DNA of 64,000 nucleotides from Daphnia pulex (lineage: Eukaryota > Arthropoda > Branchiopoda > Diplostraca > Daphniidae): the NCBI RefSeq assembly GCF_021134715.1, contig NC_060019.1, positions 1,116,001-1,180,000 of the forward strand. The letters are read 5' to 3'. Numbering within the stretch: position 1 is the stretch's first letter; each line of letters opens with the position of its first letter. Positions 1 through 64,000 of this stretch are shown here, piece by piece. A program made the position numbers and the translations under genes. Below the pieces are notes generated by a model that did no database searches, was not told the DNA's origin, and worked only from the letters and a program-made list of their open reading frames with translations.

Positions 1-347
1 TGAAAATCAATAATGCCTTTTTTGGGGTATAAGCTATTTTAAGATCCTCACATATCCTGGTCGAAATCTTACAAAAATATTTATGGCCGTTTTCTGCCAA
101 ATGCAATTTCGGGCGTTCGTGTCAAATACAGATTTTACTCGGAAAAACTTGTTCTTCTTCTTTCGGGAAGGTTAACAAAATAAAGAATAATAAAGTCGAA
201 TACACTGTTAATAATACCTCACGTTTTTCGAGACATACAGTCCTCGGAAACCGGGCAACTAGAAACGTATATTATAATCTACGATAACCGAGACGTGTTT
301 TCCGTCTCGGAAATCGAGAGTAATAATCGTCCATTCTCATATAAAAG

Positions 348-425
348 ATTAGACTTCGGTAGGAATTGAACTCGGATCTCCGACATCACAGTCGGATGCT
401 GATCCGCTGTGCCATTTCAATATGT
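348..425 (-). repeat. degenerate tRNA-like sequence
   Basis: Read on the minus strand, this stretch has a box A-like GGCACAGCGGATCAG, an anticodon-arm-like hairpin (CCGAC/GTCGG) and a box B-like GAGTTCAATTCC in the right order and spacing. The acceptor and T stems do not pair well and the anticodon loop is the wrong size. A decayed tRNA gene or the head of a tRNA-derived SINE is more likely than a working tRNA. Confidence 0.35.
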
Positions 426-1127
426 TATAGGGAACAGTACCTTTTTGATACATTTTAGGCTGTTTTTTTAACTAGACAAAAGGAAGGGAAAAAGTAGGAA
501 ACAAAAATTGAGAATGTACATTTTTGGTCGAGACGTGCTATTGAAAATCGAAGGTTATAACTACCGAAACGGAGAACCTACCGATTTTCGATACATAGTA
601 ACAATTTTCGGTAATATGTATTTACCCATAAACGAGACCTTTTTTAACAGTGTAATTACCGGGGATGTCAGAAGTCTTGCAGTACTGTTCCACTAGGTGA
701 ACGAAAACGTAAAATAACCGGCCCATCTGTTAAGGTAAAATTTGAATTTAGATTTTGAATAATTTTGCGCTTCATTGTGTGGATTTCGTGACAAGAGACT
801 TGAATGCACGAAATGGAATTGGCATCAATTGCTACCTTTTCTTCGTGTTTGAGCAGCTCCCAAATTGGAATGGCGGCCGCGTCGGTCGGTTGCGGCTGAT
901 TCACTAAAATGAACGAGGCGACAATCAGCAAGAGGAAAGGGCAGCGGCAACTCCAGCGGGACATTTTTGTTTTTTCGACGTTTGAAAAAGCGAACGAAAT
1001 GGTCAACACGTGAAAAATCGGAACGGGAGAAAATCAAGGGACTGACGGTGAAGTGTTGTTTGAGTGAACGCTGGTCGAGCAACTGATTGTGGCCGCACGT
1101 TACGCGTTGCCTCTTATGGGGCAGGGA

Positions 1128-1375
1128 AAAGGCGAAGAGGAGGAGGAGGTTGGGATGTTCTCTGGCGGGCGGGACTGGAGGAGGAGGTCCCGAAGAGGAG
1201 AAAGAAGAAGAAGAAGAAGAGGAGGAATGCACCAAACTCCGCCGGCAAGGACGTTCTCCATCCACCGTCGAATTTCTTCTTCTTCACTTCTTCTTCCTTG
1301 AATTTTCTTTCTCTTTTCTTTCTTCTCTCTCCCTACACCTTTTCCTTCGTTCGTTCGTTCGTTCGTTTCTTTTTT
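1128..1375. repeat. purine/pyrimidine simple-sequence block
   Basis: A purine-rich tract (GAGGAGGAGG, GAAGAAGAAG) at about 1,130-1,225 is followed by pyrimidine-rich sequence (TTCTTCTTC, TTTCTTTC) and a (TTCG)4 run at about 1,346-1,361. It is low-complexity DNA and gives spurious open frames on both strands. Confidence 0.75.
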
Positions 1376-4300
1376 TCGTGATTGGAATGTCTTGGTCGGC
1401 CTCTTTCCGACATTCTTTCGGAGGTCACCAAGGTCGTTCGTCCTTCTCTTTTTCATTTTTCCCAATTCCTTCACGACGACCGAACGACGATGGAAATTCC
1501 GCACAGAAACCGATCGAACGTGAATTTCGTTTTGAAAATATTCCGGCGCCAAATTTAATTCACGGTGGAGTATAAAGGCGTCGCTTTGATTCGGCAACCA
1601 TTAACGACATTGGCCTGGTTAAAACATCTTCCTGCCAAGGTCCGCTCGTGCACATTTATTACGTTGTTGTTGTTGTTGTTGTTTGGTATTGGAATTGCGG
1701 GAAATGAGCGGTGCGATGTGGCTGTTGCCGGGCGCATCGCAACCGAATTCACGGACGTCCAATGAAATTCGGGTCATCGAGTACGAAAGTTGAACGAGTC
1801 GACGACTAATTTATTAGTCGACCAATTTATTAGTCGACCAATTCAGTCGATGCTCTGGACAACATTGGAACAATCGGGCGCTTTATTGGTTTTTCTTTTG
1901 GTTCTTGTTTCTCCCGATTGGAATGCAAACGTCCAACAATCAAACGAACGAACGAGGCGAATCCACGTCAATAGAAAAACCCACGAGGAAAAGCTGAAAA
2001 TTCAAATAAGAAAAAGAAAAAGAAAAAGGGACGTTGGCTTCTGCTGTTGCTGCCACAGTCGAAGAAAACGATTGAGTAACATTCCCATATATGGTCATGT
2101 CTCTCTTCATGTTCGTGCCAGCCAGTCAGCGCAGGCCTCGGCAACATCCTTCACCTTTTCCCTCATCATCATCACGCAATCACACGTGAATTTATTTTAT
2201 TCTTTTTAAAAATATTTCCTTGTTTCTTCATAAAATTTGAATTTTGTGCCAATTGAATTTCCCGGTCGATTTTTGGAATTTGGAGGGAAATTCAAAATTG
2301 TAAAAATAAAATCGGAACGGGTTGAAATGAAGTTGTGGGGTTACTCGAGGTTAATCGTCGAATTGAGGTGGCCGTTTCTTCTTTTCCACATTATTCGAAT
2401 GATAAGAAATTGAGAAGAAGAAAAAGAAATGGGAGGAAAGAAGAAGAAGAAGAGGCCGAGGGGGGAAAAAAGAAACGAATGCGTCGGCCGTCGCCGCTGC
2501 TGTCCGCCACCGACTCTCTCCGCTCATTGCACGCGGGACTTGCGAGTCCCGACGGGACGGCGCCGACTGGATGGCGCCAGATCAAAAGAAAAAATAAGAA
2601 GAAAAAGGTAAAAACTGGCATCAGGCGGTTGTTGGGAGAGAAAAGAAAAAAAGGCCAGGAGGAACTGCTGGGCAGAGAGGCAGCAGCAGCCGACGGACCG
2701 GCGGTTGTTGTTGGGGCGTTCGATCGTTCGGGTCGACTCCATCAAACATCATTTATGCGCCCATCATCTTCCCACACGTACACACACGAGAGGGTCTACA
2801 CATACGGAGGGGCCGCCACACTATCACGGCTTTGCTCTTTTCTTCTCTTCTCTCGTCCCAGTGCGCGCGTACAGAAATAAATAAACGGCCCAAAAAGACT
2901 CGCGGGGAAACGAAAAAACATTTGGGTTGCGGGACTGCTCCCGGCGGACCAGGCTCAACGTCGCCACCACTACAAAACAACGGAAAAGAAAAACAATCAC
3001 CGTATATACAAAGAAGAAAACTTGCCAAACAATTTGATGTTGTAAAACAATGAGAAATGCTTAGGAGAATGGAAATATATAGACTCCACCTAGAATTGTT
3101 TGGTATTCAAATGTTTGTCGACCAGCTGTTTTTGTTCCCAAATACTTCCATCACTTTTTATTCAATCGAATAAAAACGGGAACAGAACAGTGGCCTTTTG
3201 TTTTCTTTCTTTTCCTATTTGCTTTCTCTTTGATCTACTAGAAAGAAACGCAAATGAGGACAGAAAAATGCAAAGTGAATCAAATGGATCAGAATATTCT
3301 ATCTATATAGTAATAACTCAGATAAATCAGAATGAATTGCAAAATTAATCTTGTGGAACTTTCTCAATTCACAAATTTCCCAAACTATGTCTTGTCTTTT
3401 GTGGAGGGAGGTTTAACGTTCTCAAACACGCAGACTTTTATATTTGACTTTTGTATATCCGTTTTAGGACAAGGAAAATCATAGCGCCATTCACACAAGT
3501 ATAATTTAGCGAAACTAAATGTCTGAAATATTTATACACTTGCCAACATTTTACTGGTACGATGTCTCCAGTGAAAAGATAACGATTTTATTTCAATTGC
3601 GAATGGAATTTCCATTGACCCAAACTGTGTTGCGTGAATGTCGCCATATCTAGGACATGAGCAGCAAACGGCCGGGTTAGACAATCCAAATCGCTGAATA
3701 TTCTGATGCGCTTCTTTTATCATTTCTAGTCGGGATATGATTGTGCGCACCAAACGATCAAACAGATCAAACAGATGCGGATAATAGAGGATTGATTTGC
3801 ATTATTTAGGCATAGGATGGGCGCGGTCAAGGAATTCCAGTCGCGCCACCACAACCACCAGCCACCAACAATTTGAACGGCATTTCAAAACAAACAGACG
3901 AAAATTGTACGGAGAAAAAGAAAATCCCACGCATCACATCGTCGTTCCTCTTTTTGAGCGATTGGATCGGCTCGAAAACTTTCCCATCGTTTCCATTTTG
4001 CCTTACACAAGTTTGTCTCGGCCGCCGGTTGTTGATGGCCGCCGTGTTCCATGTTGTTGTTGTTGTTGCTGGTGAGAGATGCGCGTGGCTCGTGCCGTAT
4101 CTGCCCGTTCTATCTCCCCCGCTGGCCTTGGTATGCGGAATTTCGGCCCTTTTTTTTCTTTTTCTTTTTTTCGTTCGTTTCTTGTTTTTTCGGGAATAGA
4201 AGGTACAAACACATCAATGCTGCGATCTTCGACGCCATTATAATAATAATCATACACATTTGCGCAACACGACAATGTGTCCTGGCGTCTGCTGGGACGA

Positions 4301-5531
4301 CGCCCGACCGTCGCCAGCCACATTTGAATATTCACGAGACGTTATTTTCAAATCGTTTATCTCTCTCCACAAACTCTACGTGATGTCCTTTCCAAAAACT
4401 AAAAGAGCATTTTATTACCATACTGCCCCCTTCATTTATTCTATTTCCAGGAATCACATTTAAATCAAGTGCATTGACATTTTTGTTGTGTGCTGGAATG
4501 ACAAATTCACAACATATCAACCACCAACCGGTGCACATCGCGTATAGTTCAAAAGTTATTTAAATATTCACGTCTCGAGTATCAAAACCGTTATGGTCTT
4601 GTGTAATATCCTCAAACTCAGCAAGAGCCAAAAGCATAATAAGAAAAAACCCCAAAATAACCAAAGAGGGACAGCAGCAGCCGTTCGCCAAAAGTTATTT
4701 CAAACGTTTCTCTTATTTCCCGCAGTTATTTTTAACAAAAGTGAACAAGAGAATAAACGTATCGATATGTTCTGAAAGTTATCGATCGATTATCAAGTCT
4801 CGCCATTGGCAAAAACTGCGCAACAAAAGATCTGTATGTACCATTGTCCGATTGTCTAGAATTTGAATGAGAAATTTCCAAGATGACACGGAATAGCGAT
4901 AGTCCTCGGAATAGCATATCCCTTTGTTGTTTTATATTCAAACAAGTCGATTGTGTATATACATCTTTCCATTTCTATAAATACGATTGCGCATCACACA
5001 AAAGAATGAGTAATAACACATTCCCAGAAGAAGAAAGAACGCGCCAGATCATTAAATGCGCATAATTGACAGACGGACACACGTGGCTATTATTTATTGA
5101 TGGGCATCAGCAGCAGCAGACGCTACTAAAAAAAGAAAAATGATCAACGCCGAGTCGCCGCGTCCATCACGCAGCACAACAGTTGCGCACACATTTTCGG
5201 TAAGCTGCTGCTGCTGGCAGTTCTGTGATGATAATTCATCTCAGCTGTTTGGCACACGTTTTCTTTTATTTTTCTACTGAAGAAGAAGAAAAGGTAGGCG
5301 ACGATCGACGAGCGAAATGTCGACGTCCTTGGTCCCGCCAGTCGTTCATTTTTTGTTTCCCCCCGTGCTGGCCATTTGCATCAGAATTTACGCGGGAATG
5401 AAAAGGTGAAACTGGAAAATGAGTCAACCGAAAGAATTTCTACGCATCATCGTTGTGTTTCGCCATCGCAAATCTGGCGTCAACGCCGAGATGTTCAGCT
5501 ATTCATTATATGATTATACTATTATTACATA

Positions 5532-6063
5532 CAGTCGCGGCTGAAAGTTTCTATACGTGTAGCTCAAAAATACGCCTTTTTACTGTGTATTGGCGGATGG
5601 TGTTAGCCTATGGTAGAGGTTGAGCTACCTTATTTGCTCGTTTCTTTATTTTTTACCGCCCTTCTTTACTTAACTCTTCCTCTTAACATCGATTAGTAAT
5701 TTACCCACGATATCCCAAACGTTACTTATTCCTATTGCCTAATGCTAAAATGAAACTAATCGATGCAGAAATTGCCACAGTTACAAACTGATCAATCCTC
5801 TGCCATTTTAACGTTTCATTTTAGAGCTATTGCTACTTTATTGGGTATCGACTCAATTGTCTGATTATCGGCCATGGTTACCCATAGTTAAAAAAGCCGC
5901 GCCAACAAATCATTGTCGGAGGGGAAAGGGGTAGGGGGTAAAACTTGAGAAAATCGAGCAAATAAGGTAGCTCAACCTCTACCATAGGCGAACACCATCC
6001 GCCAATACACAGTAAAAAGGCGTATTTTTTAGCTACACGTATAGAAACTTTCAGCCGCGACTG
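5532..6063. mobile_element. MITE-like DNA transposon with 109 bp terminal inverted repeats
   Basis: The first 109 bases (5,532-5,640) are repeated in inverted orientation at 5,955-6,063 with only two differences. The outer ends read CAGTCGCGGCTGAAAG and are flanked by TA on both sides (5,530-5,531 and 6,064-6,065), as expected for a TA target-site duplication of the Tc1/mariner type. The 314 bp interior has no transposase frame, so the copy is non-autonomous. The near-identity of the arms suggests fairly recent insertion or gene conversion between them. Assignment to Tc1/mariner rests only on the TA duplication and the CAGT end. Confidence 0.9.
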
Positions 6064-6065
6064 TA

Positions 6066-9000
6066 TACTGCTTATACATTCCGCGTAATTTATTGGTAAA
6101 GCCGGAGAGTCTATTATAATATTGCGTCGAGATCGAGAACAGGTAATCACCTGGTCACACAGAAAAGGTAGGACGCAAAATAACACGCCCCAAAAATGTT
6201 CTTCTCTCCTTACACGGGGCTTATCTTTTTGCGATGCTGACAGCGCATCACAACACTTTACGGCGTTGGCGTATTGTACAAATTACTTTGCTATTACGCA
6301 ACACTGGAGGCAGGACATTTGTTTCTTTTTTCTGCGTATAAATTCAACCGATTTGCGCAGCAGTTGGGATCGCCAACTTTTTGTTTGTCAGACCCAAATT
6401 TGGGTGCCACACCTTTTTCTTTGTGTGTACCGGAGTGAAATATCACGACAACTTTTTTGTTCTGCGTCAAAACCGGGACAGACTCACACAAGACGCTGGG
6501 CGAACGAAAAAAAAAAAGATTCGTTCAATTGTTTTCAGTCGCCAGCGTTTTCTCAGTCGGTCCGCCGATTGTTCCGGTAAAAGGGTAAACGACATTATCC
6601 CGACGGTATAGAATAGATAAGATGGACATCAAAATAATATTCGATTCTCTCCTTTGAAGGTTGATGCGAAAATCAACAAGGAAATAGTTGTTGGGAGACA
6701 CCAAAGATGGAACACAAGAGAGAAGGATTCCCATTAAACCGCAGCAGAAAGTGAATTTGCTCATTCCAAACTTAATGATGGAGATGTTTATTTCACGTCT
6801 CTAATGGACAGAGTCTATTACGTCTTTCTGACCACCTTTTCCTCTTTTTATTCACGGCTATTATTCAACCGCAATTTTTACATTCATTCGACTCAAAGGC
6901 AATTTACTTTCATTTGATACGCTACACGTAATTTCACATTTTCCCATTTTTTCACGAAGATGGATGTCTTATGTAATCAACACTTTCGACACCCTTCTCA
7001 CCTTTGATTACACCGACAATTTTCATCTGTTCAAAAATGTCGGGTGGTAAAATTCGACAAATTCGACTTTACCTCAACAACTTGACTGGGTATCACGTCG
7101 ACGAAACCAAATTGCTGCGGTTACTTCCATCAGCGTGTGACCTTGGTAGATATTGGCATTGTTATTACAACATCGGGCGATATTAAATGTTGAAATCTTT
7201 CAAGTGGAAAGTCGATAAAGCTCTCAGGTATATGAGGAAGAAGAAATAACAAATGCGTCCTCCTCGGCACAGCACGGGATAACAATAACCGGCGCGAACA
7301 AAAGGAAAATGTATAATAATATAGTTATATGGATGTTTAGCAACATTCCTCGTTTTTATGGGTCTGCGAAACGAACAGCAGACGATAGGCGGCCCCAAAG
7401 GACCCAAAGTGTACAGTGTAACATGTCCATATATAATATAATGGACATCAAGAGATTGTGAAGTGAATAAACATCAACACCATTATACCCATAGAAAATA
7501 AGGAGTTTGCTGAGACAATGGTGGATGTTGATGTGTGTGTACGGTTTTCCCTGCGATTGTTGTTAAACACGGAAGAATGCTGCAAGGTTTTCGAACTCAA
7601 ATGACCCGGGGAATCAGAGAACAACAACAACTGACAGCTATACGGAGAAATTTTATTTACAATCAACGAGCGCTTGGAAGGTTTGAAATTTTTATGAGTT
7701 CCAGCTCCCATCGGCAGACGGTCCTTTTAAGAGTCGAATCAAAAACCCACACAAGGGAAATATTTATTCAAATTCAAATCTATAACCAGTTCAACCGCGC
7801 TCGTCGAGCGGCCAGCAGAACCACCAGCCTCCGCTCATCATCCGGAATTCCCAAGGTCGACTCCACTGGGCCTTTTGCATTCGATTCGATCCAGATGCCA
7901 AATGGGAAAAAACAAAACGACGGGGGAAAGGGAAATAATAACATTGCGAATAAGAAGTCTATCGGGGAATGACGTCACCGGTTTCCCGGAACGCCCTTGA
8001 AATGAATGAAAACAGGAAGGAAAAATAAATGGATGGATTCAACTTGCGGTGGAGCTAATCAGCCGACCGCGCCATATCGGCATCTAATTCGCCATCTATT
8101 TTGCATATTAGATTGTGTGACCACCACCACCAAGTGCCGGCCACGTACGAAATCTTTTCACCACCACCCGGTGAATCGTTAATTATCCCGAGGTACGTGA
8201 GTGATGAATCCCCTTCGCATATACAACTTGTGTTTTTCCTCTTTTGTTTTTCCACTTTCCTTTCGCTCATTTGCGGTACAGCAACTCATTGCCATAATAA
8301 TGCACAAAAACAATGTCCGGAACGACAGGAGGAAAATAGAAAATAAACTCCGAGTTAACACGCACGTCGAAAGAACAAAAAGACGGACCTAATGATGCGA
8401 GACGGTTGAGTGAAATGGAGACAAAAAGCACTTATGCGTGGAGTTTTCCCATTAACCCTTTGATTAGCATTCAAGATTATTTAAGAAATGATTGATATCC
8501 AAAATGAACGTTATAAGCGTACACAATTCAATTTTACTATGATTGGATTTCTCATCGACAGCTAGGATTAGAAAAGTAGCGCGTCCAATTTTGTTTTATT
8601 TTGAACATGACACATGCGACAAGTTCAAGATAAGAAGCAAAATGAAACGGTGACATTCAAAATTCAGGTAAAGGTAAAATTCAATTGGAATGGGTTGAAT
8701 GATTTAAAATGATATTGCGTCTTAACTCTCCAAAAACAAAGTGCGACAAGGAAATGTTGTGAACTGCCGCCAGACGAACAACTCCTGGTTGGTATCCGAA
8801 ATGACCATATTATGCGCGTACAATTTCATTTCATTACACCACACGCCCTCCGCGTGCCTGGCATTTTAAAATGGGACTTGCAACTGATTGTGTACGTGAT
8901 TTGAGTCTTTCAACGGACTTACTGGTCATAAGGATACACGCAAATATCGTTGTACAACTCTTCTACGTTTGGACAAAAAAGGCAGCCCTAAGAGCCCAGC

Positions 9001-10860
9001 AGCAGCCAAGAAGGTATTTAAAGGATTTATTATTGTGCCTCGCATCTAACGAGTAGTAGTACTCGCAAGAGGGTCGTAAAGAAGTATTAAGAGCTGACGG
9101 CAGAAAGAATTCGGGACAAATTGACCGCGCAAGAGAGATGGAGAGAGAGAGAGAGAGTGCACGGCACGTTCCACCAGGATGTTGTTTGGCGCGAGTCATC
9201 ATTTATGTTTTTCTCTTTTCTTTCTTGGGGAATCGAAAATGCAAAAAGATAGACTGGGCAGATGCCGTGGGCATTCAGGGCTACTGATTGCAAATAACCC
9301 GAGAATAAGAGAGTCAACATCCGCCTCCGTCCACTCATCCACGCGAGGCTGCAGACAAGTTGGCGGTGGTCTCGTCTTGAATCACGAAAACCTTTTGACG
9401 TCAGACACGCAAAATCCAATTCCAAAGAGGCTCGAAACGAATCGGAAAAGGGAAATTCTTATCGGGAAATCGCGGGAAAATATGAAAGAAACGAGTCGAA
9501 AAATAGCGGCGAATGAACGAACGAAAAGGAACGACAATAAAAAAAAGTCAAAACCGCAACGACGTCGACGGACCCACTGGATGACCGAGTGACTTTTTTT
9601 AAATGGCGACATTGTTCCTCCTCGACGAGATGACACAATTCTCTGTGAGTATACCCTGCCTCCCCCTTCCTCCCGGTCGTGGATGGACGCCAACGTCGTG
9701 ATGACCGACTTCACGGCTCATCATCGTCGTTCGTTCGTTTGGGGCATCGATCGGACGCCGATTTGAAAAGGAAAATCCGCAACGGTCGGAGCAAAATGAC
9801 AACGCCTTTTGAAATGTTTAGAAACGAGACACTTCGTGATTTCGAATCGCTTCGTTCGGCCGACGCCGACAGCGTCCGTCACGGTTCAGTAATCGACGGC
9901 GTTGCGTGCCCGGCAATCGTCTCAGCGTCTCAGCTGCATCAGACTCATCCAATGGTCCGATGGCGTCACTTCCATCGAGGTCGAAATGCATCACAATCGC
10001 ATCCGCACGCAGAAAAATACGAAAATTCACGAACGAAAACAAAAAAGGTGGAAAATAAACAGCCGGGACCTCGACGATGATTCCAACCACCGTGCGGGAA
10101 CTCGTTGATCAACGCCAGTCGGAGCAGCGGGACGATGGGGTCGATTGCGTCGTAAAAGATGATTCATTCCGCCCTCTGTTACAGTCAAATGAAATCAATC
10201 CGGCGGTCCTCTCAGCACGAAGCGAACGCATTTTGTGGCTTTTTCATCTTTCACGGCCGCCCAAAAAGTTACGGGCTCTGCTTTTGCCCAACGACTTTGT
10301 AACCGACCGACCGTCCGACTCACGAACGAACGAAATAAAATGAAAGAAGAACAAGGCCACCACCGGCGAATCCAATTCGAAATCGATCATCGCTGCTGCT
10401 GCACAGGCCGGCGCCTTCCTCTTCATATTCAAACAAATCCATCCATCCATCCATCCGCTTCTTTCATCTCTTCGTTTGCGAGTGAATCAGCCAAAGCAAA
10501 TGAGAAGCGTGACACTCGCATCCGTTTTGTTCCGGTTTCATTTCAACAGATCACGACTGTTTGCGTTTCAAACTTTGACTCCCCATCAGTACACCTGCAC
10601 TGGTGATTGCGAAAAAATAAGAAAAAACAAATCATAAAAGATAAATTCACGAACGCAACATTTCGGCGTGAGCGAATCATTCACGTGGAAATGCGCAGGC
10701 GTTTTCCACTTCTAAATGTCGTGAATTTGTTTGTTGTTTTCAGATGAGTCATCGATTCCATCAGAGAAAGAAAAAAAGATTTCTCGATTGTGTCTCACGT
10801 CATTGTGCACAGCTCGAACAAATTGTTAGAAAAGCGGATGCATCCGGCGCAACCGGGAAA
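6066..10860. other. gene-poor stretch without a supportable CDS
   Basis: Open frames of 60-145 codons occur on both strands, but they overlap, change composition abruptly and show no recognisable domain or splice-linked continuation. Small repeats include a GA run at about 9,138-9,157 and four ATCC units at about 10,438-10,455. I see no RNA gene. Confidence 0.5.
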
Positions 10861-10863
10861 TTA

Positions 10864-11013
10864 TTTTTCAAAAAACAATCAAATGAAAATAGAGAGCCCG
10901 TTCCTTTTCAGTGGCGTGTTTGTCCAACGAATTCGAATAGCGAACGACCGCGGCCACCCAGCTCTCTTCAAAATTCAACAATGGAACGAGGAAGAGATTT
11001 AATTGGGGTTACC
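10864..11013 (-). pseudogene. truncated, internally deleted copy of the COG5 3' region
   Basis: Bases about 10,899-11,013 match 17,813-17,932, which hold the start of the last COG5 exon and the intron before it (minus strand). The shared blocks include CCTTTTCAGTGGCGTGTT, TCGAATAGCGAACGACCG and CTTCAAAATTCAACAATG. Bases about 10,864-10,898 match 17,586-17,622, which lie beyond the COG5 stop codon. In this copy the two blocks are adjacent, so about 190 bp including most of the last coding exon is missing. Substitutions and a 3 bp insertion show decay. It cannot encode COG5. Confidence 0.75.
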
Positions 11014-13270
11014 TTAGGAGTCTTCATCGGAGAAACCTCCATTTGCCAACGAGCTTCCATCACAATTCATACGATCAATTCCGACAGATTGGTTTTATCG
11101 CACAATAAAACAGTGCCTGTGTTATAGCTCAAAGATTGTCTCAACAACCTGTGAGGTGTCGACAATCTCTAAATCAAAGCCTCTAAACAACTATCAGAAC
11201 ACCGGACTGCTGGACATCTGCTTTTGAAAAGGACGACGGTTTTGAATTTAGAGAGATGGAACCGCTAAAATTTGTTTACCCGTTAACCCCATGTTTCACT
11301 CTGACCTACCTCACCTTCATCATTTCACCCACCTCACTCAACTTAGGAAAACTGTTTTCAAGCTTTCAAGAGCTGAGGACCCCACCCCTCCCCAAAAAAG
11401 TGGATTTTTTCAAGTGAAGAAAACTAAAGAAAAGTTGTGATTCCGTTCCTCATCTAAGCAAGCGTCTTAGACAATGTTACAAAAGAGACCCAAGGAATTC
11501 TTTAATTAGGGGAAAGTGTCAAACACTTAAAAGATTCAACATTAGTTACGAAAGCAAGAAGTCACAACACAAACGGGGCAACCGAATCAATCAATTAGCC
11601 AGCACACGCTGACAGGAGCATGTGTTCCGCACTTGCTGAATTCGGTACAAGAAAGATCGCGTGAGTCGACATAAAATTGAAAAAAGAACTAAATTTGCTC
11701 ACAAAAAAGTAATATTCGAGTTAATTTTAAGCAAATAATATTCGTAACATCAAATAATGATTTTCGTTTAGCCATTCACGCTGTTCCCAAATTAATTTGT
11801 GTTCCTTTCTGGCCTTCCCGCCAAATCAAATAATTAAAAGAAAATACACCGAGAAAAAGGAGAAATGGGAAAAGATTTATTGTTACCTTTTCAAAATTAT
11901 TGATATTGTTGAAGAGTGGGTTTGTTGGATAAGGCGTCACTTAGAAATAAGTGCATGGCTATAAACCAGGGTTCGAACCCTCTGGTGAGCATTGTTAGTT
12001 AATTAAAATCCCGCTCTGGCGCCACTATGGTACGATCCATTGGGATCGATGTATCGGCGAATCTAGTGATTCTAGACAGAGGTCCCGTCCGCGGGTATAG
12101 GCTCAGACTAGAATCCCAATTGGTTATCAGGTGCTGAAGGTGTTATTGCCCGATGAGATGCTTGATCTAAAGTCATGCTAGAGGGTCAGTCCGTGTATGC
12201 GATGATGTTTAATGAATGGGCTCAGTTGCGCGGGATGATTGAGCAACCTGAGGGTTGTGTCAACGGCGTGCAACAGTGACGTGATTATATTGTGTGTCAC
12301 TAACGAACACTCAACTCATCGCACAAATTGACCTAATACCGATATGCTGTAACAATTTTGGATTTTCTTGATTTAAAATTTGATAATGCAGACATTTCTT
12401 AACGGGATTCTTAATTTCTATACTTTTTCCTTTATTTATTACGTGTGACAAGTACAGTTTTTTTTCAGCGTCAAATATATCATAGGCACTATGAATTGGC
12501 GCCTTCTTTCTTTTCTTCGACTTCCTTCATCCATGTTTTCAGGCATGCAAATCACAGTCAAAAGATAAAACTTATTCTTTTACCCGACATCACAGTTATT
12601 TATTAGTTTACTACACCATGTAAAAAAAAAACACTAAAACCAGTAGGTTCGACCTTGCACGAAAGCAATTAATTGTGATGACAATGATGAACTTTATCGC
12701 AATCGTATAATTCTGAAATCTACTTTTTTGGAATCGAAATTTAGACCACGATTTAAGTTCGAATGATCACCACCAGATGTTAGGTAATCCAATTTAATGG
12801 AAATTTTTAAAAATCTTTCAATCTTTATCTTTATCTTTAGAGTTTCTTCAGCTAAATTATACCTTTATTTTCTTTGATTAAAACGATAAATTGTATTTAC
12901 TATATCTATAAAGAATCCAAAAACTTAAGTCGTAATCATATGTAGTTTGAAACACTATCAATAGATGGCACTAAACAACAGCATGACGACCTTGACTGAC
13001 CTTAGATATCAGCAGACCCAACTTTGAACGAACCTTTCGACAGTTTTCGGTTTCCCCCTTGAAGGCAACACGAGGCTAAAACCTAAAAGGCGTTCTCAAA
13101 CTTCTCGATTTTTCGCAGAGAAACACGTCAACGGAAACAAAATCTCTAGATCAGACGCTTTTCGTGAAATTCGTGGAATACTTGGTCTTTCAGTTGAGTA
13201 CAAGCTACAAGTGCATTTCTGAGGGACAAGGAAGTGGTGATTCGTTTTGCCATTCCTCCAAATTAGAACT
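11014..13270. other. intergenic stretch upstream of NSF
   Basis: I see no coding frame of note. It contains a tRNA-like segment near 11,930-12,000, a block of moderate GC at about 12,010-12,310 unlike the AT-rich surroundings, and then AT-rich sequence up to the NSF leader. The NSF promoter and leader probably lie at about 13,020-13,276; I see no clear TATA box. Confidence 0.5.
11932..12002 (+). repeat. tRNA-like segment, possible SINE head
   Basis: TTGGATAAGGCGTC resembles a tRNA box A and AGGGTTCGAACCCT is a good box B with a pairing T arm. The middle hairpin (CACTTA/TAAGTG with a GAAA loop) is not a normal anticodon arm and the acceptor ends do not pair. The following roughly 300 bp of different composition may be the body of a tRNA-derived retroelement, but no second copy is in the window. 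Confidence 0.35.
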
Positions 13271-13276
13271 GCAAGG

Positions 13277-17191
<3,915 letters not shown>

Positions 17192-17686
17192 ATTTTTAAA
17201 AAATGTTTTTCTCTTTTTCCTCGCGGTTTTTAAATGTACTTCTTGAAAAATTGAATGTTCTCTGTTGGATGGAGTTTCTTTGGTAGTGAAAAAGAAGCGA
17301 TTTCAATGCTTTACTACCCAATTTTCACTGATCGGTAAAGTTACCTTTTTTCCAGTCTTACAAATACCTGTTCAGTAGCAGCAATAAATTATTAATGTGT
17401 CATGTCCAATATGTCAGTTTTATCAGTTTTGTATTTGGTCTGCAACCAACCTCTGAATCTGACGCAAGCTTGGACGACTTTGTAACGATGTTTGTGCTTC
17501 AAGTTGAATATTGCTGTACGTGTCATGGAAGAACGTTTTCAATACATTTCATTATTCATTCACTTATATCGGGTTGGATAAAAAAAATTTCAAAAAGGAA
17601 TCAAATGAAAAGAGAGAGTGCCCTATTTAAACAACTATTGTTGACAAAACGGTCAGAAAAATTGGTTTTATTATTCTTCGATTTTA
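17192..17686. other. NSF-COG5 convergent intergenic region
   Basis: The stop codons of the two convergent genes are 495 bp apart, so this holds both 3' untranslated regions. AATAAATTATT near 17,384 could serve NSF polyadenylation. The 17,586-17,622 block is the one copied upstream near 10,864. Confidence 0.6.
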
Positions 17687-20600
17687 TTACAGAGTGGCAA
17701 GGGCCTTTTGAAGGAGCTGGACCATAATGGCGTATTCTTTGGCGAATTCTTTCGCCTGCCGCTGCTTGACGCCCTGGACGTAGGACTCGAGTGCTCCTTG
17801 GATGACCGAAAGGCGTTCCTTTTCAGTGGCGTGTTCGTCCAGCCATTTCGAATAGCGAACGACCGACCACCCAGCTCCCTTCAAAATTCAACAATGAGAA
17901 AAGGAAGCGACTTTTTAGTTAATAGGGTTATTAAGTGTTTTATGGATGACGTCCAAACCTGGTGAGGTGATTTCAATTCAGCCGGTGCCCGAGCAAATAA
18001 AAAGTGCAACACAAGGCTGTAGGGAATGACGTCACCGACGGTCGGCGATTGGGCCAGATGTTCCACAGTCTGGAAGAGCAGTGGGCGGAAGGAGCGCAAG
18101 ACTCGATAGGAGCGGCCCAACTCTGTCGGACGGTCGTAAAACGATGAAATGGCCAATTCCATCTGAGGCGATGAAAAGTATATAATCAGCGTCAATACTC
18201 AAATTCATTTTTGAAAAGCCAAAAATGTTCACAAACCTGGGCGAAATCAGCGGCCAATTTCATTTTACCGCCATCGCCCAGCGGTCGCAACAAACTCGCG
18301 TGACGGACAAACAAATCCAAACACCTGGTCGCCACCGCTCGCAGTCTAAAAATAGAAACAAATGCAATTAACAGTGAAACAATTGCAATTTCTTTTTTAA
18401 TTGGTCTCATACTCTTCGCGGAGGAAATCCGGCGAATGGTACAAGGAAAAGTAGTCGGCCGCTGACCGCGACAGAAAACTTTGCAGCTCCTTCATGTACA
18501 GCGAACAGGGTGCGGATGCGGCTCCATCTTCCGGCGGATGAGGACTAGAGAAATCTTCATCGTGCATCGTCAAAACGATGGCTTCGACGGCGTCCGTCAG
18601 TGACGTCAGCAACGGCTGGATCGAATTGCGCATCAAAGTGGCGATGTGTTTGAGGGAATCGATCACGGCGGTGACGCAATCTTCAGAAAGGCCCGGCAAG
18701 GAAACGATAGCCCGTCTCAGATTTCGGTCAAACTGGTGCAGCAAATTGACAGCTCCGGCGTTCGTCTTCTGGGCGGCCGTGGGCGGACCGATTACCTGCG
18801 AAGCTTCTCCGTCGGAGATGAGGAGCTGCTCGGCTTTGACGGCCATCATCTGGATCGTTTTCGTAACATTCTTCGTCACCAGTTGACCCAGTTTGATGTC
18901 CACCAACGAAACCGTCAACTCACTGCAGGAAAACAAATTATGAGGTTAAGTTATTTTTAGTTTTAATCATTTAATGGCTGACCTCTGAATAATTTTGATG
19001 AGGTTGTCGCACTCATCCGTCGACGGAAGTCCTTCGTTCCCACCGGATGAGAACATGAGGTTGACGGGGTCAAAAAGCCTCGAGAGCGATCGAGACAGGT
19101 AGGCGTTTTGGAATGTCGCCAGACTCCGCCGCAACGCAGTTTCCGCACTGGTGAGAGATTTCACGTGAAATTATTCACCCAATTAAAGTTGACAAGAAAT
19201 AAAATTTTACTTGAATTGATTAGTTCCGGTAGTGTTTTGCTCCTCGTCAAGGTATTCGTCGGTTCCCAAGTTGCCGGAAGCGGAACTGATCTCCTGGTGA
19301 AACTGCGTCAACTTGCCCCAGAGATCGGCAGACATTCTCAACAATTTCGGATATTCCGCTTCGAAGGCTTGTTTGATGTGAGAGGATTCTGGACAAGAAA
19401 GATAAGAATGAAGAACGGTTGATCTGATAAAAACTAACGCCATTCTTACCGTTGGCAGCCCTGTTGAATTCCTGCGTCAATAAACCAGTTACTTCAGTCC
19501 AGAAGCGCTGAACTAAATGCGTGTTGCGGTTCTGGTTGAGTTCCTCCAGGAAGCAGACGTGAGTAACTGGATCGCGTTTTTTGGCCAGGACTTTTTGCAA
19601 ATGTTGCACCTAAATTTATAAAAGCTGCTGTGAAACAAATTAAACCTAAATTGAAATTATGCCAATTGATGGATACCTGAGCACAACTGTTGAAAATCTG
19701 ATCCATTAACTTTTCCATGTTGGACCAGAGAGCCGTCCTGAAGGCAGGACTACTTCCCGTCACCGGCATTGCCACTCGTCCAGGGCCTTTGAACTTGCCA
19801 TCAACTTGGTGAAGACCGCTTGAACTGCTGCTAGTTGAAAAGTGTGACAACTGCTCAACGTCTAGGGCTCGTTTCAGTCCGCTGTAAAGTGTTTCTCTGG
19901 CGTTTTCCAACACCGACTCCACGGTTGGTTCCAAAATTCCCAAGTTGTGGAATACTTGCAAGGCAGTGCCAACCTGAAGGCGAAAAAAAAAGTTTAAGAA
20001 TTGCAATGAGTGGAGGTTATTTCCATGAGACTAAATTACCTGACTCTGATTCTGTGCTTCAAGACCTTTTTGAAGCATTACTTTAGCTTGTTTTTCTACT
20101 TCAATCCTGGCTTGAAGGATCAGTTTTTGATCTTTTTCAATGATTTCCACGCCTGACAAGTCGACATCCTTACTCAATTGATCTGTCGATAATTTAAAAT
20201 TAGTAACAGGATAAATTGGAATTTTAATAAGGTTTACCTAGTTCACTTAAGGTTTGGGCAGTTTTTGTGATTTCCTTGGGGCCTGCCTGCAACTGGACTT
20301 GTAGCCTCTTGGATAGAGACAAGATCCGAATGATCCTCCTCAAAAGTTCACATGAAAGTTGCAGCCTGCTGAGCATTAATGTTTGTGTTTGCAAATTGTT
20401 GTGTGGTTCACTAATTCTAGTCTTCAGTCTTTCAATGGACGCTGAAAAGCCCTATTAGACAATCTGTTAGTTAACAACATGTAAGTAATAAAATAAAAAA
20501 TATGAAATCTACTTGAATATGGTTCTGCATCATGGATAGAACATTTTCAAGTGTTTCAATTCCACTAGCATGTTTCAGAAGATCTTCATAATGTTCTGAT

Positions 20601-20918
20601 ACTTGGTTTTGTATCGCCTTGTCAAGCAAAGACAGTCCTAAATACATTATTCATTTGATTTAGTAAATATTCTATGTAGAACCTCAACATTTCTACATAC
20701 CGTCTCCCAGTTTTGCTAGTTGCTCTGACACGATAGATCCTTGAAGGACTTGGCTAGCATGTTCCTTCACATCGAATTTTTCGTACAAGAACTGGTGATA
20801 GAACTCTACAGAATAACACAAGGTAGATTTTACAAATTTCAGACTCCATCACAAGTATAAATAACAGCTTACCATTCTCTAAAATATCTTCATTCTTCAC
20901 TGGGTTTTGATTTGCCAT
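17687..20918 (-). CDS. COG5: conserved oligomeric Golgi complex subunit 5
   Basis: COG5 is a lobe B subunit of the COG tethering complex, which captures retrograde vesicles at the Golgi. I model 13 exons in transcription order: 20918-20873, 20805-20701, 20637-20513, 20451-20238, 20182-20040, 19973-19677, 19609-19450, 19388-19211, 19147-18983, 18922-18413, 18345-18237, 18162-17959, 17878-17687. They give 815 aa, close to the family length. Family stretches include an N-terminal [15 protein letters not shown], then [46 protein letters not shown] and a C-terminal MVQLLQKAL. All junctions are GT-AG and keep frame. The start ATG lies 437 bp from the divergent OMA1 start, so the two probably share a promoter region. 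Confidence 0.95.
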
Positions 20919-21354
20919 GTCTATTTATTTTCTTCTTTACATTAAAAATAAAAAATTAAACCCGGGCCGGTGTGTTGCGAAGAGTTTGTTTACGTCAACA
21001 TCTGACACTTCGACGTGGCATCGCAACGCCATCTCTAGCTTTTACTTGGAACGTCGTTTTTGATGATCGAGCACTCGAGCAGACGGAAAAATGTTATCGG
21101 TAAATAAAGGTCGGATTTGTGCGACTACTGAGTTTACTAATTCTGATGGAATTGTACGACAACGACATTCTTTCTTGCGATTAATCATCTTGTTCTTTAA
21201 CCGACCCGTAATGCTAACGGGGTTACGGTTGGGTTTAACTATGTGTGTTTTGTCAAAATACGAGAAATTTGGTTTCTTCTTACTCATGCTGAGCGTTGCA
21301 TTTTAACTTTAAGTTCGTTCAACATTTGGTTTCATATTTCTTCTCTGTTTTGTA
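20919..21354. promoter_or_regulatory. divergent COG5/OMA1 promoter region
   Basis: This 436 bp gap separates the start codons of two divergent housekeeping genes. I see no TATA box at a convincing position. A short frame on each strand overlaps here without recognisable content. The bidirectional role is inferred from arrangement alone. Confidence 0.5.
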
Positions 21355-23009
21355 ATGTCAGTCAATATGCTTGGGTTGTTTCGTTGTGTTCGATCAGCTA
21401 CACGTTTCAGTCAAGTGCCACGTTTTCCCTTAATTACCCAAAGAGCCTTCGAAAAAGGAACTAAAATTTCAGAATGTGGATTTCACACCACAAGTCCCAG
21501 GGCTGCCATACCACCAGTTGTTTTGATTGTTTTGAGGCCTGCGTTGAGAGTAGTTGCATTTTTTGCTGGAAGAAATTTTCGTAAGTGGTGGCGTTCCTTA
21601 CCAAAAGACAAGCGTGAACATTACTGGTCTAGGATCAAAGAGAAAAAATGGAAAATTTTGGGTATGTTTTTATCATGTTTGTCATGTCAAGCATCATTAT
21701 TTTATACATTTTTCTCAGGTGGAGGAGCAGTAACAAGTGCAATGGCTTACTGGTTCTACATGTCCCACCTGGAAGTTGAACCAATAACTGGTAGAGAGAG
21801 GTTTTCTATTGTTTCTACCAAACAAATTCAAGACCTCTCCCAATTGGAGTTTCAAGCTGTAAATCATTCTACTTATTTGCACTAATTTCAATTTTTGGTT
21901 AACCACTGAGGCACTGACCATTGTTCCTCTCTAGATATGCACCGAGTACGCCAGCCGCATTGAACCCATCAAACACCCGTATTACGCTCGGGTGAAACGC
22001 GTAGCCGATCGTTTACTGCACGCCAACAAGCACTTGCCGCAGATTTATACGAAAACATGGACAATAACCGTTTTGGACGATCCGAGAAATATGAACGCGT
22101 TCGTGTTACCTGTGAGTCGCAAAATGTCTAATTCAATTCCAGATATTATTTCATCCGTTTCTTATTGAATTTTCTAGAATGGAAACATTTTTGTTTTTAC
22201 GGGCATGCTTGATTTCTGCACAACAGATGATGAATTGGGAGTGGTCTTAGGTCATGAGATATCCCATTGTCTCCTCGGCCACGCTGTAAGCTGTAATTTA
22301 CACCGGAAAATCTGCATTGCATGCATTGACAACAAGATTTTATCTAATTATCAAATAGGCTGAAAATGTAAGTCGAGAACATCTTTTGGAGGCCATCAAA
22401 CTGGTGCTTATCGCTCTAGCATGGGCCTTTCTTCCTTCAGATATCTTAAGTTTGTTGGGCTACGGTGTCGGAGCAGGAGCTGTCAACGCCACACTTCGCT
22501 ACCCTTATTCAAGACACCTGGAGAATGAAGCTGATCAAGTTGGAATCCACTTGGCAGCAAAGGTCGGCTTACTCATTTTCATATTTTATTGGTGACTACA
22601 TACTTAATTTTGCGCTTTTCAATAGGCTTGTTTTGACGTTAGAGCTGCACTGGCGTTCTGGGCTAAGATGGACATTTTCCACGAAGTAGATCTACTTGCA
22701 TCGCAAGAATGGCTATCGACACACCCCAGTCACAAAACTCGAGTGGCGAAAATTGAAGGCCAGCTTCCGGATGCCATAAGCTTCCGAAAATATTGCAAGG
22801 TAAGATCAATTCTAAAAGACTATTGATTTCCAGTGCTTTAATGTGAATACTTAACTATTCAGTGCCCTGATCTTCCTCCTCAAGATCCCCGTCATGAAAT
22901 CGAATCTTTTCGTCAGGCAATTTCTGAATTCAAGACTTATAGACCACCCGTCGGAGTTTTCTTGGACGTTCCTAATATGGCCGTCTCTGCCATTGACATT
23001 GAATCATAG
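21355..23009 (+). CDS. OMA1: mitochondrial metalloendopeptidase OMA1
   Basis: OMA1 is an M48-family zinc protease of the mitochondrial inner membrane that cleaves OPA1 and other substrates under stress. Exons 21355-21661, 21719-21858, 21935-22111, 22178-22285, 22359-22562, 22626-22799 and 22863-23009 give 418 aa, shorter than human (about 520) mainly at the N-terminus. The first 40 residues are rich in Arg/Ser and lack acidic residues early on, fitting a mitochondrial presequence. A hydrophobic segment lies at about residues 51-70. The zinc motif HEISH is at about 234-238, and ENEAD at about 299-303 supplies the third ligand. Family features include NAFVLPNG and DDELGVVLGHE. It is divergent from COG5. 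Confidence 0.95.
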
Positions 23010-23367
23010 TGAAGTTATTTTTTTGCTACATGGAAAACCTGCTACAAAGCTATGCCTAATTTGACTGTTCAACATATGCTACATGCTGGTATGGTGCGGG
23101 GGGTGAGGGGTGGGGTCAACAAAGAAAAATTTGACTGATGCAATGGCGTATACAATTTCATACATTTATTGTAATGTAGAATTTTGAATCGTTACTATAC
23201 ATAATATGATAATACTTTCAAAAGTATTGTATTGTTTCAAAATTTCTCATTGTTATAGTTCCATTTGTCTGCTACGTGTGGTCGCTAGGTGTGATGCTCA
23301 ACTTATCCAACTGGTTTGTATTGGTTTATCTTATATTATGTTGTTGATAATATTGTTTCCTCTATTT

Positions 23368-24062
23368 TTAATAGAAGGTGACGTAGGCGAAACCGGCAGC
23401 TGCGTGAACCGAGTCGTAAGCGTCCGATGTGCTGTATGACCAGCCAACTGGCATCTGTCCGCTCTGTTTTCAATCAAATAAGCAAATGAAACACACATTT
23501 TCTTTGAGTTGTAACAAACGAGAAAATTAAACTTACGTGAAAGGGGACATCGTAATAATCTCCGGTGTTGAGCGATCGCTTGACACGGATAGTGGTGGTG
23601 GGAGAGCTGAAAGAAGATGTTTGCAGGATCAGATCTTTGCTTGCATCCGGAATGGGAAGCAAGTGAGCACCAGGGGTCCATTCAAGACTCCAGTCCTACC
23701 GAAAACCAAATGGATTTGTAAGTAAAGGCCATTAATATTACTAAAGTACAAAATTTGAAATTTCACGATAAAAATGGGATTGAAATGCAGGTATTCACCT
23801 CAAGGTAACCGAAGCTGAATTCGTCGTTGTAGCCTCCAAAAATGACATCGGCGTATTTACCGTCGTCGGTGACAATTTCCAGAGAAACCCATCCAGTGGC
23901 GTTGGCTACGATCTCCAAGACGATGTCTCCGCTTTCAGGGAGGACTTCCCAATTCAGACGGAAGTTACCAGCCGGATCTAATTCTTGTGTGTTGGTCAAG
24001 GTGTTGAGCTGACCGGCACTCAGGGCCAACAGCGAAGCGAGGGCGATCAATACTTTCATCAT
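23368..24062 (-). CDS. secreted DOMON-domain protein, copy A
   Basis: Exons 24062-23799, 23695-23537 and 23463-23368 encode 172 aa. A signal peptide (MMKVLIALASLLALSAGQ) precedes one DOMON domain. DOMON domains are beta-sandwich modules that bind haem or sugars in dopamine beta-hydroxylase-like and other extracellular proteins. Supporting motifs are NFRLNWEV, NATGWVSLEIV, YADVIFGGYN and, near the end, RSLNTGDYYDVP. There is no catalytic monooxygenase domain and no transmembrane anchor, so it is a free secreted module; its ligand is unknown. A spliced leader exon (donor after 24,156) and a TATA box lie upstream. Two near-identical genes follow at 25.1 and 27.5 kb. An in-frame ATG further upstream (24,095) lies before a good splice acceptor and is probably not used. 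Confidence 0.88.
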
Positions 24063-24213
24063 TCTGAATACGCCAGAGAAATATTTGAACAACATACAAG
24101 GCAGTAAGTTAAAACCATCACATATTCATTTAGTTAATTTCGTTTTCTGTCTTACCTTGAAGTTAGTCGAACTGTAGAAGTCGAGTGATTGATTTTTCAG
24201 CAGTTAGCGCGAT

Positions 24214-24223
24214 CCTTTTTATA
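24214..24223 (-). promoter_or_regulatory. TATA box of DOMON copy A
   Basis: On the minus strand this reads TATAAAAAGG. It lies just upstream of a short leader exon that ends at a GTAAGA donor near 24,156. The same arrangement occurs at the other two DOMON genes. Confidence 0.7.
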
Positions 24224-25070
24224 GTCGAAAATGAAACGGTAACGACCGATATGGTCCTAATATTTGAAGATTTTTATATAACTTAGTTGATATTTTCTTA
24301 TGCCTCTCGTTTTCTTTATCTATTTGTATGGGCGTACCGTAAATTAATCTATTTATTTACATTTGAACATGTATGCGCAAGGGTCTCGGATACGCACGTT
24401 AATTTACCTCGTGCGCTAGCTTGATAATTTTTTTTCGTTGTATAATGCTCGAGCACGTGACCGTGTATAGCTTAGGAGCCATCACTACCATATCCTCGCT
24501 ACATATATGCACCTCCAAATAACCTTTTAAAACATGTCCTGTCTTCAAACATCAGCTTATCTTGTTGATAATCCGAACAAACTAACTTATTGAGATTAAA
24601 TGTTTGATCGCATCCACGATGAAGTACGTAAATATCCGGGCTACACGTGAGGGTAAATCGACTCCGTTATATAAGTTCAAATATCCCAGCGAGTTTAAAA
24701 CTGAACTATTTTCAAGGATATTCTTGTTAATATCATTTCATTTTCGTCTTCAATTAAATATCATGAAATACGCAACCAACTGAATTCCCTGAGACTGTTT
24801 CATTTAACTTTAATTCGATTAAGATAGTAGCATTGTGGCGCATCCGTAGTTATACATGTATTTTATACATAAATCTTCATTTATTTGTTGCTTTACTTGG
24901 GTAAAAATTTTACCCTTATTCGTTTATGCATATCCAATCATTCATTATTTTATTTGGGTTTTATGTAATGTTGTGGTAAAAAGTAGTTAGAACATTTGTT
25001 TTTATTTTGACAACTTTCTGAATGAATTTAGACATTGTTTTGTTGTACACAAAATGTATTTTCAGTTAAA
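24224..25070. other. intergenic region between DOMON copies A and B
   Basis: This AT-rich stretch holds the upstream region of copy A and the 3' flank of copy B. I see no coding frame or RNA gene. Confidence 0.5.
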
Positions 25071-25742
25071 CTAATAGAAGGTGACGTAGGCGAAACCGGC
25101 AGCTGCGTGAACCGAGTCGTAAGCGTCCGAAGCGCCGTAAGACCAGCCAACTGGCATCTGTCCGCTCTGTTTTCAATCAAACCAAAAGAGACACTGGTCA
25201 AATGCTGAACCGAAAAGAAAATTGGAATCCAAAACTTACGTGAATGGGAACATCGTAATAATCTCCGGTGTTGAGCGATCGCTTGACACGGAGAGTGGTG
25301 GTGGGAGCAGCGAAAGAAGCGGTCTGGAGAACAATGTCCTTGCTGGCGTCAGGGATAGGGAGCAAATGAGCGCCAGGGGTCCATTCGAGGCTCCAGTCCT
25401 ACAGAAATCGAAGTAAAATTGTATTCAAGTGAAAGCCATTAAAATAAAAATAATTTGCATTCAAAAGTAGGTACTCACCTCAACGTAGCCGAAGCTGAAT
25501 TCGTCGTTGTAGCCTCCGAAAATGACATCGGCGTATTTACCATCGTCGGTGACAATTTCCAGAGAAACCCATCCGGTGGCGTTGGCTACGATCTCCAAGA
25601 CGATGTCTCCGGTTCCAGGGAGGACTTCCCAATTTAGACGGAAGTTACCAGCCGGATCCAATTCTTGCGTGTTGGTCAAGGTGTTGAGCTGACCGGCACT
25701 CAGGGCCAACAGCGAAGCAAGAGCGATCAATACTTTCATCAT
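25071..25742 (-). CDS. secreted DOMON-domain protein, copy B
   Basis: Exons 25742-25479, 25398-25240 and 25166-25071 have exactly the same lengths and phases as copies A and C and give 172 aa. The signal peptide is identical. It differs at several residues, for example PGTGD for PESGD, YVE for YLE at the first junction, and ASFAAP for SSFSSP. Its introns and final exon also diverge more, making it the most distinct of the three. The stop is TAG, not TAA. The family and role are as for copy A: one extracellular DOMON module of unknown ligand. Confidence 0.88.
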
Positions 25743-25918
25743 TCTGAATTTTTAGGTAATTACAAACATGTATAGTATCATGAAAATTATTCGACCATTA
25801 GCATTAACAGGGTTAGTGGTGATATGAAAAATGTGAAATAGATTTTAAATTTTTTTACCTTAAAGTTGAACTGGGTAGCGGTAAGCAGGTTCAGTGCTCA
25901 TTTGGAAGGAAGTGTGAG

Positions 25919-25928
25919 CCTTTATATA
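25919..25928 (-). promoter_or_regulatory. TATA box of DOMON copy B
   Basis: On the minus strand this reads TATATAAAGG. It lies upstream of a leader exon whose splice donor (GTAAAAAAA) is near 25,857. Confidence 0.65.
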
Positions 25929-25929
25929 C

Positions 25930-27544
25930 CCAGAGTCGAAAAATAGTAACGGTAAGGTCCATAAAGATTTGAATTACTTACATAAGCAAACGAATAGTTT
26001 TTATCTTTTTATTTTATTTCCTTATCTTAATATCCTTATATGTTATAGAACTAATAATATAACGCCACGCGCCGCCTATTGAATCCCCCTAAACCTGATA
26101 ATATGTCCATGATCGTATAGCTTTTGAAATAATTCATGATTGGTGGTTTGCGTTTTCATCATTCATCTAGACACTTCCCACATAGCATTTGTAATCACTA
26201 ATCAGTTATTGATCATACCAGTATCTTACGGTCCAAAACAAATTCAAATGCCTGCTGCAGGTATCAATTGCTTAACTATGACCAAAAAACTACGTCGGTT
26301 ACGTAAAATAATTTTTTTAGTTAAGTCAGTAATTTTCCAGCATTAGTAATAAAAATAAGATTTCAATTTTCGGATGTCATTGTGGAAATAAGTGGTGCAT
26401 TATGTTTGTTTCCGTCCCTTTTAGGTACCATATTTTATATTCTATCTTTTAACTTTTATATTGACTGATCGTAAATGTAATAAAACTGTACCGGTACCTT
26501 ATTTGAGGTGCGGTAGCAAGCACGGACTCATTGAACTTGGTAGATTATACATCTAAAATTTTCTGTTCCTTTATTAAAAGATCTAATCAACGAGTCGATC
26601 GTAAACAGCTTCAATTTGTGTGCGCGCATTCTTATCTATTCAATCAGCCCCCCCAAAAAAGTATGGTCAAAGTATCGCCTAGCTGTTTCTATTTTAGGTC
26701 ATGTCATGAAACCGAAGTGCAACGTTCGGTTCACTGATACCGGTTGAACAAATGAATCGATTATCAACTAATGAACGTTGCCTAGTTACCAACCATTTCA
26801 ATATCTCCACGGTAAACAACGGTGTGATGTTAAGGTTTATTATCCACATGCGCTTTCTTTTTGTTTGTTTCATGTCACTCAACTTGAAGGCAGTCACGTT
26901 GATCCTAAACGTGATAGGTCTACACTTTATGTTTTTAATGCGCTTCCACTTGACAACACGAACTAATGAAGCGGATAGTTTTACTATATGTTCAGTTGGT
27001 TTAATTGTATAATATTGTATTCTGATACTTATTAGAGATTCGCTGTTTCAAAACAACCGTTGTAATAATAAGGCGATCAATCTCCGAAATTTGAACTATG
27101 GTCTATAGAGTAATTCACGACTTCCTGTACGTTTGCTGTTGAGCAACAAGTGAAAGCAAATACCAAAGATTAATGGGCGAAAGTTCAAAGTCATTAAGTG
27201 AAATCTTGAAACTTGGATCGTTAAACCAATGTATTTCAATCTCTATCATTTGATAAGTCAGGTGCGGCCTTAGTTTTGCGCCACAACCAGTTTTCCAGTT
27301 GTAATAAGCAATAAGAAAAGTAAAACAAAAAACAAAACAAAACAAAGTAATGAGAATTTTTGTGACCCTTTTTTATTGCGTTTCTTTCAAAGTATCATCT
27401 CTTGACACTCCTTTTTTTGTGGTTTACTATGGAAAATTCAATAGTTGAAGCAAATTTGTTGTCATTAATTTAAACTTTCATAAGTAACAGCATACTACAG
27501 TAGTGTGGACATATTAACAATCAGCATGTTTCTACTATTTTCTT
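25930..27544. other. intergenic region between DOMON copies B and C
   Basis: AT-rich sequence without a gene I can support. Frames at 26,531-27,012 and 27,115-27,345 show no domain, no splice-linked continuation and no resemblance to the neighbours. Confidence 0.5.
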
Positions 27545-28240
27545 TTAATAGAAGGTGACGTAGGCGAAACCGGCAGCTTCGTGAACCGAGTCGTAAGCGT
27601 CCGATGTGCTGTACGACCAGCCAATTGGCATTTGTCCGCTCTGTTTTCAATCAAATAAGCAAATAAAACTCACAATTTGTTGAGTTGTAACAAACGAGAA
27701 AATGAAACTTACGTGAAAGGGGACATCGTAATAATCTCCGGTGTTGAGCGATCGCTTGACACGGAGAGTGGTGGTGGGAGCAGTGAAAGAAGATGTTTGC
27801 AGGATCAGATCTTTGCTTGCATCCGGAATGGGAAGCAAGTGAGCGCCAGGGGTCCATTCGAGGCTCCAGTCCTACCGAAAACAAAACGGAATTGTAAGTA
27901 AAGGCCATTAATATTACTACAAGTAAAAAAATTTGAAATTTCACAATAAAAATGTGATTGAAATGTAGGTATTCACCTCAAGGTAACCGAAACTGAATTC
28001 TTCGTTGTAGCCTCCGAAAATGACATCGGCGTATTTACCGTCGTCGGTGACAATCTCCAGCGAAACCCATCCGGTGGCGTTGGCTACGATCTCCAAGACG
28101 ATGTCTCCGCTTTCAGGAAGGACTTCCCAATTCAGACGGAAGTTACCAGCCGGATCCAATTCTTGCGTGTTGGTCAAGGTGTTGAGCTGACCGGCACTCA
28201 GGGCCAACAGCGAAGCAAGGGCGATCAATACTTTCATCAT
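27545..28240 (-). CDS. secreted DOMON-domain protein, copy C
   Basis: Exons 28240-27977, 27871-27713 and 27640-27545 encode 172 aa with the same signal peptide and one DOMON domain. It is closest to copy A, even in intron sequence (both first introns carry AAGTAAAGGCCATTAATATT). Its own differences include YNEEF for YNDEF, PIGW for PVGW and HEAAG for HAAAG. Function is as for copy A. Confidence 0.88.
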
Positions 28241-28403
28241 TCTGAATTTTTAAATTTTTAGAATTATTACAAAATTCTTTAATTGAAATAAGGAAATGAA
28301 TTTTTACAAAAATTGAAAAGTTCGTGGGTTACCTTAAAGTTAGTCGAACAGGACAAGCCGATCCAATAGTAAGGAAGGAGTGAGGAGGCTGGAAAAGGAG
28401 TAG

Positions 28404-28413
28404 CCCTTTTATA
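28404..28413 (-). promoter_or_regulatory. TATA box of DOMON copy C
   Basis: On the minus strand this reads TATAAAAGGG, before a leader exon whose donor is near 28,332. Together with copies A and B it shows that whole genes with promoters were duplicated. Confidence 0.7.
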
Positions 28414-28931
28414 TTGAACGAGCCAAAGAGGAATCGTTCAAAGTTCTGAAATCATAAATAACTTGTTTGCAGGCTTTGTTCTGCGTCGTAGGGTAAACTT
28501 TTTATTTTGACATGTTCTGTTTATAATTTAGACAAATCATGTCCTATCTTTTAATATCCTAAAATAGATTTTCTAGTTGATAACAACGTTCAAAAATCGG
28601 CCTAATGTATTATACCCCATTTCTACTAGCAAAAGATATGAAGTAATATTCGGTTTTTGTCGTTAAATCACTGGCCTACGTGACTAAATTCTTGCTGATG
28701 TAATTTGCTCCCGTGTCTAAATATCTGCGTTGTAGTACGCATTTACAATGCTATTGTGCAACCCCTTAGACATTATGAAATTTATTCCAATCTTTAATGA
28801 ACAAACAAGTCGGAACTCGGAATTTATACCTGCCCCCTTCAGCTAATCTTGTGCGTTTTGGTGATGTCTCTCAGTTGTAAACCAGACACTGAAAATATCA
28901 ATCAAATGATACAATTTCAATCGAATAAAAA

Positions 28932-31071
<2,140 letters not shown>

Positions 31072-31247
31072 GATATGTTCCAAAGTTGTAATAAAAGTGT
31101 AGTATTTGCCACCTATTTCACGATACGTAACTTACTAAATTCCGTTAATACACCCAATTGAAGTGGTGGGCATGAAAATTACAGTTATCCCACGAAATAA
31201 TCCAGTAATATGTGCAGACGATTCGGATAGAATGCCGAACACACTAA
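31072..31247. promoter_or_regulatory. EEIG1 upstream region
   Basis: The short stretch between the EEIG1 start codon and the left end of the inverted-repeat element. It would contain the proximal promoter and leader; no TATA box is evident. Confidence 0.35.
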
Positions 31248-31256
31248 CAGTAAACA

Positions 31257-33201
31257 GGTCGGACCTATTGCCATGCCGGTCCGACAGGGCAATAGCCATA
31301 GAGGGCTATTGCCCTGTCAGTGTTAAAAACCCCATCTAGCGACAGCTATTGCAATTTTCATTGCTTATATACACTTTTACTTTGGTCTAGGCTTATTGCA
31401 CCCCGGAGTACTTTTCTTAAATTGTCTCGGTCACGACTCACGAATCATGTTAGTGTTATCATGTAATGTGTAACATTATGTACAACATTCATTCCCCGTC
31501 AAAAACTAAGATGGATATGATGATTCTTATAACTATGAAATATGTTATTGAATTCTCAGGTTAGATAACCATAATAATAGTAAGCATTTTCCCATCTCGT
31601 TCAGTGCAAATCAGTGCAAACAAATAATCTTGTTAAATAGGCATAACAAAGGTTAAAGGGGCGTGCTAGTTAAAGCGATATACAACACACGGTGCACTTT
31701 AGTGTGATAAGACATGATCGCGGAAATGTGAAGACGATGGACATGCTGAGATTGAGATTATTAACGATCATTGCAAGAAGATTCAACGTAGAGACAACAT
31801 GGCTTAGGTATTAAAAAATCAGGAACGGAAGAGAATGTGATCTTTCACACAAGATAATAACATTTTCGGTGGCTCTTAGTATAAAAATCAAATCAATAGA
31901 GAGATAGTAGGCTACACAGCCGCAAGTGACGGTAAACACACTCTTGTGTAAAATTAGAAGCAATATAGGTCGTAGGGCGGCAGGACTCAATAATTAAAAT
32001 TTTATAACAAAACTCTAAACTAAAAAATATAGTTGGCGCAGGAATACAAAGGAAGAAAGATTTTAATGTCACGGTATCAGGTCTATCCTTATAAATTAAG
32101 TGAGCTTTCCGTCTTGTTTAAAAAATATATAACTTAACCTTGTTTGTTTATTACATGCGGTGATTTAAGTGTTTAAAAAATAATCTACTCGGTGAAAGCA
32201 TGTGCATTCAAAAAGTGAAACGATTCACGGATTCAATGCAATGAAACAATTTTTTAAAGAAGCAGGATGGCCATAGTTCTTGTGTTCATAATTTGTTGTT
32301 TAGCAAGACTAATGAATTTCCGTTAATTCTCTCAGACGTAAGAGGGTGAACGGTGAACCATGCGCAGCCAGTTCTGCATAAAACGGGAGTCCCGTTGGTC
32401 CCATCTTATTTCTTATTCAATTCATCACGTGTAACGTGGGAATCAATCAGAAGAAAATGGGGAAATGGTGAGTCACGTTGCTGGTCGATGTTTATTCAAG
32501 GTCGTAAACAACCCCTCGAACCCTATTCTGACTTCTGAGAACTCCGGCTCAACCTTCAGCCAAACAAGGTCAAGGGGGGAGACTGAGGGTGACTCACTCT
32601 GTTGTTGTAAATGAAACCATGTAATTTACATGCTTTAAATTATAACGCATTTGTTTTGTTTACAAAAAACAAAACATAATAAATGCGTTGCGTTTTTCAA
32701 GAATATGTATTACTATAAACAAGTTTTTAAAACTATTCACCCATAATGATCCAAAATTTTATAAAATATCCTCCAGAATTAATAATATTCCCTAGCTTAC
32801 GTTAATTAAACACTAATTTTGTTTTATTGGATCATAGCATGGTAAAATAAAATAAAAACGAGAAATTATTTTCGTGTCTAACTAACACAATAACGTCCCA
32901 CATTATAACTTACAAGGTCGTTAACTTAATTCTACATAGCAATCATATGGATTAAAAAAGGCTACAATTTTTTTAGACTTTTGTTCTTCATATCATGGTC
33001 ATAAGCTATTTTTATTTTCTTTTATGAAAAAAAATCGCAAACATCCCTTGCTAACGCAGGTGAGCTGACAATTTTAGTTGGCATCATTTGAATTCAAACA
33101 GGTTACCAAAAGCCGTCACCAGATGGGGGTTTTAGCACTGACAGGGCAATAGCCCTCTATGGCTATTGCCCTGTCGGACCGGCATGGCAATAGATTTCAC
33201 G
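31257..33201. mobile_element. 1.9 kb non-autonomous element with palindromic inverted repeats
   Basis: Bases 31,265-31,343 recur in inverted orientation at 33,115-33,193 with about four differences in 79 bp. Each arm contains a 15 bp hairpin (gacagggcaatagcc, 6 nt loop, complement). The 9 bp CAGTAAACA stands directly outside at 31,248-31,256 and 33,202-33,210, which looks like a target-site duplication. A 9 bp duplication with long inverted repeats suggests a Mutator-like or similar element, but the outermost 8 bp of the two ends do not match. The AT-rich 1.77 kb interior has no transposase-like frame. Confidence 0.8.
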
Positions 33202-33210
33202 CAGTAAACA

Positions 33211-35981
<2,771 letters not shown>

Positions 35982-36449
35982 TACAATTTTTGTAAATTTT
36001 CGAATTGAAAATGGACGGATTGAAAATTATTTTTGTATTCGTTTTTTAACATTTCATATTTTACGTATTTTAAAAAGTTACATTTTAACAAAGTGCAAAA
36101 CCAGTATACTTAAACAAGAGATCGTTGATCAATCGATCAAAATAGTTTGAAATCCACTTAAGTTTTGAAGAACCGAGTGAACAAACAGCTAGGAAAATGT
36201 TTAAAAGAATAACAGGTGTGCGACTTGTTGAGTAGAATTGCAAAGTTGTTAGATACCCTTGGACGAGCGTTGGTCCATTATAATTTTTTTCTTTTTCACA
36301 GAGTACAATGCTCCCTCCCCATTCCACCAAAATTGATGGGGTCGATAAAAAAAGCACAAAGTTATCCTTAAAAAAATGTGGGACACTGTTGAGCAAGTGA
36401 TAGCTGGAGGATTTGAAGTAACGAATTGATGATTTCCGCGTTGCATTTA
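35982..36449. other. 3' intergenic region between RTCA and the small membrane gene
   Basis: AT-rich, no supportable gene. It holds the 3' untranslated regions of two convergent genes. Confidence 0.45.
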
Positions 36450-36797
36450 TCAGCTGGAAAAATCCGTTGGCTCGGCAGAGCAGATGTCGATTGAAACAAC
36501 GTAGAGTTGTCCATCAGCGATTCCATTGCTGATAGGTTCAACCATAATCATTTCTGATTTGGTGGGTTTGGCTGCTGCTGGGATTAAATTGACTGGTTTC
36601 AATTCGTCGGTAGACAGTTCGCAGGCAGATAAAATAGTGACGGTAGAAATGGCGACTTCATCTTTGTTGGGTTCACTAAAGTCGGTTTTCATGCCTTTAC
36701 GACACCACAAAGAGCAGCGAATGGTGGTGGCCAAGTATGCAAATAACAGCAAGCAAACACAGGCGGCAAAGATGACAACAACGGCGATATCTTCCAT
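36450..36797 (-). CDS. small single-pass membrane protein, unknown function
   Basis: A single coding exon encodes 115 aa. Residues about 5-26 (VVVIFAACVCLLLFAYLA) form a strong hydrophobic segment, followed by basic and Cys residues (IRCSLWCRKGMK) that suggest a cytoplasmic side. The remaining 80 residues are acidic to neutral and low in known motifs. A splice acceptor just before the ATG (TTTGACATAG, near 36,809-36,818) and a donor near 36,860 indicate a spliced leader exon, which supports a real gene. It lacks the CPSY and PPxY motifs of the later family. I do not recognise it. Confidence 0.6.
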   Translation of the reverse strand: MEDIAVVVIFAACVCLLLFAYLATTIRCSLWCRKGMKTDFSEPNKDEVAISTVTILSACELSTDELKPVNLIPAAAKPTKSEMIMVEPISNGIADGQLYVVSIDICSAEPTDFSS

Positions 36798-37133
36798 TTT
36801 CGTCGCTCTATGTCAAACGATTGAAACGTCAGAAAAATGTTAAATTTACAAGGGTCTTACTACTCGTTTCGAACGACGGCGAGTGAATGATTGTCAAACA
36901 GGCAGCGAGTTTCCTATTTAAGGGATTTGTATACTGGACGGACCTGGTGGCCTGCGGAATGCCTTGAGTTCCAGTTAGGGCGGCAGCAGTGAAAGCTCCC
37001 ACGACTCTAATACACATGACGGCATGTGTAGCAAAAAAAAACAACAAAATGGTATTCCCCTTCTCCCTCAGTCATATTTTTTCCCTTCCGGCCATCTTTG
37101 GGTGAAATCGTTTCGCGGAAAAATCGTTACACG

Positions 37134-37252
37134 ATGAGTTGCCCGTATGACAGCAACCAACACGAGTATAACGAAGGAGTATATAATCACGTCACGCGTA
37201 AAACCCGATGGGAAAACCCCCCGAGGCCTTCCAGCGTCTTTCATCAGGTAGA
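37134..37252 (+). pseudogene. WW-domain-like fragment
   Basis: The frame from the ATG at 37,134 reads GVYNHVTRKTRWENPPRPSS near its end. This fits the second half of a WW domain: Y, then N-H-x-T-x-x-T-x-W-x-x-P. The first tryptophan and one aromatic residue of the usual core are missing. A CAG/gtagat donor-like site follows at 37,252, but I find no partner exons. It may be a relic of a WW-domain gene, a short unrecognised gene, or chance. Confidence 0.35.
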
Positions 37253-37343
37253 TGAATGGAAAGAAGAGAAACATAACCTTTGTTATGCTAATCAGCGTTA
37301 CTATAGCAGTATTCGGAATGTGCGTGTGCTAGATCTAGTTTAG

Positions 37344-37904
37344 TGCGTAGGAAATGTAATTAACGACCCGACACTTGATTTTGTTGATTGTGAGTTATGC
37401 ATACCATTAAAAAATTAATGATCTGAAGAATTCAATGTGGCACTTTACGACAGCTGCGGGACATAAAAAAAGAAGATAATTTAAGATCATTTTCTTACCG
37501 CAAAGTACTCGGTTATTTCCCTCACTCGGGCAGTTGTTTGACCGCTTCTGAACGATGTGGCAAACGAAGGAAAAAAAAACATTAAACAACATGGAAATCC
37601 CGTCAACGACACAAGAACCACACCCTTGAGAAATGGTCATCCAAAAATACCAAAAAAAGTGAATAATACTGTCCTTCTTACTGTGACTGAGTGACTGCGA
37701 AAAATTAATTTTTATTAGATCTGTATAACTTGATATGAAAGCCCTCGGGGCTGTAATGCAACTGTAGAACATCATAAACAAAAATATAAATAAATCTCAC
37801 TCTAAACCAACTTTTGACATTTGATTTTCTGAATATAATAAACTTGCCAAATTGAACGAAAAAACTGAAAGAATTAATTTTTTTTGAAATCGACGAGTGA
37901 GATC
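37344..37904. other. intergenic region downstream of the arrestin-domain gene
   Basis: No supportable gene; open frames on the minus strand are AT-rich and lack domain features. It contains the arrestin-domain gene's 3' untranslated region. Confidence 0.45.
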
Positions 37905-39435
37905 TTATCCAACCTTCTTTTTGATTGCAGGTGAACCACGGAATAAGGAAAATCCAGTCAATTCGCACTCTTCGTAAGTCGGAGGTGCTGCAGTATAAGA
38001 AAATATTTTTTTAAAAAACGTGAGCTGCTAATAATATAAATTCAATGCCAATAAGGAAATAATTCAAATTTACGACTATCGACGTGCTGGCACTCATTGC
38101 AGGACAATACACCGGTTGATGTTCGGTCAGGTGAAACGACAGAGGACGACGGTGGAAAGATTGCGGACGTGACATTTCGTGAGTGACGTCCTTCGTCCAC
38201 ATTTGGATTGCGAACGCTTCCAATTATGATGTCAAGTCGCATAACAACATTGCCGTGAAAAAATCCGGGGTCGATGATCAACTAGTCAATTAAAAACATT
38301 TTTAAAACTTGCCCAAAATTTTTTTAATTTGAGTTGAAAATGTGAAATAAACCTTGATGACGTAGGAGATGTCGATGAGGCTGCAAAATGGCATTCCGGA
38401 AGGCGGAACAAACGGAACAACGATGGGCAATCTATCCCAAACTTGAATTTCCTTATCACGAATTTTTCGACCTTTTCTCTGCCACAAAATTGTCTTGACT
38501 TTGTTCTTGTGTTTGCCATCGGTAAACGTCGTGTACTGTTTTTAAACAGAGAATTAAATTTCACGTGGTTATATCATAAGATTATTGTACCTGGATAAGT
38601 TGAACGGTGGTTCCACGCACCGATTTACCGCTGTAATTGTCAATGTTGGCATTGAATTGGATCTTTTCTCCTGGAACGTAGCCCGTCCTATCCAGCCAGA
38701 CATCCGCCATGATCCGCTTCAATCCAGATCGAGGTTTGGAAACCGATTGTCGCAATGGAAACTGTTGCGAAATGATATCAATTAACAGATAACCAATATA
38801 CACTGGAAATAATGATTCAAATCATTGCATACCAAAGTGGTCACGTCCTTGCCGAGATCGACAACGGCATTGACCGTGAAAGACACTTGGCTGACGTAAT
38901 CAAATTTGAGAAACGAACGTCTCTTGATGACGGCTTTAATGCTGTACCGGATGTTGCCCGATTTGCCTTCATAAGAACTGGGAATCTCACGCGGAAGTGT
39001 AAATTTGAATGGGAATTTCAGTCCACCAGCCGTTTCTGAGATATTTACATCACATAAACAAATTGTGCAATGAAAAAAAAACAAACAAACAAGATTTTTA
39101 CCTTGGAGATATAATGAGTCGTGAATCAGAGGAATAGTTAACTGCATGTAGGAATTTTGTGCCCTGTAGGTATTGTCATTTTTATTCCACGCAACTTTGG
39201 CACGCCCCTCCACTTCCAGATACAATCCTGGGATTTGTGAACAAATATACACGTTAAACGAAGATTCCTGGAATCAATTGGAATCATTAGTATATATTAT
39301 ACCGTTAATGCTGACGATTCCACTGCCATCAATGGCCACGTAACCGGAAACGATGTCTCCCGGGGAATACACGCGTGATGATGATGTCGGATTTTCCACT
39401 GGGTCGAGTCGGATCGCCAAGCGTTTGATACCCAT
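37905..39435 (-). CDS. arrestin-domain-containing protein (alpha-arrestin) with C-terminal PPxY
   Basis: Alpha-arrestins are cytosolic adaptors that bring Nedd4-type ubiquitin ligases to membrane proteins, including GPCRs. Exons 39435-39303, 39227-39102, 39035-38833, 38761-38591, 38535-38353, 38281-38074 and 37987-37905 give 368 aa. The N-terminal arrestin fold shows YSPGDIVSGYV, LEVEGRAKVAW and LKFPFKFTLPREIPSSYEG. The C-terminal fold shows GYVPGEKIQFNANIDNYSGK and DRLPIVVPFVPPSG. The last exon begins C|CACCTCCG and encodes PPPTYEEC, a PPxY motif for WW domains. Two PPxY motifs are usual in the family; only one is visible here. Its last exon matches, in phase and coding, the last exons of the PPxY membrane genes at 50-57 kb. 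Confidence 0.92.
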
Positions 39436-40552
39436 GGCTGCCGGTGAACAAATGTTTTAAAAATGACACAATTCGGAAGAAAAAAAGGTTTTTCGTTTTC
39501 TCGTTTTGTAACTCTTCCCTTTTTCGTTGCCGATGGAAAGGGGCGCCCAAAGAAATTTTTTGGTTTCGGGAATGATCGTCTATCCTCCCCCCTGTTGTTT
39601 TGTTTGTTTGTTTTTAGTCGTTTCAAGGTCGTATAGCAGTTGGCAACTCTCGGAGATTTTGAAGGTGAGAGATAGGGGTCGTCTCGTGATGAACAACAGG
39701 TAAAAAGAAACAAATAATGGCGGGTAAATTTGAAAAATGGTTTCTAGTTTTTCGTGCGTCCTTTGGCAAGAGAGACTAATACCATTTTAGTTTGCAAACT
39801 TCGTAATTGTTGTTGATTCAATTCCCTGCATGTTTTAGTTCTCACCCAACGACAAACTCGTTTGATGCGTCACTCTATGGCCACGTCATTTGGCATATGC
39901 AAAAAAAATAAGAGATGAAGCGATATCTTGTTAACATTTATTATTCTACACCAACGAGTTTGACACCACCACCAGTAGTTTCCGCATTAAGCAATAGGGA
40001 AAAATTAGACGAATTACATTTAAATAAAATTTGAATTCAATCTCAGAATTATCGAAATTGCTTGATAATTGAATAATTGTTCAATTGTAATTTGGTGAAA
40101 GCAAATGAAGTGAAAAGCGAAAGTGACTTTTAAATATTATTGCCCCAAGGCTATTACCAGTATTTATATAAATGATTGCGTCTTTCATCGTGAGTTCGAC
40201 AGTCTGCGGTTGCCGCTTATTATTCCGCGCATCCTATTAGGCCCTGTACTGTCTAGACTCGAACCAAACAACTTATCAACAGGAAATTAGTAGCACACAA
40301 CATTGGTTACACGTGATAGGATATACTGGTAATCAATTAAGGAAACCAAAATTTGGTTAATAACGTTTAATCGACACTTACAAACGTGTTGAAATTTTGC
40401 CATTGGCTGGAATAAAATTCTCGGCCAAACAGCGGCCAAGTGGCAACACACTCGTGACCGACTACACGATGAAAAGGTTTGTTCTCCGAGAACGCAGTTG
40501 AGTTGAAGTTGGATTGATTGAGTATTATTGACGTAACTATTATAGTTACAAA
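39436..40552. promoter_or_regulatory. divergent region between arrestin-domain and Methuselah-like genes
   Basis: It holds the upstream regions of two divergently transcribed genes. Bases about 40,240-40,340 (with AACTTATCAACAGGAAA and GGATATACTGG) resemble blocks upstream of each truncated receptor at 44.0, 54.2, 57.6 and 60.7 kb, so this flank was duplicated with the receptors. Low-complexity AAATTGAAT-type sequence lies near 40,020-40,090. Confidence 0.55.
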
Positions 40553-42804
40553 ATGGCTAATTGTAATACGCTAATTTTTCTTTTCACTTTCTTTTGGCTG
40601 GCCATCGTCTTGGCCGAAAGTAAAAATAAAACTGCTGTGAGAATAGTCAAAAGGAAAATGAAAAAGGTTTCAAACAATCAGGAAACTTTCAAACAACAAA
40701 TTTTATTCGACGAGAAGATCTGGTGCTGCAAAAGTGGAACTACTTACCTGACAGGATTGGATCAGTGCGTGCCAAATTATGTCTCCACTTTGTACAACGA
40801 GTCGTTTCCAAATTATTCGTTCGAGGATGCAACCGACGGTTTGACTGATTGCCCGAATGAATACGTCAGTCACAGCACGGGAGATTTCAAACTGAACAAC
40901 GGCACCATACTGGTTAATGGCAAACGGTTTAAACAAAATGAATTCTGCATCAACAGAATCGAAGAAGAAAATTATTCAACATCCCCTGGCAAATTTGTGG
41001 CTCGTTATTGTGTTCCTGATCCTTGCGGTGAGTCGGGATGCATTCGGAAGTGTTGCCCTCCCGGCATGGCCATGGTCACGAAATATTATCACGATCTGTC
41101 TCCAATTTCAATATGTGAACCGCATCCTGTACCGTTTAATTTGTCACTTTTGCGTAACCCGAAAAATGAACCAATCGACGCAAATTCTTTTTCCACCCGT
41201 GGCGGACTCGGAATGAAATGCGGAAATCTTCCACGAGATTTTATTTTTGATTTTTCAATACGTCCCGATGGCCAGATTCTACTTCATTTAAAAAATCAAA
41301 CCGACGAGAAAACGGACCAGTATTGCATTGACAATCTGGTTGAAGGTGAAGACATTGTAAGGAAATTTTTTCTATTTATTAATTCATTTAATTTTCCGGA
41401 ATTCAGTTAAAAATTTGTTTTCAAAAGTTTAGTGCCTAATGATTATTTTTATTTTTCAAGAAATTAATGGCAATGGTGTGTTTTCCTGAGCAAGGAGAAG
41501 ATGCCAAAGGCGCGTATTTATTCGGATGTTTGAAAATTTTTGCCACGGTATTTCTGGTCGCCACCCTATTGGTTTATGCAATTCTCCCAAAAATGCGCAA
41601 CCTCCACGGCGTTATCGTCATGTGTTACTTGGCCTCCATGACAATCACGAACGTTTTTCATGCCATTCTGATGCTCGTGAAAGGCATTGATATGCCACCC
41701 GGTCTTTGTTCAACGTTAGGTAAATTAATTTGATTTCACTATTTACAATTCTTATAATGAATTACAATTTTCCCTGCAGGAATTTCATTGCATTTTGCCT
41801 ACATCGCCTCTTTTTCTTGGCTCAACGTCTTGTGCTACGGAGTTTGGCGGATGTTTATGTAAAATATGCGTTTCTCTTATTGACTCGGATTTCTCTGCGT
41901 GTTCTTAAACCACAATCAACTTTGCCTCACTTTATTTCAGTTCCATCAGATCACCGACAAACACATCCGTCTTGGGTAAACAGTTTTTCTATTCCTCCGT
42001 TTACGGATGGGGTATTCCATTCATTGTCGTGGTTGTCGGACAAATTCTCCAGCACAGCGATGTGTCAGACGACATCATTAAACCGGGACTGCCTTCAAAA
42101 TTGTACTGTTGGTTCAATCGTAAGTTGTACAGACATATTTCTATCATTCACCTGTATAACCAAATGTTTGAATTTTACTTTTTCATTACAAGATAAACAT
42201 AGAAGACCATTAATCGCCTATTTGTACGGCCCTATGATTGTCATGATTATTGCCAACGTTTTCATGTTCGTTTGGGCTGCGTTCAGTTTTTACCAGAGAA
42301 GTGTCGAATCATCGGAAGTGACCAAAGTTTCCCGTAAAAAACAAAGGTATTATTGGCTGCCGCAATTCAATCAAGAATTACATTTACGATTGCCAACTAA
42401 TCGTTAATGAATGTGTCACTTTTAATTGTAGATTTAAAGTGATCCTGAGTCTCTTCTTGTTGATGGGCGTTCCGTGGACAACCGAAATTATTACTTTTAT
42501 GGCGAATGCCAGTTTTGAAAGTGCCTTGTTCACCGACATATTCAACATCATTTTGCCAATTTTCATTTTCATCATCTTCGTTTGTAAGCCGTACGTGTGG
42601 AAGATGATGAAAATCAAATTCCCGCGCATGAGTCCGTTCATTTCGGCCTGTGAAAAATTGGTTTCCCGCATTCACCCCAATAGGAAAAGTAAACGTCAAC
42701 CGATCGCTACCGCTGACGAAAGCCAATCTTTCAACTCGAATAACACGACCGGCAGTAGCAGTAACAAAACTAGCTATCAGACTGAAATGACCACAATGAA
42801 ATAA
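40553..42804 (+). CDS. Methuselah-like GPCR, full length
   Basis: Methuselah-type receptors are secretin-family-related GPCRs of arthropods with a Cys-rich ectodomain and seven helices. Exons 40553-41356, 41461-41719, 41780-41858, 41941-42119, 42193-42346 and 42432-42804 give 615 aa. A signal peptide (about residues 1-22) precedes an ectodomain encoded entirely by exon 1, with CC pairs at IWCCKSG and CIRKCCPPG, the latter typical of the family, and several N-glycosylation sites. TM1 starts near residue 287. The intracellular tail ends TEMTTMK and lacks the ESTV end of the other copies. It is the only copy here with an ectodomain; ligand unknown. Confidence 0.93.
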
Positions 42805-43960
42805 TCGTCCTAGCTCTTATTACATGTCTGATGATCAACCAACAATTTGGTTTGAGTTGAAAGAAATCTCCTTGACTTAATGTAGTACAGCCTCTGATAC
42901 ATTTAACGCGATTTAACGTTTTTAAGCGTGCTCTTATGAGAATGATTGCACAAATAATTAATTCAAATACCTAATACTTTTTGCTTCAAATCGTTTAGAT
43001 GCCTTGCTATTACACAAACGGCAGGTCATGCAGAAGTTATCGTTTAATTATTGAATTGACTTAACTTAAATTGAATTGGCTTAATTTTAATTGAATTGGT
43101 TTAATTGAATTGGCTAAGTATTCTGTTAATTCGCCCCTGGATTACCAAATTGTTTCACTGGTGATGGCCCAATTGCTGTAAAATTAATGATTTATTGCTT
43201 CTCGTACTTTTACACGCGTTGTTATTATAATAACAACGCATATATGCTTTGAATTTCTTACACTGTTTAAAATGGAAACATTTATACCAGTTTTCTTAAA
43301 CTCTCCCGCAAAGATTACAATACAACATATGGACAATTTGTATGACAGAAATTCGATGGTTTAAATAAAAGTTCTTCCCGGAATGTAAAGATGATTAGGA
43401 ATGACGAGCTGAATTCCGGACTCATCCGCAGTCAGCATCTTTATAGCTCTCTGCCGGTGGATGGCGACTGTGTCGCACGTTCAATTTCCCACACACTTCC
43501 ATTATTTCTTAAAAGTAAAAATGCTGTACCTACCGCGTGGAAATGCGTACGTGCGTGAAAATGCGATGTTGAGATGCCGCAGGCCAATTTACCGCAAAAC
43601 TTTCTTTGGCATCTAAATCAATGGACACACCAGATAGGATTCGGGACAAAAAATTCCCCTTAGTGTTGCACCGTTCTCTAAACATCGAGCTAAACATTCA
43701 CCAGCAAGTGAACTCGTTCTGCAATGACCCACTTATTATACATTCCCCGTACACTAGTCACTAGTCCCATACACTCTCCGTTGATCTAAAAGGTTAACGC
43801 CGTTATTAAAAATAGTTAATTTGAAAAAAAAAGGTTCCTATGAATACATCTCTTATACATCAGTAGCTATAGGCCTGTTTTACTAGTATAAAGAATTGAA
43901 ATGCTGGACCAACCATAAATCAAACTTAAATTTGACGTAAAAATGAAATTAAAGGACGTC
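42805..43960. other. intergenic region after the full-length receptor
   Basis: No gene is evident. At 43,060-43,125 the motif TTAATTGAATTGG(C/T)T is repeated with small changes. Bases about 43,905-43,935 match 53,852-53,882 (the 3' flank of a PPxY gene), suggesting a PPxY gene once preceded the next receptor copy. Confidence 0.5.
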
Positions 43961-44238
43961 ACTATAGAATTAGAACGACAGAATATAACGAAATTATTAC
44001 TGACATTGTCGTGATCACGAAAGCCTGTGGGTCGATTTACAAATTCACACATCCTATGAAGTTTTGTTGGAATATCCAAATCAGACGTCTTATCAACAGG
44101 AAAACAACAAAACACGATGGATACACGGAAAAGGATATACTGGGGGTAGTATATGTTTTCAAGACTTATCCGAAGGAAACCATTGTTTGCTGGCTAATAA
44201 TAGGCAGACCACAATCGAATGATAATATTCTGAACTCT
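43961..44238 (+). promoter_or_regulatory. duplicated receptor upstream block, unit A
   Basis: This block (GTCGTGATCACGAAAGCCTG to the transposon end) has clear counterparts at about 54,145-54,400, 57,560-57,780 and 60,670-60,890, each 5' of a truncated receptor. Part of it also matches the upstream flank of the full-length receptor near 40,280-40,340. A 78-codon frame in it is not conserved, so regulation or leader sequence is more likely than coding. Confidence 0.6.
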
Positions 44239-45190
44239 CACTGTTAAAAATGTATTTTTTTTTCGACATTATGTATATGTCTAAAATAGAGATATGGTAA
44301 CGAAAAACGATAGCATATATCGTTTTTAAAATTTTCTGATATAAGTATTGCTAAAACTGTAATAATAAATTACGTAATAAGACATTTACGAGAAAGATAT
44401 ATTTTAAGGCCGAAAAATGATATAATATATTACAAAATGTGATACTTTTTTATGTCGAAATTAATCTGCGTATTAAAAACAATTTATTATAGTCAAATTT
44501 GTTATTAAAATGTACTATTTTCCGATATTTAAAAATGAAATCATATTCGTTAATATGAAATCTTTACTATTGATTTTTAAAAAAACAGATATTGATACTT
44601 TTATTTAATGAAATAAAACATTTATTAAGTACCGTTTCACAACAATCAAACATTACTTTAACTGGGACATAAATTCATAACCATATTATCTTATCGAGAA
44701 TCGTGAGTAGTTTAATAACCTGCCCTATAGAGCTGCCCCCAAATCACCAGAACAGATACATCAGAATCAAATTTACTATTTCAATTATCAAAGTAGCTCA
44801 GTGGTAGAGCAGTTGCCTGGAAAGCTTAAGTTCAATGGTTCAAGTCCCAACATCACCTTCCCTAATTTCTAAAATAAAACAATTGTCGAAGACATTACTT
44901 TCCCATAACTGATCGCCGCAAACAATATATTCAATAGCCGGACAATTCTGTGATACATATGTGTAATATAATTTTTTTTTGTATGGGTTACATGCATCTA
45001 TATTAACGGTAACAGGGATTTTAAAATGTTAATAAGAGAGATAATTAAAATATCATTTTTCAATAATTATGTAATACATTTTTAGGCATAACTATCGTTT
45101 TTTGAAAACAGTTATTTAAAAATGTCTTTCTGGCGGAAATCGGTTTTAGAGATTAAAAATATCGAAAAACGATATTCTTTTTTAACAGTG
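44239..45190. mobile_element. 952 bp non-autonomous transposon with 12 bp inverted ends
   Basis: The left end CACTGTTAAAAA and right end TTTTTAACAGTG are perfect 12 bp inverted repeats. The three paralogous blocks upstream of other receptor copies read through this point without an insert (CTGAACTACTCATTGG type), so this is an insertion judged by an empty site. The interior is AT-rich, has palindromic AAAACGAT/ATCGTTTT sequences and no transposase frame. The target duplication is not clear. The CAGTG-type end is compatible with hAT-like elements, but that is only a guess. Confidence 0.75.
44788..44866 (+). repeat. tRNA-like pseudogene inside the transposon
   Basis: TAGCTCAGTGGTAGAGC is an excellent box A and GGTTCAAGTCCC a good box B. 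The 3' acceptor strand CATCACC has no matching 5' strand and the anticodon stem does not pair. It is best read as a decayed tRNA or a tRNA-derived insertion. Confidence 0.45.
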
Positions 45191-45350
45191 CTACTAATTG
45201 GGGGGTAGGCTACCAACTGCTCAGTTGTGGCCTAGGACACCACACGCCATTGCATTCCATGCGCCTTATAATTTTTCAAATTCAATATAGTCAAGAGTAG
45301 TATAGCGCGTATAGAGCTGTTAACCATAAAAATTAAGTGGAAATTCTACG

Positions 45351-46684
45351 ATGGAGTTTCTCATTGGATGTTTGACTCTCTTTGCTACGTTATTTTTGAT
45401 CGCAACTTTGATCGTTTATTCTATTCATGAAAAAATGCGCAACATCCACGCTGTGAACGTTATGTGTTTTTTGGTCTCATTGACCGTCATGAACATCTCT
45501 TTGGCTTTACGTTTTCTCGTTAAAGTCCTTGATATTCCGACCGGTCTTTGCTCTACAATAGGTAAATAATTTCGATTTCATTATACTCCATTTTAACCAA
45601 AAAAAATATGATTTAAAATGACAATTTTTTCCTCCAGCAATTTCACAGCATTTTGCCTTTATCGCCACTTATTCTTGGCTCAACGTCGTGTGCTTTGGAG
45701 TTTGGCGGATGTTTAGGTATACAAATCTATGACTTCTGTTTCACAGCTCTATTGATTCAGTTGCAGTTGTGAGTTTTTACCGGTTTTTACAACTAAATAG
45801 TTTTATCTCACTTTTTCCATCAGTTCCATTAGACCACCGAAACACACACCCATCTGGAGCAAACAGTTTTTCTATTCTTCCGCTTACGGATGGGGGATTC
45901 CGTTAGTCATCGTGGTCGTCGGACAAATCCTCCAACACTGCAATGTGCCAGATTACATCGTTAAACCGGGATTTGCGTCAGACGAATTGAACTGCTGGTT
46001 TGATCGTAAGTTACACAATAAATCTTTTTATTTACTTCTAAACAAATCGTCGATCTGTATAACTTCTTTATAGGTAAAGATAGAGAGCCATTAATTGCGT
46101 ATTTGTTCGGACCTTTAATTGTTATGATCGGAGCCAACTTTATCATGATTATTTGGGCTGGGATCAAATTTTGCCAGAGAAGCGTGGAATCGTCACAAGT
46201 GACCAACGTTTCCCGTAATAAACAAAGGTAGGCTATTACTTGATAGTTTGTCAATTTTATTCTCAGTTAAAATATAATCGTAAACTTGTACATATATTGC
46301 AGGTTTAAAGTGATCCTGATTCTCTTTTTGCTGATGTGTATGCCATGGTCAATTGGTATAATTATTTTCGTGGCGGGTATCAGTTTCGACTACCAGCAGG
46401 TTCACCAGGTTATGAGAATATTCAACATATTGTGGCCAATTTTCATTTTCATCATCTTCGTCTGTAAGCCGAGTGTGTGGAAGATGTTTAAACTCAAATT
46501 CCCGCGGATGAGTCCCTTCATCTCGAACTGTGAAGAACTGGGGTCAAAGATAATCTGTGTGAAAAGCAAACGTCAACCACTCGCTACTGATGAAGAAAAC
46601 CCATCTAAGTCGAATAACACGGTCGGCATTAGTGGCAAATTTACCCAAATTGGCTATCAACGCCATACCGAATCAACTGTCTGA
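45351..46684 (+). CDS. ectodomain-less Methuselah-like receptor, unit A (intact)
   Basis: Exons 45351-45561, 45638-45716, 45824-46005, 46074-46227 and 46303-46684 give 335 aa. They match exons 2-6 of the full-length receptor in order, phase and sequence (for example YGWGIPLVIVVVGQI, FCQRSVESSQVTNVSR and FIIFVCKPSVWKM). The start ATG lies just before TM1; upstream, the homologous exon 2 frame is closed by a stop, so no longer N-terminus is available. No ectodomain or signal peptide is present. The C-terminus ends HTESTV, a class I PDZ-ligand-like sequence. It may act as a ligand-independent or accessory receptor; alternatively it may be an expressed remnant. Confidence 0.82.
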
Positions 46685-47405
46685 AGCAATCATGCGTCTA
46701 AAACTACCTCTACCTGTGATACACACAAAATTCCGGAATAACGATGAATATAATATGATTATCTATGAAAATGTTGTAGTGAAAAATGTATGTATTGATT
46801 TGAAAACAACAAGTTTAATGCAATAAAAAAATGGTAAAAGTTTTATCCTTTATAATTTTAAAATGAGCAGCAAAACATTTTGGCCCATTTATTTAGTGAC
46901 AATTCTTATGATTTTTAAAAATGCGTGATTTTATATTTTTTGAACTGGAGTAATGAATTATGTAGTTGTAATAAAAGAGATGTAGTCAACCCGTTAATTG
47001 TTTCTCGTAAAATAAAATAACGCGGGAAATTTTAAACAAAATGTCTTAATCTCGACAAGAAATTTAAAACAACAAGTTGTAGATAAAAAAGTATTTCAAA
47101 TTTAAGTACGATCTCTGCTAGAAAATTCAACATTTCGTCAAACAAATAGCTTGAGCGAATTATCTTCTGGCCAACGGAAATAACAAAATAAGTCAATAAC
47201 ATCTCGACGCTTTTTTTAGCCCGAGTACTAGCGCCTCCTCTATTCCTCCTTCATTATTAATGAAAAGCTAGCTGCCGAAAAAGAGCGGTAACAATCAGTT
47301 CACTGTGCTGCTGCAGCAGATACAGTTGATGTTAAAGTTTTTGTAAGTAAGCTGAATTTCACGAATTCGTGATAAACTATTTGAATTGTTTATCATATTA
47401 AGGAA

Positions 47406-48742
47406 ATGCCTCATTGTGTAGTTATTGGCTGCATAAATGGTCCCAAGAAAAAAATTGGGCTAGCTTCGCTGCAGAATAACGTTGTCGAAAAGAAAAGTAA
47501 AGTCTCATGTTTTGGCAAACCAAAGGATCCAAGTGTCTTGAGCATGTGGGAATACAACATTCCTAGAGAAAACGGAGCTGTTTTACCAAAGCGTTACTCT
47601 GTTTGTCATGAACACTTTGATGAATCTCAGGTAATCAAAGATGATGTTACAATCATCAACGGGGAGGAATTTAAATTGCCAAGAATAAACTGGAGATTAA
47701 AAGCGGGGGCTTTCCCAACAATCTTCAAAGGTAATTAATCTATTAAGAAATTATATCAAACATCAGCCATAAAACATATTTGTTTTTTTTTGTTTCTTAG
47801 GAACCCCTGAAGAGTTGCTATTGAAAAAGAATGGAAGAAAACCTCCTACTGTTCGATTACCTCTTGGAAAAAAACCCAACTATAAAACACGCCATTCAGT
47901 TGCATTGAAGAAGGCACATACTGTGAAAAAAAAAGTATCAAGAGACAATGAGGTTGATCAATCTATGGACACAAATCCTGCCGATTCATTGTTAATGGAA
48001 AAACAGCCAGAAGAACAAATTGTAGAAATTGATGAACTGGAACCACCAAACCAACATTTTTCTGCTGATGATGCATACCACATTCAATTACCTTCAAGTT
48101 ATTGGTATGTCAGAAAAACTACTGCTGATAGCTGTAACTTCTTCGAAGTTGTGGTTAAAGATGTAACCGCAGTAATTGAAAAGAATGTCAACATTGATTT
48201 CAAAAATCACAAAGTTTCTGTAACCTTTCAATCCAGAAAAGTTCCTAATTTTGAGGGATCTTGTATTCCAAGTACTTCAAAGGGTATGGAAGCATTATTG
48301 CTTAGCATACACGAATCGAAAATGTGTCCTGGCATTATGCACAACCCTACAAAGCATCCACATCATAGTGAAGTAGTTCGTAATGGAAATCTGATTTCTA
48401 ACATTTGGAGAAATAACAGGTATGTTAATAAATGCCAACCATATCTCAATCATTATTTGCATCATTTAAAAAAATACTGTTTTAATAAATTTCATTAGCT
48501 GTAGGATTATGATGGCCACCAACGAAGAATCAAAGAAAGCCTGTCCCGGTTGTAAACTACTGGACATTTCTTTAAGGAAACAATTCAAACGCCAAAAAAC
48601 TGTGAATACCTTACTGAATCACCGCTACATGAGTCTGAAACAACTGGCTAAGAAAGTCAGTCTTCAGAAAGGAAAAATGAATTGCAGTTTTAAAAAAGAC
48701 TCGAAAAAAAAACAACATTCAAATCAAAGTAGTGTGATATAA
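47406..48742 (+). CDS. THAP-domain zinc-finger protein
   Basis: Exons 47406-47730, 47801-48419 and 48499-48742 give 395 aa. The first about 105 residues form a THAP domain, a C2CH zinc-binding DNA-binding module. Its ligands are probably C4 and C9 (MPHCVVIGC) and the C and H of YSVCHEHF. The conserved W and P residues and the closing AFPTIF box are also present. The middle is Lys-rich and acidic in turn, and the C-terminal exon has a CPGC motif and a likely coiled coil around LLNHRYMSLKQLAKKVSLQK, as in several THAP proteins. It is probably a nuclear DNA-binding protein, possibly derived from a P-element transposase; no transposase catalytic domain is seen. It sits inside the receptor array without an obvious link to it. 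Confidence 0.88.
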
Positions 48743-49917
48743 ATGTAATTACTATTTCGTTTGCCGTTTATATATTTTTTTAAAATTAGGAACTAAATTG
48801 AAGAATAAGGAACTTTGCGTTGAAATCGCATCCATTCAGAAAGATAACCTTCAATCTATACATTCTTGACGACCTTGATGATAAGGTATGATCCGTGACT
48901 TTGTGTACACAGAAGCGGTAAACCACTAACAAGATCAAAAATGAGCTTAAGTGCGGAAACTAATTTAAGAATTTCCCGCAAATTAATAATTGTTATGTTA
49001 CTAAATAAAGTCGAATAGATCAGCAGTTTCCGCACATCTAAGCTCATTGTTGAGCTTTTTAGTTTTTGTTTGACAATTTGCAGTTTAGGGGAATGTTGTC
49101 TGATAAGTGTGTACTAGCTGTAAGTTTTTTTATTAATGTGAATTCCGTTGTTACAGGTGTCCAATTAGTGATGAAGCTTGGGTGAGATTAAGTGGCTGAA
49201 ATGGTCTATGTCATCGGAAGGAGTCAACTGAGTTCGTTCGTTCATTTACATTAAGTTCCATAACATGTAAGTTCTTGCATTTCCATACTAAATTATCTTG
49301 TCAACTTTATGTGAACTTGGTTATACATGGGCCATTTCAAATAATAGTCATTAGTTTAAAAGTCATTTGAAAGTTTTCAATGTTCAGTCAAAGCGTTCCT
49401 TGACACTGTAATTTTGAATTGTGACCATTTTTAATCAATGATTATAAGAAAAATCATGTACCCATCCCACATATCAATGATATACTATTTTGTATATATT
49501 TCAAATGTAATCTAAACGTAAAAAAGGAAAAACTTAACGATCGTTATTGCGTAAAAAATTTTTTAAAAAGGGAAATCCTTTGTTGTTACTGAGTGACTCC
49601 AAAGTAAAGGGACCTCCCTAATTCCCTGAAAAACTATCCTTTCCCTCCTCTCCTTTTTGAGATCAAAGTTTACCCGTACGAAAAAAAACGGGGAAGGTTT
49701 TCCCTTGCTGACGTATATCAAACCAGGACCTAATCCCAGTCGACAGGTTTTCATTTAAATTGGCTGACTTCATTTGGAGAGAGAAAGTAGGTTCAGCTGC
49801 GCATAAATTTTTGCACTTGAGAAAAAAAACTCATTTCTCTTGTAGTCGCCATCATCAACAGGCACTCAGTGTTAGTGCTTCGGAGTATGAACTTGAACCT
49901 CTAGAGCAGATTATATC
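48743..49917. other. intergenic region upstream of the PPxY genes
   Basis: AT-rich sequence. Short frames at 48,856-49,047 and 49,563-49,754 (both minus) show no recognisable content. Nothing else is seen. Confidence 0.45.
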
Positions 49918-50674
49918 ATGGATTTCAATAACACGTTCGTCATCATCACTAGTTCGTCTGGACAATTCAACGTCGTGCCAGGTCAGTGCTGTTCTTCAAC
50001 CCAACGTGTTTAAACTTTTCGTTTATAATCGTTGTTTGTTGTTGCCTTTATTATACAGCTCTTCCAACCAGAAGTCTCAACTATTTTCTCATCTGCCTGG
50101 CCTTTTTCATCTTCTGCCCACTGTTTTACATCTTGTGTCGCTTCGTCAAACTTCTGTGTTTTCCTGGAAGCGTTCCGGCGGATGCAACGGCACTTTCGGC
50201 TGCGGAGTCCGATGAAAACTCGGACATTGGCGTTTACGTGATTGACATAGATTTGATCCAAGGTTACATTAGGAATTCAGAAACGAGCAGCGATCGCCAA
50301 AATCACTATTGCTTCGCTTCGGCCACGCCTCGCGAAACTCGTCGACTTTCACCGAGCCAAATTCCTAAAACCTGTCCGTCCTATGGCGAACTGTACGACT
50401 TGGATAGCCGTAAGTGTTTCACTTGAAATTGTATGTCCCGTGCCAATAACGTTTTACCCTCATTTCTTTCACGCTTTGTCCTTGGCACACAGCGCCCCCA
50501 ACTTACGAGGAGTGGGAATCCAAGACTTTTTTAAACACGATTCCGCCAGCGACGGAATCAACTCCAGCCAGCAAAGCACCACCCAGTTTTTCTCGTTTGC
50601 AATTCGAACAATTGTACAGAAATTTAATTTATTTTGCCTTTTACATGTTTTATAGGCTCAAACGTTTCGTTTAA
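49918..50674 (+). CDS. single-pass CPSY/PPxY membrane protein 1
   Basis: Exons 49918-49981, 50059-50409 and 50493-50674 give 198 aa. A short N-terminus is followed by a strong membrane segment (about residues 29-50, FLICLAFFIFCPLFYILCRF) and a cytoplasmic-type tail. The tail carries TCPSYGELYDLDS at the end of exon 2 and PPPTYEEW at the start of exon 3, followed by a Pro/Ser/Thr-rich end. PPxY binds WW domains. The paired PSY and PPxY motifs recall Commissureless and PRRG4, sorting proteins that recruit Nedd4 ligases. I cannot assign it to either family by overall sequence. It is the first of a tandem family on this strand. Confidence 0.8.
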
Positions 50675-50992
50675 AAGTAATACATTTAGGCTATACTCTT
50701 ATTCATTCGTATATAATGATAATCGTAAGTATTAGACCTTACATTTTCTCCGCCGACCCAATAGCAGGAAACAATCATCTACTGGTGTATCTTCACGTCT
50801 TCGTGTGGTGCAACAGCGCGGGGAACTTTTGTTTCCCCCCTCAAGAAATGGATTTATGTCATCAGTTACATCTTCCCGTAGACGACCGAACTTTGCGGGA
50901 CCATTGGACTCCCATCCTCGGGTATATTTGCACGCAAGAGAACCTCGACCTGTTAGTCGTCTTCGTGAGGTGAGCAAGATTTAATATCCGAC

Positions 50993-51865
50993 ATGGAAGT
51001 GAAATTCAAAAGGGACTTAAAGTGGACCACATTTTATTTTATTTTAGGTAAGTCCAGCTTCGGATGTCTCTCATTTAATTGCAGACTTTAATATGTTTAA
51101 TCATATTAAGTTTAATTGAAACTATTGTTGCAGTGATTATTTTTGGTGGTCTTCTTCGTTTTTTCATACCTTTGAATATCCCATGGATCGTCATCTCCTC
51201 CAGCGCGGTTTTTTTTTCCTTCGCCGTAACTTGCTTAGCTAAGGCTTGCTTGGTGAAGCATCTTAAAACGGGGCAATTAGAAAACCAGTTCGCTTCTGAG
51301 ATTAACGAGTCCCTTTCAAATGATGTCATACCGAAACAAAATCAATCAACCTGTCCGTCTTACAACGATTTATTCGAGCTTGATAAGGGTAAGCACCTTT
51401 TTTTCTTTATCTTATCTTTTTATCTCATCTAAATTTTGACACATCTCCCGTCACAGAACCACCAAATTACGAAGAGTGCCAGGCCAAAAACGAAAGCAGT
51501 AACGCTGTCCCGGAGCAACCGCCACGTAAACAACGTGACCAGAGACAGAACGTCTATTTTGCCAAATTTTGGACAATTCTGGGTAATTCAAATGAAGCTT
51601 CGTCACCCGCTTTCGAGATAAAAGCCCCAGAAGAGTGCAACACCAACAACTGTAAGTTATTAACTATTTCCTTGAACTAACGGTCTTAATAAGTATCTTT
51701 CGTTTTGAATTTGTATCAGTACCTCCAATCTACGAAGAGTACCGGGCTAATGAAATTTCCATCGCTATTCCTGATGAGATGGCGATGAGAGAGACGGACG
51801 CCGACACTGCTGCTGTCCGTTCAGATGACACATACTCGGTCTTAATACTTCGTCTCGATATTTAA
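50993..51865 (+). CDS. CPSY/PPxY membrane protein 2, two hydrophobic segments
   Basis: Exons 50993-51047, 51134-51388, 51457-51651 and 51720-51865 give 216 aa. The start was chosen because its exon ends at a consensus GTAAGT donor and joins exon 2 in frame; the frame at 50,849 would hit a stop. Two hydrophobic stretches are likely membrane segments (around FYFILVIIFGGLLRFFI and IVISSSAVFFSFAVTCLA). The tail has TCPSYNDLFELDK, EPPNYEEC at the start of exon 3 and LPPIYEEY at the start of exon 4, so it carries two PPxY motifs. A decayed further exon pair lies just downstream. The role is inferred as for protein 1. Confidence 0.75.
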
Positions 51866-51869
51866 ACCT

Positions 51870-51995
51870 CCACGTCCTACACCAAATTATATTGAGCTTG
51901 ATAACCGTAAGCATTTTCCTTTTTTTTGCTTTTATACGTATTAAATGATTTAACTTTTGTAGTACGCAGAGCTTCCAACTTGTAGAAAGATACAA
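51870..51995 (+). pseudogene. relic of an extra PPxY exon pair
   Basis: Just past the stop of protein 2, a shifted frame reads PTPNYIELDN followed by a GTAAGC donor, like the CPSY...ELD exon ends. After a TTTTGTAG acceptor near 51,961, the bases CTTCCAACTTGTAGAAAG match the PPxYEE exon starts but with TGT AGA in place of the Tyr-Glu codons. The gene apparently once had one more motif exon, lost by frameshift and substitution. Confidence 0.55.
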
Positions 51996-52757
51996 TAACT
52001 TTAAGGAGAAATCCAATGTTTTCCGTATAAAAAGAATTTGGAAGCAGATCCCTCCAAAGAACTCCAAGACCAAAGAAAGATGCATTTCAACTTTGAATAT
52101 CCGGAACGTCGAGGATAAACGGCATGGATGGAAGAGACATTTGAAGTTCGGATTTGCCTTTCATTTTCGGCGCGGAATCGAAAACTTCCCCATAGCCCGT
52201 GGAGTGAATGCAAAATAACTGTAAGATGACAAATGGGAGAGAAATAAAAAGATAAGGACACATGCGCCTTCAAAGTTTTTGCGAAAGTGTCACGAAAACT
52301 GAAGTGGATCGTTCGTGTAATTTGCTGGAAACTGCAACCTGTACTAACCTGTAATCGACGTTTCATTTTAGAAGTTAGAGATCCTTTACCCGCCTTCAAA
52401 TTGCCTTCAACACCCAAATGGTAACTATCTCAAGACTATTTCCATCTTTTAACTAAATTATCGTTGCTATGCTAAAGAGTTAACCGATTCTTTAGAAGTG
52501 TATGCAGTTCTTTAAAAATGCGAACATTCGTTTTGACGTACGTGACATTCTTCTCCGTTCGTTATCTAGTCTCTTTTATCCTTTGACAGCTGCATGAATT
52601 TTAAAAAAGCAACAGCAAATAAGACGCACCGATTGGTACGACCTTGGATTGTAAGTTTCCACGTAAAAAATTTCCCTGGGTTTTTCCGTCAAGTCTGACC
52701 GTTTCTAGTTCGAAGCTGTTCATCGCGCTGTTCAACCTACTTTTTTTTACTGATTGA
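51996..52757. other. intergenic stretch between PPxY genes 2 and 3
   Basis: Minus-strand frames at 52,001-52,417 and 52,601-52,858 lack domains. No gene is supported. Confidence 0.4.
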
Positions 52758-53066
52758 ATGCTTATAATGATCTTTTCGACTTTCATATCAATGACTCTAT
52801 TTTCTTTTAAAAGATGTTTACGAGTGTGCTGTGTATGGGGGGGTAATAAGTGGGTCATCGAATTGCGAATTTATTTGCCTCGAAATTACACCGGATGGTG
52901 TAACGAAAAGGGGAATTTTTCCATCCCGAATCCTAGTGCCCACGTACCTGCCAGAGCAAGTTTCACGGTAAGTTTGCCTCCGGCAATACCTGAAACCGTT
53001 TTCACTTTTTAAGACACATCAACGTGAGAAACTAAACTTTTTCTTCAGTCGCCGTCAAGCATCTTC

Positions 53067-53800
53067 ATGAGCAGACCTGAAAGTGACGCTGATAGCAACG
53101 GCGCTAAGTCGGCTAACAACATGGACTCGAGTTCGCCATTCAAAATCTTTCACATCACCAAGTTCAACGATCATTCGTCAAATCAGTTAAATGAAGGAAA
53201 AGGTTGGTGGCTAATTTCATTTCAAACATTTATGCTGTGTATTGTTATTTTCTTATTCTATTCGTATTTTTAAATTACAGATGGAGAATATTCAAAGTTG
53301 ATGACGGGCACTGCTGTCACTTGCCTTGTTCTTCTATTGGTCATTTGTATTTTCTTGCCCTACTGCTATCATAAATGCGCATGCAGAAATGCTGGACGTG
53401 CGGATGCCCCTTCGCCGTTACTTCCCAAAGCAGCACGCTCATCCCTGTACTTCCTTACCGCCCCAGTCCTAGAATTCCATGAAAACGACATGGAAGGATT
53501 TTGGAATTCAGAATGTAACATCGAATTCGAACAATCGCCGGTAGTCTTTATCCCTGAGCCCGTTCAAGTTGCAATTTCAGAAACCTGCCCGTCTTACCGC
53601 GAAGCATTGGAGCTAAATAATCGTAAGCGCTTCCTTTATTAATTACAATTTTTATACACTGATGTAGAATATTCTAATTTGATGCAGCTCCTCCGACGTA
53701 CGAAGAATGCAAGAAGATTTTTTCTGCCGTTCCGGAAGTGATTCGAATCTCAACCGAAGTGACGGAAGCAATTTCAATGGACACGCCTACTCCTACGTAA
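53067..53800 (+). CDS. single-pass CPSY/PPxY membrane protein 3
   Basis: Exons 53067-53202, 53281-53622 and 53688-53800 give 196 aa. The membrane segment (AVTCLVLLLVICIFLPYCYH) is followed by a Cys-rich juxtamembrane stretch. The tail has FIPEPVQVA, TCPSYREALELNN at the end of exon 2 and PPPTYEEC at the start of exon 3. A possible upstream coding exon (about 52,758-52,967, ending at a GTAAGT donor) would join in frame to the exon starting near 53,050 and lengthen the N-terminus; I left it out because gene 4 does not share it. It pairs with the receptor copy at 54.5 kb. Confidence 0.78.
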
Positions 53801-54502
53801 CAAAATGGAACGTCTGCCGTGATCGAGGACTATTACGTCATGCGTGTCATACGGCCAACCATAAATCAAACTTGAATTTGACGTAATAATTCCCCACTTT
53901 TGTTTTCACTCTTTCATCCAGCTATTGTTATTAACAGTTCTCTTCACTCCTACCTAGCTTTAGCATAACATTCTGCTAAGAATAAGGTAACTAGCAAAAT
54001 GTGCAGTGTTGCTGGGGAGGCCTTTCTGCTGTATTATATGCATTACATTTTTTTTTTTGTGTTATTTCCTATTTCATTCATTCCGTTTGAAGTTAAACTA
54101 GGTCACTAGAATTAAAACGACCGATAATTTAAAGAAATTCTTTTAGGCGTTGTCGTGATTACCGAAGCCTGTGGTTCGGTTTACAAATTCACACATCGTT
54201 TTTGTATTTATAATTGATGCTATGTTGGGATATGCAAATCTAACGTCTTATCACACAGGAAAACAACAAAACACGATGGATACACGGAAAAGGATACTGG
54301 GTATATGTTTTCAAGACTTATCAGAAGGAAACCAATGTTTGGCTAAATTTATTCAGGCCACAACAGGCCACAATTAAAAGCCGATATTCTGAACTGCTCC
54401 TTGGCGGGAACCAAACGCTCAATTGCAGTCTAGGATTACCACACTCCGATTACATAGCTAACGCACGAATTTTCCTTTTTTCAATAGGCTAGTAGCATTT
54501 AG
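53801..54502 (+). promoter_or_regulatory. unit B: PPxY 3' flank and duplicated receptor upstream block
   Basis: The first part (with ACATTCTGCTAAGAATAAGG) matches the 3' flanks of PPxY gene 4 (57.38 kb) and the relic at 60.48 kb. The second part (about 54,145-54,400) is the receptor upstream block described for unit A. The order is the same in each unit. Confidence 0.6.
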
Positions 54503-55857
54503 ATGCTTTCCGAATCAAAAGAAAATTCTAAAATGGATTTCTTCCGTGGATGTTTGACTCTAATTGTCACGCCATTTTTGATCGCCACCTTATTCGTTTA
54601 TTCAATTCTACCAAAAATGCGCAACATCCACGGTGTGAACGTTATGTGTTTTTTGGCTTCGATGATCTTCATGAACATCTCTTTTGCCTTACGCTTGCTC
54701 ATTAAAATCATGCCACCCGGTGTTTGTACTATAATAGGTAAATTATTTCGATTTCACATTCCAATTTTGTTTTAAAAAAATTGAATATTTTTTTAATTAC
54801 AATTTTCTCCTGCAGCTATTTCACATCATTTTGCCTACATCGCCACTTTTTCTTGGCTCAACGTCTTGTGCTTTGGAGTTTGGCGGATGTTTAGGTATTT
54901 TCCCCTCCCCGTTTCTTTTACGGTTTCCCTGTTCCTTCATGATCCTATATTGAGTTTTCCAAATAATTTATTAGTTTATTAGTTGTTGTAACTGCTGGTT
55001 TTGTCTCGCTTTATTCTAGTTTCATTAGACCACCGAAACACACATCCGGTTTGGGTAAACGGTTTTTCTATTCCTCCCTTTACGGATGGGGTATTCCGTT
55101 GGTCATCGTGGTCGTCGGGCTAATCGTCCAGCACAGCGATGTGCCAGACTACATCATTAAACCGAGGCTTCCTTCAGGAATGTATTGCTGGTTTGATCGT
55201 AAGTTATGCGCACACATTTATATCATTCCTTTCTAAAGAAATCATTGAATTATAATACTAGATAAGTATAGAGGGTCAGTAATTGCGTATTTGTACGGAC
55301 CTTTAATTGCTATGATCGGAGCCAACAATATCATGATTGTTTGGGCTGGGATCAAGTTTTGCCAGAGAAGCGTGGAATCGTCGCAAGTGACCAACGTTTC
55401 CCGTAAAAAACAAAGGTATTACTTGTTTATAACACATCAATTTTATTCTCACTACCAATCTAATCGTAAATGAGTCGCCCAAATTGCAGGTTTAAAGTCA
55501 TCCTGATCTTTGTGTTGATGTGTCTACCGTGGTCAATACTCAATAGACATGATTTTTTTCATGGCGGCTATCAGTTTTAATCGCCTGGTTGTGGGCATAT
55601 TCAACGCATTGCTACCAATTTTCATTTTCATAATCTTAATCTGTAAGCCGAGCGTGTGGAAGATGCTCAAACTCAAATTCCCGCGTATGAGTCCCTTCTT
55701 CTCGACCTGTGAAAAACTGGGGTCAAAGATAGTCTGTAAGAAAAGCAAACATCAACCACTCGTTGCTGTTGAAGAAAACTCATCTAATTCGAATAACACG
55801 ACCGGAATTAATAAAATTGGCTATCAACATCCTGCCAAAGACGAATCGACGGTCTAA
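54503..55857 (+). pseudogene. ectodomain-less Methuselah-like receptor, unit B (frameshifted)
   Basis: Exons 54503-54737, 54816-54894, 55020-55198, 55262-55415 and 55490-55857 correspond to exons 2-6 of the full-length receptor. The last exon contains TCAATACTCAATAG where relatives have one TCAATAG-like unit. This 7 bp tandem duplication shifts the frame within TM6 and leads to a stop soon after. A second frame resumes and ends in ESTV. Upstream of the ATG a 1 bp loss has also broken the homologous exon 2 frame. It is probably a young pseudogene unless another start or splice form is used. Confidence 0.75.
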
Positions 55858-56882
55858 AACAATCTTCTGTGAAATGTGAAACACAATTCCGATTGAAATG
55901 GAATAAGACATCATTAATTGCGTATAGCTTTTGATTAGATTACTACGCTATATTTTTCGTAAAATTAATATTTTCGTACTCGTAGGTAGTTTCTTGAAAG
56001 GCGAGGATAAAAAATGTTTTTTTTTTTCTGAACATTACGTGTTACCTGACCTAACCTAACAAAGGTGCTATGAAGTTGTTTCACTCAACTGTAGATGTCA
56101 CTATTGTCATATAAACAAATCCAAGCAGACGAAAGTCAGCACTCGGCAGTGCCCTGCAATGTGTTTGCAAAGTTTACACGTGGTTCAGGAAGTCATCAAG
56201 TCAAGTACAGAATAGTTTATCAAATTAAAACCATATAAAAATAAGTAATTTGTGGTTCTTTTGTGATTGTGTGTACAACCTTTTTGTGGATACAAAGAAT
56301 GTTGCATTATGATTGAATTCTTCACACTAAGCCGTGGTTGTTTGTTCAATAGCTTGTGTCTTCTTACTGGTCAATAATTGTATTTGGTAACCACATGCAA
56401 AACATATTATTGTATTCCATAGAGAGAAGTGATCTAAACCTTTGTTTTCCACCTATATTACTGTATTGTAAGAAGTTTTATGTTCGGGAATACTTGATGT
56501 AAAGAGTTATAAGTTAGTAACAATTGTTTCAGCAGCAAGCAAATATTTCCCTGTTAATATTGATGAGAAAAGAGAACACAAGTTTCATGAACAGACTTGA
56601 AAGTGACATTAAAAGTGACTAAGGCCGCTAACATGGACTGCAGTTTCACTATTAACAATAATATCTTTTACATTGTCACCAATGATCATTCGCCAAACCA
56701 TGCAGCTAAACAAAGGTATGTGACTGATTTGTAATATCATACCTATAATCACTTTACAACGGTTAAAAAAAGTTGTTACCAGTTGCCGATTTTACTTTTT
56801 ACGTTTACAATATTTATATGTGTACTGTTTTCTTATTCTATTCGTATTTTATTTTATTACAGATGGAGGATATTCAAAGTTA
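55858..56882. promoter_or_regulatory. 5' region of PPxY gene 4 with a broken first exon
   Basis: Bases 56,584-56,715 are homologous to exon 1 of gene 3 (ATGAACAGACTTGAAAGTGAC against ATGAGCAGACCTGAAAGTGAC is the pattern), but a stop codon follows after 11 codons and the spacing has changed. Bases 56,060-56,180 recur at about 60,080-60,190, marking the unit's 5' end. The rest is AT-rich. Confidence 0.55.
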
Positions 56883-57342
56883 ATGGCAGGTACTGCTGTC
56901 ACTTGCCTTGTTCTTCTATTGGTCATTTGTATTTTCTTGCCCTACTGCTATCATAAATGCGCATGCACAAAAGCTGGATGTGCGGATGCCCCTTCGCCGT
57001 TACTTCCCAGAGCACCACATCCATCCCTGTACTTCCTTTCTGCCCCAGTCCTGGTATTCCAACACAACGATATTGCAGGATATTGGAACTCAGAATATAA
57101 CATCGCATTCGAACGTGCCCCGGTAGACTTCATCCCTGAGCCCGTTCAAGTTGCAATTGCAGAAACCTGCCCATCCTATCACGATGCATTGGAGCTAAAT
57201 AATCGTAAGCGCTGCCTTTATTAATTACAATTTTCATACACTGATGTAGAATATTGATATTTGGACTTTGATATTTTATGCAGCTCCTCCAACGTACGAA
57301 GAATGCCAGCGCAAGGGATTTTTGCTGCTGTTCCGGAAGTGA
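56883..57342 (+). CDS. CPSY/PPxY membrane protein 4, shortened
   Basis: Because exon 1 is broken, I start at the ATG at the head of the membrane exon; exons 56883-57204 and 57284-57342 then give 126 aa. The membrane segment is the same as in protein 3, and could act as a signal anchor. The tail keeps TCPSYHDALELNN and PPPTYEEC, but a frameshift after the PPxY motif cuts the end to a short KGFLLLFRK. Either it is a shortened but working motif protein or a decaying copy. It pairs with the intact receptor at 57.9 kb. Confidence 0.6.
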
Positions 57343-57914
57343 TTCGCCTAGCTCTCAACCGAAGCACCTTGCTTGACCAAAACATTCTGCTAAGAATAAG
57401 GTACAAGTAAAGCATGCAGTATTGCTCTGGGGTCGTTCTGCTGTATTATATGCATTACATTTTCGTTGTGTTGTTTCCCATTTCATTCATTCCGTTTGAA
57501 TGAAGGTAGCTGTCATTAGAATTAGAACAACCAATAATTTAACGAAATTCTTATAGGCATTGTCGTGATTACGGAAGCCTGTGGGTGGGCGTAAAATCTA
57601 ACACATCCTAAAATGACGCTCTGTTGGGATATCCAAATCAAACGTCTTATCAACCGGAAAACAACGAAATAGGACTACACGTGAAAGAGTATACTGGTAT
57701 TTTTCAAGACTTCTCAGAAGGAAACCATTGTTTTGCTAATAATATAGAAATGCCACTATTCTGAACTACTCATTGGCGGGCACCAACCGCTCACTTCCGG
57801 CCTAAGACACCACATTCCCATAGCTATATACGCCTTAATATATTTTTTGTTATTTCCATAGTCTCAAATAGTAGCGCTTATAGATGTTTACCGGGACAAA
57901 GTGGAAAGTCTAAG
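57343..57914 (+). promoter_or_regulatory. unit C: PPxY 3' flank and duplicated receptor upstream block
   Basis: The block at about 57,560-57,780 matches those of the other units. At 57,856-57,861 a TTTCCATAG acceptor precedes 53 bp that are open in the receptor frame and match the start of exon 2 of the full-length gene (CLPGQSGKSKM against CFPEQGEDAKG). The exon 2 boundary therefore survives although no ectodomain exon is nearby. Confidence 0.6.
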
Positions 57915-59242
57915 ATGGAGTTTCTCCTTGGATGTTTTACTCTCTTTGCTTCGTTATTTTTGATCGCAACTTTGATCGTTTATTCTCTTCTAGAAAAAAT
58001 ACGAAATATCCACGGTGTGATTGTTATGTGTTTTTTGGCCTCCCTTACCGTCATGAACATCTCCTGCTCCATTCGTCGCTTGCTCATTGGAATCCCGTCG
58101 ACCGGTCTTTGCCTTACGATTGGTAAATCCTTTCGATTTCATTAATCAATTCTAACAACAGAAAATATGTTTTAAAATTATTTTTCCACTTTTTTCTTCC
58201 AGCAATTTCACAGCATTTTTCCTTTATCGCCACTTATTCTTGGCTCAACGTCGTGTGCTTTGGAGTTTGGCGGATGTTTCGGTATAAATCTATAATTCTT
58301 TTTTTTACTGAGTTTTTTCAACTAAATAGTTTTGTCTCGCTTTATTCAAGTACCGTCTCACTGCCTACTCATAAACCCATCTGGGGCAAACAGTTTTTCT
58401 ATTCTTCCGTTTACGGATGGGGTATTCCGTTGGTCATCGTGGTCGTCGGGCAAATCGTCCAAAACTGTGATGTGCCAGACTACATCATCAAACCAGGACT
58501 GGCTTCAAAAATGTATTGCTGGTTTGATCGTAAGTTAAACACACACTTCTTCATTTCCCTCTAAACTAGAACTATATAACTTCTTCTTGATCTTTTTATT
58601 TCTCTCTAAACAAATCGTTAATCTATATAACTTCTTTATTACACTAGGTGAGGATAGAGAACCAAAAAATGTGTATTTGTACGGACCTATAGTTGCCATG
58701 GTCGGAGCAAACTATATCATGATTATTTGGGCTGGGATCAAATTTTGCCAGAGAAGCGTGGAATCGTCACAAGTGACCAACGTTTCCCGTAATAAACAAA
58801 GGTATTACTTGATAGCATGTAAATTGTATTCTCAGTTACAATCTAATCGTAAATGTGCGCATATAATTGCAGGTTTAAAGTGATCCTGAATCTCTTTTTG
58901 TTAATGTGTATGCCCTGGTCAGTAGGCGTAATTGTTTGCGTGGCGGGTAACAATATCGACTACGAGATTTTGAGAACATCCAACATACTGTGGCCAATTT
59001 TCATTTTCATCATCTTCGTCTGTAAGCCGAGCGTGTGGAAGATGCTGAAATTGAAATTCCCGTGGATTAGTCCCTTCCTCTCGACTTGTGAAAAATTGGG
59101 GTCAAAGATAATCTGTATGAAAAGCAAACATCAACCACTCGTTACTGTTACAAGGAACCAATTGAACTCGATTAACATGGCTGGCATTAGTGGTAAGTTT
59201 ACCCAAATTGGCTATCAACGCCATACTGAATCGACGGTCTGA
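57915..59242 (+). CDS. ectodomain-less Methuselah-like receptor, unit C (intact)
   Basis: Exons 57915-58122, 58203-58281, 58351-58529, 58648-58801 and 58873-59242 give 329 aa with no frame breaks. Seven hydrophobic segments and the family blocks (HGVIVMCFLASLTVMNIS, YGWGIPLVIVVVGQIVQ, FIIFVCKPSVWKMLKLKFPW) are present. It starts just before TM1, has no signal peptide and no ectodomain, and ends HTESTV. If an upstream exon in phase existed, the frame could extend 18 codons further 5'. With the unit A copy it is one of two intact truncated receptors. Confidence 0.82.
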
Positions 59243-59479
59243 AACAAACATGCGTCTAACTACCTCCACCTGTGATATACACAAAAAATTCCGTAATAAC
59301 GATGAATATATAATACGATTATCTATGAGAATGTTGTTGTGAAAAGTGGATATTGATTTGAAAACAACAAGTTTAATGCAATAAATAATGGAAAAGTTTT
59401 ATCCTTATTCCTTAATCATTTTATAATGAGTAGCAACACATTTCGGCCCCCGGTTTAAAAGAACAATTTTTTCTTCCAG

Positions 59480-59914
59480 CTATTTCACAGCATTTTGTTT
59501 ATATCGCCACTCTTATTCTTGGCTCAACGTCGTGTGATGCGGAGTTTGGCGGATGCTGACGTATAAATCTTCCCGTACTACTTACCCGTACTAATCAAAG
59601 GTATTACTTGTTAACACGTCAATTTCATTCTCAGTTAAAATCTAATCGTAAATGTGCGCATATAATTGCAGGTTTAAAGTGATCCTAGGTCTCTTTGTGT
59701 TGATGTGTCTGCCGTGGTCAATAGGCATGATTTGTTTCATGGCGGGTATCATAAAACTGATACCCGCCATGAAACAAATCGCCTGGTTACGGGCATATTC
59801 AACACATTGTGTTACCACATTTGATTTTCATAATCTTAATCTGTAATAAGCCGAGCGTGTGGAAGATATGCTCAAATTCAAATTCCCGCGTATGAGTCCG
59901 AATCGACGGTCTAA
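59480..59914 (+). pseudogene. fragment of a Methuselah-like receptor
   Basis: Only the equivalents of exon 3 (about 59,480-59,562, with a TGA inside), the very end of exon 5 and exon 6 (from about 59,672) remain; the others are deleted. Exon 6 is interrupted by an inverted duplication at 59,729-59,780 and a large gap before the ESTV-stop end (59,900-59,914). It cannot encode a receptor. Confidence 0.85.
59729..59780. repeat. 23 bp perfect palindrome with 6 nt spacer
   Basis: Bases 59,729-59,751 are repeated exactly in inverted orientation at 59,758-59,780, separated by TAAAAC. The left arm is normal receptor exon sequence (…CATGGCGGGTATCA) and the right arm is its inverted copy, so the palindrome arose by local inverted duplication in this pseudogene. 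Confidence 0.9.
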
Positions 59915-60039
59915 AACAATCTTCTGTGAACTGTGAAACACAATTCCGATTGAAATGGAATAAGTCTTATTCTATATTATTTTATCGCATATAACTTTCG
60001 ATTAGATTATTATACGCTACTTTCGTAAAATTAGGCGAG

Positions 60040-60440
60040 GATACAAATGTCTTTGCTGTCACCTGTTTATCTTGGTTAGCAAACATAGGTGCTTTGAAGT
60101 TGTTTCACTCAAACATAGATGTCACTCTTGTTATGTAAACAAACCAACCAAACGAAGTTGGCCAGTGCCCTGCAATGTGTTTGCAATGTTTATTCACGTG
60201 TTATTATCAAGTACAGATTAGTTTAACGAATTCAAACTATACAAAAGTAAGCAATTTGTGGTTTCTTTGTGATTTTGTTAAAATCTTTTTGTTGACACAA
60301 AGAATATGTTGCATTATAAATCCTTCACACAAAATGACAAAAGCCCAATTATTAGAATTATGTGTTTTTTGTTCAATAGCTTTTACGTTTCAATTTCAAT
60401 CGACACGCCTTCTCCTACGTTACTACGTAGCATGATGTAA
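60040..60440 (+). pseudogene. PPxY gene relic, coding region deleted
   Basis: The first part matches the 5' flank of PPxY gene 4 (CAGTGCCCTGCAATGTGTTTG, GTTGTTTCACTCAA) up to TTGTTCAATAGCTT. It then runs straight into bases matching the last codons of PPxY gene 3 (CAATTTCAAT(G/C)GACACGCC). About 1 kb, including the membrane and motif exons, has been lost. Confidence 0.7.
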
Positions 60441-61014
60441 TACGTAATTGTTATAACATCTCTTCGCTCCTAGCTTGACCAAAACATTCTACAAGGAATA
60501 ATAAGTTAACAAGCAAAACATGCAGTATTGCTGGAGGGTCATTCTACTGTATTATAGGTATTAATGCATTACATAATTTTCATTTTGTTATTTCCCATTT
60601 CACTCATTCTGTTTGAAATTAAACAGGTCACAAGAATTAGAACAGCCGATAATTTAACGAAATTCTTACAGGCAATGTTGTGATTATGGAAGCCTGTGGG
60701 TCGGCTTACAAACTAACATATCCTGTGACGCTCTGCTGGGATATCCAAATCAAACGTCTTATCAACAGAAAATCAACAAAATACGTCTAGGCTTATACCG
60801 GGTATGCTTTCGAGACTTGTCAGAAGGAAACCAAAGTTTGGCGCCACAATCAAATGATTATATTCTGAATTACTCCTTGGCGCGCACCAACCGCTCAATT
60901 GCGGTATAGGACAACACATTCCAATAGCTATGTACGCCTTAATAAATTTTTTGATTTCCAGTCTCATATAGTAGTGCTCATAGCTGTTTACCAGAACAAG
61001 GTGGAAAGTCTAAG
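60441..61014 (+). promoter_or_regulatory. unit D: PPxY 3' flank and duplicated receptor upstream block
   Basis: Same order as units B and C: a PPxY 3' flank (ACATTCTACAAGGAATAATA), then the receptor upstream block (about 60,670-60,890), then a TTTCCAG acceptor at 60,955-60,961 followed by an open frame (CLPEQGGKSKM) running into the receptor ATG. Confidence 0.6.
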
Positions 61015-62346
61015 ATGGAGTTTCTCATTGGATATTTTACTATCTTTGCTACGTTATTTTTGATCGCAACTTTGACCGTTTATTTTATTCTTGAAAAAAT
61101 ACGAAATATCCACGGTGTTAACGTTATGTGTTTTTTGGCCTCCCTCACCGTCATGAACATCTCCTGCTCTATTCGCTTGGGAGATAAAGAGTGGGAGGGG
61201 TGAATCGTCACACTCGTTAAAGTCCTTGATATGCCGACCGGTCTTTGCCCTACGATTGGTAAATCCTTTCGATTTCATTAATCAATTCTTACAACAGAAA
61301 ATATGTTTTTAAATGACAAATTTTTTTCCTTTAGCAATTTCACTGCATTTTTCCTTTATCGCCACTTACTCTTGGCTCAACGTCTTGTGCTTTGGAGTTT
61401 GGCGGATGTTTAGGTACAAATCTATATAACTTCTGTTTCACAGCGCTGCTGATTTAATTGCAGTTGTGAGTTTTTACAACTAAATAGTTTTGTCTCACTT
61501 TTTCCAGTTCCATCAGATCACCGACAAACACATCCGACTTGGGTAAACCGTTTTTCTGTTCTTCCGTTTACGGATGGGGTATTCCGTTGGTCATCGTGGT
61601 CGTCGGACAAATCCTCACCACACTGCGATGTGCCAGATTACATCATTCAACCGGGATTTGCATCCTACTGTTGGTTTGATCGTAAGTTACACAAATCTTT
61701 TTATTTCCTTCTCAACAAATCGTTGATCTGTATGAATTCTTAATTACACTAGCACAGGAAAGAGAGCCATTAATTGCGTATTTGTACGGACCTCTAATTG
61801 CCATGATTGGAGCAAACTATATCGTGATTATCTGGGGTGGTATTAAGTTTTGCCAAAGAAGTGTCGAATCGTCGCAGGTGACCAATGTTTCCCGTAAAAA
61901 ACAAAGGTATTACTTGTAAGCATGGCAATTTCATTCTCAGTTACAATCTAATCGTAAACTTGCACATAAATTGCAGGTTTAAAGTGATCCTGAGTCTCTT
62001 TTTGCTAATGTGTATGCCCTGGTCAGTAGGCGTAATTGTTTTCATGGCGGTTAACAGTTTGAACTACAAGATTATGAGAATATTCAACATACTGTGGGCA
62101 ATTTTCATTTTCATCATCTTCGTCTGTAAGCCGAGCGTGTGGAAGCTGCTCAAACTCAAGTTCCCGTGGATTAGTCCCTTCCTCTCGACTTGTGAAAAAC
62201 TCGGGTCAAAGATAATCTGTTTGAAAAGCGAACATCAACCACTCGTTACTGATGAAGAAAAACCATCTAACTCGAAGAACACGGCCGGCATTAGCGGTAA
62301 GTTTACCCAAATTGGCTATCAACGCCATACCGAATCGACGGTCTGA
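61015..62346 (+). pseudogene. ectodomain-less Methuselah-like receptor, unit D (broken)
   Basis: All five exons are recognisable (exon starts near 61015, 61335, 61507, 61753 and 61978). The first contains an in-frame TGA within an inserted GGGAGATAAAGAGTGGGAGG-like stretch near 61,180-61,215. The third has a 1 bp gain (CCTCACCACACTG against CCTCCAACACTG) that shifts frame, plus a 9 bp-class loss near its end. The last exon is open and ends HTESTV. It is probably a pseudogene. Confidence 0.8.
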
Positions 62347-63189
62347 AACAAACATGCGTCTGATGATAGATTATCTATGGAAATTTTGTTGTGAAAAATG
62401 GATAATTATTTAAAAGAACAAGTTTGATGCAACAGACAATGGTAAAAGCGGTAAAAGAAGTTTTATCCTTAATAATCATTCAACACATTTTGGGCTTTTG
62501 GCCCTAAATGCTGTCGTGTCGAGAAGCAAATTTCCTTCGCTGGGTGGCTCTTTCTCTGTAGCTAGACTAGCTATGGGAGGGGAAATTCCCCTAGCAATTG
62601 ATACCCCCTTATTGTTTTAATTTTGAAACGTCCAGTGAGAATATTTCGCCAAATTCCAATTTTCCCGGTATTTTCCTTAAGATTTGTACGGTACGAGTTG
62701 GTATGAGTATTCAACATTACCCGATCGGCGATCGCTTTTAATTTTAAAAGATTTACTGTTCAATGAGATCAACATTTCCCGAAATGAGAACTTCTTAAAC
62801 TTTTAATTCTGTATCAGACCAATTTTTGGATCTTGGTTTCTTTAACCCTTTCTTCTTTTCGAAAGCTCAGATACGACTTCCGTTTAGAATTCTTTCAAAA
62901 AACATAGGAACTTTGGCCCAGTATGAATTCGTTTGTTAAACTCTTATCTGTTATCGTTGTTGAAACAGAATAGACATATAAATTACATAACGGCAATGAA
63001 AAAGACAACAAGCAAATTAATTTTATTTTATGAATTTTATTTATCTGTACAGTCATGCAATATGACGCTTTGAAAAAAAAAGAAAAAGAAAAGAAAAAAA
63101 AAAATTAAAAAAAAATGCAAATTTTCCAAAACTGAAATTAAGCCAATCCTCTTCAAATCCAACCCCAAATTACTCCCCCAAAGCAAGAC
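62347..63189. other. intergenic region at the end of the receptor array
   Basis: Receptor-like 3' flank fades out by about 62,490. An A-rich run lies at 63,073-63,116. No gene is seen. Confidence 0.5.
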
Positions 63190-63852
63190 TTAAAGCCGAC
63201 GAACAGGTGTTATTTTTCGCCGTGAGTTCAAAACTGACCTGAGGTCCTGCTGAACTCCCTCGACTTTTTCTTTTCGCTTTAAATCCAGAAGGGACCTGAG
63301 ATCTCCACCCTCCCCAGCAGTCACGTTCGGTTTGGACCCAATTCCCGTCAATTCCACGATCCGGCCGCGGTCGGACAAGTTCACGACCAATAAGTTCTTC
63401 AAACGGTTTCCGCGATCGGGTTGACGGGTCTGGTGTCCTTTACCGATTTTGCCAGTTGGTAAGGTCTTGAATCGGTTGGTGTTCCGGACGGACAGGTGCT
63501 GATTCGGTTCGGGATTAGTAGCGATGCGACGTTGGCGATTGTTCGTTTTGTCTCGTGGCAAGTTACGCCCAATCTCCTCGACGTCTTCATCAACTTCCAT
63601 TCCGTTACCTTTCAAGAGGGGACTGACACCTTCGTCCATTTTCGGGAGTTTGTTGGATCTTTTGAGACGAATCTTCTCTCCAATATTACGCAGCCCAACA
63701 ACATTTAACTCGGCGGATGTTTTGACCAAACGAATTCGTTGGGGTCTGCGGTGTCGAATATCTTCATCCTCGTACTCACAGGTGCGCTTTCGCTTCTCAG
63801 ACTCAGACAAAGAAAGACATTGAAAGAGAAAACAGAGATCTGCCATTTTCAA
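63190..63852 (-). CDS. Arg/Lys-rich protein of unknown function (possibly 5' incomplete)
   Basis: One open frame of 220 aa. It is strongly basic, with many Arg/Lys pairs (EKRKRTCEYEDED, RHRRPQRIRLVK, RDKTNNRQRRIA) and two related short motifs near the end (DLRSLLDLKRK and DLRSVLNSRRK). This composition fits a nuclear or RNA-associated protein, but I do not recognise the family. The pyrimidine-rich sequence before about 63,795 (ending TTTGTCTGAG on the minus strand) could be a splice acceptor. In that case the first about 19 residues given here are intron and the true 5' end lies beyond the window. Confidence 0.55.
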   Translation of the reverse strand: MKMADLCFLFQCLSLSESEKRKRTCEYEDEDIRHRRPQRIRLVKTSAELNVVGLRNIGEKIRLKRSNKLPKMDEGVSPLLKGNGMEVDEDVEEIGRNLPRDKTNNRQRRIATNPEPNQHLSVRNTNRFKTLPTGKIGKGHQTRQPDRGNRLKNLLVVNLSDRGRIVELTGIGSKPNVTAGEGGDLRSLLDLKRKEKVEGVQQDLRSVLNSRRKITPVRRL

Positions 63853-64000
63853 ATTTTAGTTTTGCAAACTGAAATTACTTTGTTTCAAACGGGCTTTCCT
63901 TTTATTTGCCTTGGCACTGCAGCCGTTGTTCGCAAAATGAATTTCCTCTCATTTTTCAAGTTTTATTAATTTAATTTCGATTTGAATAATTTTAAATCAT

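What the first reader, a model, noticed from the sequence alone, without database searches (positions are those of the whole stretch)
49918..62346. Co-duplicated gene pair: CPSY/PPxY membrane protein plus ectodomain-less Methuselah receptor
Units B, C and D each show the same order: PPxY gene (or relic), its 3' flank, a conserved receptor upstream block, then the receptor. Unit A keeps a trace of the PPxY 3' flank (about 43,905-43,935). Two unrelated membrane-protein families thus travel as one duplicating unit. PPxY motifs recruit Nedd4-type ligases, which control receptor sorting. That makes a functional pair (adaptor with GPCR) plausible, though hitch-hiking in a tandem duplication would look the same.
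Basis: partly seen in the sequence, partly recalled or inferred. Interest (0 to 1): 0.8.

Follow-up and report, generated by a model that had tools for sequence, protein, structure and literature searches.

The report
Tandem-duplicated receptor and neighbour gene
A small membrane-protein gene was copied along with a neighbouring, shortened cell-surface receptor gene several times in a row, but every copied pair has since lost or damaged at least one of its two genes, so it looks more like a passenger in a duplication than a working pair.

Summary
Units B and C have the order PPxY gene, flank, receptor leader, receptor; D keeps 30 bases of the PPxY gene's last exon and A 32 bases of its 3' flank. 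A working pair is not supported. No unit keeps both frames undamaged. The "receptor upstream block" is the 5' leader of full-length relatives (E 1.5e-16, 8.9e-15), so the short receptors are an exon deletion and the PPxY gene was the next gene upstream. Of 13 receptor copies in two arrays, only RB and RC have a PPxY gene directly upstream; P1 and P2 have no receptor directly downstream. Hitch-hiking in a tandem duplication fits best.

One result points the other way: the second array, 39-70 kb beyond the window, also has a PPxY membrane gene (T1), once, 4.4 kb upstream of its outermost copy. So the neighbourhood, though not the pair, may be older than units A-D.

By-product: PPTYEE occurs at eight places in the genome; five lie within 101 kb here (an alpha-arrestin, P1, PB, PC, T1) and two more follow alpha-arrestin matches. 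The membrane proteins may have captured an arrestin-type Nedd4-binding tail.

The parts
37905..39435 (-). Intact alpha-arrestin (ARRDC-type) gene, 7 exons, 368 aa; last exon PPPTYEEC behind a phase-1 intron
   Evidence: Model; Pfam Arrestin_N 2.4e-23 and Arrestin_C 1.4e-24; PDB relatives TXNIP and ARRDC3
40188..40453 (+). 5' leader of R0, homologous to the 'receptor upstream block' of units A-D
   Evidence: nhmmer with a profile of the four blocks: E 8.9e-15
40553..42804 (+). R0: full-length receptor with Cys-rich ectodomain exon and 7tm_2 domain; 6 exons, 615 aa, frame intact; no PPxY gene upstream
   Evidence: Model; PF00002 E 1e-15; tblastn map
43909..43940 (+). Unit A: trace of PPxY 3' flank
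   Evidence: 31/32 identical to 53855-53886, E 1.5e-11; 0 of 100 shuffles
43902..44239 (+). Unit A: receptor leader block
44239..45190 (.). Non-autonomous DNA-transposon-like insertion (terminal inverted repeat CACTGTTAAAAA) between A's leader and receptor
   Evidence: TIR arms; 15 matching pieces genome-wide including itself, two further full-length copies on C8 at 96%; not present at the matching place of S5 (read)
45351..46684 (+). RA: ectodomain-less receptor, 5 exons, 335 aa, frame intact
   Evidence: PF00002 E 1.3e-15
49918..50674 (+). P1: CPSY/PPxY membrane protein, 198 aa, one hydrophobic segment, frame intact; next gene downstream is P2, not a receptor
51079..51900 (+). P2: CPSY/PPxY gene with repeated PPxYEE exons (PPNYEEC, PPIYEEY); 5' exon not determined
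53121..53800 (+). PB: PPxY gene of unit B, 3 exons, 178 aa, frame intact
54060..54532 (+). Unit B receptor leader block
54533..55857 (+). RB: ectodomain-less receptor with a 7-base insertion in the last exon; frame lost in TM6, no TM7
   Evidence: Length not a multiple of 3, stops follow; alignment
56633..57340 (+). PC: PPxY gene of unit C; with PB-like splicing exon 1 is out of frame with exon 2, C-terminal tail frameshifted and shortened; TM-CPSY-PPTYEEC core open
57470..57914 (+). Unit C receptor leader block
57915..59242 (+). RC: ectodomain-less receptor, 329 aa, frame intact
59454..59899 (+). RF: broken receptor fragment (pieces of two exons) with a 52-base self-inverted repeat
60391..60420 (+). 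Unit D: relic of PPxY exon 3
   Evidence: 28/30 identical to 53769-53798, E 2.9e-8; 0 of 100 shuffles
60586..61014 (+). Unit D receptor leader block
61015..62346 (+). RD: ectodomain-less receptor pseudogene (33-base insertion with in-frame TGA in exon 1, 1-base insertion in exon 3)

Best explanation
This is a tandem duplication of a genomic segment that happened to contain two neighbouring genes. A full-length Methuselah-like receptor gene lost its ectodomain exon by an internal deletion but kept its 5' leader. A PPxY membrane-protein gene lay just upstream. The segment was duplicated to give units A-D and the fragment RF. The units decayed separately: PPxY lost in A and D, receptor broken in B and D, PPxY damaged in C. 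An ectodomain-less receptor resembling A was also copied, without its PPxY neighbour, into a second receptor array 39-70 kb beyond the window (S5). Shown: shared order, relics, decay, leader homology, S5 chimera. Inferred: the order of events and that the pairing is neutral. The PPxY proteins probably recruit Nedd4-type ligases through their PY motifs, as Comm and alpha-arrestins do, but nothing ties them to these receptors.
For: Order, spacing and relics. Frames: PB and RA and RC intact; RB, RD, PC damaged. Leader block homologous to the 5' leader of full-length S2 (E 1.5e-16) and R0 (E 8.9e-15). Tree: RA, RB, RC, RD, S5 form one clade (local support 1.000) placed with S2/S7 (0.981). S5 is 92% identical to RA over 1365 columns, but in the last alignment block 98% to S6 against 64% to RA. 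P1, P2 and PB proteins have no tblastn match in C3:1180001-1270000 at E<=0.01, so array-2 copies S1-S6 have no like PPxY gene beside them. PB/PC dS is 0.19 against 0.38 for RB/RC (fraction 0.01 of 2000 bootstrap draws the other way), so the two genes of the pair do not share one simple history.
Against: A diverged PPxY membrane gene, T1 (C3:1254272-1254972, minus strand, 152 aa, frame intact), lies 4.4 kb upstream of S7, the outermost array-2 copy, with two other small open frames between. PPxY genes thus stand on the 5' side of receptors in both arrays, so linkage may be older than units A-D. RA/RC dN/dS is 0.54 (95% 0.38-0.81; 0.43 by another alignment), so some short receptors were constrained. 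PC keeps an open core, so unit C could still make both proteins. Pairing in trans is not excluded. Frameshifts rest on one assembly. No other species was available.
Confidence: 0.8

Rival explanations
1. A co-adapted gene pair: the PPxY protein is a Nedd4 adaptor for the receptor beside it, and selection duplicated and kept them together.
For: Same order in B and C; T1 beside the second array; PY motifs of the type that recruits Nedd4 ligases (Comm: passages of PMC12101832; ARRDC3/4 with the beta2-adrenergic receptor: passages of PMC10945707); unit C could still make both.
Against: No unit keeps both frames undamaged; 11 of 13 receptor copies have no PPxY gene directly upstream; S5 keeps an open frame without one; PPxY core and receptor of B and C differ in divergence.
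Confidence: 0.08
2. The locus is a loose functional neighbourhood: PPxY membrane proteins (and perhaps the alpha-arrestin) act in trans on receptors of both arrays, without one-to-one pairing.
For: P1 and PB and T1 have intact frames; PPxY membrane genes lie on the 5' side of both arrays; an intact alpha-arrestin with the same tail motif lies beside R0.
Against: No interaction or expression evidence; PY membrane proteins could serve many cargoes; PB/PC constraint is unclear (dN/dS 0.55, 95% 0.28-1.15); both arrays could have inherited the neighbourhood by one segmental duplication.
Confidence: 0.18
3. The ectodomain-less receptors are only pseudogenes on the way out.
For: RB, RD and RF are broken; dN/dS of seven pairs within the ectodomain-less clade (0.36-0.54) tends to exceed that of seven pairs of R0 and array-2 copies (0.19-0.37).
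Against: RA, RC and S5 keep open frames and splice sites; RA/RC dN/dS has upper bound 0.81.
Confidence: 0.35

Closest known systems
Methuselah/Methuselah-like class B GPCRs (lineage expansions, including Daphnia)
   Same: 7tm_2 domain; Cys-rich ectodomain in R0 and array 2; tandem expansion; ectodomain gain and a Daphnia pulex expansion are in print (PMC4768249, parts 1 and 2 of 3 read)
   Different: R0's ectodomain gives no PF06652 match at E<=10; RA-RD and S5 have no ectodomain, by inference through deletion of one exon
Commissureless (Comm) and similar short PY-motif membrane adaptors of Nedd4
   Same: Short membrane protein with PY-type motifs; Comm has PPCY 220-223 and LPSY 229-232 (passages of PMC12101832)
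   Different: Motif order reversed in P1, P2, PB, PC (CPSY first, then PPxY, starts 13 residues apart in PB); T1 has no CPSY; no homology test to Comm was run; cargo unknown
Alpha-arrestins (ARRDC/ART)
   Same: PPTYEE tail exon with the same phase-1 junction in the window arrestin and the C7 arrestin tail as in P1, PB, PC and T1
   Different: P1 and PB have a TM segment and no arrestin domain match
LITAF-like membrane proteins
   Same: Weak Pfam match of PB over the TM region (E 0.055)
   Different: Below the curated cut-off (14.1 against 23.8 bits)

Membership tests
Methuselah/Mthl receptors | 7tm_2 (PF00002) domain | tested here: met
   R0 E 1e-15, RA E 1.3e-15, over the cut-off
Methuselah/Mthl receptors | Methuselah_N ectodomain (PF06652) | tested here: not met
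   No match for R0 at E<=10. PMC4768249 says some accepted Mthl members also lack it, so the family is set by the 7TM tree
Methuselah/Mthl receptors | Place in the Mthl clade of a 7TM tree with fly receptors | not tested
Tandem segmental duplication | Repeated units with shared order, homologous flanks and regular spacing | tested here: met
Selected co-linear gene pair | Both members intact in the retained units | tested here: not met
   No unit of A-D has both frames undamaged
Selected co-linear gene pair | Same linkage at other copies in this genome | tested here: inconclusive
   Absent beside R0 and S1-S6; a diverged PPxY gene, T1, lies 4.4 kb upstream of S7
Selected co-linear gene pair | Linkage conserved across species | not testable with these tools
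   The genome search states this genome has no relatives here
Nedd4 PY membrane adaptor (Comm-like) | Short membrane protein with PY-type motifs on one side | tested here: met
   One hydrophobic segment in PB and in P1, with CPSY and PPTY after it; membrane topology not tested
Nedd4 PY membrane adaptor (Comm-like) | Binds Nedd4 and delivers a receptor cargo | not testable with these tools
   Needs biochemistry
Alpha-arrestin | Arrestin_N and Arrestin_C domains | tested here: not met
   P1 and PB have none; the neighbour gene at 37.9-39.4 kb has both

The most novel reading that the evidence does not exclude
The PPxY genes are newly born membrane-anchored 'mini-arrestins'. Short TM genes captured the Nedd4-recruiting tail exon of an alpha-arrestin, most likely the one about 12 kb from P1, inside a neighbourhood of Methuselah-like GPCR arrays. 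The new adaptors regulate receptors of both arrays, including a lineage that lost its ectodomain by exon deletion and may signal without ligand. The tail capture alone I put at about 0.5; the whole module is given below.
Probability: 0.12. Interest if true: 0.7.

Novelty: new member of a known kind. Interest (0 to 1): 0.37.

Why it matters
As posed, the finding is most likely an ordinary tandem duplication with a passenger gene, and shows how suggestive such pairs look before decay and outgroup copies are checked. Three by-products are worth keeping. An ectodomain-less GPCR lineage arose by deleting one exon while keeping the leader, and spread ectopically into a second array. An alpha-arrestin tail exon may have been captured by membrane-protein genes. 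And such PPxY membrane genes stand on the 5' side of both receptor arrays, which makes the neighbourhood worth testing in other Daphnia genomes.

Tried and rejected
Upstream block as a decayed ectodomain: a tblastn of R0's ectodomain gave a tempting 30% match in A (E 0.31), but a profile of 11 ectodomains scored the four blocks at 1.2 bits or less. Rejected in favour of a receptor leader.

tRNA in A's insertion: looked tRNA-like by eye; ARAGORN (bacterial code) found none.

CPSY half of the tail also from alpha-arrestin: the last 45 bases of the arrestin exon against the P exon ends were only weakly better than splice-donor-like controls (48, 57, 105 and 124 of 2000 for the window arrestin; 682, 500, 558 and 206 of 2000 for the C7 arrestin). 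Not supported.

One search had listed a PPTYEE frame at C3:1254559, and searches show a membrane-protein gene there (T1). Dropped. A regular expression meant to list PPxY frames was wrong and printed nothing; one search has the right one.

'PPTYEE only in five places': true only with the following TG in the pattern. Without it there are eight.

Relatives in other collections: viral contigs with R0's ectodomain and genome contigs with PB exon 2 gave no confirmed relative.

Papers: searches. In those listings I saw nothing on this PPxY family or on ectodomain-less Daphnia Mth receptors; subscription papers are mostly not held.
Full report
Setting. The window is G000:C3:1116001-1180000 of a 133.2 Mb genome in 13 contigs. 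No tool named the organism. Size and contig count fit Daphnia pulex as I recall it; that is recall, not a test. No relatives of this genome are held, so the cross-species test could not be run.

The observation. Self-comparison and gene models find the receptor in five copies plus a fragment: R0 (40553-42804), RA (45351-46684), RB (54533-55857), RC (57915-59242), RF (59454-59899, broken) and RD (61015-62346). R0 has a Cys-rich ectodomain exon; RA-RD start at TM1. RA and R0 match 7tm_2 (E 1.3e-15 and 1e-15). PPxY genes in the window are P1, P2, PB and PC. PB and PC stand upstream of RB and RC in the same order. D keeps 30 bases of PPxY exon 3, and A keeps 32 bases of its 3' flank; none of 100 plain shuffles of either leader gave a hit at E<=1e-4. 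D's leader also carries the receptor 3' flank seen after RB (72% over 504 columns), as expected if D is a further tandem copy.

What the conserved upstream block is. A profile of the four blocks, searched in 164 kb around the window and in 80 kb of other fetched stretches, finds two strong matches outside units A-D and the ectodomain-less S5: the 5' leader of full-length receptor S2 (C3:1227396-1227110, minus strand, E 1.5e-16) and that of R0 (window 40188-40453, E 8.9e-15). It is therefore the receptor's own leader, promoter or 5' UTR, not a link between the two families. A profile of 11 ectodomains does not match the blocks (best 1.2 bits). The short receptors thus most likely come from a full-length gene that lost its ectodomain exon and kept its leader. 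In the tree RA, RB, RC, RD and S5 form one clade (local support 1.000) placed with S2 and S7 (0.981), so one deletion can explain all of them.

State of the pairs. Unit A: RA intact, PPxY gone, and a 952-base transposon-like insertion separates leader and receptor (44239-45190). Unit B: PB intact; RB carries a 7-base insertion in its last exon and loses frame in TM6. Unit C: RC intact from the ATG at 57915. With PB-like splicing, PC exon 1 is out of frame with exon 2, and its tail is frameshifted and shortened, but the exon-2 frame with TM and CPSY and the PPTYEEC motif stay open. Unit D: PPxY deleted; RD has a 33-base insertion with an in-frame TGA and a 1-base insertion in exon 3. No unit keeps both frames undamaged.

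Do the two genes of a unit share one history? PB and PC are 88.6% identical in exon 2, 90.8% in intron 2 and 88.9% in the aligned part of exon 3, but 60.5% in the 5' part with exon 1 and 71.8% in intron 1. The receptors, leaders and flanks of B and C are 67-82% identical. Synonymous divergence is 0.19 (95% 0.10-0.32) for PB/PC exon 2 and 0.38 (0.28-0.49) for RB/RC; a fraction 0.01 of 2000 bootstrap draws puts the first at or above the second. The PPxY core was therefore probably converted, or copied later, independently of the receptor.

The second array. C3:1219295-1249890 (minus strand) holds seven copies, S1-S7. S1-S4 and S6 have the ectodomain exon, S7 is partial or decayed, and S5 is ectodomain-less. 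S5 is 92% identical to RA over 1365 columns, but in the last alignment block it is 98% identical to S6 against 64% to RA. It is a chimera, best explained by ectopic conversion or exchange from an RA-like donor. S5's frame is open (spliced translation; stop read from the sequence), A's transposon is not there, and homology to the leader starts only at its last third. P1, P2 and PB proteins find nothing in C3:1180001-1270000 at E<=0.01. P DNA finds one 25-base hit of P1, far from the receptors, and the leader block one 27-base hit, which is S2's leader.

A result against my reading. A motif scan had listed a PPTYEE frame at C3:1254559, minus strand. It lies 4.4 kb upstream of S7 on the same strand, with two further small one-TM open frames between (start codons at C3:1252993 and 1251723; 49% identical to each other over 51 aa). 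Its similarity to the P proteins is carried by the tail (E 0.012 to PB, 0.017 to P1 and 0.096 to P2 in a three-sequence comparison). So both arrays have PPxY membrane genes on their 5' side. T1 stands once beside seven receptors, next to a decayed one, so it does not make a pair per unit; but the linkage of the two kinds of gene may be older than units A-D, either by function or because both arrays descend from one segment. Of the 13 receptor-like copies, two (RB, RC) have a PPxY gene directly upstream.

PPxY family size. Protein searches with PB exon 2, P1 and the P2 TM exon found only window loci with significance; the weak others were 1 hit at E 0.02 for PB, 5 at E 0.16 or more for P1, none for P2. 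These searches missed T1, and P1 and PB did not find each other there, so they give a lower bound. Compared directly, P1, P2 and PB share the CPSY-PPxY tail (E 4e-10 to 4e-8, three-sequence comparison).

Selection. RA/RC dN/dS is 0.54 (95% 0.38-0.81) on R0-anchored codons and 0.43 with a pairwise alignment. I computed 18 of 66 pairs: seven within the ectodomain-less clade, including broken copies, run 0.36-0.54; seven among R0 and array-2 copies run 0.19-0.37; four of R0 with RA-RD run 0.35-0.40. The ectodomain-less lineage has been constrained, though probably less. PB/PC exon 2 gives 0.55 (0.28-1.15), which does not decide.

The alpha-arrestin link. On the other strand at 37905-39435 lies an intact alpha-arrestin gene (368 aa; Arrestin_N 2.4e-23, Arrestin_C 1.4e-24; PDB relatives TXNIP and ARRDC3). 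Its last exon starts, after a phase-1 intron, with PPPTYEEC. P1, PB and PC have the same junction and motif (PPPTYEEW in P1). All seven PPxYE frames in the 164 kb around the window follow an AG with two bases between, that is, the same phase. The pattern for PPTYEE (CCNCCNACNTAYGARGAR) matches eight places in 133 Mb, its reversed control one: this arrestin, P1, PB, PC and T1 within 101 kb; C7:4053951 and C10:16215358, which follow Arrestin_C matches by about 620 and 290 bases; and C3:13241178, not examined. The C7 tail shares phase and motif. With a following TG the pattern matches five. Cautions: the pattern was chosen after seeing the motif, P2's variant exons escape it, and the CPSY half gives no support. 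I take common origin of this exon as about even odds; convergence on a short functional motif is the alternative.

Function. PY motifs recruit Nedd4-type ligases. Comm uses two of them to bring Nedd4 to Robo1 (passages of PMC12101832), and ARRDC3/4 recruit NEDD4 to the beta2-adrenergic receptor (passages of PMC10945707). The P proteins plausibly work like these (inferred). That their cargo is the neighbouring receptor has no evidence here.

Verdict. A real co-duplication, best read as hitch-hiking with later decay and conversion, inside a neighbourhood where PPxY membrane genes flank both receptor arrays. Confidence in the best explanation was lowered from 0.85 to 0.80, and the rivals and interest raised slightly, because of T1.

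Noticed in passing
window 37905-39435 (-): Intact alpha-arrestin gene whose PPPTYEEC tail exon and phase-1 junction match those of PPxY membrane genes 12-19 kb away.
   Followed up: partly
   Followed up: partly
G000:C3:1252664-1252993 and 1251412-1251723 (-), locus L043: Two related small one-TM open frames (49% identical over 51 aa) between T1 and the second array.
   Followed up: partly
G000:C3:1219295-1249890 (-), 39-70 kb beyond the window: Second array of seven related receptors; S5 (about 1239521-1240838) is an ectodomain-less chimera, RA-like in front and array-2-like at the 3' end.
   Followed up: yes
window 44239-45190: Transposon-like insertion with CACTGTTAAAAA terminal inverted repeats; two further full-length copies on C8 at 96% and partial ones.
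   Followed up: partly
window 47406-47735 (+): THAP-domain reading frame (PF05485 E 8.5e-13) between RA and P1, followed by a second open frame to 48498; possibly a P-element-type transposase remnant (recalled association).
   Followed up: partly
window 36450-36797 (-): Single-exon open frame for a 115-aa one-TM protein just downstream of the alpha-arrestin; no Pfam match at E<=1, weak genome hits on C7 (E 0.0016) and C8 (E 0.0075).
   Followed up: partly
window 51456-51900 (+): P2 repeats its PPxYEE exon (PPNYEEC, then PPIYEEY), followed by a CPSY-like exon remnant: the PY tail seems to be a duplicating exon module.
   Followed up: no
G000:C10:11946561-11946686 (-): Weak PB match (33% over 42 aa, E 0.02, one stop) about 47 kb from 7tm_2 matches at C10:11993365-12000630.
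   Followed up: no
window 59729-59780: 52-base self-inverted repeat inside the broken receptor fragment RF.
   Followed up: no
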